In this document: in pieces, positions 1-45,855 of the stretch
Layout of the letters: each line of letters begins with the position of its first letter
Position numbering within the stretch: the first letter of the stretch is position 1
Source of the DNA: a bacterium
GTDB taxonomy: Bacteria; Planctomycetota; Planctomycetia; Gemmatales; Gemmataceae
Direction: 5' to 3'
DNA length: 45,855 nucleotides
NCBI GenBank assembly: GCA_017308215.1
Contig: JAFKFQ010000269.1
Coordinates: 1-45,855 of the forward strand
Notes under the pieces: model-generated
The model's database searches: none
The model's input: only the letters and a program-made list of their open reading frames with translations
What the model was told of the DNA's origin: nothing
Position numbers and translations under genes: made by a program

Positions 1-449
1 GGCTGCGGGCCGACGTGTACGCCGGGAGTGCGTCCTTCGCCAGCCCCAGCGCCTCCCGGGCCACGGCCCGTGGCGACTTGGTCATCGGGGTTGGGGTCTT
101 CATGCAACATTGGAGGCCGTTGCCTGCCTGAAGGATTCAACAGAGCAAGTGCAAGTCTGTCCCCTCAGACTCGGACGGCCGTACCACTCGGCGTGCGAAC
201 CCGGCCATACCCCGCCACCTGACGGAGCAGCGGCGATTTGTCCGGTTACTAATTGCGGTATGCCCTTGGGGCGATCACAGCCATGACGTCCGGACCACGC
301 AAGACTGTGCTCGCGTTGTCCTGCCAGCTGCGGTCCGACATGTGTCCGACAGGTCTGAGCAATTTCGAGGGACACCGGCCCATGAGCTCGTCGCTCGCGA
401 CTAAACCTGGCTCATTGATCGTGCCCTGTCCGTTAGCCACTACCGCGGT
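1..449. other. Stretch with no recognisable gene
   Basis: I see no gene here. The short open frames on both strands have arginine, proline and serine-rich translations typical of out-of-frame GC-rich DNA and show no recognisable motif. The stretch lies downstream of the recombinase stop codon, so it would be a natural place to look for an attachment site, but I found no convincing repeat that pairs with another position in the window. Confidence 0.5.
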
Positions 450-881
450 TCAGATAGTGATTCGCTCAACCTCGTCGAGCGACACCTTGTCGTCCCGCCG
501 GTCGTACAGCTTGGTTGTCCGGGCCGACTCGTGGTTGGCGAGTTGCTGGGCCTTCTCCAGTGAACCCCCGTTCGTCAGGTAGTTGGTGATCGCCGTCGCC
601 CGGAACGTGTGGCACCCGATGTCCGTCGCGATCCCGGCGTCCCTTTGCCGCCGTCTTACCATCCGGTATGCGTCGCGCCGTGTCAGCGGGTTGCCGGTCA
701 GTCGACCGGTCTTCCCGGCGGCCGTTCGGAAGAGCGGCCCTTTCCGGTCGCCGGCGATCCCGGCAGCCTCGACGTAGGCGTCGACGTACTCTTCGAGCTT
801 GTGGTGGCATGGCACCTCGTGCAGCTTTCCACCCTTCTCGTGGAGCCGGACCCACCACCGCTGGCCCTGCGGGTAGTAGTC
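450..881 (-). pseudogene. Tyrosine recombinase, C-terminal half (split by transposon)
   Basis: This is the catalytic half of a phage-type tyrosine recombinase (integrase), which cuts and rejoins DNA through a tyrosine nucleophile. The frame reads from codons near 881 down to a TGA at 450-452. It contains RWWVRLHEKGGK, then CHTFRATAITNYL (the H-x-x-R box), then ANHESARTTKLYDRR (the second histidine and the tyrosine), and ends VSLDEVERITI. The frame has no proper start: the codons for DYYPQG at 865-881 run directly into the left end of an IS66 element at 882. The missing N-terminal half lies at 7802-8369 on the same strand. Joining the halves at the shared TAGTAGTC gives an uninterrupted MQVQDYYPQGQRWW, so this was one gene. 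It is unlikely to be functional now. Confidence 0.9.
874..881. repeat. Left copy of 8-bp target-site duplication
   Basis: TAGTAGTC lies directly outside the GTAAGCGTCCGGTC terminus at 882. The identical octamer lies directly outside the inverted terminus at 7802-7809. Eight base pairs is the known target duplication length of the IS66 family. Each copy lies inside recombinase codons for DYY, which is what a single insertion event predicts. Confidence 0.88.
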
Positions 882-957
882 GTAAGCGTCCGGTCTGGGT
901 ACGCCTTGCGGGACAATGTACGATCAGGCTTTTCTCACTCGTGAGGAGGCCAGATCC

Positions 958-1299
958 GTGCCCAACTCTCGTCGCCGCCACGCCGACCGTGAAGAGTTCT
1001 GGCGAGACACGATCACCGCCTGGAAGGAGTCCGGTCAGTCCGTCCGGGCGTTCTGCGCCGCCCGCAGGGTCGCCGAGGCCACCTTCTTCGCGCGGCGGCG
1101 CGAACTCACCAACCGAGGCCTTTCCCCGCGACCGGTCGCGACACACGGCCCGAGTACGTCGTTCGCCGCCGTCCGGGTGATCCCCGACCCGACGATCGAG
1201 ATCATCCTCCCCGGCGGGCTGCTCGTCCGCGTTCCCGTCGCGGCCGACCCGACCGCTGTGTCCCACCTCGTCGCCGCGCTCGGAGGCCGGCCGTGTTGA
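958..1299 (+). CDS. tnpA: IS66 accessory protein TnpA
   Basis: This is the small first protein of IS66 elements, needed with TnpB for transposition although its biochemical role is unclear. The product is about 113 aa. The N-terminal part, EEFWRDTITAWKESGQSVR followed by AFCAARRVAEATFFARRREL, has the helix-turn-helix-like pattern of the family. The C-terminal part, IEIILPGGLLVRVP, is the usual TnpA tail. I chose GTG at 958 because GAGGAGG lies about nine bases upstream; an upstream ATG at 916 lacks such a site. The gene overlaps tnpB: the TGA at 1297-1299 lies inside the first codons of tnpB, suggesting translational coupling. Confidence 0.88.
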   Translation: MPNSRRRHADREEFWRDTITAWKESGQSVRAFCAARRVAEATFFARRRELTNRGLSPRPVATHGPSTSFAAVRVIPDPTIEIILPGGLLVRVPVAADPTAVSHLVAALGGRPC

Positions 1300-1628
1300 C
1301 CCTCGGGCTCACCGGCCGCATCTGGATCTGCGTCGAGCCCCAGGACGGGCGGAAGAGTTTCGACGGTTTGGCCGGGGTGGTGACCTCGCACCTGTCCCGC
1401 GATCCCCTGAACGGCGACCTGTATGTGTTCCGCAACAAGCGCGGGGATCGGCTGAAGATCCTGGCCTGGCAGGGGGACGGGTTCGCGCTCTACCTCCGCC
1501 GGCTGGAGAAGGGGACGTTCGCCTTCCCGACCGCCGCCACCGCCGAGGTCAGCATCACCGCGACCGAGCTGGCCATGATCCTCGGCGGGATCGACCTCGG
1601 CTCGGCGAACCATCGGCCGCGATACTAA
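1293..1628 (+). CDS. tnpB: IS66 accessory protein TnpB
   Basis: This is the second IS66 accessory protein (IS66 Orf2 family), 111 aa, near the usual family length. It shows the conserved core VEPQDGRKSFDGLAGVV, then DPLNGDLYVFRNKRGDRLKI, then GDGFALYLRRLEKGTF. It starts with GTG inside the end of tnpA. The C-terminal half can be compared directly with the remnant at 7623-7787 on the minus strand: both contain EVSITATELAMILGGIDLGS but their tails differ, so the two IS66 copies are related and not identical. Confidence 0.92.
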   Translation: MLTLGLTGRIWICVEPQDGRKSFDGLAGVVTSHLSRDPLNGDLYVFRNKRGDRLKILAWQGDGFALYLRRLEKGTFAFPTAATAEVSITATELAMILGGIDLGSANHRPRY

Positions 1629-1700
1629 CGCTCGGCCCCGGGGTGAACTCCACGGGATTCCGACCCGATCGGGGAACTCCTGTACCGGGTCGCGCGTACC

Positions 1701-3269
1701 ATGGGTATGGGGCCATCACCTGTCCCGGATGACGACCTCGCCGCCCTCCGGGCCGAGGCCGCGCACCAGCGGCGGGTGAACCGGGAGTTGCTCGCCACGG
1801 TGGCCGAACTGCGGATGACCATCGAGAAGCAGCAGGCCCACATCGAGCGGCTCGTCCGGATGACCTTCGGCCGGCGCTCCGAGCGGGTCACCGGCCCGAC
1901 CCTGTTCGGCGACATCTCCGACCCCGACCCTCCTCTCGCGCCGGAACCACCCGTCACACTCGACCCGCCGTCCGAATCCGCGCCCGCGAAGCGACGGGGA
2001 CACGGCCGTCGGCCCCGGCCAGCGGACCTGCCGAGGGAGCGGGTGGAGATCGACCTGACGGAGACCGAGAAGGCCTGCCCGTGTTGCCAGGCCACGCGGG
2101 TCCGGATCGGAACCTCGGTGTCCGAGCGGCTCGACTACCGACCGGCCTCCCTGTTCATCCGCCAGGTTGTGCGGCCGAGTTACGCCTGCCGCGTCTGTGA
2201 GCGCGCCGGTGACGACGCCCAAGTCATCCAACCCCCGCTCCCACCCGAGCCGATGCCGCGCGGGACCGCGGCGGCCGGGTTGCTCGCCCACATCATCGTG
2301 TCGAAGTACATCGATCACCTGCCGCTGTACCGCCAAGAGTCCATACTCGGCCGCCTCGGGTGGGAGGTGACCCGGTCCACCCTGTGCGACCAAATCATCG
2401 CCTGCGCCGGATTGCTTGAGCCGCTGTACGGGCTGATGTGCGACCGCGTCCGCCTCTCGGCCGCGCTTCACGCCGACGACACCTCGATAATCCTCCTGAC
2501 CCCGCGGCGCACCGCCCACGCATGGGTGTACGTCGGGGACGCAGCGAACCCGTACACCGTGTTCGACCTGTCCGTCGGCCGGTCCGGGGACGCCGCGGCC
2601 GCGTTCCTCAAGGGGTACAAGGGGTTCGTCCACGCCGATGGGTACACGGGATACAACCCGGTGTACGCGGGCGGGGCCACGCATGCCGGGTGCATGATGC
2701 ACGTTCGCCGGTACTTCTTCGACGCCAGACTCAACGACCCTGAGCGGGCGCACGAGGCCCTGGCCCGCATCCGCGCCCTCTACGCGGTCGAGCAGGAGGC
2801 AAAGCAGAAGGGGCTAACCGGCTCGACCCTTGCCGCGTACCGGCAACAGCACGCCGGCCCGGTACTGACGGCGTTCGCCGGCTGGCTGGCCGAGCACCGC
2901 CCGCGCGTGTTGCCGAAGTCCGCGATCGGCGAGGCGTTCACCTACGCCACGAACCAGTGGCCTACCCTCGGCGTGTACCTGACCGACGGGCGAGTGACGA
3001 TCGACAACGTGGCGGCCGAGCAAGCCATCCGACCCCTGGCCGTTGGTCGGCGGAACTGGTTACACCTGGGTGGGGACGGCGGGTTGAAGCCCACCGCCGT
3101 GCTGCTCAGCATCTGCGCCTCGATCAAGCGCCAGGGCATCAACCCGTGGGTCTACTTGAAGCACGTCCTGACGGAACTCCCGACCCGGCCGCCGAGCGCC
3201 GACCTGACCGACCTGCTCCCGGACGAGTGGCTCCGAACGCGGGTAGGATTGGCTCGGGCCGTGGGTTGA
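1701..3269 (+). CDS. tnpC: IS66 transposase TnpC
   Basis: This is the DDE transposase that performs strand cleavage and joining for the IS66 element. It is 522 aa, full length for the family. An N-terminal coiled-coil-like segment (residues about 10-50) is followed by TFGRRSERV, a four-cysteine zinc finger (CPCC near residue 120, then CRVC near 165), and the catalytic core. The acidic residues are visible: HADDT (Asp259/260), HADGYTGY (Asp313) and DNVAAEQAIRPL (Glu440). The HAGCMMHVRRYF box and the C-terminal helical tail GINPWVYLKHVLTELP are present. No disruption is visible, so the enzyme should be active. ATG at 1707 is an alternative start. Confidence 0.95.
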   Translation: MGMGPSPVPDDDLAALRAEAAHQRRVNRELLATVAELRMTIEKQQAHIERLVRMTFGRRSERVTGPTLFGDISDPDPPLAPEPPVTLDPPSESAPAKRRGHGRRPRPADLPRERVEIDLTETEKACPCCQATRVRIGTSVSERLDYRPASLFIRQVVRPSYACRVCERAGDDAQVIQPPLPPEPMPRGTAAAGLLAHIIVSKYIDHLPLYRQESILGRLGWEVTRSTLCDQIIACAGLLEPLYGLMCDRVRLSAALHADDTSIILLTPRRTAHAWVYVGDAANPYTVFDLSVGRSGDAAAAFLKGYKGFVHADGYTGYNPVYAGGATHAGCMMHVRRYFFDARLNDPERAHEALARIRALYAVEQEAKQKGLTGSTLAAYRQQHAGPVLTAFAGWLAEHRPRVLPKSAIGEAFTYATNQWPTLGVYLTDGRVTIDNVAAEQAIRPLAVGRRNWLHLGGDGGLKPTAVLLSICASIKRQGINPWVYLKHVLTELPTRPPSADLTDLLPDEWLRTRVGLARAVG

Positions 3270-3290
3270 CCCGACGAGTGCGGTTACGGG

Positions 3291-3726
3291 GCGGTGGTCC
3301 CGCTCTCGGGCGCGGCGGAGCAGCCCGCGAAGGGCAGCAAGGTCGTCATCGGGCGACCGGCACCGGGAAGAACCCGGCCGAGCCGCTGCCGGGGCTGGTG
3401 CGGACCGCGACGCTCCTGAACCTGGCGGGGCGAGCGGGCTGAAGGCCTCGGACCTCGAAGTCGTGGTCGTGCTGCACGGGGACGCGACGATCGCGGCGCT
3501 GGACGACGCGGCGTACAAGGAGGCGACCGGCCGGGACCACCCGCACGCGGACGTGATGCGGAAGCTGAAGGCCGCCGGGGTGCGGTTCCTCGTCTGCGGC
3601 CAGGCGTTCACGCGGCGAGGGTACGACCTGCGCCGGGTGCGGGGCGAGGCGACGGTCGCGGCCTCGGCGGTGACGGCGGTCATCAACCTCCAGGCCCGCG
3701 GGTTCGCTTACGTCCCGGCCCCGTAG
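3291..3726 (+). pseudogene. Decayed DsrE-family protein gene
   Basis: This is a relic of a DsrE-like fold gene (small sulfur-relay-like proteins, often exported in planctomycetes). The protein pattern is spread over three reading frames in the right order: AAEQPAKGSKVVIG near 3310-3353 (frame 3), then NPAEPLPGLVRTATLLNLAG near 3370-3430 (frame 2), then GLKASDLEVVVVLHGDAT to the stop at 3724-3726 (frame 1). The last frame contains ADVMRKLKAAGVRFLVCGQA and ends INLQARGFAYVPAP, typical of the family C terminus. At least two frame changes are required. The 5' end, including any signal peptide, is missing where the gene abuts the IS66 right end. It is surely non-functional. Confidence 0.75.
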
Positions 3727-4240
3727 CCCGGAGCGCCGCGAGCCGTGCCCTCGGCATCCCCGTCGCCTCGATTCGTGAGGAGATCGGCATCGACGGATGC
3801 GACCCTTGAACATGCCCACCCCGGTCCGCCCCGAGCCGGTCGTCATTTCCCGCCTCGCCTCGGCCACGCTGGCGATAGCGGCGCTCCAGGCCGCCTGCCT
3901 GGCCGTGGGTGCTACCGCCGCCCGTGGCTGAATTGAACCTGACCGTCGATGGGGGCGTGCGACACGGGGTGGGGTTGGCTCCGCTCGCAAAGCTAATCCG
4001 CCCAGCGTGGCTGACCAACGTCGCCAGTGGGCGCGGTGCGCCTGTTGAGCCATTTTCGACGTATCTAGGGCTATAAAACGTCTGGGGCGGTCGTTTCGGG
4101 GACTGTTCGACCGGAGCCGGGGCATCATTCGGACACGAAACTTGTTGCGGGCGACCAGGCGCCGGGTTAATCTGTGACCTCAATGCCGATTCGTGTTCCC
4201 AGGGCCATTTGGCTGGGAAAGATCGGCTGAGAGGTCTCCC
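3727..4240. other. Intergenic stretch upstream of the cargo gene pair
   Basis: About 500 bases with no credible gene. The short frames on both strands lack motifs. Composition is less GC-rich around 4060-4200, just before the gene at 4241, so a promoter for the 4241-7149 pair is expected here, but I cannot point to definite -35 and -10 boxes. Confidence 0.45.
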
Positions 4241-4621
4241 GTGAGTCAGCAAACCTTATCCGTAAAATTGCTCTTTCCAACAGAGGAAGCGTGTCGAGCC
4301 TGCTTGCCGGGTGTGAACGTCGCGGCCAAATTTCAAGTGCCGATCGCGGACGGCGTCACGCTCCAAGGGAAGCCGGCGATCCAGGCCGCGGGGTTGGCCG
4401 CGACCGAACTCCTGATCCAAGCCGCCATCACCATCTCAACGAGTGTGACCGTTAAGGTGCTCGGCGAGATGCTGTCGAACTGGCTCAACAAATCGACACA
4501 GACGCCCAAGATCAGCATCGGCAGCATCGTCGTGGCGAGCGGGGATCCGGCGGACATCCAAAAGGCCATTACCGCCGCGCTACAGCCGCCGGCCGCGAGC
4601 GAAGGGACCCCAAAAACCTAG
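4241..4621 (+). CDS. Small EACC1-like protein
   Basis: A 126-aa protein of unproven function. I chose GTG at 4241, with GAGAGG upstream, because the conserved-looking part starts there. Its pattern is a first segment (residues 1-45), a hydrophobic helical middle (AATELLIQAAITISTSVTVK) leading to LGEMLSNWLNK, then a beta segment (PKISIGSIVVAS), and an end DPADIQKAITAALQ. The order helix, NWL, short strand, DPxDIxxAI resembles effector-associated constant component 1, a small partner encoded beside conflict effectors such as peptidases. That assignment is by eye and tentative. The gene lies two bases upstream of a large HExxH peptidase gene, which fits a constant-component plus effector pair. 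Confidence 0.65.
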   Translation: MSQQTLSVKLLFPTEEACRACLPGVNVAAKFQVPIADGVTLQGKPAIQAAGLAATELLIQAAITISTSVTVKVLGEMLSNWLNKSTQTPKISIGSIVVASGDPADIQKAITAALQPPAASEGTPKT

Positions 4622-4623
4622 CA

Positions 4624-7149
4624 ATGGACATTCGGGACTTACAACTGTCGCGGCTGTCCCTCCGGTCGCTCGCCGCCTTCGCGGCCCGGTGCGCGGAGCG
4701 AATGGCCCCGCTCCATTCGTTCGCGACCGGGGCCGAGTTCTTGCGGAACAGCACCGGCACGGTCTGGGACTTCGCCGAAGGGCGGGATCTCGATTCGATC
4801 ACCACATCTGTACACGCAGGGGGCCTCGGGACGCACGTCTTGGGACTGGTCCAACACTTCGCGGGAACGATCCTAACGCCAGAGCAAATCGGGATCGGCA
4901 AGGGCCTCCCGGCGGAGATCGCGGACGTCTTCGGTCTCGCGGGGGAGATGCTCCGGGTCCGCGCGTTCGATCTCATCGAACACCTGTCCCGCCACAAGTT
5001 CGACGCGCGGAAATCGTGTTCCGGGTGGGACGGCGTGGCGATCGCTGCCGAGACCATATCCAAAGCGATGTACTCGGTCGCGTATGCCGCCGAAGCGGTC
5101 GGCTTACCGGCCGATCAAAGGAGCAACTCGGCGACCTGGGCCTACGTGCGCGCGCGAGAGGCGGCGGAGATCAGCGTTCTTGTTGGGGGCGCGACCGCGT
5201 ACATGGCCGCGGCCAACGACATCGAGGTTCTGGCGGTCCGGTTCCCGTCGGCGTGGGGCGATGTCGGGGGAGCGGTCGCGCGGCACGAACTTCCCCCGCT
5301 GTGGCCCGAGGGGCCGCCCGAAAACTTCCCGCCCCCCGGGGAGCGGCGCGACGCGCTGGGCACCTACCTCGATTTTCGAGAGATGCAGCGGGGCGAGGCG
5401 ACGCCGTTCACGGACCAATTCGAGGAGCGGCTGTTTGAATCGACGGCTCTGTTTGAAGTGCGAATGGCCTTTTTTCTGAGCCTCATACTCTCCAAGGAGT
5501 TCAAGACGGCCGTTTGGCGGCCGACGTACCACGTCATCCCCGTGCCCGAGTTCGACGTTAAGGTTCTGTTTCCCGAAGGGAACGCGCACGTCTTCGTGAC
5601 CAGTGGCGCCGTCGCGTTCTTTGAATTCGTTGCTCACTCCATCGCGTTCGAGCACCTAGTCGGCGGCGCGGCTGAAAACTCCGAGGTGATGAAGGCGTCG
5701 GTCTTCGGCGCCGGCATGCTGCAACCCGCGCTCGTGCCGGGGCCAACAAAAACGCGGATCTTGAGAGAGGCTTTTGACCGCAAGACATTCCCTTCGATCG
5801 AGGACTTCATCGAGCACGCGACGCGCGAGTCGGGCGGGCGGACCGACGGGTCGTTCTTTTGCGCCAACACGCTTTACAATTGCGTGCGGAACAGTATCGC
5901 GGCGGACTTCTTGCTCGAGCCGGTGGACCTGTTACCGATGGACGCACACGCGCGAACGGTCCCAGGCGTCCGGAGCAACATCGTATACCTCTATCTCGTT
6001 GCGTTCACCGTGCTCCACGAGTGCGCGCACCTCCAAAACAAACCGACAGACGAGTTGTACGCGGCGCGGGCCAAACTCCCGAAGTTGACCTGGTCGGAGT
6101 TCGCGGCCGACGCGCTCGCGTTCGCGCTCGTGGATCCGTTACACCATTCCGGGTTGCTGGCGGGGGCGAGAACGTTCTTCTCGTTCGTTCAGAAGACGGG
6201 GGCGGGATACCCCGATCCGCTCGTGCGGGTGTCTGTGCTCCGGTCCCTCTCCGCACGGTTCGCGCAGCACGGTCCCCCCTCGTCGCCCGAGGCGCTGCGC
6301 GAGGTGCTGTTAGAAACGATCGGCGCCCTGGAACCGGGGCGCGACCTCGGGTTCGTGGGGTCGTACCGGGACCAATTCGGGACCGGCCAGACGATGTTCG
6401 GGGTCGAAGCCAGCCCAGGGGAAAAGGTTGCGGTTTGCCTTGCCGCTCACAAGTGGCTGCAGAGGGTACTCGTCCGATTGGAGTCCGAGAGCGAGTACGT
6501 TACCGACGTCCCACCGGCCCGAACCCCCGCCCCGGACCGCGGCGTCCAATTGAACGAATCGACGCCGCCCCGGTTCGACCCTGACACGCCGGCGTGGGAA
6601 CCGGCCCGCGGCGTCCAATTGAACGAATCGACGCGGCCCCGGTTCGGACGGGCGTTTCAGTGCCTGGAAGACAAGTCGGGGGCCAGTGACGCCGAGGCCG
6701 CTCAGCTCCTCCTGCCACTCGCCGAAAGCGGGTTCGCGCCGGCCCAGGATCTTCTCGGCGACATCCTGTGGTCGCATAAGGGGCGGGGCAAAGTCCCTTA
6801 CGATGATGCGGCGGCCGAAAAATGGTACAGGCGGGCGGCCGCCAGTGGGTTGTCCTACTCCCAAGTTTCGCTGGGCGGCCTGCTCCTTCGGAAAGGAACG
6901 GAGGAGGCGCGGAACGAGGCGCTGGTCCTGTTAAAGGCCGCCGAGAAGCAGGGGAACCCAGGGGCAAAGCGCATTCTCGAAGCGGTCGTTCAACAGGATC
7001 GACTGGAGGTAGGTTCACTGCCTCGGCGGGGCCAGTCTGGTCCGAGTTTACCAGCTCAGCACGGCGCGTCCGGCGGTTGTGCATTTAGCGTGATTCTGCT
7101 TGTGGTACTTGCCACGTCAGCGTTCTTGGTACTCGTTGGCCCGTTGTGA
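4624..7149 (+). CDS. HExxH metallopeptidase with Sel1-like repeats
   Basis: An 841-aa protein, probably a zinc peptidase acting as an effector. The motif LHECAHL gives His465, Glu466 and His469, and WSEFAADALA downstream supplies a probable third ligand, Glu492. This HExxH plus ExxAD arrangement resembles gluzincins such as ImmA/IrrE or Lit (U49) phage-exclusion peptidases. A long N-terminal region (1-440) is unassigned. After the catalytic part come two copies of a 23-residue unit beginning RGVQLNEST, then Sel1-like repeats (about 680-790: AAEKWYRRAAASGLSYSQ and ALVLLKAAEKQGNPGAKR), and a C-terminal membrane helix (VILLVVLATSAFLVLV). The protein may therefore be tail-anchored. It starts two bases after the EACC1-like gene, so translation is likely coupled. 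Substrate unknown. Confidence 0.8.
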   Translation: MDIRDLQLSRLSLRSLAAFAARCAERMAPLHSFATGAEFLRNSTGTVWDFAEGRDLDSITTSVHAGGLGTHVLGLVQHFAGTILTPEQIGIGKGLPAEIADVFGLAGEMLRVRAFDLIEHLSRHKFDARKSCSGWDGVAIAAETISKAMYSVAYAAEAVGLPADQRSNSATWAYVRAREAAEISVLVGGATAYMAAANDIEVLAVRFPSAWGDVGGAVARHELPPLWPEGPPENFPPPGERRDALGTYLDFREMQRGEATPFTDQFEERLFESTALFEVRMAFFLSLILSKEFKTAVWRPTYHVIPVPEFDVKVLFPEGNAHVFVTSGAVAFFEFVAHSIAFEHLVGGAAENSEVMKASVFGAGMLQPALVPGPTKTRILREAFDRKTFPSIEDFIEHATRESGGRTDGSFFCANTLYNCVRNSIAADFLLEPVDLLPMDAHARTVPGVRSNIVYLYLVAFTVLHECAHLQNKPTDELYAARAKLPKLTWSEFAADALAFALVDPLHHSGLLAGARTFFSFVQKTGAGYPDPLVRVSVLRSLSARFAQHGPPSSPEALREVLLETIGALEPGRDLGFVGSYRDQFGTGQTMFGVEASPGEKVAVCLAAHKWLQRVLVRLESESEYVTDVPPARTPAPDRGVQLNESTPPRFDPDTPAWEPARGVQLNESTRPRFGRAFQCLEDKSGASDAEAAQLLLPLAESGFAPAQDLLGDILWSHKGRGKVPYDDAAAEKWYRRAAASGLSYSQVSLGGLLLRKGTEEARNEALVLLKAAEKQGNPGAKRILEAVVQQDRLEVGSLPRRGQSGPSLPAQHGASGGCAFSVILLVVLATSAFLVLVGPL
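6538..6634 (+). repeat. 69-bp-period duplication in the peptidase gene
   Basis: A 28-base block at 6538-6565 is repeated exactly at 6607-6634, and similarity continues past it with one or two changes. It encodes RGVQLNEST followed by PPRF or RPRF in frame. The period of 69 bases keeps the frame, so this is a duplicated 23-residue linker unit between the catalytic part and the Sel1-like repeats. Exact identity at the DNA level points to a recent duplication. Confidence 0.9.
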
Positions 7150-7221
7150 GCGCAATCAAATCGGTTTACTCACTACGGCACCGCATTCGACCACGACACT
7201 ATAAACCGGTTCCCGGATAGG

Positions 7222-7545
7222 TTGAGGCTCGCGAGTTGTGTAAATTGGGTGATCGACTTTCGGCAACGCATTCACTGCGATGAAGTTCCCGAAGAGGGCC
7301 GACGACGGCTGATTCGGTTTCTGCACGTCCCGCTCGACGAGTTCAGCCTGATGGCTGTCCGCCAGTGCGCGGCGTCCGGTCAGTTCGGCCCGCCGATCAC
7401 CATCCCATCTAATCCGTCGATGGGCTGGATGGCATCTGCCGAACAATATGCGCAGATCGAAAGCCTGATAAGGCAGATCACCGGCGCAGCCGGTGTGCCA
7501 CCGATCTGTCTCGACCTGCTCGCATGGGATCACGCCCACGATTAA
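7222..7545 (+). CDS. Small hypothetical protein
   Basis: An unrecognised protein of up to 107 aa. The open frame begins directly after an in-frame TAG at 7218-7220; TTG at 7222 or GTG at 7249 could start it, and neither has a strong ribosome site. The translation is balanced, unlike shadow frames: DEVPEEGRRRLIRFLHVPLDEFSLM, split here as a helical half, then GQFGPPITIPSNPSMGW, then a second helix around AEQYAQIESLIRQITGAAG. It ends CLDLLAWDHAHD. It follows the peptidase gene on the same strand within the element. Base composition is slightly lower in GC than its neighbours. Coding status is uncertain. Confidence 0.42.
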   Translation: MRLASCVNWVIDFRQRIHCDEVPEEGRRRLIRFLHVPLDEFSLMAVRQCAASGQFGPPITIPSNPSMGWMASAEQYAQIESLIRQITGAAGVPPICLDLLAWDHAHD

Positions 7546-7622
7546 GGGGGCAGAACCTTGCGAGAAACCCGCCGCCGGATGGATAAACTGACGGCTCGAC
7601 GCGGCACGCGTGCGCCGCGGCG

Positions 7623-7801
7623 TCACTTGCGGTCGTCGCCTAAACCCGTGCCCCGCGTGGGTATGGCCGACCCGAGGTCGATCCCGCCGAGGATCATGGC
7701 CAACTCCGTCGCGGTGATGCTGACCTCGGCGGTGGCGGCGGTCGGGAACCGGATCGTCCCCTTCTCCAGCCGCCGGAGGTACAGGGCGACCGGACGCTTA
7801 C
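7623..7801 (-). pseudogene. IS66 remnant: terminus fused to tnpB 3' end
   Basis: Read on the minus strand, this begins with the IS66 terminus GTAAGCGTCCGGTC and passes at once into the last third of tnpB: LYLRRLEKGTIRFPTAATA, then EVSITATELAMILGGIDLGS, then IPTRGTGLGDDRK and TGA at 7623-7625. tnpA, the first two thirds of tnpB and all of tnpC are missing, so it is an internal deletion derivative of an IS66 element close to the one at 882. The preserved outer terminus would still be recognisable by transposase supplied from the intact copy. It forms the right boundary of the composite element. Confidence 0.85.
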
Positions 7802-7809
7802 TAGTAGTC
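7802..7809. repeat. Right copy of 8-bp target-site duplication
   Basis: TAGTAGTC directly outside the right terminus at 7801, identical to 874-881. Read on the minus strand it forms the end of the codons for VQDYY of the recombinase N-terminal half. Confidence 0.88.
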
Positions 7810-8369
7810 CTGCACCTGCATCCCCACGACCGCCCCCACCCGGGCGAACGAATAGATCATGACGGCGATGACGGCCCGGTCCCGCAGGCCGACGACGGTC
7901 GTGGTGTCGATGCCGGCGAGGAGCGCCCGGGCCTCGTCTTCGTCGAGCACGGGTGTCTTGCCCTTCTTCGCGGAGTAGCTCGGGCCGCCGGACGGCGGCG
8001 GCCGGGTTCATCTCCACGACCCGGCCGACGACGAGGTAATCGAACAGCATTCTGACGGCCGCGAGGTGCTGTTTGACGGTCGGGGCCGACCGCCCGCGGG
8101 AGAGGACTTCGACGTAGGCCGCGACGTGGACCGGCCGGACCGCTTCCAGGCGGAGGCCCCGGGACTCCCTCCGCCCACCGGAAGAAGGCCCGCACCGCAC
8201 AGAGGTACGCCATCCGGGTGTTCTCGTTGCGGATGGCGGCGGTGAAGAACTCGACGAACTTCTCCCCGGCCCGGGCCCCGGCCCGGAGGATGACCGCCGG
8301 CCGCCCGGCGGCTTCCTCGCCCCGGGCCACCTCCCTCGACTTCTCCAGGACCGGCAACCCTCTGCTCAC
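7802..8369 (-). pseudogene. Tyrosine recombinase, N-terminal half (frameshifted)
   Basis: This is the DNA-binding and early catalytic half of the recombinase whose other half is at 450-881. It starts with GTG at 8369, overlapping the stop of the upstream DUF6166-like gene. Three frames are needed. The first gives ENTRMAYLCAVRAFFRWAEG (SAM-like core-binding domain). A change near 8160 leads to RGLRLEAVRPVHVAAYVEVL and SAPTVKQHLAAVRMLFDYLV. A second change near 8000 leads to KKGKTPVLDEDEARALLAGI, GLRDRAVIAVMIYSFARVGA and VGMQVQDYY. The RVGA segment corresponds to the first catalytic arginine box. Both frame changes and the transposon insertion are inactivating. Confidence 0.85.
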
Positions 8370-8764
8370 GACTCGTCCTCCCCGGCCTTGTGCCCGGCCA
8401 CCCAGAGCAGGACATCTTCGCGGGTGAGTTCCCACCGGTCGCCGTCGAGTCGAGCGATGACCTGGAACTTGAACCGCTGGTAAAGTTCCCGGGCGCGAGG
8501 GACGCCGAGTGAGTCGACGAGAATCGCCAGGGCGAGCTGGGCGGGTCCGGAGCCGCCGTACCCCCACTCGAAGCCCGACGGGGAGTGCGACCGGATTTGC
8601 GTCTGTAAGGGGAGTGGTCGGACGCGACCGGCATCGTCCTCCCGGGCGACGGTCGCGCCGCCCGCGGTCCTCACCCCGATGTATTTCGCGGCTGGCCGGT
8701 CGGTCAGGCTCGCGCCGTCTCCGTTTGGGGTGTGCTGTTGGTCAAACTCTGGTTTCATGTACAT
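8366..8764 (-). CDS. DUF6166-like protein
   Basis: A 132-aa protein with the pattern of the DUF6166 family, of unknown function, often near mobile elements. The recognisable part is residues about 25-130: YIGVRTAGG, then REDDAGRVRPLPLQTQIRSH, then SPSGFEWGYGGSGPAQLALA and YQRFKFQVIARLDGDRWELT. It starts at ATG 8764, four bases after the stop of the antitoxin-like gene; ATG at 8758 is an alternative. Its TGA overlaps the GTG of the recombinase gene. It is therefore the middle gene of an antitoxin, DUF6166, recombinase operon. No damage is visible in this gene. Confidence 0.8.
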   Translation of the reverse strand: MYMKPEFDQQHTPNGDGASLTDRPAAKYIGVRTAGGATVAREDDAGRVRPLPLQTQIRSHSPSGFEWGYGGSGPAQLALAILVDSLGVPRARELYQRFKFQVIARLDGDRWELTREDVLLWVAGHKAGEDES

Positions 8765-8768
8765 CCGT

Positions 8769-9095
8769 TCAGTAACGGTTCAAACGGCGTTCGGCCGGTA
8801 ACGCCTTCAGGACCTCCCCGTCCGGGTCTTTCGGCCGCGGCGAGTTGAATAAGTCGTCGGTCAGGAGGTGCGTGGCCGGCCGCGCGAGCCCCGTGGCGAC
8901 GAGCACCTCAAGAACAACGTTCGGGTCTTCGGCGGGCGAAATCGGGTCGATGCGGGCGACCGGCTTGCCACGGTCGGTGACGATGACGGTGTTCCCGCCC
9001 TTGACCGCGGCCAGGCACCGTGAGATGTGGGCCTTGGCCCCGCCGCTGGCGGAGGCTTCGCTTTCCAGCCTGGGTGGGCCCACCGCTGTCGCCAA
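8769..9095 (-). CDS. Phd/YefM-like antitoxin
   Basis: A protein of about 108 aa resembling the Phd/YefM antitoxin family, which bind DNA at their own promoter and neutralise a partner toxin. The family core is GGAKAHISRCLAAVKGGNTV followed by IVTDRGKPVARI (residues about 18-50). The C-terminal part (VLEVLVATGLARPATHLL, then DDLFNSPRPKD) would be the toxin-binding tail. The start is a TTG at 9095 giving MATAVGPPRLE; no better start is visible. No PIN-domain or other toxin gene lies next to it: downstream is the DUF6166-like gene. It may be an orphan, may regulate the recombinase operon, or DUF6166 may be an unrecognised partner. Confidence 0.7.
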   Translation of the reverse strand: MATAVGPPRLESEASASGGAKAHISRCLAAVKGGNTVIVTDRGKPVARIDPISPAEDPNVVLEVLVATGLARPATHLLTDDLFNSPRPKDPDGEVLKALPAERRLNRY

Positions 9096-9421
9096 GTCGT
9101 CAACGGAACTCGGCTGGTCTTCGACGCTCCGTTCCCTGTCGCGGAGGTCTCGGTGGACAAAACAACGCTTCCCGTTAGTGATTCAGGGCAGGGTATCGAA
9201 GCCACCTGCCGTTCGTTTCTCCCGCTCGATGAGGATGACCGCGGGCTTCGATCGGGCAGGTTGCAGTTTTCGGTAGCGGTCGGCCGCGTCATCAGTCAAA
9301 CTGTCCGTTCTCGTCTCGGACGAATGCCCACTCACCCTGCTCGCACGCATCGCGGGTTGGGACTTCGCCGGACTGACGCGAGATTGCGCCGTTTGAGAGT
9401 TGGTTCTGGTGGGAGGCAACC
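9096..9421. other. Divergent intergenic region
   Basis: This gap separates the minus-strand antitoxin operon from the plus-strand region 2 operon and should carry both promoters. A minus-strand open frame at 9183-9419 ends KPAVILIEREKRTAGGFDTL and looks partly protein-like, possibly the tail of a broken gene, but I cannot assign it. A good ribosome site (GGGAGG, about 9410-9415) lies in front of GTG 9422. Confidence 0.4.
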
Positions 9422-10498
9422 GTGGTTCGCATCCACGAGCCCGGCTCAGAGTACGTGCTGAACTTCTGCACGAAACACCTCGGTCGGTCGGGCGATCCGC
9501 CGCCGCCCGATGACGAGAATGCGACCGCGACCTTCCGTGGGCAGATCGCGGAAGCCTGGCGATTCCCGATAATCGGCTTGGTGCGCGAGAAGGACGTCGG
9601 ACCCAAAGCCGATGACCTCAACTTGGTCACATTCGTCTACAAGTCTCGGTCGGGGGACCAGAGTCCTGTCAGCGTCCTTGGTACGTTTGCCTCGCTGTGC
9701 GAGCCACTTCCGCTCAAGCCGGTTTTATTCGAGGGCGAAGACACGGGATACCGGTCCGTCTCGGTGACCGTTCCGAAGGGCGAGCTCCACACCTACAAGT
9801 TCCTCGTCCAGGGGAACTACTACCCGGACCCGATCAACCCGCAGCGCGTGCGATTCGGGAACGGCCGGGTGTGGTCCAGGTTCTTCACCGACGAATACCT
9901 CCAACCCCTCATCCTGGAACTGTGGGAACTCCGCTTGCTGTACCGGCTGGTCGAGCAGATCCTGCCCTTCCGAACCGCCGAGGCCGAGAACTTCCTGCAG
10001 CGTCACTACTTCAGCCTGGACAAGGGCCAGAAGGTGACGCAGATGGCGAAGGCGTTTCGGCTGGATGACTCGGTCGGCGAGGTGAACGCCATCGACAAGT
10101 TGTTGGCCCGGGAGGAGGCGCACCGGCTGGTAGATTACCGGGTGTGCCTCAAGCAGATCGACCGCGCCCTCCGGGCGCTCAACCCGTACACGGACCCCTA
10201 CCTGATACCGGCCGAACAGTACATCGAGCTGTACAACTCGATGGCGGCCAGCCGTCCCGGTGACGGGTCGGTCCCTGGATGGGACTACGCGGCTTACGAC
10301 AATCCGGCCTTCTTCATTTACCTCCTCCGCCGTCACGCCGTCAGCACCGCCTTCTCTCACCCGAAGTACGCGGGCAACGTGGGGGCAGCGGGCTGGGCCT
10401 ACCTATCCGAACGCTACGCCGACAAGGCCGGTGCCACCCTCTTCGACTGGGAACCCGCTCTGGAGAAACCTCTGGGGACGAGCGAGTACTACCGGTGA
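9422..10498 (+). CDS. CBM48-like plus gluconate dehydrogenase subunit 3-like protein
   Basis: A 358-aa protein. Residues about 75-165 look like an E-set carbohydrate-binding domain of the CBM48/glycogen-binding type: PVSVLGTFASLCEP, then VSVTVPKGELHTYKFLVQG, then YYPDPINPQRV. The remainder (170-358) is helical and resembles the small subunit 3 of gluconate 2-dehydrogenases, which pairs with a GMC flavoprotein; the next gene is indeed a GMC oxidoreductase. No Tat or Sec signal peptide is evident, whereas classical subunit 3 proteins usually carry a Tat signal, so the complex may be cytoplasmic. GTG at 9422 is supported by GGGAGG seven bases upstream. It is the first gene of a 12-gene plus-strand run. 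The domain calls are by pattern. Confidence 0.72.
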   Translation: MVRIHEPGSEYVLNFCTKHLGRSGDPPPPDDENATATFRGQIAEAWRFPIIGLVREKDVGPKADDLNLVTFVYKSRSGDQSPVSVLGTFASLCEPLPLKPVLFEGEDTGYRSVSVTVPKGELHTYKFLVQGNYYPDPINPQRVRFGNGRVWSRFFTDEYLQPLILELWELRLLYRLVEQILPFRTAEAENFLQRHYFSLDKGQKVTQMAKAFRLDDSVGEVNAIDKLLAREEAHRLVDYRVCLKQIDRALRALNPYTDPYLIPAEQYIELYNSMAASRPGDGSVPGWDYAAYDNPAFFIYLLRRHAVSTAFSHPKYAGNVGAAGWAYLSERYADKAGATLFDWEPALEKPLGTSEYYR

Positions 10499-10526
10499 TC
10501 GGACCACTCAATAAGGGGGCTAGGCC

Positions 10527-12494
10527 GTGATCGACAAGTTCGACGTCGTCATCATCGGGAGTGGGGCCGGCGGGGCGCCCATCGCGCGGCAGTTGGTCGA
10601 GAAGGGAAAGTCCGTCCTCGTACTCGAGAAGGGACCGCTCCTCCGCCCGTCCTACCAGGTGCCGGGTGAGCGAAGCGACTTCCGCAGGGACGAGGTGTAC
10701 GCGTCCGGCACCGAGAAGATCCTCCGCGTCCCGGGTGTGGCGAATGTCGGCGAGTCGTACTACAGCAGCCACGCCGAGCCCGACATCAATGACGAGCCCC
10801 ACGTCTACCGGGGCGTCAAGAAACTACCCGACGGCAGCGAGGTGCCGGCGGACTACGCCACCATCGAGGGGTACACGGCGCAGCTCGTCGGCGGCGGGAC
10901 GCAACTCTACGGCGGCGTCTCGCTCCGGTTCACCCCAACGGATCTGCGGCTGAAGTCGTTCAATGCCGGTCGCCGCACCCCGCTTCAGGACGACCCGAAT
11001 GGCGATGCTCTCGCCGGTGTTCGCGACTGGCCGGTGACGTATGACGAGCTCGAACCGTACTACGCCCTCGCCGAAGAGCTGGTCGGCATCAACGGGCAAA
11101 CCAAGAACCAGGTAAAGCCGTTCCGAACCGGTCCGGGTGGGACGCCCGGACCTGGACCTAGTGACTACTGCTACCAGCGTCCACTGGACCCGAACCCGAT
11201 CAGCGCGTTCGCACACGCGGGGATGGTGGCACTTGGTCAACGTCTCCCGGGCAACATCGAGCCGTACCGCCCCCCGCTCGCCGTGATCACCGAGGACCAC
11301 GCGCCGAGCGGGCGCCGGCTCCCCCGCGCCAAGAACGGACAGCCCGACCGGGAAGCCGCGAAGACCAGTTACGTCAACCGGTACGGGGACCCGCTCGGCC
11401 TCAAGTCGAACACCTGGGTGTCGCTGCTGAGCCCCCTCGAGGGGAATCCCAACTTCACCCTCCGGCCGAACTGCGTGGTCACTCACCTGACCTCGACCGA
11501 GGGGCGGGTGAGTCGCGTCCACTACTTCGATCCGGGCGGCGTCAGGCGGACAGTCGAGGGCAAGCTTGTCGTGGTCGCCTGCTCCGCGGTCGAGTCGGTC
11601 CGGCTGTTGATGCTGTCAGGCCAAGAGGATCCGGCGTTCGCGACGCGGATAAACTCGAGCGGGCTTCTCGGCCGCTACTTCCTGACGCACTGCTTTGGCG
11701 GAGCCCGGGCGCTCGTCCCCGGGCGGTACGACAAGTCGAAGGCGCTGGACGCCGACTGGGCGACGGACTGCTGCGGGACAGACGAGTTTCTGGAGGCGAA
11801 CGGCCTGTGGGCCGGCGCCGCGATCTACAACAACACGTCTGACCAGGCACTTCCGCTTTCCTTGTTCCGGACCCACGGGAGTACCGACCTCGACACCCTA
11901 TGGAAGGGTTTCATGTACAAGCCGCAAATGCGAGCGAACGGGTTCATCAACTTCCTGGACTACGAATTTGGCCGGGGCCTATCCGTCAGTTTCATGGCGA
12001 ACCAAGTGCCGCAGCGTGACAACCGCGTCGAGCTCCATCCCACGGTCAAGGACAAGTGGGGACGGCCCGTGGCTTATGTCTTGAAGACCTGGCACCCGCA
12101 CGATGTGTATCTCATGAAGCTCATGGCCGATCAGTGCGCGGAGATACTTCGGCTGGGTGTGGCGAGTTCACACCCAACTTATGACATTGCCAGCGACTAC
12201 GATCTTAACCGGAAGTACGATCGTAATAACGAGTATGGTGGGTCACTGGGTTCTGGCGGTGTCTACCAGGCCGAGAATGCTCTCGCCCGGATGGCCAACC
12301 ACATCCTCGGCGGGGCCCGGTTCGGGACCGACCCGACCGACTCCGTGCTCGACCCGAATTGCCGCGCCTGGGAGTTCGACAACCTGTACGTGACCGACGG
12401 ATCATTCATGCCCACGTCGGGCGGTGCGAATCCGACCCTCACCATCCAGGCGAACGCCCTGCGGGTCGCCGCCCACCTGCTCAAGAGGCTTTAG
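10527..12494 (+). CDS. GMC-family FAD oxidoreductase
   Basis: A 655-aa flavoprotein of the glucose-methanol-choline family, likely to oxidise a sugar or other alcohol. The FAD-binding Rossmann motif is FDVVIIGSGAGGAP (Gly11, Gly13, Gly16) with LVLEKG at the end of the second strand. The C-terminal GMC domain is intact: ARMANHILGGARFGTDP provides the usual active-site histidine region, and NLYVTDGSFMPTSGGANPT carries the final FAD-contact segment and the active-site Asn. The length fits gluconate or 2-keto-gluconate dehydrogenase-like large subunits. It starts at GTG 10527, 28 bases after the subunit-3-like gene, with GGGGGC as a weak ribosome site. The true substrate cannot be read from sequence; neighbours suggest a glucan-derived sugar. 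Confidence 0.92.
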   Translation: MIDKFDVVIIGSGAGGAPIARQLVEKGKSVLVLEKGPLLRPSYQVPGERSDFRRDEVYASGTEKILRVPGVANVGESYYSSHAEPDINDEPHVYRGVKKLPDGSEVPADYATIEGYTAQLVGGGTQLYGGVSLRFTPTDLRLKSFNAGRRTPLQDDPNGDALAGVRDWPVTYDELEPYYALAEELVGINGQTKNQVKPFRTGPGGTPGPGPSDYCYQRPLDPNPISAFAHAGMVALGQRLPGNIEPYRPPLAVITEDHAPSGRRLPRAKNGQPDREAAKTSYVNRYGDPLGLKSNTWVSLLSPLEGNPNFTLRPNCVVTHLTSTEGRVSRVHYFDPGGVRRTVEGKLVVVACSAVESVRLLMLSGQEDPAFATRINSSGLLGRYFLTHCFGGARALVPGRYDKSKALDADWATDCCGTDEFLEANGLWAGAAIYNNTSDQALPLSLFRTHGSTDLDTLWKGFMYKPQMRANGFINFLDYEFGRGLSVSFMANQVPQRDNRVELHPTVKDKWGRPVAYVLKTWHPHDVYLMKLMADQCAEILRLGVASSHPTYDIASDYDLNRKYDRNNEYGGSLGSGGVYQAENALARMANHILGGARFGTDPTDSVLDPNCRAWEFDNLYVTDGSFMPTSGGANPTLTIQANALRVAAHLLKRL

Positions 12495-12497
12495 ACC

Positions 12498-13856
12498 ATG
12501 GACCCGCGACTCAAAGCGATCGAAGAAGACAGGGTGGTGAAGGCACCGACACGGCCGACTGTCGGGCCGGGAGGAGTCGAGTTCGAGGCCACGTTCAACG
12601 AGAACTTCACGGCCCCGTGGAACAAGGTCTTCAAGATCGTCTTTTTCCCCGACCGGATCTACCACGCCCAGTACCTGAATGCGACCCGCAGCCCCCGGTA
12701 TCGGTACAACGTGCTCGAGGTCCGCGGGCGGGCCGACTTCATCGTCATGAAGGCGGAGGTGTACCTAGACGGCAAGTTCCTCTGCAACGCCCTCCGGCTC
12801 GAGTACCGAGCCGGGCGGTTGGCAGAACAGGTCCGGGAGCGGGGCCGGTTCCTGCGCGGGGAGGTGCTCGCCTGGGTCGAGCTGAGGCACAAGGACGCCG
12901 CTGAGAAGGACCCGCGTCTGATGCGCTACCTGAAGATGTTCTACGACGTCTACGTTGATGCGTATCAGGTCGAGATATGGGAAACCCTGGAGGCACCGCC
13001 GACCGGCTCTCACTCCTACAAGGTGCTCGACCAGATGGGGCTTCACAAGCCGATCACCGTCGTCCCCGGCTTCCGCGATGCACTCCGCAACATTCGGGAC
13101 CTTGAAGAGGTCCGCATGGCGTTCCGGGAGACCGACTTGGACCGCCCGTTCAACTACCCGATTCGCAACCGGGACAGGGACGACAACACCGTCGGCTGGG
13201 ACAACGACTACACCCGCAGCCACCAAGAACCGAACCAGCCTGCCCCGAACTCGCCCGGCAACACGATCGACGACCGGAACTACTTCGTGAACTTCCGGCG
13301 GGGCTGGGTGCTGGACGCGCGGCAGGTCCAGCCGGTCCTGTACCAGAACGCGATGATGGAGCCGGCGAGCGCCGACTTCTACCGTGGGCCGCCGCCGGCC
13401 GACCCGGGGCCGGACCGTAAGATGGACGGGTCAAAGAACGTCATGGGAATGCGGTGGATTATCCAGCGGGAGCTCGGCGGGACGATCGTATACTTCCACG
13501 AGGTGGAGCTCCCGCCCGGTGCCGTCGAGGGAACCCACCAGCACATCGGGTCCGAGGAGTTGTATTACTTCATCGAGGGCGAGGGAGTCGCCTACGTCGG
13601 AGATGGGGACGATCCGGCGGTTGACGCGAAGTACCCACTCGTCGGAAAGGACGAGAAGGATCCCATCTCCGGACACGTCAGACGAGTTCAGGTCGATCCC
13701 GAGATCTACGGCCTTGGCCCCAAGCCGTGCCGTGAGGTTCCGGTCCGCCCCGGCATCACCATTTTCACCAAGAGCGGCGGCATCCACGGGGTGCGGAACC
13801 CGAAGGGGAACTCGAAACCCCTCAAGTTCGTCGCTTTCGGATACCACTCCTCATGA
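12498..13856 (+). CDS. Cupin-domain protein with long N-terminal region
   Basis: A 452-aa protein, ATG only three bases after the GMC gene, so surely co-translated. Residues 1-250 form an unassigned alpha/beta region. The C-terminal third is a cupin: GAVEGTHQHIGSEELYYF (about 338-355) has the metal-ligand HxH and Glu of cupin motif 1, and GGIHGVRNPKGN near residue 427 supplies the histidine of motif 2. The metal site thus looks complete, so an enzymatic role (isomerase, dioxygenase or epimerase-like) is possible, as is sugar binding. I do not recognise a named family for the whole chain. It is flanked by the GMC enzyme and a second cupin protein. Confidence 0.78.
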   Translation: MDPRLKAIEEDRVVKAPTRPTVGPGGVEFEATFNENFTAPWNKVFKIVFFPDRIYHAQYLNATRSPRYRYNVLEVRGRADFIVMKAEVYLDGKFLCNALRLEYRAGRLAEQVRERGRFLRGEVLAWVELRHKDAAEKDPRLMRYLKMFYDVYVDAYQVEIWETLEAPPTGSHSYKVLDQMGLHKPITVVPGFRDALRNIRDLEEVRMAFRETDLDRPFNYPIRNRDRDDNTVGWDNDYTRSHQEPNQPAPNSPGNTIDDRNYFVNFRRGWVLDARQVQPVLYQNAMMEPASADFYRGPPPADPGPDRKMDGSKNVMGMRWIIQRELGGTIVYFHEVELPPGAVEGTHQHIGSEELYYFIEGEGVAYVGDGDDPAVDAKYPLVGKDEKDPISGHVRRVQVDPEIYGLGPKPCREVPVRPGITIFTKSGGIHGVRNPKGNSKPLKFVAFGYHSS

Positions 13857-13874
13857 CGTCCGAGGGCCCGACGG

Positions 13875-15173
13875 ATGCTGAAACTGATCACCTCCGACAC
13901 CGTGCTGCGAGTGCCGCCCGAGTCGCCACCGGACTACAACAGCAACAACCCCTTGATGAAGCTCCTCGCTATGGGCGAAGGCCAGCGGCTGGCCGCGGAG
14001 CGCCACTTCTACTTGACCGACCACCTGCAGTGTCTGGTCCCGTTCAGCCACCTCGACATGGCCGGGCCGCAGGGGAGCGACACGGACGTGCTCGACCCAA
14101 CCCAGCAGGACAGCAAGACCGACTTCCAGAAGCAGAACGTTCGTGACTTCGTGATCACCGACACCTACCTCATGCGTGGCTGGGTGACGACTCGTGCGTG
14201 GAAGGATCTGGAAGCCTGGGAGCCGATCCCCGAGAAGACCGTGCCATTCCTCAAGCTGTCGTACCGGGCGGGGCCAGATTCCAAACTGGCCGAAGCTGCG
14301 GGGGGCCTCCCTGGGAAGACGATCCGCCTCTGGCTGAAGGTGAACGGGCGGGATGCCGGGGATCTGATCCCGGTCCCGTATAACCAGTGGACGCACCGCT
14401 ACGAAATCGAGCTGTGGGGTGACCACGGCGCCGACCTGGCGCAGGTGTTCAAGGACGGCGACGAGCGCGGCCAGAACTCCCTCGCCTCGGGCGAGCTGAT
14501 CACCCGACCGGACCTCATCCGGGGATCCCTTTCGGACTTTGACCGGGAGGGAAAGGATGACGTGGACGTCCGCGCGGTCTCCCCGGACTGCGCAATGCAC
14601 CCACTCAACCCCCTCCACGTCGAGGTCGCCTGGGCCGACGAGTCGGGCACGAAATGGGACTCGCAGGACGGGGCGAACTACCACTACGAGTTCAACATGG
14701 TGGTTCGGGGGTGGGACGCATACCTGAAAGCCGGGGTCAGCGCGAACCCGCACGGCGGGGTTGGCTTCCTCCACTACCGGAACCTGCTGTCCAACTACTT
14801 CGGCTACGCCGGCAGCCGGGAGCTGGGGCGTGTGGTCGAGCCGTGGCAATTCGACGCGGCCGGGCGGAAGGACTCCGGGGAGCGGTGGGAGAACTTCTTC
14901 GCGGTCGATTACGTTGATCTGCACATTCTGAAAAACAACTGCGGCATCGGACTTCACCGGCACCGGGACAATCAGGAGTTGTTCTTCCTGCTCGATGGCC
15001 AGGCGGTCATGGTCACCGGGGACTGGTGCAAGACCCCGCAGCGGGAGCGTTGTTTCGAGGTCCGGACGCTCCAAGCCGGGCACTTCTCGCTGTTGAAGCC
15101 GGGCGGGCTACACGCGCTGATGAACGCGACCGACGCGGACATCTTCTTGCTCATGTTCGGCGGGTACGACTAG
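13875..15173 (+). CDS. Second cupin-domain protein
   Basis: A 432-aa protein with a C-terminal cupin. Motif 1 is GIGLHRHRDNQELFFLLDG (about 357-376) with HxH and Glu; motif 2 is LKPGGLHALMN (about 413-423) with the last histidine. The preceding 350 residues are unassigned and rich in aromatic residues (KTIRLWLKVNGRDAG, NYHYEFNMVVRGWDAY). Its architecture parallels the gene before it: long unique N-terminal region, then a cupin at the very end. The two may be distant paralogues or form a heteromeric complex. ATG at 13875 follows the previous stop by 18 bases with GAGGG upstream. Confidence 0.75.
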   Translation: MLKLITSDTVLRVPPESPPDYNSNNPLMKLLAMGEGQRLAAERHFYLTDHLQCLVPFSHLDMAGPQGSDTDVLDPTQQDSKTDFQKQNVRDFVITDTYLMRGWVTTRAWKDLEAWEPIPEKTVPFLKLSYRAGPDSKLAEAAGGLPGKTIRLWLKVNGRDAGDLIPVPYNQWTHRYEIELWGDHGADLAQVFKDGDERGQNSLASGELITRPDLIRGSLSDFDREGKDDVDVRAVSPDCAMHPLNPLHVEVAWADESGTKWDSQDGANYHYEFNMVVRGWDAYLKAGVSANPHGGVGFLHYRNLLSNYFGYAGSRELGRVVEPWQFDAAGRKDSGERWENFFAVDYVDLHILKNNCGIGLHRHRDNQELFFLLDGQAVMVTGDWCKTPQRERCFEVRTLQAGHFSLLKPGGLHALMNATDADIFLLMFGGYD

Positions 15174-15244
15174 CAGCACCCAGCGGCGAGTCAGTGACGT
15201 GGCGGCCTTGTCCGCACCGGGAGACGACTTCTGAGGAGCTTCGC

Positions 15245-17173
15245 ATGGCCGGCGAGACTGCCCCGATGGGGGCGAATCTGACCGCAAGCGGGGCAACGTT
15301 CCGGCTGTGGGCCCCGGCCGCACGTTCGGTGAGCGTCCGCGGCGACTTCAATGCGTGGGCCGACGTGCCACTGGAGCGGGACGCGAACGGGTACTGGTTC
15401 GCCCACGTCCCCGGGGTCAGAGAGGGGCACCAGTACAAGTACTTCGTCCGTGGGGTCGGGTCGGACGGGTTCAAGCGCGACCCGTGCGGCCGGGCGAGGA
15501 CGTGGGACCCACCGACCCCGCCACCGCCGGCCTGCTTCGTGACGAACCCGCCGACGTTCCCATGGCACGACGCCGGGTTCCGCCCGCCGGCGTTTAACGA
15601 CCTCATTCTCTACCAACTCCACATCGGGGCCTTCTTCGCGGCCGACGCCGCCGGTCACGACGTCAGAACCCGGCAGACCGGCCGATATCTCGACCTGTTG
15701 TACAAACTCGAGTATCTCGCCGAGTTGGGGGTGACCGCCGTCCAGCTCCTCCCAGTGCAGGAGTTCGAGACGATGCGGTCCCTCGGGTACAACGGCGTCG
15801 ATTTCTTCTCGCCCGAAGTGGATTACACCATCCGACCGACCGACCCGGATTTCCGGCGGTACTTCGATAAGGCGAATGAACTGCTCGGTAAGAAGGGGCT
15901 GCCGCCCTACGGGCCGAACGAGTTGAATTGCCAGACGAAGCAGCTGATGGCACTGATCGACCTGTGCCACGTGTACGGGATCGCAGTAATCTTCGACCTC
16001 GTCTACAACCATGCTGGCGGAGATTTCGGCCAGGAGAGTATGTACTTCCTGGACCTGCAGCCGACCGGGGATAACAACCGGAGCCTGTACTTCACCGACC
16101 AAGGGTGGGCCGGGGGCTTGGTGTTCGCGTACTGGAAGCGGGAGGTCCGGCAATTCCTGATCGACAACGCGGCGTTCTTCTTCAACGAGTACCACGTCGA
16201 TGGGTTCCGCTTCGACGAGGTCACCGTGATCGACCGAAACGGCGGGTGGGAGTTCCTTCAGAACCTGACCGACACGCTCCGCCACCGCAAGCCTGAGGCC
16301 CCGCTCATCGCCGAGTACTGGGCCGACCAGTCCGCGGTCCTCCGACCGAGAGGCGAGGCGGGGGCCGGGTTCGACGCCGTGGTGGATTCCGGCCTCCGTC
16401 AGGCCGTCCGCGGTGCCCTCGCGCATGCCGCGGCGGGCGGTGCGGCGCGGGTGAACTTGGACCCGGTGGCGCAGGCGCTCTACCCGAAGCACGGCGGCGG
16501 GTGGAGGTCGGTGCACCACCTAGAGAACCACGACGTGGTCCGGGTTAACAACGACTCGGACAGGCAGCCCCGCGTCCCGGCACTCGCCGACGGGTCGAAC
16601 CCGCGGTCGTGGTACGCCCGCAGCCGCTCCCGCTGGGCGACCGGCCTGCTACTCACCGCGCCCGGCATCCCGATGCTGTTCATGGGGCAGGAGTTTCTCG
16701 AGGACAAGTACTGGAGCGACAGCACGGACTACTACAAGGAGAACCTGATCTGGTGGAACGGGCTCGATTCCGACCGAGCGATGCAAGACCACCTGCGGTT
16801 CACCCGGGAGTTGATCGACCTGAGGAAACGCCTTCCCGCCCTCCGAGCCGATCCACTGAACGTCTTCCATGTCCACAACGACAACCGGGTCATCGCCTTC
16901 CACCGTTGGACCGCGGGCGGCGCGTCCGACGTCGTCGTGGTCGCAAGCCTCCGGGAAGAGACGTGGTGGGGCTACGACCTCGGTTTCCCACGGGGCGGGG
17001 AGTGGCGAGAAGCGTTTAACAGCGACGTGTACGACAACTGGTCGAACCCGTGGGCGGCCGGCAACGGGGGCCGGTTGCGGGCGAGCGGGCCGCCGATGCA
17101 CGGGATGCCGACTTCGGCACGGGTCGTGACCCCCGCGAACGGCGTGGTAGTATTCGCCGTCGGCCTAGGCTAA
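15245..17173 (+). CDS. CBM48-GH13 alpha-glucan enzyme
   Basis: A 642-aa glycoside hydrolase family 13 protein, most like branching enzymes or maltooligosyltrehalose trehalohydrolases. An N-terminal CBM48 domain (about 10-85) shows TFRLWAPAARSVSVRGDFNA and HQYKYFVRG. The GH13 barrel has all four conserved regions: VIFDLVYNHAGG (region I, about 248-260), DGFRFDEV (region II, nucleophile Asp324), LIAEYW (region III, acid/base Glu357) and ENHD (region IV, Asp430). The C-terminal beta domain ends NGVVVFAVGLG. No signal peptide is visible, so it should act on intracellular glucan. I chose ATG 15245 for the GAGGAG eight bases upstream. It is the last sugar-related gene before the EAD array. Confidence 0.9.
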   Translation: MAGETAPMGANLTASGATFRLWAPAARSVSVRGDFNAWADVPLERDANGYWFAHVPGVREGHQYKYFVRGVGSDGFKRDPCGRARTWDPPTPPPPACFVTNPPTFPWHDAGFRPPAFNDLILYQLHIGAFFAADAAGHDVRTRQTGRYLDLLYKLEYLAELGVTAVQLLPVQEFETMRSLGYNGVDFFSPEVDYTIRPTDPDFRRYFDKANELLGKKGLPPYGPNELNCQTKQLMALIDLCHVYGIAVIFDLVYNHAGGDFGQESMYFLDLQPTGDNNRSLYFTDQGWAGGLVFAYWKREVRQFLIDNAAFFFNEYHVDGFRFDEVTVIDRNGGWEFLQNLTDTLRHRKPEAPLIAEYWADQSAVLRPRGEAGAGFDAVVDSGLRQAVRGALAHAAAGGAARVNLDPVAQALYPKHGGGWRSVHHLENHDVVRVNNDSDRQPRVPALADGSNPRSWYARSRSRWATGLLLTAPGIPMLFMGQEFLEDKYWSDSTDYYKENLIWWNGLDSDRAMQDHLRFTRELIDLRKRLPALRADPLNVFHVHNDNRVIAFHRWTAGGASDVVVVASLREETWWGYDLGFPRGGEWREAFNSDVYDNWSNPWAAGNGGRLRASGPPMHGMPTSARVVTPANGVVVFAVGLG

Positions 17174-17216
17174 GAGCGCCCTCCTGTCCTCAGTCGCACC
17201 CGCGGAATGCCCAGCG

Positions 17217-18449
17217 ATGAGCGAGCAAACCACTTTTGTCAAAGCTTTTGTTGAGGAGATCACTCCGTTCTTGCGGGACAAGGACAGCCGCGTCGCCGCG
17301 CTGCAGGCCGCCTTTCCGGATAACGAGCATCTGAAAGGGCTAGAGTGCGAGGGGAGCTCGACGGACAGTTTGCCGATACTCCTTAGAACCCTCGATGAAT
17401 ACGGCCGACTGAAAGACGGCCATCTCGCACTTATCGTCTTTATCGACGCCGTGAAACAATTGCGATGCGGCGTGGATGTTGAGGCCCAGCTGACTGCGTT
17501 ACAGGAGGCGTACAGCAAGGACTACGAGGCGGCCTTGGCTGCCAGAGTTGAGCGGCGACTGAAACAGACGCTGGTTCGGACTATCACATCGCGGAGCTCC
17601 CTTGTTGTCATTGCCGTCGGGTTCGCCCTCGGCATCGTACTCACGCTCCTCGTCGCGTTCGCGCCTTCCCTGTACCGGGCCGCATTTCCGCCACGCTACG
17701 AGGTCCAGTATTCTTCGCTCAGCTCTCAGCTCTCGGCCGCGATCAAGGATCCGGACGAGTCGAACGCCGGAGTCACGGTCGAGGACACGGAACTCACCGT
17801 GGACATGAGGCCCGAGGTCCAGGTCCCCATCGAGCAGCGGGACATCCGGATCAACCCGAGCACGCACTCGTATGCCATCCGGGCGGTCCGCCACGAGGAT
17901 TCGACGAAGGTATTCGTTTTGGCGTTCGCCTCGCAGCGCCAGAACATGGACGTCGTCTGCCTGAACCACCAGTACGAGGTGCGGCGGTCCCGCTCGGCCC
18001 ACATCGCGGGGAAGGGGTACGAGAACGTCTGGCACCTGCTCGTGGACATTTCCGATCGGTCGCTCAACATCCCGTTCGAGATTCAGGTGAGGACCGTGCG
18101 CTGGAACGCCTACCAGGCGGACAACGAGAACTACGTGGGGAAGATCGTCTCCAGCAGCGAGAAGCAGTTTACGGTCAGAGTGCTCATCCCCGACGGGCGG
18201 GTCTTGCAGGACAAGCCGGAGCTCCAACAGCACCCGAAATCCCCTTCCCCCCCGATCGAGGGGTTCAACGGCAGTGGCGAACTCAGTCTGTCCGGCGATC
18301 GAAAGGCCTTCGAGTGGAAAGTCGTGCAGCCCAGGCAAGGGTTCGTCTACCGGGCTAAAATCTTCTGGGAAGCCGCTCCTCAGCCGCCAATGCCGGTAAG
18401 CCCTCAGCGGTGGAAGATCGCCGGCGGCAAGTTCGAGCCGGCGGGTTGA
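17217..18449 (+). CDS. EAD-like membrane protein
   Basis: A 410-aa protein. Residues 1-100 are an all-helical module (FVKAFVEEITPFLRDKDSRV, then LPILLRTLDEYGRLKDGHLA) with the spacing of the effector-associated domains found four more times downstream, although far more diverged; such domains join partners by like-to-like contacts. A charged linker leads to one membrane helix (about 128-149: SLVVIAVGFALGIVLTLLVA). The remaining 250 residues are a mostly beta region of unknown fold on the other side of the membrane. With the positive cluster before the helix (VERRLKQTLVRTITSR), the EAD should face the cytoplasm. It could anchor or sense for the array. It starts 43 bases after the GH13 gene, and no terminator is visible between them. 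Confidence 0.68.
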   Translation: MSEQTTFVKAFVEEITPFLRDKDSRVAALQAAFPDNEHLKGLECEGSSTDSLPILLRTLDEYGRLKDGHLALIVFIDAVKQLRCGVDVEAQLTALQEAYSKDYEAALAARVERRLKQTLVRTITSRSSLVVIAVGFALGIVLTLLVAFAPSLYRAAFPPRYEVQYSSLSSQLSAAIKDPDESNAGVTVEDTELTVDMRPEVQVPIEQRDIRINPSTHSYAIRAVRHEDSTKVFVLAFASQRQNMDVVCLNHQYEVRRSRSAHIAGKGYENVWHLLVDISDRSLNIPFEIQVRTVRWNAYQADNENYVGKIVSSSEKQFTVRVLIPDGRVLQDKPELQQHPKSPSPPIEGFNGSGELSLSGDRKAFEWKVVQPRQGFVYRAKIFWEAAPQPPMPVSPQRWKIAGGKFEPAG

Positions 18450-18533
18450 CGCCGCGCGAGATCTGAGTAGTGGGCCCGCCCGGCCCGCGGCCGGACAATG
18501 TCCAGGTCGGAAGTATCCGAGGCAGGTGTCGCC

Positions 18534-19220
18534 ATGGCAGAGATGCAACCACTCGTCGAGATCGATCTCGACGTCAATGAAGACTTTCTCGAGCGCGCGA
18601 CTGGGAGCCCCCTCGCCGACGAGGAGATCCGTCTCTGGGGTCGCGAAAACAGGCTTGCCCTTTGGCGCGGGGATGTCATTCGTACCCAGTACGATCTTGG
18701 CAGGCGGGTGGTCTTCGACATTCCACTCCGATGCATCGCCCACCCGCACCCGGAGTGTCGGTTCCGGTACGTCCGGCTGATAGCGGACTTCGGGACGGGA
18801 CCGGATGGGGAGCGGCAGGAGGCGACAATCGAGGATCTGAGCCCACGCCAGGTCCTCGGCGAGGACCCGGTCAAAATCGTGACCAAGCGGGCCGGCGAGC
18901 TGTCGTTCGAACTGGAGGAGCTCAAACTTGGGCCGACGATCTCCGCCGAGCAGGAGCGAGAGTATGTGGTGTACTTCCCTGAAATCAGGGGGGCCGGGGT
19001 CGGGTTCGCCGCGGCGACGTGGGATTTTTCGACGGTTCCTGTCGCCCCACTACACGTCGATCGTGACCTGCGCGTACTGGTATCGTTCCCGGCCGGGCTG
19101 TCTGAGGTCCAAGGTCGATTCCGGATCGAGGCGAAGGTGGAGCGGCAGGGGCTTTCCGCCCTGATCCCGCTGGTCGGGAGCCGGAGTGCTCGCATCCATG
19201 TAGCTGACACAATCGGTTAG
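18534..19220 (+). CDS. Hypothetical beta-rich protein of the EAD array
   Basis: A protein of about 228 aa that I do not recognise. ATG 18534 has GAGGCAGG upstream and is preferred to ATG 18498. The translation alternates hydrophobic and polar residues as in beta sheets (CRFRYVRLIADFGTGP, RDLRVLVSFPAGLSE, QGRFRIEAKVERQG). There is no signal peptide or membrane segment. Segments such as REYVVYFPEIRGAGVGFAAA resemble accessory beta domains seen in conflict operons, but I can name no family. It lies between the EAD membrane protein and the EAD-protease and is co-directional with both. Confidence 0.6.
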   Translation: MAEMQPLVEIDLDVNEDFLERATGSPLADEEIRLWGRENRLALWRGDVIRTQYDLGRRVVFDIPLRCIAHPHPECRFRYVRLIADFGTGPDGERQEATIEDLSPRQVLGEDPVKIVTKRAGELSFELEELKLGPTISAEQEREYVVYFPEIRGAGVGFAAATWDFSTVPVAPLHVDRDLRVLVSFPAGLSEVQGRFRIEAKVERQGLSALIPLVGSRSARIHVADTIG

Positions 19221-19315
19221 CCCATTGGGTAAAGTGATGCAATCCGCGCTGCTGCGGGTACGCCGATTGTGATGATCAGCTTGCCGGGTGGGGACCGTGA
19301 GTCTGGAGGAGCTAA

Positions 19316-20410
19316 ATGAGCGTCAGGCTTAACAAAGCAGACCAGGATCAAATTATAGCGGTTGTCTCAAAGCTGCCGCAGTTCAGGAACGTGCGCGACA
19401 GGCAGCGGTTCATCGATTCGACACTCGGCGGGACCCCTGCGTCCGAGAAGATTCTGGGCATGCTCGATCTCGACGGGGAGCCGGTCTTGGTAGCGGTGGA
19501 GGTCGTTACCAAGCTCTCCCAGTTCGGCCAGGTTGAGTACGGGAGGGAGGCCCTTGGGGTTTTCCTGAACGGCGTAATCGATGCTATCGGGAGTGAACAG
19601 GCTGATAGACTCCGCGAATTGTTCAGCCGCTATGCCCTCGGCGGCTCGACACCCCCACAGCCACCCGTCGGTCCCTGGCCCAAAGAGCTCACGAACTTCA
19701 CCCAGGAAAAGGTGATAGGCGAGAACACGATGTTCCCGGTCCACGTACTGCAGCGGGCAATCGAATCCGCCCGCTCGGTGGTTCACCTCACCGTTGCCTC
19801 TGCTCGTCCCCCGTTTCTCTGGTCTGGCACAGGGTTTCTGGTTGCCAACGACCTCGTGATGACGAACCACCATAACGTCAGTTCCAAGGAGGAAGCAGCT
19901 CGAACGACTGTAACTTTCAACTATCAGCTCGGCGTCGACGGGAAGCCATGTCCGACGACCGAGCAAACGTTGGCCGAGGGCTCTCTGCTGTGTGCCAACC
20001 AAGATCTTGACTACGCGATTCTTCGATTGCCGGTTCCGGCCGATGTACCGGCGCTGGCGCTCGGGAGGATCGCACCACCCAACGGCGACCCGGTCACCAT
20101 CATTCAGCATCCTGGCGGCCACCTCAAACAGATTTCACTAAGGAACAACGCCGTCCAGTTCTCGGACTCGCGGCGCATTCTCTACACCACGAGCACCGAG
20201 CGGGGCGCGTCGGGCGCGCCCCTGCTGGCACACACCACGTTTGAAGTTGTCGGACTGCACCACGGTGGCGGGGAGCTCGCGGATCCGACCAGTGGGAACC
20301 CCAGCTATCGAAATGAAGCGATCGCGATGGCCGCGATCCTCGGCGATCTGAAGAGCCGGTGTGCAGCAATCTATGAGAGGCTGACCGGCGTGGCCAAACC
20401 CGTCGCGTAG
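19316..20410 (+). CDS. EAD-trypsin-like serine protease
   Basis: A 364-aa two-domain protein. Residues 1-107 are an effector-associated domain (EKILGMLDLDGEPVLVAVEV, LSQFGQVEYGREALGVFL). Residues 140-350 are a trypsin-fold protease: SGTGFLVANDLVMTNHHNV puts the catalytic histidine at 186, QDLDYAILRL gives Asp232, and TERGASGAPL gives Ser299 in GxSGxP. The triad is complete, so it should be active. EAD-trypsin proteins are known effectors of bacterial conflict systems, thought to be recruited by EAD-bearing NTPases; two such NTPases are encoded 1.5 and 4.6 kb downstream. No signal peptide, so the target should be cytoplasmic. ATG 19316 has GGAGGAGC seven bases before it. Confidence 0.88.
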   Translation: MSVRLNKADQDQIIAVVSKLPQFRNVRDRQRFIDSTLGGTPASEKILGMLDLDGEPVLVAVEVVTKLSQFGQVEYGREALGVFLNGVIDAIGSEQADRLRELFSRYALGGSTPPQPPVGPWPKELTNFTQEKVIGENTMFPVHVLQRAIESARSVVHLTVASARPPFLWSGTGFLVANDLVMTNHHNVSSKEEAARTTVTFNYQLGVDGKPCPTTEQTLAEGSLLCANQDLDYAILRLPVPADVPALALGRIAPPNGDPVTIIQHPGGHLKQISLRNNAVQFSDSRRILYTTSTERGASGAPLLAHTTFEVVGLHHGGGELADPTSGNPSYRNEAIAMAAILGDLKSRCAAIYERLTGVAKPVA

Positions 20411-20476
20411 CAGATATCGCCCCCGCAGGTGTGGAGGTCATGACTGGCCACCCTCACCGCAGCCAGGAGCAATCAC

Positions 20477-21865
20477 GTGAACGGTCGGCACCCGGGCCTG
20501 GTCACCGAGGTGATTAACGCGGTCAAGCCTCTGCTGACACAGGAGAGGCGGCGGGGGCTGCTGCAGGGGGCGTTCGCCGGCGAGGCCGGCGAGCGTGTGC
20601 TTGACCTGATCGACTTCACGGGCGCGAACGACACGTTCGCCCCCACCCTCGTCCGCCAGCTCCTGCTGTTCGGCGAGGTCGAGCCGGGCCAGCCGGCGCT
20701 CGTCGCCCTCCTGCAGTCCCTCGCCGCGGGCCTCGGACTCGACCGGCGGGCCCACTTCAATGACCTGACCGAGCGGCTGAGTGATTACCTGCCGCGGGAT
20801 CCGGAGAGACTCCGCGAGCTCGTTGATGAGCTGCAGATCAGGGTAACAGCTCCTACGACTGCCCAAGCGACGGGGAGTGGAACGGAGCTGCCGGTACGAA
20901 TCGAGCCCGTATCCGGCGTGATCTGGTTCGGACGCCAAAGGGGAGAGGAGAAAGACCTTAAGGGCGGCCGGTTCGGGGGGGCGTTGACCGTCCGCGCCAG
21001 CGTGTCAAGCACAAGCACCGGCGTCCGGGTGGCCGCGATCGAACTGGATTGCATCAACGAGCAGGGAGTGTATGCCGCACCCCTCAAACAGACGACTGAA
21101 CTCGTCACCGACACCTCCGGAAAGGTTACCACCCAGCCGCTTGCCACCCTCGACGGGCAGTTCGTGCAGGAGATATATTTATCGCCTGGGAGTTCGCGGG
21201 TGCTCGGGGCGATAGCCGAATTCGCGGCGCGGACCACTCGGTATCCTTACGAGTGGGACTACGGCTTCCTCCGTTTACGCGGATTCGGCCCCGACCGGGG
21301 GGTGTTGTTGGATGTGACGTACCGGTACAAGGGGGCACGATCGATCGAGCGGTCGGCACCTCCCGACGTCCCCTTCTTCAGCAACGGTCAACTTCAACTG
21401 CTCCTCGACCTCGGCTACATGAACACTCGCGAGGTAGACGCCCTAAAATCGATTCCACCCGATGAACGGATGCTACTCCTTTGGGACGCGAGTTACGAGT
21501 GCTGGCGGGACCCCGGTGCTCGGAAGGTAGTGGATGAGGCATGGTCTCGCTTGCACCCGAAGACGGAAGGCACGTACCTGAAAACTCGAGGGCCGATCTT
21601 CCCTCCACCCTACCCCTCCGGGCTCGGCCCGCAGAGACAGGCCCTTTTCGAACTGCAGGATGGCCAGCACGATGTCGTTCTGCCTTCCCGCCCCGTACGA
21701 CCTGACTGTGTCTGGGTCGTCGTCCGCGGCATCTACCTCGATGACTGCAGGGCGGAGGACAGGCGGGTGCATTTGTCACTCACTGGCACCGGTTTTGACG
21801 TGCAGGTGGTCTACATCGAAGCCACCGATGCGCCCGACCGCCGTCCGGGATTGACCCAGGAGTGA
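20477..21865 (+). CDS. EAD protein with unknown C-terminal domains
   Basis: A 462-aa protein. The first 100 residues are an EAD nearly identical to those at 21870 and 24986 (LIDFTGANDTFAP, LFGEVEPGQPALVALLQSLA). It shares with the 24986 protein the extension LSDYLPRDPERLRELVDEL (about 100-120). The rest is unassigned: a beta-rich part (150-280) and a second part (290-450: LLLDLGYMNTREVDALKSIP, ERMLLLWDASYECW). The final part may be an output or binding domain. GTG 20477 is supported by CAGGAGC. The following gene starts four bases after its stop, so the two are co-translated. Function unknown beyond the expected EAD contacts. Confidence 0.75.
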   Translation: MNGRHPGLVTEVINAVKPLLTQERRRGLLQGAFAGEAGERVLDLIDFTGANDTFAPTLVRQLLLFGEVEPGQPALVALLQSLAAGLGLDRRAHFNDLTERLSDYLPRDPERLRELVDELQIRVTAPTTAQATGSGTELPVRIEPVSGVIWFGRQRGEEKDLKGGRFGGALTVRASVSSTSTGVRVAAIELDCINEQGVYAAPLKQTTELVTDTSGKVTTQPLATLDGQFVQEIYLSPGSSRVLGAIAEFAARTTRYPYEWDYGFLRLRGFGPDRGVLLDVTYRYKGARSIERSAPPDVPFFSNGQLQLLLDLGYMNTREVDALKSIPPDERMLLLWDASYECWRDPGARKVVDEAWSRLHPKTEGTYLKTRGPIFPPPYPSGLGPQRQALFELQDGQHDVVLPSRPVRPDCVWVVVRGIYLDDCRAEDRRVHLSLTGTGFDVQVVYIEATDAPDRRPGLTQE

Positions 21866-21869
21866 CGCC

Positions 21870-24224
21870 GTGGGGGATCCGGATAGCGTCCTCGCCGAGA
21901 TCATTGACGCGGTCAAGCCGCTCCTCGGGCAGGATCGCCGGCGGGGGCTGCTCTTGGCAGCCTTCGCCGGCGAGGGCGGGAAGGCGGTACTCGACCGGAT
22001 CGACTTCACGGGCGCGAACGACACCTTCGCCCCCGCCTTGGTCCACGAGCTCCTGCGGTTCGGCGAGGTCGAGCCCGGCCGGCCGGCGCTCGTCGCCCTC
22101 CTGCAGTCCCTCGCCGCAGGCCTCGGGGTCGACCAGCGGGACCGGTTCGACAAACTAGTAGCGCAGCTGAGCCAGTTTCCACGGCAGTCCTCCGTACCCT
22201 TACCGCCCGCACTTGTCGCTTACCACGCAAGGGTGGAAGATGCGGTGAACCGACAGGACTCCCCCTGCCCGGTGCCCTCAGCGCGGTTCGGTCTGAAGAT
22301 CAGCTGCGAAGACGGCGTAACCATCGAGATCGGACAAATTTGGGATCGGGTACGGGCCGAGGGCGAACGGCGGACGGTTCTTTGGGGTGGAGCCGGGGCT
22401 GGGAAGAGCACCGTCGTGGGGGCGGTAGTCCGCCAATGCCTTCGGCAGGACTCTTCCCACGCGCCAGTCCTGATTGACTTCAAAAGGTGGAAGAGAGAGA
22501 GCTCCGACCAGCTCATCAAATTCGAATCGGAACTTGACCCGATCAAGCGGCTCCGGTGGCAGGTCGACCTGATCCTCCGCGCTGGCGTACCCTCTCTCAC
22601 CGTCGATCAGGTGGAGGACCTCGAGAAGGTACGCGGTGTCCTTATCGTCGCGGACGCTCTGAACGAAGTTGACCGCCAAGAGACCAGGACACGGATCCTC
22701 GACATCTTGGACGAGTTCCGACGGAGGGCCCCCTCTCGCTATCTCATCGTGACTGACCGGACCGAACACAAAGAACTGGCGGATGGGTGGGGACGCCTTC
22801 AGATCTTGCCCCTCGACGAAGGCGAACGACGCCAGCAACTCGATGCGAAGTTCCGAGAGAGACACCCGGATGGGGTGTACGACACCTTAACGGACGGCGA
22901 CAAGGAACTGCTTGCGAGTCCGTTCTTCCTGCAACTCGCCATCCGCAGCGAACACCCCCAGCTCGGTTCGCGTGCGGCCGCGCTCAACGACTACTTCACT
23001 CGACCGCTGAAGGTCACCCCCGGAGAACTCGAAAAGCTGGCGGAAGCGGCCTACGCGGCCTACGCGACGGAACGGTCGCCGTCGTTCGACTCCAATTCGT
23101 TTGAGGCCACCATCGGTGCTGACCTGTTCACCAGGCTTCTGCACGAAGGCGTGGTACAACGAGTCGATACCACCCGGGTGAAGTTCGACCACCAGCTCAA
23201 GCACGACTTCTTGGCGGCGAGGCGGCTTGCGAAGGCGGGCGTGCCGTTATGGGGGTCCGATGCCTTCGACGCAATTAGCTTCGAGTCGGACTCGCCGTAT
23301 GGCCTGATCATGACCTTGGAGCAACTGACCGAGACGGGCGCTGCGGACCGGTTCCTCGAGCGTGTGTACGACTGGAACTGGCGGGTGGCGCTGAGCTGCC
23401 TCCTTCAGTCCAGCCGCACGGGGCGGGTGTACTCGAAGGAGATGGAGACCGCCCTACTCGCCTTGGTCACGGACAAGCGGTTCGACCGCGTCCAAGCCAG
23501 CCGGGAACGGGTCGAAGCCGAGTTGAAGAAGTACCGGGTCGCCGAAGTCGAACAGTACCTGACAGCGTCCAACTCGGCGGATCTTGTCGTAATCGCCTCC
23601 GCAACCCATTCGTCCATCCCCTGGTTCGCACGCTGGAAAGCCATCTTCGCACGTGAGCCGTCTCAGTCTCCTTTGACGGAAGAGGAGGTCCAGTTGATCA
23701 CACACCCCCACTCGGTAATTGGGTGGGCGGCGGCCAATGTGATCCGCCGGTTCCCCGAACTCGAAGAGGCCGGAGTGCGGCAGCTCCGGGCGATCTACTA
23801 CGCCGGAGTGCCCGTGGAGGAGTCGGGACCGGGTCAGGCCATACGCTGGCGAGTGACCCATGCCCTCGGGGTCTTCCCGGACGAGAAAAACGCCACAGTA
23901 CTCTTCCACGCACTCGACAAGGACCGGTCAGACTGGGTGAAGTACGGCGCTGTCCGGGCGTTGGTCGAGATGGCGGCAACGACCATTGACACCCCTCTGG
24001 GCACGGGCATAGTGGATGGACTCCTGCGGCGGTCGGACGGGTTGCCCTTGAGACTGCTCGAAGAGGTCGGGCGGGTGGTCTTCTTCCGCGGCGCCAAGAC
24101 CGGCTGGATCGCGGCCGCGATCACCTTGTTGCAGAAGGTGGTAGCAGCCCATCAGGGCGGGCAAGGCCACAAGCGGTGGGAACAGATGCTCGAGCAGTTC
24201 CGCACTGGAAACTGGGAACAGTGA
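21870..24224 (+). CDS. EAD-STAND NTPase with HEAT-like repeats
   Basis: A 784-aa predicted signalling ATPase of the STAND/NACHT type. Layout: EAD (1-100, RIDFTGANDTFAPALV and RFGEVEPGRPALVALLQSL), linker, NTPase (about 160-420) with Walker A GGAGAGKS (173-180) and Walker B VLIVADALNEVD (257-268), and a long alpha-helical C-terminal part with HEAT-like repeats (about 600-760, for example RWRVTHALGVFPDEKNATVL and KYGAVRALVEMAATT). Such proteins switch on when the repeat region senses a trigger, then oligomerise and gather EAD-bearing effectors. The EAD-trypsin protease and the 20477 protein are natural partners. GTG 21870 follows AGGAG and lies four bases after the previous stop. Confidence 0.88.
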   Translation: MGDPDSVLAEIIDAVKPLLGQDRRRGLLLAAFAGEGGKAVLDRIDFTGANDTFAPALVHELLRFGEVEPGRPALVALLQSLAAGLGVDQRDRFDKLVAQLSQFPRQSSVPLPPALVAYHARVEDAVNRQDSPCPVPSARFGLKISCEDGVTIEIGQIWDRVRAEGERRTVLWGGAGAGKSTVVGAVVRQCLRQDSSHAPVLIDFKRWKRESSDQLIKFESELDPIKRLRWQVDLILRAGVPSLTVDQVEDLEKVRGVLIVADALNEVDRQETRTRILDILDEFRRRAPSRYLIVTDRTEHKELADGWGRLQILPLDEGERRQQLDAKFRERHPDGVYDTLTDGDKELLASPFFLQLAIRSEHPQLGSRAAALNDYFTRPLKVTPGELEKLAEAAYAAYATERSPSFDSNSFEATIGADLFTRLLHEGVVQRVDTTRVKFDHQLKHDFLAARRLAKAGVPLWGSDAFDAISFESDSPYGLIMTLEQLTETGAADRFLERVYDWNWRVALSCLLQSSRTGRVYSKEMETALLALVTDKRFDRVQASRERVEAELKKYRVAEVEQYLTASNSADLVVIASATHSSIPWFARWKAIFAREPSQSPLTEEEVQLITHPHSVIGWAAANVIRRFPELEEAGVRQLRAIYYAGVPVEESGPGQAIRWRVTHALGVFPDEKNATVLFHALDKDRSDWVKYGAVRALVEMAATTIDTPLGTGIVDGLLRRSDGLPLRLLEEVGRVVFFRGAKTGWIAAAITLLQKVVAAHQGGQGHKRWEQMLEQFRTGNWEQ

Positions 24225-24249
24225 GAGGCAACCGCACCGGGGAAGGGCG

Positions 24250-24924
24250 ATGAAGCTGCTCATCATGGACATCGAGGGGACGTTGTTTCAGACGCACGTC
24301 CGCCTTGAGGGCACGAAGCTCAACTCGACTATCTGGCAAGGCATCGCGCACAGACTCGGGGCCGACGCGACGAGGGAAGAAGTCGCTACCCACGAGAAAT
24401 GGCATTCCAACGGATACCGTAGCTATCTGGAGTGGATGAAGGAGACGATCCAGATCCACCTTCGTTACGGACTCACCCATTCGACGTTCGGCGAGCTCAT
24501 CGCTGCGGCGGCGTACAATCCCGGTGTCGTGACGACGCTCCAGCGGATCGACCGGACGAGGTTCGAGCCGGTCCTCGTTTCGGGCGGGTTCAGGGAACTG
24601 GCGGCACGGGCCCAGCGCGAGCTCAGGATCCACCACGCGTTCGCCGCTTGCGAGTACTTGTTTGACGAGGAAGGCCAACTCGTCTCGTACAACCTCCTCC
24701 CATGCGACTTCGCTGGGAAGTACGACTTCATCCTGCTGATGCTGCGAGAGTATGGACTAGGCCAGGACGACTGGGTGTTCGTTGGAGACGGCCTGAACGA
24801 CGTGCCGATCGCTCAGCGGGCACCGATCTCGATTGCCTACAACGCCCATCCCGAGTTGCAAAAGATTGCGACATATTCGATCGATAACTTCCTTGAGTTG
24901 CTCACGATTTTGGAACGGGCGTAG
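24250..24924 (+). CDS. HAD-superfamily phosphatase (PSPase-like)
   Basis: A 224-aa HAD phosphatase-like protein. Motif 1 is IMDIEGTLF: the nucleophile Asp7 is present, but the usual second aspartate is Glu9 (DxE in place of DxD). Motif 2 is PVLVSGG, the lysine of motif 3 is in AGKYDFILL, and motif 4 is FVGDGLNDVPIA. A helical cap lies at about 30-100. The pattern is closest to phosphoserine phosphatase-like enzymes, but the Glu in motif 1 is unusual and may alter activity or substrate. It sits between two EAD-NTPase genes, 25 bases after the first, an odd place for a housekeeping enzyme. It may process a nucleotide or phosphoprotein signal for the array. Confidence 0.82.
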   Translation: MKLLIMDIEGTLFQTHVRLEGTKLNSTIWQGIAHRLGADATREEVATHEKWHSNGYRSYLEWMKETIQIHLRYGLTHSTFGELIAAAAYNPGVVTTLQRIDRTRFEPVLVSGGFRELAARAQRELRIHHAFAACEYLFDEEGQLVSYNLLPCDFAGKYDFILLMLREYGLGQDDWVFVGDGLNDVPIAQRAPISIAYNAHPELQKIATYSIDNFLELLTILERA

Positions 24925-24985
24925 TGTTACACGGCCCAAGTCCAGCAGCCATCGCCTGGCTCCCTCAGCACTCAGGAGCTACATC

Positions 24986-26542
24986 GTGGAGGATCGTCAC
25001 GCGGGCTTGGTCGCCGAGGTCATCAACGCCCTGAAGCCGATACTGACGCAGGCGAGGCGCCAGGGGCTTCTTCAGGCCGCCTTCTCCGGTGAGTCCGGCG
25101 AAAAAGTTCTGAACCAAATCGACTTTACGGGTGCTAACGATACCTTCGCCCCCGCCCTCGTCCGGCAGCTCATCCTGTTCGGCGAGGTCGAGCCCGGCCG
25201 GCCGGCGCTCGCCGTCCTCTTGGAGTCCCTCGCCGCGGGCTTCGGGGTCGACCAGAGGGACCGGTTCAATGACCTGTCCGAGCGGCTGAGTGATTACCTG
25301 CCGCGGGACCCCGAGAGGCTCCGCGAGCTCGTCGATGAACTCCCGATCAGAATGGTCGAGGAGCCCCCCTTTGAGGATGGTCGGTCAAGCGTGCGTGGTG
25401 ACCTCGCCACTCTCTTCCAGTTGATCATCGAGGAGAAGACGGCGGAGTTTGTGGGACGCGAGTACGTAATGCGGGAGGTCGAAGCCGCGTTGGCCGCCGA
25501 GGAGAAGGGCGTCATCACGCTCACCGGGGATCCCGGAGAGGGGAAGAGTGCGATCCTGGCGTGGTTCGTCAAGCGGACAGGGTGCGTTGCGTACTTCAAC
25601 TCTCGCTCGCACGGCGTCGTCCGGTCCGATCAGTTCATGATGTCCCTGTGTGGCCAACTGATCACCCGCTACAAGCTGCCGTACACCGCGATCCCGCCTG
25701 AGGCCAGACGTGGCGGGCAGTTCCTCGATCGCTTGTTGAGAGAGGCCAGCCGGAAGGTGGGTGACGGCGAGCGCCTCGTGGTCGCGATCGACGCCTTGGA
25801 CGAGGTCGATCTGTCCGGCCATCCGCAGGGGGCGAACATCCTCTTCCTGCCGTCCTCGCTGCCAGGGAAGACGTACCTCGTCGTGACCCGCAGACGGGTG
25901 GCCGTGCCCTGGGTGGTGAACGAGCCCGAGCACGTCATCGAACTGGGCAACTCCAAGTATCGGGCACAGACACTCGACGATGTCAGGCACTACATCCGCC
26001 ACGCAGCCGAGGGGCCGCGGCTGAAAGCGTGGATTGCGGCACGGGGAATCGACCCCCAGCACTTTGTCGATGTGCTAGCGGCCAAGAGCGAGAACAACTT
26101 TATGTACCTGAAGTACGTCCTGCCAGAGCTCGCGCGGGGCAAGTACGGGGATCTCAAGATCGACTCGCTTCCCAGCGGTCTCGAGAGTTATTATGAGTAC
26201 CATTGGAAACACATGGGCATGACGGCGAAGCCCGTCCCCCGCACCAAAATCAAAATCGTGTACGTGCTGAGCGAAGTCCACCAGCCGGTCTCGCGGGATC
26301 TGATCACCGGGTTCGTGTCCGAGGACGCGATCACAGTTCAAGAGGTGCTCGACGAGTGGGAGCAGTTCCTCCACCGAGAATGGGTCGACGGCCAGCCGCG
26401 GTACAGCGTCTACCACTCCAGCTTCCGAGATTTCCTGCACCGCAAGGACATCGTCCAGGCTGCGGGGGTGACGCTTGAGGAGATCAACGGGCTGATCGCG
26501 GATAACCTCTGGGAATCTTTTTTCGGGGCCCGACCTGGTTAG
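24986..26542 (+). CDS. EAD-STAND NTPase lacking a sensor domain
   Basis: A 518-aa predicted signalling ATPase. I chose GTG 24986 (CAGGAGC upstream) because the EAD starts there; the open frame extends further back into the HAD gene. Layout: EAD (1-100), shared extension LSDYLPRDPERLRELVDEL (101-119), NTPase with FVGREYVMREVE before Walker A GDPGEGKS (181-188) and Walker B LVVAIDALDEVD (264-275), then a winged-helix-like segment ending YSVYHSSFRDFLHRKDI. In relatives, this point is followed by a helical domain and WD40 or TPR sensors, but the gene stops after NLWESFFGARPG. The minus-strand gene at 34463 begins with just such a helical region. It is the last gene of the plus-strand run. Confidence 0.88.
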   Translation: MEDRHAGLVAEVINALKPILTQARRQGLLQAAFSGESGEKVLNQIDFTGANDTFAPALVRQLILFGEVEPGRPALAVLLESLAAGFGVDQRDRFNDLSERLSDYLPRDPERLRELVDELPIRMVEEPPFEDGRSSVRGDLATLFQLIIEEKTAEFVGREYVMREVEAALAAEEKGVITLTGDPGEGKSAILAWFVKRTGCVAYFNSRSHGVVRSDQFMMSLCGQLITRYKLPYTAIPPEARRGGQFLDRLLREASRKVGDGERLVVAIDALDEVDLSGHPQGANILFLPSSLPGKTYLVVTRRRVAVPWVVNEPEHVIELGNSKYRAQTLDDVRHYIRHAAEGPRLKAWIAARGIDPQHFVDVLAAKSENNFMYLKYVLPELARGKYGDLKIDSLPSGLESYYEYHWKHMGMTAKPVPRTKIKIVYVLSEVHQPVSRDLITGFVSEDAITVQEVLDEWEQFLHREWVDGQPRYSVYHSSFRDFLHRKDIVQAAGVTLEEINGLIADNLWESFFGARPG

Positions 26543-26567
26543 CTTGGGGGAGCCCGGTCCCCCGAGC
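26542..26567. terminator. Hairpin terminator between convergent operons
   Basis: A ten-base-pair stem (26542-26551 with 26558-26567, one G-T pair) closes a six-base loop GCCCGG. The arms are GCTTGGGGGA and TCCCCCGAGC. It begins on the last base of the stop codon of the NTPase gene and lies in the gap between convergent genes, so it could end transcription from both sides. No T-run follows on the plus side, so termination efficiency is uncertain. Confidence 0.6.
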
Positions 26568-26639
26568 GGCCTGCGGACTTCCCGGTAGCCGAGAACCAGC
26601 CACTCGAACTGCCCGACATGGAGTGTGTGAGGTCGCAGG

Positions 26640-28418
26640 TCATCCGCCGGCTGGACTTGCCACCCCTCCGGGGCGTTGCAGAACCTTGCCGATCCCCGCC
26701 TTCCACACTCCGAGAGCCCCGTTCAAGCGGCTCCCGTTGCAACACCCCGTGGCGGCGTAGAGATGGATGAGGCTCTCGAACAATTTGATGTGTTCCTGAA
26801 ATGCTGGGGCTTGCGGGGGGGTGAGTTGCACTATTCGCTCGCAGCTTGATAACGCCTGTTGAATGTCGTCATCCTTGTGAAGCATCGAGTACCGCTCCCT
26901 GAGGCCGATGCAGCGGTTGGAAAGAGATACTTGCCAGGTGTCCGAGCCTTCGGCGTAGCACTCGGCCGCCCTCCTCCACAGTTCCAGCGCCTCGTCGAGG
27001 TCTTCCAGGCGCCCGAGGCGCTGGTGCCGTTGGCCGAGAGAGATCGCTAACGAGTTCAGGAATGCCGGCATGTTTTTGGAGTCCAGGGGCGTGGCGTCCA
27101 AGGCGGTGCGGATCAGTCCGATCGCCCGGTCCAGCTCCGCTTGGTCTCCCGACAACTCGGCTCGCTCGGTCAACGCGTCGCCCAGATGAACGGCGTAGGA
27201 GGGGTACTTGTCGTGCCCCTTGGGGACAATGGAGTGAGCACGCTCCAGCGAGCGTATCGCGCGGTCGAGATCAGCGACACCGCCGGTTTCCTGGTAGCGC
27301 AGTCGACAGCTGCGCCCCAGGTGGTCCGAGATGGCGGCCTCGGCCGCCCCGGTTCCGTAGAGGCGCTCGAGGGCGGCTTCAAGAAGCTGGATCGCTAGGT
27401 CGAGGCCTGTCGCGGCCTCGGTCGGCATGCCACGCCGAGCAAAGTCGTTCGCCAGGCCTATCAGCCGCGCGGCGACATCAGACTGTTCACCCTCCGGAAC
27501 CGCCGACAGTCCTTGGAGATCGAGGATGCTATCCAAGTCGTTGTGGGAGCCGCGATGACGGTAGCGAGAGAGAAGTAGCTTTAGGAGTCGTGCAGTGACG
27601 TCGGCCGACTCCGGGGAGGTCCTATCGAGACGTGCCTCCAAGCCTCGCAGGAGGTCGATCGCTCTATCAAGGGCCTGCTCGTCGCCCTCTCGCTCGTAGC
27701 GAAGTCGGAGGGCACTGGCTAGGTTCAGGGAAGCGCTGGCAATATTTGGGAGGTTGAGCGTACCGTCGGACAAGGAGGATTCAAGGAGTGCGCAGGCTGC
27801 GTCCAACTCCGCTCGGTTGCCGTTCTGCTCGTAACACATGCCCAGCACGGTTGCCCGATTCACGGCAGCCATCGCGGCGACTTCGCTACCGGGTATCGCT
27901 ATTTCACCCAACTCCTCCGCCAGAGTGCGGGCGCGCTGCAAATCGCGGTCATTGCCCGCCGCTTGGTAGCGGTGGGTCAGTGCAGCGACCAACTGATTCA
28001 GAGTGACCGCACGCAACTCCAGCCCCGTCGTCTCCCAAACATCGCTCTGTGCCAACTGCTCCAGTGTCTCGACCGCATCGTCGAGGGCGCGAAGGTCTCC
28101 GGTCTCGGTGAATTGCTGCTGGGCCTCGGCCGCGCTAACGAGGTTCCTGTGCAAGGCCTCATTGCTAGACGAGATCCCCCTGAACGCCGCCTCAATTCCT
28201 CCTGAACGGCAGGCCTCGAGCAGCCGTCGGTTCATCCTCAAGAACGAAGTGCCTCCACCCCATTCTTCGTATGACTGAATAAGACGATCCAAGAGGGAGA
28301 TCGCATACTCGGATAGCAACGCGTCCCCGTGACGCTCAACGACTTGGCGCGCAATGTCCCACGTCGGTGCGCGCAATAATTCGAGAAGGATCTCGGGCGT
28401 TAGTTCGTGGTTATTCAT
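26640..28418 (-). CDS. TPR-repeat protein lacking a CHAT domain
   Basis: A 592-aa protein of helical repeats. The N terminus (LTPEILLELLRAPTWDIARQ) is followed by many TPR-like units, for example GTGAAEAAISDHLGRSCRLR, ADLDRAIRSLERAHSIVP, AELDRAIGLIRTAL and EDLDEALELWRRAAECY. This is the pattern found upstream of CHAT (caspase-like) proteases in many bacteria, but the chain ends at GVWKAGIGKVLQRPGGV with no CHAT histidine or cysteine region. Either the effector was lost at the convergent junction with the plus-strand array, or this form is a stand-alone regulator. It starts at ATG 28418, 30 bases after the large HEAT gene, on the same strand, and is probably co-transcribed. Confidence 0.82.
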   Translation of the reverse strand: MNNHELTPEILLELLRAPTWDIARQVVERHGDALLSEYAISLLDRLIQSYEEWGGGTSFLRMNRRLLEACRSGGIEAAFRGISSSNEALHRNLVSAAEAQQQFTETGDLRALDDAVETLEQLAQSDVWETTGLELRAVTLNQLVAALTHRYQAAGNDRDLQRARTLAEELGEIAIPGSEVAAMAAVNRATVLGMCYEQNGNRAELDAACALLESSLSDGTLNLPNIASASLNLASALRLRYEREGDEQALDRAIDLLRGLEARLDRTSPESADVTARLLKLLLSRYRHRGSHNDLDSILDLQGLSAVPEGEQSDVAARLIGLANDFARRGMPTEAATGLDLAIQLLEAALERLYGTGAAEAAISDHLGRSCRLRYQETGGVADLDRAIRSLERAHSIVPKGHDKYPSYAVHLGDALTERAELSGDQAELDRAIGLIRTALDATPLDSKNMPAFLNSLAISLGQRHQRLGRLEDLDEALELWRRAAECYAEGSDTWQVSLSNRCIGLRERYSMLHKDDDIQQALSSCERIVQLTPPQAPAFQEHIKLFESLIHLYAATGCCNGSRLNGALGVWKAGIGKVLQRPGGVASPAGG

Positions 28419-28448
28419 GCTTCACCCGACGTTGACGGCCCCCCTGCG

Positions 28449-30039
28449 CTACCATGGCTTTTCAGGGTCGGACACCAACTTGTCGATTTGATCCGATGTC
28501 GTGTCGCAAGGGCGCGTCAGGTAGGCCACAGGGTAATCGCCCGTCAGCTCTCCATAATAGTTTTCTTCCATATTGAGGTGTTGCATCATCATCTGTTCCA
28601 CTTCCGGCGGTGCGTCGTCCGAAACGAACATGGAGACCGGTAAACCCTGCAACCCCCGCAACCCCACATGTCTGTAGGGACCGCAGTACTCAACGCCCTG
28701 TTGCTGGAGCGCACGGACCACGTTCTCCAAGTCATCTTCACCCGGCTCGCCCACGTCGGCTAGCTGTAAGAGGTCTGGAACAACGTCCGCATAGCGCGCT
28801 TCGTCCTCAATGTGAAGGCAGAGCCGGACTCGGTCGGCGTAGGGCACTCGCGGGTCGAAGACAACTGCCGAGCGCACCTCCGATAGCTCCTCTCTCCGCC
28901 ACTCATTCTGGAATGCCACAGCGGCTTTCAGTTTCATCTCAGGCTCGCAAGCTGGAATGAGTGCAGCGATCGTCTTGAGGAGAGATTCGGACGGTTCTAC
29001 CTTGTGTAAAGCCGCGGCCGCGGCGACACCTAGATCGGCCGGGGTTCCAGGGTCTGCGAGGACCGAACGCCAAACTTCTTGCGCCGGCCCACTCTGGCCT
29101 GCCCCGGCGAGGTACTTTGCCAGCGCGAGCCGGTCTCCGGCGGGGAGCTTTCGGGCGGCAAGCGCCTGTCTGGCAGCCGAGGCGACGGCTTCCTTGTCAC
29201 CCAGCATCGCAAGCAACTGGATCACACCAATCTCATACTCACCTGCCCCGTCCCTGAGCATCAGTTGGGCTACTTCCGCAACCCCCCCGATCCTCCTTAT
29301 CGCGCACAGGATACGGAGACTCTCCAGACGCCATGCCACGTCTTGGGACGGATCGGTCGCGATAGCTCGCAGTGTTGCTTCTGCTTCCTCGGTGCGGGCA
29401 AGTCGCAACAGGCACTCCGCGGCCTTGCACCTCCACCCCGCTTCGATGCCGCGGTCAGTCGCGAGGCCACTGGCGATGGCACCAGCGGCCTGCAACAGCC
29501 CCCATTCCCCAAGTCTGGTGGCCGCGATCAAACGCCATCGCGGGGGCACTTGCCCCCCCCTTGTAACTTCCTCGGCCAACTTCCCCGCGTCGGCCTCGCG
29601 GCCGACCCTTCCCAAGGCGAGCGCGGCGCGAACGCGGAGCCAGCCGGGCTCGGTCGTGGCTTCCGCCAGTCGCGCGAATTCGCGCTCGGCCGATGACGTA
29701 CTCCCGAACGCAGCGAGTACTTCCGCCGCACACAGGCGGGCTAACGAGGACCAAGCGGTTCCGGTCAGAACGCCTTTCAATTCAGCTGAATGCTGGCGTT
29801 CGCCCAAACCGGCACATGCCCCGTACCACACCTCGGCTTGCTCCTCTGTACCGTCCGCCGGACCGGCTAACAACTCGAGAACTGCGGCAGCGGCTCCAGC
29901 CTTCGCCATCGCCCGTGCGGCGGCACCACGTATTGCGCTGGCAATCGAGATGTCTTTGGCGATACTGGCTAAGTCGTCCGTGTAGCTGAGCTCGCCGAGT
30001 GCGGCGACTGCGCTCAGGCAGAGTCGGGTGTCCCCCCCC
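28449..30039 (-). CDS. HEAT-like repeat C-terminal part of the WD40 giant
   Basis: This frame encodes about 530 residues of HEAT/Armadillo-like helical repeats (RLCLSAVAALGELSYTDDLA, AIRGAAARAMAKAGAAAAVL, RVRAALALGRVGREADAGKL) and a short unique end (TSDQIDKLVSDPEKPW). It continues the repeats of the frame at 29782-34260 if one G is removed from a G8 run (minus-strand sense of 30032-30039): upstream repeats end LSALARGG and this frame resumes GGDTRLCLS. I therefore read the two as one gene. On its own this part has no convincing start and would depend on a frame change, internal initiation or slippage. A sequencing indel in the homopolymer is a plain alternative. Confidence 0.72.
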
Positions 30040-33000
30040 TCGGGCGAGAGCCGACAGAGTGTCATGAACCTCCTTGTCACCCGGATAGTCGCGAGCCAGA
30101 CACTCGATGGCGTTCCCGCGGATCTCCTCATCCGCCGCATGGTCGGTGGCCAGTGCCATGAGTCCGTCCCGGACGAGCGGTGAATCGCCTGCTCCCGCCA
30201 GCAGCGCGACCATCTCGACTCGGATCGGGGTGCGCACGGTCGGATCTGCCGCGATCAAGAGGATCGGCTGGACCTCTCCCCGACCCACGAGTTGAGCACC
30301 AACCCTGTGACGGATGCCACGCGCCACCCCGTCGTGTACAAGAAGACGTGGAACCGAGGCGGGTGCCTCGGCACGACCAAGGGACTCAAGCATCATGGCA
30401 GCGGCAAAGAGCCGTGGTGAGGGACGGAGTTTGGAATTCTCTGCAATGGCTCTAAGGTCGTCGAGGATCGGCGAGTTTGGGTCGTGACGGAGGAGGAACT
30501 GTGCGGCCGTAAGTCTCTGCCATTCCTCACACGTCTCGTCTCCAAGGATGTCGACCCACACGGCGCAGGCTAGATCCTGTCTGTTATCCGCGAGGAGGAG
30601 TCCCGCCACCCGACGCCTGATGCCAGGGTGTTCGCTGCGTTCCTGTGCGGCAGGAAGCAACCGGTCAATCAGCGAGTCCCCATGGGGTTGGATCTTGGCG
30701 AGCTCCCGCAAGGCATTCACACGCGGTTCAAGCGCGAGCGACTTGTCGAGCACGAGGTCCAGCAGTGCGTCCACCGCTTTAAGTCGGCCGAGCGCCTGGA
30801 TGCACTTCATCGCCTCTCGGGCGCTGGGTGAATCCCTCAGAACCAGATCTCGCAGCGTGGGAGTGGAATTTGATGAAAGCCCGCTCTGGTGGGCTGCCTC
30901 GGCGGCGTGCCTCCGCAAGGCCTCGTTCACTGTCGGATCGCGTGCGACGACAAGGAGGTCGTCTCCACCAAGCAGCCGAAACGCCTGGCAGGCGATTTTC
31001 ACCAGCCGGCCGGAGATCTCGTAGGTCTTGGCAGTCAGTTCCTTGAACCTACCGAGTGATCTCACCCGCTCGACTGCCGTCAGCGGCCCTCCGGTCTCGC
31101 GTTTACGACTCTTCGACTGGCGGCGAAGCCGTTTCCGGAAGGCAGCGACGAAGTCGATATGTGAGAAGGGCGCGAGGGCGTGTCCCCCATAAACTCTTGC
31201 GAATTTCCGGATCGCCTTCAACCGCAGCGTACTCGGAACGCTGTCCTCGCGGCAGAACAGGTCGGGCAGGTCGCTTTCCCCGCCGACCTTCACCAGGGCC
31301 TTGAGGATCTCCTCGCGCAGGCGCTCGATCTCGTCGCGGCGGCGGAACTGGTCTTCGATCTCCATTGGCATGAGTCTGTTGCGGCCTGGATGACGGCCAT
31401 GTTCCCACCCTTCCAGGCTGCGGTCCGGGGATACACAATGAAAGGCGAGGTATCGTAGGCACGGGGCCGCGTCACTGGCCGGGATCAACTCGGCGATCAA
31501 CTTGACTGCCTCGCGGCTGTGTCGATGACCGTCCGGCTCTTCATTCTCCCCCTGAACGACCCTCACCAGCAAGAAGAGAGCCGCGTCGGTCCGGCCGGCC
31601 TTGGCCAGCTGGCTGGCACAATGAATCCGAATCGAGTGGGTTGTCTCGGGCCGACATGACGCAGAAAACCCCACGGCCGACGCCTCGTCCTCAATCCCGG
31701 CAGCCCTGTACAATTCGGACAGGCGATAAGCCTGCCCGGCGTCGAGGTCCGACCTACTGAATCGGGCGAGGAGGGCAGACAACTCGGCCGAGTCTGTGAG
31801 CGAGGCCAGCGACTGGATCGCGGCGAGACGATGCCAGACGTCCAGCTCCGGTGCCGCGGCGAGGGTCCGCCAGGCGGTCAAGGCCTCGGCACGATCGCCC
31901 TGGCACCACAACTGATCCGCGGCGGCCCGGCGCATACCCGCGGGTACCGCGGATTCGCCCGCTATCCGGACCAGGCAACCGCGCGCGGTATCGCCCTTCC
32001 CGAGTCGGTACAGCGCGGACGCCGCGTGGAACCTCACGGTGGCTGGGACCTGGGCGTCCTCGCAGAGACTCATCCAGGCTCGCACCGCGCGTTCCGCACC
32101 ACCTGTTCGGCCGAGCTCATCCGCCGCCGCCAGTCTGGCCGCCGCGCCTTCGGACGGTTGGCAGGCGCGCCGCTCCAGCTCGTCGGGGGAAGCTGGGGCT
32201 GCGTTCGGGGTCTCAAGGCATAGTTGATGAAGACGGCCCAGTTCATCCCCCGCGTAAACCGTCGATCCTGGCAGGGAGAATACACAGGCCGAGACGCTCG
32301 CATCCGCGAAGAAGGTCGCCAGTAGCACGCCGCGGGGATAATCCCACACCCGGACAGTCTTGTCCGCCGACCCAGACACGAGGAGGTTCCCGCCCTCAGC
32401 CATGTTGATCGAAGTGACCCTCGTGGTGTGGCCAGCGAAGGCTCTCTCCGGAACTAGTTCGGGGAAGCGGTAAGCTTGAATGAGGCCGTCGGCGAAGCCG
32501 CAGAGGGCGAGCCTTCCGCATGGACTGAGGCAGACAACAGTGACAGCGGCGGCGTGAGCGTCGCGGCTGACTTCCTCGCCCGTAACTAGGTCGAGGACCC
32601 GAACACTGCCGGCAGACGAGCCGGTCAGGAGGTGCCGGCCGTCGGCGGAGACGGTCGAGGTGTCGAGTATCTCCGGGAACTTCCGCGGGGGTCGAAGTTC
32701 TGTCCCGGTCAATAAGTCCCATTGCCTGAGTGAACAGTGAATGCCGGGCACGCCGGGTGCAAACCGCTCGCGGGTGGGAACCGCCGCGGACAGAGCCCTG
32801 CAACCATCTGCCGTGATAACGCTTGTTGTTACTTCCGAATCCTCGGCAACATCGAATATCAGGTCGTTCCAATGGCCGCGGAATTCGCAAACAACTGCCG
32901 AGTTGTTTGTCCGCCAAGCCTGGAGTGTACAGGGGTCTGGGGTGTTGGACACCGCGATTTGGTCGGGGTAGGACAGGGCTCTGATGCGGCACTCGTCGGT

Positions 33001-34260
33001 GCGAACGACCTCGTTCTTCGCGGTGCGGGTTGGCGTGCGCGTCTCGCCCAAGCAACGGCCGTCGCTAACGTCCCAGGTCCGGAGCGTCTGATCGTCCTCC
33101 ACCGAGAACACCGTCCAACCATCGGGGCTTAGTCCGAGGCGGGCGATCCGGGAGGAGTGTCGACTCCCCGGCGTCTCAGAGCCCGACAAGTCAGGGTTCC
33201 ATAGGCACGCCGTCCCGTCGCTTGCACACGAGAGGACCCTGTTGGTAGCGTCCGCCGCGACGGCGTTCACCGCGGAGTCATGGCCGACCCAGCTCTGGAG
33301 GTTGCGGCCCGAAGCCAAGTCCCACAGCCGGAGGGTCATATCGTCCGAGCCGGACAAGGCCAGGGTATCCTGGGCAAGCAGGGCGACGCAGTTGACTGTC
33401 GCGGCATGACCGGTCAGGGCGCGCAGTTCCCGGCCGGTCGCAACGTCCCAGACTTTGAGGCCGTGGTCCACCGACGCCGAAACGGCGACGGCGGCGTCCC
33501 GGCTGACCGCGATGTCAGTGACGGCGTCAGTCGGCCCCAGTAGTCGGTTCGCCGGTCCAATGTGCCCGGTGTGCCCAACGAACTCCCGAACGGTTTGCCC
33601 TTCGTGGTCCAAGACCAAGATCTTCCCGTTCCGGCAACCGACGAGCACCTGTTCCATCCGGGGACAGACCGCCAGAGCCGAGAATGGGTGATGACGCTGC
33701 TGCCGACGTAGGAACGGGAGCAACTCCCGGCTTTGAAGGTCCCAGTTAACGATTCCGTCGGTGCCGCAGATGACCGCTCGACTCGAGTCGGGGTGGAAGC
33801 GGACCGCAACGACCTCGCCGACATCCGAGCGGACAGAGGCAAGCTCTCGTCGGTGCCCTAGATCCCAGAGGCGGACAGAATCGTCTTCGGCCGCGGTGAG
33901 AGCCAGCCGGCCGTCGCTGGCCACTGCCATCTTTCGGACTGGTTGGGGGCCGCGCAAGGTGTACAGCAGTTCGCCGTTCGATAGATTCCAGAGCCGGAGT
34001 GTGGCGTCAGAAGAAGCTGACAGCGCGCACTTACCCTCATTGAGGAGGGCGACTGCAGTCACTGTGGCGGAGTGGGCAAGGAGCGTCAGCGGTCCATCGG
34101 CCAGGCGCTGGAACTCGCGGTGTCTACGGCCGGTGAGCTGTGCAGTCGCCCCCAAAGCTGCGAACGAAGCTGTTTGCTGTCCTGATCCAAAATGTGGCGT
34201 GCGAGTCGAATGCTCTCGCCGAGGTGGCGCAGCCCTGATCGCCGCTCCGCCAAGCCGCAC
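29782..34260 (-). CDS. WD40-repeat plus HEAT-like giant protein (main frame)
   Basis: The central frame of a very large sensor-like protein. From about 34120 downwards it shows a string of WD40 repeats (TVTAVALLNEGKCALSASSD then ATLRLWNLSNGELLYTLRG; AVSASVDHGLKVWDVATGRE; LALSGSDDMTLRLWDLASGR; LLVSGSADKTVRVWDYPRG). From about 32200 it turns into HEAT-like repeats (AAADQLWCQGDRAEALTAWR; SGLSSNSTPTLRDLVLRDSP) that end in this frame near 30040; the last 80 codons after the G8 run are out of frame. The first 40 codons (to about 34140) also look out of frame. Two frame changes thus separate it from its N- and C-terminal parts, together 28449-34463, about 2,000 residues. WD40 and HEAT arrays are typical trigger-sensing regions of STAND systems. 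Confidence 0.8.
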   Translation of the reverse strand: MRLGGAAIRAAPPRREHSTRTPHFGSGQQTASFAALGATAQLTGRRHREFQRLADGPLTLLAHSATVTAVALLNEGKCALSASSDATLRLWNLSNGELLYTLRGPQPVRKMAVASDGRLALTAAEDDSVRLWDLGHRRELASVRSDVGEVVAVRFHPDSSRAVICGTDGIVNWDLQSRELLPFLRRQQRHHPFSALAVCPRMEQVLVGCRNGKILVLDHEGQTVREFVGHTGHIGPANRLLGPTDAVTDIAVSRDAAVAVSASVDHGLKVWDVATGRELRALTGHAATVNCVALLAQDTLALSGSDDMTLRLWDLASGRNLQSWVGHDSAVNAVAADATNRVLSCASDGTACLWNPDLSGSETPGSRHSSRIARLGLSPDGWTVFSVEDDQTLRTWDVSDGRCLGETRTPTRTAKNEVVRTDECRIRALSYPDQIAVSNTPDPCTLQAWRTNNSAVVCEFRGHWNDLIFDVAEDSEVTTSVITADGCRALSAAVPTRERFAPGVPGIHCSLRQWDLLTGTELRPPRKFPEILDTSTVSADGRHLLTGSSAGSVRVLDLVTGEEVSRDAHAAAVTVVCLSPCGRLALCGFADGLIQAYRFPELVPERAFAGHTTRVTSINMAEGGNLLVSGSADKTVRVWDYPRGVLLATFFADASVSACVFSLPGSTVYAGDELGRLHQLCLETPNAAPASPDELERRACQPSEGAAARLAAADELGRTGGAERAVRAWMSLCEDAQVPATVRFHAASALYRLGKGDTARGCLVRIAGESAVPAGMRRAAADQLWCQGDRAEALTAWRTLAAAPELDVWHRLAAIQSLASLTDSAELSALLARFSRSDLDAGQAYRLSELYRAAGIEDEASAVGFSASCRPETTHSIRIHCASQLAKAGRTDAALFLLVRVVQGENEEPDGHRHSREAVKLIAELIPASDAAPCLRYLAFHCVSPDRSLEGWEHGRHPGRNRLMPMEIEDQFRRRDEIERLREEILKALVKVGGESDLPDLFCREDSVPSTLRLKAIRKFARVYGGHALAPFSHIDFVAAFRKRLRRQSKSRKRETGGPLTAVERVRSLGRFKELTAKTYEISGRLVKIACQAFRLLGGDDLLVVARDPTVNEALRRHAAEAAHQSGLSSNSTPTLRDLVLRDSPSAREAMKCIQALGRLKAVDALLDLVLDKSLALEPRVNALRELAKIQPHGDSLIDRLLPAAQERSEHPGIRRRVAGLLLADNRQDLACAVWVDILGDETCEEWQRLTAAQFLLRHDPNSPILDDLRAIAENSKLRPSPRLFAAAMMLESLGRAEAPASVPRLLVHDGVARGIRHRVGAQLVGRGEVQPILLIAADPTVRTPIRVEMVALLAGAGDSPLVRDGLMALATDHAADEEIRGNAIECLARDYPGDKEVHDTLSALARGGGHPTLPERSRRTRRAQLHGRLSQYRQRHLDCQRNTWCRRTGDGEGWSRCRSSRVVSRSGGRYRGASRGVVRGMCRFGRTPAFS

Positions 34261-34463
34261 GACCGCGCGATCTCGAAATCACCCAATAGGCTTTGTGGTC
34301 CCGAGTGATCCAGCTTCGCCTGCAAGAAGTCGAAGGTGGTAAGCAGCCGTTCGAGTTGAGCAGCTTGACCCTTCCCGGCCAGATGTGTGGGGAGAAATCG
34401 CAGTAGGTAGTCCCTACGTTCTGACAGCAGCCGGTCAGATCCACTGTCCATAGTCTGCTCCAC
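34086..34463 (-). pseudogene. N-terminal helical segment of the WD40 giant
   Basis: This frame starts with GTG 34463 and reads RRDYLLRFLPTHLAGKGQ, then LERLLTTFDFLQAKLDHSGP, then RHLGESIRLARHILDQDSKQ. That is the helical segment that, in STAND NTPases with WD40 sensors, directly follows the winged helix and precedes the first WD40 repeat. The frame then ends at 34086, while the WD40 repeats continue in the neighbouring frame (TGRRHREFQRLADGPLTLLA). A frame change near 34130-34150 is needed to join them. As it stands the product would be 125 aa without WD40 repeats, hence the pseudogene call; a base-call error remains possible. Confidence 0.6.
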
Positions 34464-34546
34464 CGTGTGCGACTAGATCTCGCGAATGAGAGACTGTCCA
34501 CGCTGTCTGACTGACGCTGGGTTGCCGGGCTTGGTCCATCCCAGAG

Positions 34547-35584
34547 GTGGAGCCGATTGGAATCATCTACACCAAAAGCCGGTGGGCGAGGTCCGCCGAG
34601 TTGAAGGTTCACCCACACCCGGCCAACATAATGCCCTCGAGAGGTGCCCCGCAAGCGGTTTCTCTCAGAGCATACACCCGCGACGTACCGCGCCACGTGG
34701 TTCACCCCCGGCGCGTCGGGCTGGACGTCACCCAGCCGCCGGGCTTTTCTTGCCGGGGACAGGCCCACACAGCTGCTGGACCACTTCACCGTCGTGAACC
34801 GCCACACTCCTTGGCCGATCTCGCTGACCACACGGTCGCCGAGGCCGACCGGCGGTTGGCGCTGCGGGCGCTATTGGCCTGCCCCACCGGGTCCATCGGC
34901 TGCCTCGGTGACGACGACGTGAAGGCCGTGGGGGACGACTTCCCGCTCCCGGTCGAGGGGCCGGTGTACTACTGCGGGTACAACTCGCCGAAGTCCTATG
35001 GCGGGAACAGCTACCTCGTCCGCCACCCGGCGGGCAACTGGCTGATCGACGCCCCGAAGTTCGTCACCCCGCTCGTGCGGCGGCTGGAGGCGGTGGGCGG
35101 GGTCGCCCACATCTTCCTCACCCACCGGGACGACGTGGCCGACACCGAGCGGTACGCCCAGCACTTCCACGCCCGCCGCATCATCCACCGGGCCGAGTTG
35201 CCGGCGCAGCCCGGTGCGGAGGTCGTTCTCGACGGCGACGGGCCGTGGGAGTTGGCCCCCGGCTTCTGCGCCGTCCCGACGCCCGGCCACACGGAAGGCC
35301 ACTGCGTCCTGCTGGTGGAGGACCGCTTCCTGTTCACTGGCGACCACCTGGACTGGGACCGGAACGGGCGGCGGCTCGCTGCGTCGGAGGACTACTGCTG
35401 GTACTCGTGGCCGGAGCAGGCCGAGTCGATGGCGAGGCTGGCCGACTACCGCTTCGAGTGGGTGCTGCCCGGCCACGGCCAGCGTATACGGCTACCCGCC
35501 TCCGAGATGCGGGCCGAAGTCCGGCGATTGGCCGAGGCGATGCGCCGCGGGGGCGATGACAGACCGTCCTTGCCCGCCCCCTAA
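34547..35584 (+). CDS. MBL-fold metallo-hydrolase, uncertain N terminus
   Basis: A metallo-beta-lactamase-fold hydrolase. The well-supported part starts near 34820 (ADRRLALRALLACPTGSIGC) and runs to the stop. Metal-site motifs are THRDDVAD (a variant of HxHxDH in which the second His is Asp), PTPGHTEGHC, FTGDHLDWD and LPGHGQ. The variant first motif is seen in some MBL proteins of planctomycetes and cyanobacteria that carry an N-terminal ferredoxin-like part, and ACPTGSIG is the typical end of such a part. Here, however, the region 34547-34800 has no ferredoxin cysteines in any one frame and may be degraded or not coding. The frame is divergent from the WD40 gene. Substrate unknown. Confidence 0.75.
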   Translation: MEPIGIIYTKSRWARSAELKVHPHPANIMPSRGAPQAVSLRAYTRDVPRHVVHPRRVGLDVTQPPGFSCRGQAHTAAGPLHRREPPHSLADLADHTVAEADRRLALRALLACPTGSIGCLGDDDVKAVGDDFPLPVEGPVYYCGYNSPKSYGGNSYLVRHPAGNWLIDAPKFVTPLVRRLEAVGGVAHIFLTHRDDVADTERYAQHFHARRIIHRAELPAQPGAEVVLDGDGPWELAPGFCAVPTPGHTEGHCVLLVEDRFLFTGDHLDWDRNGRRLAASEDYCWYSWPEQAESMARLADYRFEWVLPGHGQRIRLPASEMRAEVRRLAEAMRRGGDDRPSLPAP

Positions 35585-35724
35585 ATGCCGCTCCCCGGGG
35601 GCGCTGCTCATGCCGGACGTACCAGCGGGGGCTGTAGGTCGGAGCCGGGACATGCCAATCATCTCCAACCCGGGTCGTCCTGTCTCGCACGTCCCGATGA
35701 CGGCCAAGTCGAAGTCCCGACCCG

Positions 35725-36172
35725 TCACTCGCGCGCTGACGCGACCAGCCGGGCGATCCGATCCACCAGTTCTTTTTGTGCCGGGGATTCCGGGCATAGT
35801 ACCCGGCAGCCGAGTCGTGGACCGAGAGGATCGCGTCCACGATCCCCTCGGCCACCCGCCGCACCCGATTCGGGACGGTCCGGGAGCCGTCCGGGTTTGC
35901 AGCCTTTGGAGCGCGGGGCAGCACCCTCTTGTCCGCCACCGGGCGAACCGCAGTCGTGGCGGTGCCCGGCGGGTCGATCCTCAGCCAACGGGCCTGTGCC
36001 AGGTACGGGCACCCCAAATCGAGCACGGTGTCCGACCCGAACACTTGCACCCACCTGGGCCACCTTCTGCTCGTCGCTGTAACCGCCGCCCCGAAGGTTG
36101 AGGAAGGTCTTCAACCAGTAATACCCGTCGGAGGGCTGGGCGGACCGGGCCTCGCCGCACCCTGGTGCTCAC
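35725..36172 (-). pseudogene. Decayed gene of unknown function
   Basis: Protein-like sequence is scattered over frames in consistent order on the minus strand. It may begin with GTG 36172, overlapping the stop of the small gene upstream. It then shows KTFLNLRGGGYSDEQKVAQV (to about 36055), WVQVFGSDTVLDLGCPYLAQ and ARWLRIDPPGT in the next frame, RTVPNRVRRVAEGIVDAILS and HDSAAGYYARNPRHKK, and returns to the first frame for ELVDRIARLVASARE and TGA at 35725-35727. At least two frame changes are needed, one at an A5 run near 35776. I do not recognise the family; the end is clearly helical. Confidence 0.55.
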
Positions 36173-36390
36173 GGCATTCCTCCGGTGCCGCCGACCCCGA
36201 CCGGCTCATTCTCGGGCACCCACTCCGGGTCGGTGCCGCCGTCCAGGCTGGCCAGGTAGACCTCGTGGCTGGCGGTCTGGACCATCGCCAGCCCGTCCAC
36301 CGCCCGCCGCCGGAGCACGCGGTAACGATCACTCTCCCACTCTACGATCTGGCCCCGACGGACCCGGCGGGCGCCGCTCGACTCCGACAT
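36169..36390 (-). CDS. Small conserved-looking protein
   Basis: A 73-aa protein (RRVRRGQIVEWESDRYRVLR, then AMVQTASHEVYLASLDGG) with a small beta-barrel-like pattern and no known family that I can name. ATG 36390 is preceded by GAGGAGGAAG, one of the best ribosome sites in the region. One copy of the 18-bp motif lies 57 bases upstream in the same orientation, so the gene leads a minus-strand unit that once included the decayed gene at 35725-36172. Its TGA overlaps the possible GTG of that gene. Confidence 0.65.
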   Translation of the reverse strand: MSESSGARRVRRGQIVEWESDRYRVLRRRAVDGLAMVQTASHEVYLASLDGGTDPEWVPENEPVGVGGTGGMP

Positions 36391-36447
36391 CGGTCTTCCT
36401 CCTCGGGAGTGAGACAGACCGCCCGGACATCCCGAGGCGGCCCCTTA

Positions 36448-36465
36448 CCCCTACGCACTTTGACG
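36448..36465 (-). promoter_or_regulatory. 18-bp motif, copy 1 (facing 36390)
   Basis: On the minus strand this reads GCGTCAAAGTGCGTAGGG and points towards the gene starting at 36390, ending 57 bases before its ATG. It is a perfect inverted copy of 36552-36569. Position and orientation suggest a shared promoter element or operator. Confidence 0.7.
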
Positions 36466-36551
36466 CGACCCGTGGCCACGGTCGCCGTCGCAAGGCACGC
36501 TCACGCCGGGTTTTGATGCAAACCGTCCGGCATCTGGCGAGTCGCGGCTTT

Positions 36552-36569
36552 GCGTCAAAGTGCGTAGGG
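36552..36569 (+). promoter_or_regulatory. 18-bp motif, copy 2 (facing 36607)
   Basis: GCGTCAAAGTGCGTAGGG on the plus strand, ending 37 bases before ATG 36607. With copy 1 it forms a divergent arrangement in the 216-bp gap between the genes at 36390 and 36607, which otherwise holds nothing I recognise. Confidence 0.7.
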
Positions 36570-36606
36570 CCGGGGCGTTCCGCGACCTGCGTCCGTCGGA
36601 GGGGTG

Positions 36607-37113
36607 ATGGACTTGGACACCTTGTTTGCGTGCGTCTCCGGCTACGAGCGGGTTGGGGACGAGTACCGGCTGTACGTCGATGGCCCGGTCCCGAGGTCGC
36701 AGCTACACCGCCGCGTCGGGGAACGGACGCCCCTGTTCCACCTGTTCGCCGGGGAGGACGCCGGGCGGGTCGAGGAGTGGCTGGCCCGCAACGGGGCGTG
36801 GCAATGCCTGCGAGTCCCTACCTACGACCGGGCGAAGGGGGTGCGGGCGGTGCTGACCGCGGAGCCGTGGCGGGGCGGCGACGGGTCGGCCCTGTCCGAC
36901 CTCGGGCGGGATCACGTCATCCGCGACGAGGACCACCGCGAGCGGCTTCGCCGCGAGGTCGAACTGCTCGTCGGCATGGTGCTGGAGAACCCCGTCCGGG
37001 TCGGGAAACTCGAAGAACTCCACGACATCCAGGACGTGGTGAACGCCGGCCCGGTCGGGGTCGAACTGGCGACCACCGCGGAGGTCATAGCGGCGTACTT
37101 CGGGGGCGGCTGA
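36607..37113 (+). CDS. Hypothetical protein, first gene of plasmid-like operon
   Basis: A 168-aa protein without recognised domains. ATG 36607 follows GGAGGGG. The N-terminal half reads FACVSGYERVGDEYRLYVDG and LFHLFAGEDAGRVEEWLARN; the C-terminal half is helical (RERLRREVELLVGMVLENPV, ELATTAEVIAAYFGGG). No membrane segment or signal peptide is visible. It leads the plus-strand unit controlled by copy 2 of the 18-bp motif and precedes an AAA ATPase gene by 65 bases. Proteins of this type are common in plasmid-derived islands and have no assigned function that I know. Confidence 0.65.
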   Translation: MDLDTLFACVSGYERVGDEYRLYVDGPVPRSQLHRRVGERTPLFHLFAGEDAGRVEEWLARNGAWQCLRVPTYDRAKGVRAVLTAEPWRGGDGSALSDLGRDHVIRDEDHRERLRREVELLVGMVLENPVRVGKLEELHDIQDVVNAGPVGVELATTAEVIAAYFGGG

Positions 37114-37178
37114 GTGTCGTGGGTGGGTTTCAAGTTTCACGAGACTCGGTACGTCCGACTGACACCGGGGAGGCGACC

Positions 37179-38186
37179 ATGCGGGGCGGGACGGCGACCA
37201 GGAAGTGGAGAACGAAGATGGCGGGGAAGCAGAACGGCGGTCGCAAGGCCCGTTCGGAGTCGCACGCGACCCCGGCACCGGCGAACCTCCCCCGAACCGC
37301 CCTGGAGGAACGGCAGGCGTTGCTGGCACACCACGTCAAGATGGTGGCCCGCGGCCTCACCAACGGCCTGTTCATCTCCGGGACAGGGGGCGTCGGGAAG
37401 TCGAAGGTGATCTCCGAGACGCTCGCGTCCGAGGGCGTCAACCCGGTGCTCATCAACAGCCACGTCACCCCGCTGTCACTGTACGCGGCCATGTTCGAGC
37501 ACCGCCAGGGAAAGGTGTTGTGGATCGACGACGCCGACAGCGTGTACTCGAACATGCCCATCCTCGGCCTCCTCCGGTCGGCGCTGTGGGGCACGTCCGA
37601 AGGGAGGGTGGTGACGTACTCCTCGACCCAACTGAACGGCCTGCCGGGCAGCTTCCAGTTCGAGTCGAGAATCGTGTTCACCGCGAACTCGATCCCGAAG
37701 AGGAACGAGGCGTTCAAGGCCGTCCTGTCGCGGGTGGACGTGTTCGAGTTGACCGCCACCAACGACGAGTTGCTGGACCAGATGGAGGTCATGGCCCGGA
37801 GCGGGTTCGGCTCGCTCGACGCGGCCACCTGCCGGGCGGTGGTGGACTACATCCGGCACGCGGGCGGGAACCGGCAACTGAGCATGAGGCTGTACGAGTC
37901 GTCGCTCCGCAAGGTCGAGTACGCGGTCGCCACCGGCACCGACTGGCGTGACCTCGTGCGATCACAACTCGACCAGTTGGGGAGCAAGGACCGGGACGGC
38001 ATACCGAAGCCGCTCGACAGCAAAGGGCACGACCTGCGGTGCATGGCCTTGGCCGTCGAAAAGTTCCCGGCGTCGGCCCGGCAGCAGGAGGAATTCTGGT
38101 GCGAGGCTACCGGCAAAAGTCGGGCGACGTTCTTCCGCACGAAACGGGAGTTCGAGGCCAGGCGGGACGGGGAGGGCCGCTCATGA
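37179..38186 (+). CDS. P-loop AAA-type ATPase
   Basis: A 335-aa ATPase. After a basic, disordered-looking start (1-35) it shows Walker A GTGGVGKS (68-75), Walker B VLWIDDAD (113-120), a sensor-1-like FTANSIP and a helical C-terminal part (LDAATCRAVVDYIRHAGGNR). The end (EEFWCEATGKSRATFFRTKR) looks like a small helix-turn-helix, so it may bind DNA. Similar single-domain ATPases occur in plasmids and phages. ATG 37179 has GGGGAGG upstream; ATG 37218 is an alternative. Its TGA overlaps the ATG of the next gene (ATGA), showing translational coupling. Its role could be replication or partition of a former plasmid, or DNA loading; this is inference. Confidence 0.82.
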   Translation: MRGGTATRKWRTKMAGKQNGGRKARSESHATPAPANLPRTALEERQALLAHHVKMVARGLTNGLFISGTGGVGKSKVISETLASEGVNPVLINSHVTPLSLYAAMFEHRQGKVLWIDDADSVYSNMPILGLLRSALWGTSEGRVVTYSSTQLNGLPGSFQFESRIVFTANSIPKRNEAFKAVLSRVDVFELTATNDELLDQMEVMARSGFGSLDAATCRAVVDYIRHAGGNRQLSMRLYESSLRKVEYAVATGTDWRDLVRSQLDQLGSKDRDGIPKPLDSKGHDLRCMALAVEKFPASARQQEEFWCEATGKSRATFFRTKREFEARRDGEGRS

Positions 38187-38545
38187 CCTCGCCGTTCCTG
38201 GCCCTGGATTGGGCCGTGTACTGGATCGTCCGGTCGGCCCTGCCGGTGGCCGTCCGCCCGTCCGGGTGCCTGGTGAGCGTCGAGGGGTACTACGGGGTCG
38301 CGGACGACGCCCGCTCGTGCCACCCGCTGGAGGCGGCACTGGTCGCGGAGCCGGTGGCCGCGGACTGGCGGGCCGCTGCCGCGACCGTGCTCGGCGTCGG
38401 CCCTGAGTGGGTCGTCGGGTTCGAGGACGGGTTCGCCCTCGCGGCCCCGGCCCGGAACGCCGACGAGTACGCCCGCGGGCACCTGACCGGCAGGGTGCTC
38501 CGGGCCGGGACCAGCGAGCGGCTGATCGAGCCGGACCACACCTGA
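38183..38545 (+). CDS. Small hypothetical protein coupled to the ATPase
   Basis: A 120-aa protein starting at the ATG that overlaps the ATPase stop. The sequence is acidic and hydrophobic in alternation (LDWAVYWIVRSALPVAVRPS, GVGPEWVVGFEDGFALAAPA) and ends with a charged segment (RNADEYARGHLTGRVLRAG). No domain recognised. The tight overlap suggests it is made in step with the ATPase and may be its partner. Confidence 0.65.
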   Translation: MTSPFLALDWAVYWIVRSALPVAVRPSGCLVSVEGYYGVADDARSCHPLEAALVAEPVAADWRAAAATVLGVGPEWVVGFEDGFALAAPARNADEYARGHLTGRVLRAGTSERLIEPDHT

Positions 38546-38562
38546 ACTTGGAGGGACGAACG

Positions 38563-38844
38563 ATGGTGACGCACGCGGCACTCCCGCTCGGTCGGCTGGT
38601 GGCGCCCCCCGGGGCGTTGGCGGCTCTGGACGCGACCGGGGAGTCGCCCGCCGGGTTCCTCGCCCGCCACCAAGGCGGGGACTACGGGGAGGTCAGCGAC
38701 GAGGACCGCAAACTCAACGAGGCCGCGGTGCGAGCCGGCGAGCGGGTGCTCTCGGCGTACCGGCTCCGCGACGGGACCGCGGTATGGGTGCTCACCGAGG
38801 CGGATCGAAGTTCGACCACGATCATGTTGTCCTCGGAATACTGA
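38563..38844 (+). CDS. Conserved plasmid-associated small protein
   Basis: A 93-aa protein with a pattern common on plasmids and integrative elements: LVAPPGALAALDATGESPAG, then FLARHQGGDYGEVSDEDRKL, then RVLSAYRLRDGTAVWVLTEA and DRSSTTIML. The family is widespread but its function is not known to me. ATG 38563 follows GGAGGGACG. It lies 17 bases after the previous gene in the same run. Its presence supports the view that this block derives from a plasmid or conjugative element. Confidence 0.75.
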   Translation: MVTHAALPLGRLVAPPGALAALDATGESPAGFLARHQGGDYGEVSDEDRKLNEAAVRAGERVLSAYRLRDGTAVWVLTEADRSSTTIMLSSEY

Positions 38845-38866
38845 CCACCCGCGAGGAGCACAACCG

Positions 38867-39442
38867 ATGACGAACTACGTCGGGGAGTGGTTTTCGGGTA
38901 TCCGCGGTGAGCGCGGCTGGTCCTTGGCCGAAGTCGCCCGGCGCCTGGGGTACACGAACATCTCGAAGTGTGCCAACAAGGTGCTGCGGCTGGAGCGGGA
39001 GGGCGTGGCCGACGACCACTTCGTCCGCCGGCTCGCGGCGGTGCTGGGCATCAGCGACGGGGTGGTCGCCTACCTCTGCCGGGCGGACCGGCTCGCCTAC
39101 GAGCGGGCGTGGCGTGAGTGGGCCGACCAGCCGGTGCCGGTCCGCGTCGTGGTGCGGGCGGTCCCCGGGTTCATGGTCGAGTTGGCCGTGACCGTGGACG
39201 TGACCAGGCCCGAGGAGGTCGTCGCGTTCGGTCGAGCGTATGCCGCCCGCCACCACAAGAAGGTGTTCGTGGTGTTGAGCCGGCGGCGAACGGTCGGCAT
39301 CACCGAGTCCGGGGAGATCGACGGCACGTTCGAGGCCACGCCCGAGTCGGACCCATGCCCGGGAATGAGCGTGGGCCGGGTCAAGTTCCTGTTCCGGCTT
39401 GGCGGGACACCATCGACCGAGACGAAGGGGGGAGCGTCGTGA
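38867..39442 (+). CDS. HTH-domain protein
   Basis: A 191-aa protein with an N-terminal XRE-like helix-turn-helix (about 5-70: EWFSGIRGERGWSLAEVARR then LGYTNISKCANKVLRLEREG, and RRLAAVLGISDGVVAYL). The remaining 120 residues are a mixed alpha/beta region (VPVRVVVRAVPGFMVELAV, HHKKVFVVLSRRRTVGITES) without known family. It is a likely DNA-binding regulator of the block and a candidate reader of the 18-bp motif, which is inference. GAGGAGC lies before ATG 38867. Its TGA overlaps the GTG of the next gene. Confidence 0.75.
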   Translation: MTNYVGEWFSGIRGERGWSLAEVARRLGYTNISKCANKVLRLEREGVADDHFVRRLAAVLGISDGVVAYLCRADRLAYERAWREWADQPVPVRVVVRAVPGFMVELAVTVDVTRPEEVVAFGRAYAARHHKKVFVVLSRRRTVGITESGEIDGTFEATPESDPCPGMSVGRVKFLFRLGGTPSTETKGGAS

Positions 39443-39774
39443 CCACCATGTACTTCGCGGTCTTCGCCACGAGGCGTGCCGACCTGGGCGAGTGGATCGT
39501 GTCGCTCGTCTCGACCGAGGCGTTGGCTCGTGTCGTCGGGTGGCGGACCCTGGAGGACATGCCGTGGGTGCTCCGCTGCCGGGTGAAGAAGGTGTACCTG
39601 ACACGCGCGCAGGTGTTCGCCGTCGTAACGGAGTGGGGGCGGACGGACGCGGCCCGGGGCAGGCCGATGGGCGCCGCCGAAGCCATCCCAGAGCCGTACC
39701 GGCAGGTTTACCTTGACGGCTACCGACGAGCGACGGGCGGGGGTGATTCCAGCCGGGGACAGGCCGGTGCGTGA
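39439..39774 (+). CDS. Small hypothetical protein coupled to the HTH gene
   Basis: A 111-aa protein starting with GTG inside the stop of the HTH gene (GTGA overlap). It begins YFAVFATRRADLGEWIVSLV and contains AEAIPEPYRQVYLDGYRRAT near the end. No domain recognised. GGGGGGAG provides the ribosome site. It closes the plus-strand unit that starts at 36607. Confidence 0.6.
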   Translation: MTTMYFAVFATRRADLGEWIVSLVSTEALARVVGWRTLEDMPWVLRCRVKKVYLTRAQVFAVVTEWGRTDAARGRPMGAAEAIPEPYRQVYLDGYRRATGGGDSSRGQAGA

Positions 39775-40094
39775 CGACTCGACGGAGGCCGTACTTTCCC
39801 TGGCGTTCAAACGTCAACCGGCGAGGGTGCCAGCCGCACCTTGAGCCTCTGCCCGATCAGGTCACAGACGGCGGTTCTCGCCGGATCGCATTTCGCTCAA
39901 CGTCAGCCCTCCCGACGCCATCCGCCGCGCGACTTTCACCGTCCCGCGATCATCGCGGCGCTCGTCGTCACCGGCACTTCGCCGTTATTACCCACAGAGC
40001 AACTTCGAGGCGGGCTGACGCTCGCACTCGCTCCCGTCGAACTTCAGCGCACCGCGCGTCCCCGCGAGCGTCGCGACCGACGCGGCAAAGGAAT
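39775..40094. other. Intergenic stretch before the DUF932 operon
   Basis: About 320 bases with no convincing gene; an open frame at 39771-40181 has an arginine and proline-rich shadow-like translation. The stretch leads into copy 3 of the 18-bp motif. Confidence 0.5.
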
Positions 40095-40112
40095 GCGACA
40101 AAGTGCGTAGGG
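40095..40112 (+). promoter_or_regulatory. 18-bp motif, copy 3 (facing 40157)
   Basis: GCGACAAAGTGCGTAGGG, 17 of 18 bases identical to copies 1 and 2, ending 44 bases before ATG 40157. All three copies point towards the first gene of a unit at a distance of 37-57 bases, which argues for a transcriptional role. Confidence 0.7.
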
Positions 40113-40156
40113 GGAGGACAGGAACAGGACACAAACGAGACGCGAAAGGGACGACC

Positions 40157-41104
40157 ATGCCGCACGAAGTCGAAACCATGACCTACTTCGGGGCCAAGCC
40201 GTGGCACGGGCTGGGGAGCGTGCTGGACGAGGCCGAGTGCTACGACTGGCCGGCGGCGGCGAAGAAGGCAGGGCTGGACTGGTCAGTCGAACTGGTGCCG
40301 CTCCAGACCGCCGACACACACGTCACGGTCGAGCACCGCGGGGTCCGCCGCTCAACGGACGGGAAGGTTCTCGGCGTGGTGGGGCCGCGGTTCGCCCCGC
40401 TCCAGAATACTGACGCCTTCGGCTGGTTCCAGCCCTTCCTCGACGCGAAGGAAGCTCGCCTGGAAACCGCCGGGGCGTTGCGGGGTGGCAGCCGCGTGTG
40501 GGTGCTTGCGAAAATCGCTCGTGCCCCCATCGAGATCGCCCGCGACGACCTCGTGGAGAAGTTCTTGTTGCTCTCCCACGGACACGACGGGAGTCTCGCG
40601 GTGCGGGTCGGCTTTACTCCTGTTCGCGTACTTTGCAGCAACACGATGGCCCAGGCCCACAACGCGGACGCCAGCAAGCTGGTCCGCCTACGGCACTCGA
40701 AGTCGCTGGTCACGAACCTGGCCCACGTCCGCGAGGTAATGAACCTCGCCAACCAAGAGTTCGAGGCCACCGCCGAGCAGTACCGGTCACTGGCCCGACG
40801 CGACATCAACCAAGCGGACCTGCGGAAGTACGTCCGCCACGTCCTGAAGGTGGACGACGCAGAGGTTCCGTCCGCCCGGCTGGCGAACCAAGTCGAGCAG
40901 ATCATCGGGTTGGCCGAGGCGGGCCGCGGGAACGACCTGCCGGCGGTTCGCGGGACGTGGTGGGCGGCGTACAACGGCGTCTCGGAATGGCTCGGGCACA
41001 ACCGCGGTCGCACCCCGGCCACCCGGCTCGACTCGCTCTGGTTCGGGGACGGGGCCGCGCTCAACAAGTCGGCACTCCAGATCGCCCTGGACATGGCCGC
41101 GTGA
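40157..41104 (+). CDS. DUF932 phage/plasmid-like protein
   Basis: A 315-aa protein of the DUF932 (phage/plasmid-like TIGR03299) type, found on many plasmids and phages; its role is unknown, with proposed links to DNA metabolism or defence evasion. The start YFGAKPWHGLGSVLDEAE is diagnostic, followed by VVGPRFAPLQNTDAFGWFQP, LLSHGHDGSLAVRVGFTPVR, VLCSNTMAQA, and near the end RGTWWAAYNGVSEWLGHNRG. All typical blocks are present and uninterrupted. ATG 40157 has AAAGGGACG upstream. It leads the unit controlled by copy 3 of the 18-bp motif. Confidence 0.88.
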   Translation: MPHEVETMTYFGAKPWHGLGSVLDEAECYDWPAAAKKAGLDWSVELVPLQTADTHVTVEHRGVRRSTDGKVLGVVGPRFAPLQNTDAFGWFQPFLDAKEARLETAGALRGGSRVWVLAKIARAPIEIARDDLVEKFLLLSHGHDGSLAVRVGFTPVRVLCSNTMAQAHNADASKLVRLRHSKSLVTNLAHVREVMNLANQEFEATAEQYRSLARRDINQADLRKYVRHVLKVDDAEVPSARLANQVEQIIGLAEAGRGNDLPAVRGTWWAAYNGVSEWLGHNRGRTPATRLDSLWFGDGAALNKSALQIALDMAA

Positions 41105-41181
41105 GCGTCTCTCGGACCGGCGGGTGCGTGGCCCGCCGGTCGGCTTCGTACTCACCTTCATCCGCTACCGAGGGAGCGGCC

Positions 41182-41391
41182 ATGACCGAGGACGCGGCGA
41201 GGGAGCACCTGCGGGCGGTGCTCGATGTGTTCACCGCCGGCACCGTGCTACACCTGCTGGCCGAGGTTGTCCGCGAGGACGGAGCCGAGGCCCGAAGGGC
41301 TGGTGACGAACGGACCGCGGACCGGTGCGAGGACGCCGCCGCGGCCCTGTTCGTGGTCGGCCTCGGGATCGACGCCGCACTCCCGCAATGA
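41182..41391 (+). CDS. Very small helical protein
   Basis: A 69-aa, mostly helical, acidic protein (MTEDAAREHLRAVLDVFTAG, TADRCEDAAAALFVVGLGID). ATG 41182 is preceded by GAGGGAGCGG. No family recognised. It lies between the DUF932 gene and an HTH gene and is likely in the same transcript. Confidence 0.6.
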   Translation: MTEDAAREHLRAVLDVFTAGTVLHLLAEVVREDGAEARRAGDERTADRCEDAAAALFVVGLGIDAALPQ

Positions 41392-41410
41392 TGCGAACCA
41401 GGAGTCGAAC

Positions 41411-41698
41411 ATGGCCAAGAAGCGTGCCGCGGCCCCGGAGGATAGTCCGGGGCCGATTGCGTTGAGCGTCACCCAGATGGCCGAGCGGTGTCAATTGTCC
41501 CGGTCCCGGTTCTCGTTCCTGGTACGGGCCGGGGTGTTCCCGGGACCGTCGAGGGAAGCGGGCCGGCGACCGTACTATCCGGCAGACCTGATCGAGCGCT
41601 GTCTGGAGGTCCGCCGCACCGGGGTCGGTGCGAATGGGAAGGTAGTGATGTTCAACCACTCCCGGAAGACGAGGCGAGTCAGGGAAGAGCGCGAATAA
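41411..41698 (+). CDS. HTH protein of excisionase/MerR-like type
   Basis: A 95-aa protein with one helix-turn-helix near residues 18-60: LSVTQMAERCQLSRSRFSFL, then RAGVFPGPSREAGRRPYYPA and DLIERCLEVRRTGVGANGK. The pattern of recognition helix followed by RRPYYP resembles excisionase or MerR-like DNA-binding proteins. The basic tail (HSRKTRRVREERE) also suits DNA binding. ATG 41411 lies 19 bases after the previous gene. It could direct excision of the element or regulate the block. Confidence 0.72.
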   Translation: MAKKRAAAPEDSPGPIALSVTQMAERCQLSRSRFSFLVRAGVFPGPSREAGRRPYYPADLIERCLEVRRTGVGANGKVVMFNHSRKTRRVREERE

Positions 41699-41845
41699 CT
41701 CTGCTCGTGAAGGGCGGCATACGACATTGCCCGACTGTCGGTTGTCGAGCAAGAAATGATCGCCTCACAAATTCAGCGTCCTCATGCGCCGAAACAGGAC
41801 TTCGCCGAGATTTTCCTTGGTTTCGGCAGCGATTTTTGCAACGAT

Positions 41846-42400
41846 TTACTTGGGATCGCCGGCTTCTACGGCCTCCCGGAGTTTACGGAACTCGTCGGCA
41901 AAGCGGTGGTGGTAAAAAGCGTTCAGCCCGCTCGGGTTCGGCAGCACCCACACCCGCGTCGTGCCGATGCGGTCGGGTTGCTCGCCCACAGGGGCCTTCG
42001 GTTTTCCGAACGCCACACGGTACGCGCCGACGCCGAGCACCGCGAGGAACGCCGGCGCCAGCGCCCGCACCCTCTCGGCGAGCCGCGCGCCACCGGAGCG
42101 AATCTCGTCGTCGGTGAGTTCGTCGGCCGCGGCGGTCGCGCGCTCGACCACGTTCGTGATGCCGCAGCCGAGCGGGAGGAGCTCCTGCTCCTCGGAGGGA
42201 TCGAACAGGCGCGGGGTGAAGCCGGCGGCGTGGAGGGTCGGCCAAAAGCGGTTGCCGGGGCGGCCGAAGTGGTGGCCGATGGCGGCCGTGTAAAGCCCCG
42301 GATTGATGCCGCAGAACAGCACCTTCAACCCGGGGGCGATGACATCGGGAACGGTCTTGCCGGCGGCGGCGAGCAGGTCGGCGCGGGTCGGTTTCGTCAC
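41846..42400 (-). CDS. mug: G:T/U mismatch-specific DNA glycosylase
   Basis: A 184-aa Mug/TDG-type DNA glycosylase, removing uracil or thymine mispaired with guanine. Motif 1, VLFCGINPGLYTAAIGHHFG (Asn33 equivalent to the catalytic Asn18 of E. coli Mug), is followed by RPGNRFWPTLHAAGFTP. Motif 2, VLPNPSGLNAFYHH, supplies the second loop. Length fits the family. The GTG start at 42398-42400 overlaps the TGA of the upstream cytochrome gene on the same strand, an unexpected coupling of a repair enzyme with an electron-transfer protein. Confidence 0.93.
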   Translation of the reverse strand: MTKPTRADLLAAAGKTVPDVIAPGLKVLFCGINPGLYTAAIGHHFGRPGNRFWPTLHAAGFTPRLFDPSEEQELLPLGCGITNVVERATAAADELTDDEIRSGGARLAERVRALAPAFLAVLGVGAYRVAFGKPKAPVGEQPDRIGTTRVWVLPNPSGLNAFYHHRFADEFRKLREAVEAGDPK

Positions 42401-43737
42401 TTCCGGGCCAGGCGGGTGATCGCCGGGTTACGCAGCGGCAGCGCGTCCGGCGGCGCCTTCAGTGTACCGAGGAAGGCCAGCACCGCCGCCTGGTCCGCGG
42501 TCGGAAGTGCCTGGTAGCGCTTCGTCACGGCCTTGCCGTTGCCGTTGTGGTGGAGGATCGCGTCCTTCAGCGTCGCGGCCGAGCCGTCGTGCCAGTACGG
42601 GGCCGAGTCGGCGACGCCCCACAGCGGCGGCGTCTTCCACTCGGCCGGCTCGGCCCCCGTGTCGGGGCGGGCGGGGACGTTCAACTGCGGCGGGGCCGGG
42701 CCGTAGCCGTCGCTGCCACCAGGCGGGGTCGGGTCGTCCATCACGTACAGGAGAAAGTCACTGTACACGCCCGTCACGCCGCCCAGGTCGGGAACGTGGC
42801 ACGCGGCGCAGCCGATCTCGCGGAACAGGTGCTTGCCGCGCGCCGCCGGCTCGCCGCCGTCGGCCTCAACCGGGCGTGGCAGCGTCTTCACGAACGACAC
42901 CAGCGCGCGGACCTGGCTCCGGTCCAGGTCGGGCTCGCTCGCCCGCTCGGGGCCGGTGAACGGCTGAGCCTGCTGCGCCGTCAGCGTGCCGAGACCCAAC
43001 TCGTTCGCGCACGCGGCGGAGACGAACTCGGCGAGCGAGTGGAACTGGCCGCGCCAGCCGAACTTGCCGACGCCGCCGGACACGTGCCGCACCTTGCCGA
43101 CCGGGATGTCGTCGAAGTGGAGGGCGAACTCGCGGGCGGCGGTACGGATGCCGCGGTTGCGGGCGTTGCGGAGGATGGCGCGGTCGGAAATCAGGTCGAT
43201 CCAGCCGGCGCCGAACAGCGCCGTCGCCTGCACCGGCTGCGTCCGCACCGGGTTGAAGTCGGGGATCGTAACGGTCGTCTGGCACCCCGGCGAGCCGGTC
43301 GTGAACGACCGCCCGGGCGTCATCGGGTACATCTTGTTGAGACGGGCGCTCGTCTCCTTCTCGGCCGGGCTCGTGCTGAAGTTGTGGACCGTGCCGGTGA
43401 GGAACGAGTGGTCGCCCGGCCGCGGCAGTACCTCGAAGCCGACGGCGTTGTGCTCGTTCGCCCCGCCGCCGCCGAGTCCTCCCTGGAAGTGGCACGCCGC
43501 ACACGACCGGGCGTTGAACACCGGGCCGAGCCCGTCGCCGTGCGCCTCGGGGTCGTTCGGGCTCCACTCGCGCTCGAACAGTTCCCGCCCGGCGGCGATC
43601 TCAGAGGCGCGGGCGCTCGGCCCCCAGATGATCGGGAGGCCGTCGGAGAAAAACATCCAGTACCCGGCGAGCCCGGCGACGAGGAGCATTCCGAGGCCGA
43701 ACACCTTGCGCTGACCGGACGGCGACAGGCGGCGCAT
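42397..43737 (-). CDS. Dihaem c-type oxidoreductase (DUF1111-like)
   Basis: A 446-aa protein of the DUF1111 or dihaem thiol-oxidoreductase/peroxidase type. An N-terminal membrane anchor or signal (VFGLGMLLVAGLAGYWMFF, about 12-30) sends it outside the cytoplasm. Two haem-binding CxxCH motifs are visible: CAACH at 79-83 and CAACH at 310-314. Typical family text follows the second, HVPDLGG, and near the end PPLWGVADSAPYWHDGSAAT with a further conserved histidine. It likely exchanges electrons with periplasmic partners; a partner imelysin or iron-uptake gene is not present here. ATG 43737 lies in a divergent gap of about 220 bases before the next plus-strand gene. Confidence 0.88.
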   Translation of the reverse strand: MRRLSPSGQRKVFGLGMLLVAGLAGYWMFFSDGLPIIWGPSARASEIAAGRELFEREWSPNDPEAHGDGLGPVFNARSCAACHFQGGLGGGGANEHNAVGFEVLPRPGDHSFLTGTVHNFSTSPAEKETSARLNKMYPMTPGRSFTTGSPGCQTTVTIPDFNPVRTQPVQATALFGAGWIDLISDRAILRNARNRGIRTAAREFALHFDDIPVGKVRHVSGGVGKFGWRGQFHSLAEFVSAACANELGLGTLTAQQAQPFTGPERASEPDLDRSQVRALVSFVKTLPRPVEADGGEPAARGKHLFREIGCAACHVPDLGGVTGVYSDFLLYVMDDPTPPGGSDGYGPAPPQLNVPARPDTGAEPAEWKTPPLWGVADSAPYWHDGSAATLKDAILHHNGNGKAVTKRYQALPTADQAAVLAFLGTLKAPPDALPLRNPAITRLARK

Positions 43738-43957
43738 GACGGACCTCCGCGACGTGCCAAATCACCCGACCGAGTAACGGCGGAGCGGTCATGGTATTTC
43801 AGGGTGGTGGGCGGATTCCACACGGAACCCACCGGGATGCCCGATTGAAGTGCTGGCTACTGAACGGCTATCAACTCATTTCGCGGATTTGGTCGGGTTT
43901 GAACGGAAGGCATCCGGGTTGCACCAGTTATGGCCGGTCCGCGCCCGGAGGATGGTC

Positions 43958-45370
43958 GTGAGCTTGCGTGAAATCGTCGGTCAGAGCCTGTGGACCCTGC
44001 GGCAGTTCGGTCCGTCGCGGGCGTCGCCGGCACAGCTGCGGATGGTCCAGGAACGGCGGCTGCGTCAACTCCTCTGCTTCGCCGCCGACCGCTCCCCGTT
44101 CTACCGGGATCGCCTGCGCGGCCTCGACCTCGACCACTGCCCGCTCACGGCAATCCCGCCGACGAACAAGGCCGAGCTCATGGCCGACTTCGACCGGGTC
44201 GTGACGGACGCGACGGTCCGCCGGGCCGATCTGGAGCGGTTCGTGGACGACCCGGCGAATGTCGGCAAACGCTTTCTCGACCGCTTCCCGGTGTGTCACA
44301 CGTCCGGCAGTCAGGGGCAACCGCTGTTGCTCGTTCACAACCAGCTCACGCTCGACGTGCTGTTCGCCTGCCAGATGACGCGCGGGAACGCCGGCTACCG
44401 CGTCGGGTTCGTCGAGGCGGCGAAGCGGCTGTTCTCGCCGGCGCGGCTGGCGGTCGTCATCAGCCGGCCGGGCTTCTTCCCGTCGGCGTGGGTGTGGAAG
44501 CACCTGCCGCGCGGCCTGCGGCCTTATGTGCGGTTGCTCTACGTCTCGGCCGGCGACCCGGACCTGATGGCGAAGCTGGCGGCATTCCGCCCCACGGTCC
44601 TGACCTCGACGCCGACCACGCTCGACCTCCTCGCGCTGCGCCCGGACCGGCCGCGGTTCGATGCGCTGAGGCAGGTCGTGACGTGGAGCGAGACACTGAC
44701 CGCCGGCGTGCGCGAGCGGCTGTTGGCGGCCTACGGCGCGCCGGTGAGGGACACCTACGGCTGCGGCGAGTGCCTGTTCCTGTCGAACGGCTGCCCGACG
44801 CACCCGGGGGCGCACGTCAACGCCGATTGGGCGATCCTCGAAGTGGTGGGCGCGGACGGCCGCCCGGTCCCAGCCGGCGAGGCGGGCTACAAGGTGTATC
44901 TGACCAACCTTGCCAACCCCGTCCAGCCGCTCATCCGCTACGAGCTCGGCGACCGGCTGCGCATGGCGACAGCGCGGTGCGCATGCGGCAGCCGGCTGCC
45001 GCGGATCGAGACGATCGACGGCCGGGCGGCGGAGGTGTTCCGCATCGATACGGCGACCGGGCCGAAGGTGCTGACCGCGTACCCCTTCCAGCACGCCTTC
45101 GACCACTTCCGCGGCGTCCGCGAGTGGCAGGCGACACAGCTCGACGGCCGGCGGGTGCGGGTGCGATTTGAGCTGCTGCCGGGGGCGACACTCGACCGCG
45201 ACGCGACCCGGGCGCGCCTGAACGACCGACTCGCACTGGCCGGCTTTGCCGGCGTGCCCGAGGTCAGTTTCGAGGTGGTGCCACGGCTGGAGGCGGACCC
45301 GGCGACGGGGAAGTTCCAGCGGATGCGGCCGGCCGCGGCGCCCGCGTCGAGCGGGCGGTCGGCGGCGTGA
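43958..45370 (+). CDS. PaaK/CapK-type adenylate-forming enzyme
   Basis: A 470-aa member of the phenylacetate-CoA ligase/CapK branch of adenylate-forming enzymes. The phosphate loop is HTSGSQGQPLLL (114-125), with YGCGECLFLSNGC in the middle (adenine-binding region), IRYELGDRLRM as the conserved RYxxGD box, and CACGSRLPRIETIDGRAAEV before the small C-terminal domain. The N terminus (RRLRQLLCFAADRSPFYRDR) is typical of the family. I prefer GTG 43958, with GGAGG six bases upstream, to ATG 43952 or to the upstream start at 43850. CapK-like members act in polysaccharide or lipid pathways; the substrate acid is not known. Confidence 0.85.
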   Translation: MSLREIVGQSLWTLRQFGPSRASPAQLRMVQERRLRQLLCFAADRSPFYRDRLRGLDLDHCPLTAIPPTNKAELMADFDRVVTDATVRRADLERFVDDPANVGKRFLDRFPVCHTSGSQGQPLLLVHNQLTLDVLFACQMTRGNAGYRVGFVEAAKRLFSPARLAVVISRPGFFPSAWVWKHLPRGLRPYVRLLYVSAGDPDLMAKLAAFRPTVLTSTPTTLDLLALRPDRPRFDALRQVVTWSETLTAGVRERLLAAYGAPVRDTYGCGECLFLSNGCPTHPGAHVNADWAILEVVGADGRPVPAGEAGYKVYLTNLANPVQPLIRYELGDRLRMATARCACGSRLPRIETIDGRAAEVFRIDTATGPKVLTAYPFQHAFDHFRGVREWQATQLDGRRVRVRFELLPGATLDRDATRARLNDRLALAGFAGVPEVSFEVVPRLEADPATGKFQRMRPAAAPASSGRSAA

Positions 45371-45372
45371 CG

Positions 45373-45708
45373 TTACTTCTTCGGCGCGGGCGCCCCGTAG
45401 TCGAACCCGAACAGCCACGCCCCCGCCTCGGCCGGCGTCGGCACCGCCTTCGGGGCGGGCGTCTCGGCCGGCGTCGGGGCGGCCGCGGCGTCCTTCTTCG
45501 CCTTGTCGATCTGGTTGCTAATGAGCTCGCCGACGTGGCGGGCGCCCTCGCCGGCGTCCTTCACCACGCGGCTCGTGTCCACGTTCGTCGTTACCTGGAG
45601 GGTGCCGTCGGTGCCGTGGGAGATGTTCAGCTTGTACCAGCCAAGATACCAGCCGACACCGCCGAACCCGACGACCAGCGCCCCGATCAGGGCGAGCAAG
45701 TTGCGCAT
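45373..45708 (-). CDS. Small membrane-anchored protein
   Basis: A 111-aa protein. The N-terminal hydrophobic segment (NLLALIGALVVGFGGVGWYL) is a membrane anchor or uncleaved signal. A short beta part (NISHGTDGTLQVTTNVDTSR) and a helix (ELISNQIDKAKKDAAA) lead into an alanine and proline-rich tail. ATG 45708 is chosen because the hydrophobic start begins there; the frame extends upstream but becomes arginine-rich. Function unknown. It converges with the PaaK-like gene, two bases apart. Confidence 0.7.
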   Translation of the reverse strand: MRNLLALIGALVVGFGGVGWYLGWYKLNISHGTDGTLQVTTNVDTSRVVKDAGEGARHVGELISNQIDKAKKDAAAAPTPAETPAPKAVPTPAEAGAWLFGFDYGAPAPKK

Positions 45709-45855
45709 CGGACACCCCGTTCCGTTCCGTGGAAGCGGCCGAACCCGCCGGCCGCCCGGCCGGTCTACCCGGGGCCGGGCGACGGCGCCTAGCCCAGTGT
45801 ACGTCGCGCGGCGCGCGGGATGCACACCGACCGTGTGCCAGACTTGGATCGACCC

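Follow-up and report, generated by a model that had tools for sequence, protein, structure and literature searches.

The gene at positions 9422-10498 (plus strand) of the window, meaning here the whole 45,855-nucleotide stretch of Gemmataceae DNA that was analysed, encodes a protein joining an E-set beta sandwich of the CBM48/AMPK-beta type to a helical domain related to subunit 3 of gluconate 2-dehydrogenase (G3). This domain architecture is real, and the gene heads a five-gene cassette that continues with a GMC oxidoreductase, two cupins and a GH13 protein. The product would pair with a GMC protein as the smaller component of a two-component flavin oxidoreductase, most likely a cytosolic one. 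The G3/CBM48-like architecture with its cassette was not found described in the open-licence papers searched, and nothing was found there on a glucoside 3-dehydrogenase composed of GMC and a small subunit; the papers met on related terms concern biosensors, direct electron transfer and a root-exudate transcriptome. The open reading frame runs from GTG 9422 to TGA 10498 (358 aa), and the ribosome-binding-like sequence GGGAGG just 5' of the GTG is a plausible RBS. Besides the frame itself, the gene is characterized by sub-threshold Pfam matches and by a family of eight members, the window protein and seven relatives, with overall identities down to 39%.

In Pfam the window protein matches AMPK1_CBM at residues 81-139 (14.8 bits, below the cut-off of 26.8) and Gluconate_2-dh3 at residues 222-326 (14.5 bits, below the cut-off of 23.4); these two matches are weak and non-overlapping, and lie at the places where a preliminary description had put a carbohydrate-binding fold and a subunit-3-like part. 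The family scan, which took in six of the eight members (all but L017 and L026), matched Gluconate_2-dh3 (PF13618) in all six, with two scores (27.2 and 26.3 bits) exceeding the cut-off, and AMPK1_CBM in four, at best with 21.8 bits (E=2.3e-4) and never above 26.8. The gene is highly diverged, as is apparent from a PF13618 profile search of the window's own genome at E 0.001, which returned no match, the G3/CBM48-like gene itself included. From model, structural matches and profile match, the E-set is placed at residues 63-162 (9608-9907), and the G3-like helical domain, from Pfam and profile matches, at residues 164-358 (9911-10498). The N-terminal segment, residues 1-62 (9422-9607), carries invariant C16, K18, L20, R22, R39, E44 and W46-P49 in a strongly conserved CxKxLxR ... 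ExWRFP pattern, for which there was no match to a known family.

Modelled alone and template-free from six sequences, residues 63-162 are predicted to form eight strands with high confidence (mean pLDDT 89.4, pTM 0.78). Foldseek with this isolated model returned AMPK beta-subunit chains first (E=1.7e-6), and VIA-align gave Z 12.7 against AMPK beta1 (6c9g; rmsd 2.4, 88 residues), 12.5 against the feruloyl esterase CBM48 (8bbp, 6rzn; rmsd 2.4, 88 residues, 32% identity) and 12.4 against the plant glucan phosphatase (3nme, 4pyh; rmsd 2.3, 93 residues); as structural matches of the model these three are tied. By sequence profile the feruloyl esterase CBM48 ranks first (E=0.005). It resembles the window protein in having a CBM48 joined to an enzyme part, the difference being that the window module is fused to an oxidoreductase partner subunit and not to an esterase. 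The model of the whole protein, from five sequences, is poor (pLDDT 47), its strands at 66-155 being followed by helices at 167-348, and its Foldseek list is headed by starch- or glycogen-binding proteins at E 2.7e-3 and above. As modelled, the fold is of the CBM48/AMPK1_CBM type. The preliminary description had proposed such a fold, and comparison of the predicted structure with CBM48 recovered the sandwich it anticipated, no predicted fold without one being obtained; the domain it had placed at residues 75-165 is present, with limits of about 63-160 instead. A chance fold match is rejected, the isolated domain being confident without templates and its top matches being AMPK-beta and CBM48 proteins. 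A recent copy from the CBM48 of the cassette GH13 is unsupported, the profile-profile comparison with the E-set being not significant (1.4% probability, E 0.037).

The helical fold of the G3 part is seen in the low-confidence full-length model. Since this part alone found no significant match among PDB sequences (best E 0.85, the FAD-glucose dehydrogenase small subunit being absent), its membership of G3 rests on the Pfam matches and on a profile match to a canonical subunit 3 (Mesorhizobium, P0002), extending over 34 columns around HPKYAGN of the window protein (10358-10378) and its canonical counterpart DPIYGGN (E=2.9e-4). These two lines bear out the subunit-3-like helical part that had been suggested to follow the E-set. 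The C-terminal H..(H/D)PxYxGN..W signature is conserved in the family alignment, with the exception of L008, which has Asn for Tyr, and the Microvirga relative is annotated as a "gluconate 2-dehydrogenase subunit 3 family protein". Like the PF13618 small subunit of FAD-glucose dehydrogenase, the window protein has a helical domain with a YxGN-type motif and is encoded directly upstream of a GMC subunit gene; unlike it, the window protein adds the E-set and the N-terminal segment and shows no export signal.

The GMC-family FAD oxidoreductase (10527-12494, plus strand, identified by Pfam) has conserved His592 and Asn635. Its gene adjoins the G3 gene in all eight loci, which upholds the GMC partner proposed next door, and the His and Asn are likewise intact in all eight. 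The GMC stretch that aligns to the Cys cluster of FAD-glucose dehydrogenase reads VNRYGDPLG-x-KS and has Cys in none of the eight; the 3Fe-4S Cys ligands of the three-subunit, TAT-exported GMC dehydrogenase are absent from it throughout. A simple RR and hydropathy scan detected no TAT signal (twin Arg, then a hydrophobic stretch) at the N-terminus of any of the eight members, nor is there a TAT-like signal in residues 1-62 of the window protein. In L007 and L005 an RR lies upstream of the likely start, but no hydrophobic stretch goes with it, and the open frame of L004 extends only a single codon ahead of the start, too little for a signal to fit. A short hydrophobic stretch, without RR, does lie close to the start of L017, so location may differ between members. 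No multi-heme cytochrome c gene is present among the five genes of the cassette or in the Microvirga stretch, which has 18 annotated features. For FAD-glucose dehydrogenase, PMC9727119 describes the small subunit as a TAT hitch-hiker that binds the catalytic subunit, whose 3Fe-4S cluster passes electrons to a heme subunit. The missing TAT signal, together with a GMC protein devoid of the Cys cluster of its cytochrome-linked relatives, suggests that the G3-GMC pair is probably cytosolic, a location read from sequence features, and the electron acceptor may be oxygen or a soluble carrier.

A plain G3-GMC pair on a plasmid of Mesorhizobium loti NZP2037 (L014) offers a comparison. It likewise has subunit 3 followed by GMC, the GMC proteins are 36% identical, and its Fe-S stretch also lacks Cys. 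It differs in that its subunit 3, of 219 aa, has no E-set match, and in its surroundings, where sugar ABC transporter, isomerase/epimerase and Gfo/Idh genes take the place of cupins and GH13.

Downstream of the GMC gene, all on the plus strand, lie cupin protein 1 (12498-13856, identified by Pfam), cupin protein 2 (13875-15173, Pfam Cupin_2 below cut-off) and the GH13 protein with CBM48 (15026-17173), whose true start, judged from where homology to relatives begins, is probably near 15245, past the end of cupin 2. The HxH...E...H pattern is intact for each cupin in all eight members, the window's included, and the Asp-Glu-Asp triad of GH13 in all seven proteins compared, again with the window's among them. 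We take the catalytic or metal-binding roles of these residues, and of the GMC His and Asn, to be those customary for their families. The GH13 protein fits no NCBIfam equivalog, the best being TreZ at 197.6 bits (cut-off 538.8), with GlgB at 195.5 bits (cut-off 741). The two cupin proteins (12498-15173) look like distant paralogues of about 23% identity, and roughly 330 residues before their cupin core match no Pfam family.

The first four genes of the cassette occur together in all eight loci, and GH13 is adjacent in seven of them, one rearranged locus included; a GH13 carrying its own CBM48 in the same run, as first described, is thus a recurrent linkage. The window's gene order is found also in G008 (L007), Bradyrhizobium sp. 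URHD0069 (L004), Rhodoplanes tepidamans (L005), Microvirga plasmid pMVF16-5 (L006) and G1508 (L026). In G1075 (L017) the GH13 gene (14328-16412) lies inverted on the opposite flank of the G3 gene, from which it diverges, but it has been retained, which suggests functional coupling and not simple hitch-hiking. G023 (L008) has the four-gene cassette (7613-12907) with no GH13 within the 20 kb fetched; GH13 genes elsewhere in its genome (best 215.6 bits) make a remote GH13 partner possible.

The cassette is rare and sporadic. In genome sets that overlap, and with the query or centre genome counted, relatives were found in 3 of 102 genomes of the window's order, in 2 of 294 of a phylum sample (one an unrelated esterase) and, around the Bradyrhizobium, in 4 of 391 genomes of its family (one partial), 1 of 397 of its order and 2 of 385 of its class. 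One of 72,556 plasmid records holds a relative; scans that reach close relatives only gave two loci in genome contigs and none in viral contigs. An E-set-only match in G224 (L010) is the front of an esterase-like protein, as read from its translation, and not a family member, and the match in G819 (26 bits), beside a distant GMC, is partial only. Identity of the window protein reaches 69% with its Bradyrhizobium and Rhodoplanes relatives but 48% with the G023 protein of its own family, no relative occurs in the five other genomes of the window's genus, and the tree of the eight members sets the window protein, L007, L004 and L005 apart from the other members at a support of 1.000; together these features indicate horizontal transfer, and the cassette has probably moved in this way. 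The window's contig, from an assembly of 766 contigs, may have been misbinned, but L017 and L026 sit on contigs near whole-genome size and the G023 assembly has 4 contigs. Judged by its gene content, the window's host may be planctomycete-like.

The surroundings of the cassette hold some further features. An IS66-family transposase upstream (1701-3269) is in line with a mobile region. Directly after the cassette (17217-26542) come five EAD8 (effector-associated domain 8) proteins in a run, of which one (19316-20410) is joined to a trypsin-like protease and two contain AAA ATPase-like parts, a run that looks like a conflict or signalling cluster. A WD40-repeat protein of 1492 aa is encoded farther on, on the minus strand (29782-34260).

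With the AMPK beta glycogen-binding domain (PF16561, CBM48) the E-set shares the fold and, in part, the Y-K-F strand and the DP; it differs from that domain at the W100, W133 and N150 positions, which are changed in the window family. Profile alignment with AMPK beta2 brings the conserved Trp of the FNNW stretch to L92 and the second Trp to Y133 of the window protein. Across the eight members, with positions assigned by sequence alignment, the W100 equivalent is Leu in all, no member has Trp at the W133 equivalent (residues Y, F, P, Y, F, S, A, Y; aromatic in five), the K126 equivalent is Lys in four and the N150 equivalent is Asn in none; W133, K126 and N150 are contacts in AMPK. The E-set of G023 (L008) has Gln at the K126 position and Pro at the W133 position. 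In the CBM48 of the cassette GH13 the Trp is kept in seven of seven.

W100 (beta1) is critical for glycogen binding, and W100A serves as the disrupting mutation in work on AMPK and glycogen (PMC8431764). The CBM48 modules attached to CE1 esterases, among the nearest relatives of the E-set, reportedly bind no starch and pack on the catalytic domain, one of their sheets facing its active site (PMC8040265). Loss of the W100 site and of the other contacts, with relatives in CE1 esterases that are reported not to bind starch, disfavours a simple tether, and the preliminary proposal that the oxidoreductase is tethered to glycogen finds no support.

The reading that we favour, with confidence about evenly balanced, is that the protein is a GMC partner subunit, most likely a cytosolic one, whose E-set docks on GMC and shapes substrate access. 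The C-terminal G3 domain would be expected to wrap and stabilise GMC in the manner of the small subunit of FAD-glucose dehydrogenase. The E-set, placed N-terminally where classical small subunits carry the export signal, would by analogy dock on GMC and narrow or extend the opening through which a sugar or oligosaccharide substrate enters, and would not serve to hold glycogen through an AMPK-type Trp site. The GMC enzyme would act in one pathway with the two metal cupins and with the GH13, which would use alpha-glucans or alpha-glucosides. In favour of this reading, the glucan contacts are lost while 13 E-set positions are invariant. Against it stand the poor full-length model, the GH13 linkage, which fits alpha-glucan binding equally well, the aromatic residue at the W133 position in five members and Lys at K126 in four, and the hydrophobic stretch of L017.

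An E-set that works as an alpha-glucan-binding module, anchoring GMC on glycogen or maltooligosaccharides alongside the CBM48 of GH13, is possible but less likely than a role in docking and substrate access, and taken by itself we regard it as unlikely. It draws on the match to AMPK-beta glycogen-binding domains, on the adjacency of a CBM48-bearing GH13 and on the K126 Lys and W133-position aromatics that half or more of the members retain, from which some sugar-binding character may remain; another binding face, or weak binding, is also possible on the aligned sequences. It is opposed by the invariant Leu at W100, by the absence of Trp at either site and of Asn at N150, by the disruptive use of W100A, and by L008, which keeps the E-set with no adjacent GH13.

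Less probable still is that the E-set uses another face to bind a different glycan or a glycoside substrate, a role proposed for the CBM48 of xylan esterases: the feruloyl esterase CBM48 leads the sequence matches and shares first place among the structural ones, and docking in the CBM48-CE1 family put xylan on a sheet face, but the same source records no affinity for the glycans tested (PMC8040265), and no xylan-related gene was seen in the cassette. That the E-set is vestigial, or serves oligomerisation in general, with neither ligand nor active-site role, is the least probable reading, for although two CBM48-CE1 modules hold on to each other in a crystal dimer (PMC8040265), the E-set is kept in all eight members across identities as low as 39%, with 13 of its 98 positions invariant, several of these in the DPxNxQ / WSRFFT stretch leading into the G3 domain.

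The E-set is a further example of a CBM48 fold that has seemingly lost its Trp site. A more far-reaching idea, to which we give little credence, is that of a mobile cytosolic glucan-oxidation cassette in which the E-set presents alpha-glucan chain ends, released or remodelled by GH13, to the GMC active site, and the cupins process the oxidised sugar; if true, the cassette would be an intracellular oxidative route for storage glucan. Subunit-3 proteins are known to stabilise GMC dehydrogenases and to act as hitch-hikers in their export. A member of this class that bears a glucan-binding-type module, has no visible export signal and belongs to a five-gene set points to an undescribed pathway of sugar oxidation whose parts are testable.

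Follow-up and report, generated by a model that had tools for sequence, protein, structure and literature searches.

A short directional motif, probably a shared promoter or operator, precedes core genes in a family of Gemmataceae integrative elements

A conserved directional block of about 22 bp precedes first genes in integrative-element modules of Gemmataceae, and we consider it, with somewhat better than even confidence, to be the shared promoter or operator of the core genes of one family of such elements. The set comprises 21 bona fide sites (19 aligned, plus two further G045 sites found by weight matrix) in 7 of the 102 genomes searched in the order, and integrative-element modules hold all 21. 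The original prediction had proposed a promoter class or an operator in front of first genes, read by one of two HTH proteins encoded nearby; its first part is strongly supported by confinement to modules, direction, recurrence before orthologues and diverged flanks, but the nominated regulators are not. The site offers a sequence handle on how planctomycete integrative elements coordinate their own genes, and it is also a simple tag by which such elements, restriction and anti-restriction genes being carried by some of them, can be found. Nothing relevant emerged when the literature was searched for motifs or elements of this kind, for Gemmata promoters or for integrative elements of planctomycetes.

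Sites in the window and the module that bears them

The window (the whole 45,855-nucleotide stretch analysed) contains exact copies of the 18-mer GCGTCAAAGTGCGTAGGG at 36449-36466 (minus) and 36552-36569 (plus), and a copy with one base changed at 40095-40112 (plus). These three copies had been claimed beforehand, with the minus copy given one base low, and they stand far above the 0.04 matches expected by chance in shuffled windows at up to 3 mismatches. From the 18-mer to the start codon we measured 58 nt for the 73-aa gene (36390, minus), 37 nt for gene B (36607, plus; or 34 nt to a GTG at 36604) and 44 nt for the DUF932 gene (40157, plus), close to the gaps of 37-57 bases first reported. 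An 87 bp spacer separates the core of site 1 from that of site 2. The sites and the surrounding genes are as follows.

35775..36143, minus strand: protein C remnant, frameshifted; in G007, G023 and G045 protein C comes after A
36169..36390, minus strand: protein A, 73 aa, a predicted small beta barrel of no known family
36445..36469, minus strand: control site 1, core CGTCAAAGTGCGTAGGGG at 36448-36465, aimed at the 73-aa gene (protein A)
36549..36573, plus strand: control site 2, core CGTCAAAGTGCGTAGGGC at 36553-36570, aimed at gene B
36607..37113, plus strand: protein B, 168 aa, no assigned function, first gene of the plus unit
37179..38186, plus strand: AAA ATPase, 85% to G023, PHROG 1250
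38183..38545, plus strand: 120-aa protein, no assigned function
38563..38844, plus strand: 93-aa protein, conserved in G023, G045 and G048
38867..39442, plus strand: XRE-type HTH protein, 191 aa
39439..39774, plus strand: 111-aa protein, conserved in G007, G023, G036 and G048
40092..40116, plus strand: control site 3, core CGACAAAGTGCGTAGGGG at 40096-40113, aimed at the DUF932 gene
40157..41104, plus strand: DUF932 / TIGR03299 phage/plasmid-like protein, first gene behind site 3
41182..41391, plus strand: 69-aa protein, conserved in G007 and G045
41411..41698, plus strand: AlpA/excisionase-like HTH protein, shortened

The genome-wide search that the original prediction had called for yielded a single further exact 18-mer in the 9-Mb genome from which the window derives, at C24:3490-3507; allowing up to 3 mismatches added two 3-mismatch matches, which is the level of the reversed-pattern control. 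A chance repeat is thus ruled out by the shuffled-window expectation, the own-genome search and the reversed-pattern control, and a long duplicated segment is rejected because the flanks of the copies differ. The copy on C24 lies beside a large serine recombinase, with an N6/N4 methylase gene also adjoining; its start codon is 185 nt away, and it is accompanied by a degenerate inverted partner. On the same contig (L011:3898-6614, G000:C24) the serine recombinase adjoins a seemingly 5'-truncated M20 peptidase gene, which possibly holds the attachment site.

The module bearing the three window sites is compact (~6 kb, roughly 35.8-41.7 kb) and lies between a metallo-beta-lactamase-fold gene on one side and a uracil-DNA-glycosylase-family gene on the other, with no integrase beside it. 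Because protein C is frameshifted and no integrase adjoins, the module looks partly decayed and may be a remnant. A more complete setting is provided by G045, where the module lies inside a ~49-kb insertion that splits a comM/yifB-like gene (L041:4451-5767, L100:14670-14897; G045:C4). At the right end of this insertion lies a large serine recombinase, and within it are type I restriction-like genes and ArdC, along with a RuvB-like protein and an ECF sigma factor, the recombinase and ArdC having been assigned by Pfam and the split gene and restriction genes read from sequence. Among the motif modules examined, a tyrosine recombinase occurs in G045, plus a fragment in G048 only; inspected by eye, the G045 protein retains the typical R/K/HxxR/H/Y residues, and it is apparently catalytically intact.

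Anatomy, spread and coherent variation of the block

The 21 sites give the consensus AWYN-CGTCAAARTGCGTAGGGG, a block of ~22 bp conserved from about -4 to +17, with no conservation in the sequence on either side. The block has no dyad symmetry of the kind that marks a palindromic repressor operator; it is instead one contiguous directional unit with initial G residues, a layout like that of T7-type promoters. A same-strand start codon lies 28-94 nt downstream of 20 of the 21 sites, the exception being the copy on C24 described above. The gap to the start of gene A is kept at 58-64 nt in five of six genomes, that to gene B at 37-43 nt across orthologues, and those to DUF932 orthologues are 46 and 49 nt. 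A search for sigma-70-type promoters (-35/-10 hexamers 16-18 nt apart) found none in 34500-42500, and a sigma-70 identity for the motif was rejected: there is one contiguous conserved block, and no hexamer pair. An RNA family or conserved leader fold was likewise rejected: there was no Rfam match, and the leaders have no consistent structure (z from -1.7 to 1.4). The gene A leader in G023 (L038:14926-14992, plus) has a strong inverted repeat, CGAGACGACC / GGTCGTCTCG, which is absent as a conserved feature from the other leaders.

Divergent pairs of sites adjoin gene A in six genomes, lying between A and either B or ArdC in five of them and facing another gene in G004. The inner gap of these pairs falls at 87-88 bp in three genomes (88 bp in both G007 and G045) and at 23-28 bp in the other three. 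Since the 87-88 bp spacers keep their length while differing in sequence, a spacing constraint is suggested, with common descent a possible alternative.

A pattern search of the genomes of the order returned 16 matches, against 1 with the reversed control. Among the seven carrier genomes exact copies are confined to element modules, and with a shorter core and up to 2 mismatches the matches elsewhere are about as many as the reversed-pattern control gives. The same site stands ahead of orthologous genes in homologous modules of other Gemmataceae, recurring in six other genomes with diverged flanks; the G045 orthologue of the DUF932 gene is likewise preceded by a site, and in G036 and in G023, the Gemmataceae isolate CJuql4 with three sites, copies lie upstream of resolvase and serine recombinase genes. 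Exact matches outside Gemmataceae, single copies in unrelated contigs and one in a viral contig with phage-type sequence around it, were judged to be chance. Most of the genomes compared are incomplete MAGs, which limits claims of absence, the number of sites is small, and gene calls were made with a simple script trained within this analysis.

Two columns of the block vary between genomes, -1 being G, T or C and +7 being G or A, and agree within each genome, barring one of the three G036 copies at +7. Identity at these columns, which were picked after the alignment had been viewed, is 0.966 within genomes and 0.359 between them, a contrast that none of 20,000 label permutations equalled. Applied to the whole block (-4..+17), the same test gave 1 in 20,000; coherence was weaker in the upstream flank (30 in 20,000) and not seen in the downstream flank. 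In G045 six sites spread across 44 kb carry one variant at both columns. Such joint variation of all copies in a genome is what would be expected if one trans factor read every copy. By itself it could also track a host factor; since the site is confined to element modules, a factor encoded by the element is favoured and probable, and the genome-coherent variants amount to a natural code for finding it.

Candidate readers of the site

The HTH proteins at 38867 and 41411 had been nominated as the regulators, and neither family's distribution follows the motif. The 38867 family is present in 12 of 95 Gemmataceae genomes, 7 of them without the motif, and was not found in two motif genomes; the 41411 family occurs in 16 of 95, 12 of these lacking the motif, and was not found in three motif genomes, incomplete MAGs limiting such absences. 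On this distribution neither protein is supported as the reader.

Protein A follows the motif closely, being found in 6 of 95 Gemmataceae genomes, exactly the six with a divergent site pair (Fisher p = 8e-9 against the seven motif genomes). In G004 a site precedes its reading frame, which may be frameshifted at the end. Searches of viral contigs, of plasmids and phages, and of 391 further planctomycete genomes did not find the protein. Association makes protein A the best candidate for the linked trans factor, and alone or with protein C it may be involved in reading the site; because it adjoins the site pair, co-inheritance alone could explain the co-occurrence statistic. The second site on C24 and the G048 fragment have no protein A in cis. 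The predicted model of protein A is weak (pLDDT 65), a small beta barrel with slight KOW/Tudor-like resemblance for which fold searches gave no significant structural match, and we found for it no family and no recognised DNA-binding domain; the model of protein C is also weak.

Protein B is present in four further genomes (G021, G027, G090 and G091), there without protein A and without the motif. One B gene in G027 and two in G021 share another upstream block, GAGACNG..TCGTGCGTGT, in which a CGTGT-like part comes after GAGAC, at these positions:

L096:9546-9579, minus strand: alternative B-module block
L097:10408-10441, plus strand: alternative B-module block
L098:9661-9694, minus strand: alternative B-module block

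A block related to it precedes an integrase-like gene of G027 at L096:3397.

Promoter, operator and other readings

In the arrangement we favour, transcription of each core unit (A-C, B-AAA and DUF932; elsewhere also resolvase and serine recombinase genes) would start at the site or shortly downstream of it, and the site would be read by a trans factor carried by the element, the core genes thus being switched on or off together, apart from host control. Fixed direction and a single block favour a role in the promoter core over that of a mere repressor site, and so suggest that the site belongs to the promoter core and is not solely bound by a repressor. A serious rival to this is a classical repressor, encoded by the element, that binds the block where it overlies ordinary host promoters whose sequence is too degenerate to be recognised; this is possible, although we hold it well short of an even chance. 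The closest parallel is SPBRE, a 15-bp element repeated in promoter regions of the Bacillus prophage SPbeta and bound by the master repressor MrpR, which has a tyrosine-recombinase fold (PMC10516654). There too a short repeated element is restricted to the promoter regions of one integrating element, which uses a serine recombinase, and a conserved block marks jointly controlled units; in our modules the same confinement to mobile DNA was found, the regions being putative promoters by their position. The sequences are unrelated, the present host is a planctomycete, and a tyrosine recombinase was found here in just the two modules named above, the G045 one apparently catalytically intact. We take the parallel to concern how the site may work and not membership of that system. 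XRE proteins carried by some related elements (G023, G036 and G045) and the near-constant length of the longer spacers also fit a repressor. Like the palindromic operators bound by XRE proteins in phages and ICEs, the sites occur in several copies at what would be the element's own promoters, a divergent pair included; unlike them, the block is non-palindromic, with its direction fixed in 20 of 21 sites, and the XRE protein of the module does not track it, nor does the other HTH family tested. No conserved promoter hexamers stand beside the block.

A recombination site or RNA leader signal, in place of a transcription-start element, is a reading we regard as very unlikely: in G023 and G036 sites do stand ahead of resolvase and serine recombinase genes, and the fold of protein A weakly hints at KOW/Tudor domains, but many unrelated genes are preceded by sites as well, leader structure is inconsistent, and in G023 the motif pair leaves just 23 bp for any upstream promoter. 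Recognition by a host alternative sigma factor, for instance of the ECF type, to which the elements would have adapted, is unlikely. Gemmataceae are rich in ECF factors, one is encoded within the G045 element at 8257-11064, and modules that differ in gene content (C24, the right end of G045 and the A/B module) share one and the same site. Against this, exact copies occur in element modules only, with near matches elsewhere at control level, the block is single and contiguous and not a pair of boxes 16-17 nt apart, and the motif copies alone roughly account for the enrichment of TGCGTA upstream of genes. Phage polymerase promoters provide a further comparison of layout: those of T7 and T3 are contiguous directional blocks ending in GGG whose specificity bases differ between elements, and the present block, ~22 bp long, ending in GGG and with co-varying columns that differ between elements, resembles them. 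A T7-like single-subunit RNA polymerase is nonetheless extremely unlikely as its reader; the sequence is a different one, and PF00940 had no matches in the seven motif genomes, a result made uninformative by control genomes that gave none either. A dedicated promoter that works only when the beta-barrel protein A, perhaps with C, redirects host RNA polymerase is quite unlikely; if true, it would make protein A a promoter-specificity factor of a new kind, one with recognition bases that change together across every copy in an element.

Elsewhere in the window lie a tyrosine recombinase fragment (450-815, minus; Pfam Phage_integrase) and a second integrase-like fragment (7801-7950, minus), the latter judged from sequence alone. 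Three neighbouring large genes at 20477-26542 (plus) share a similar N-terminus, and the one tested has an EAD8 effector-associated domain as well as an AAA domain, which suggests a conflict-system array. A WD40-repeat-rich open frame of 1492 aa occupies 29782-34260 (minus).
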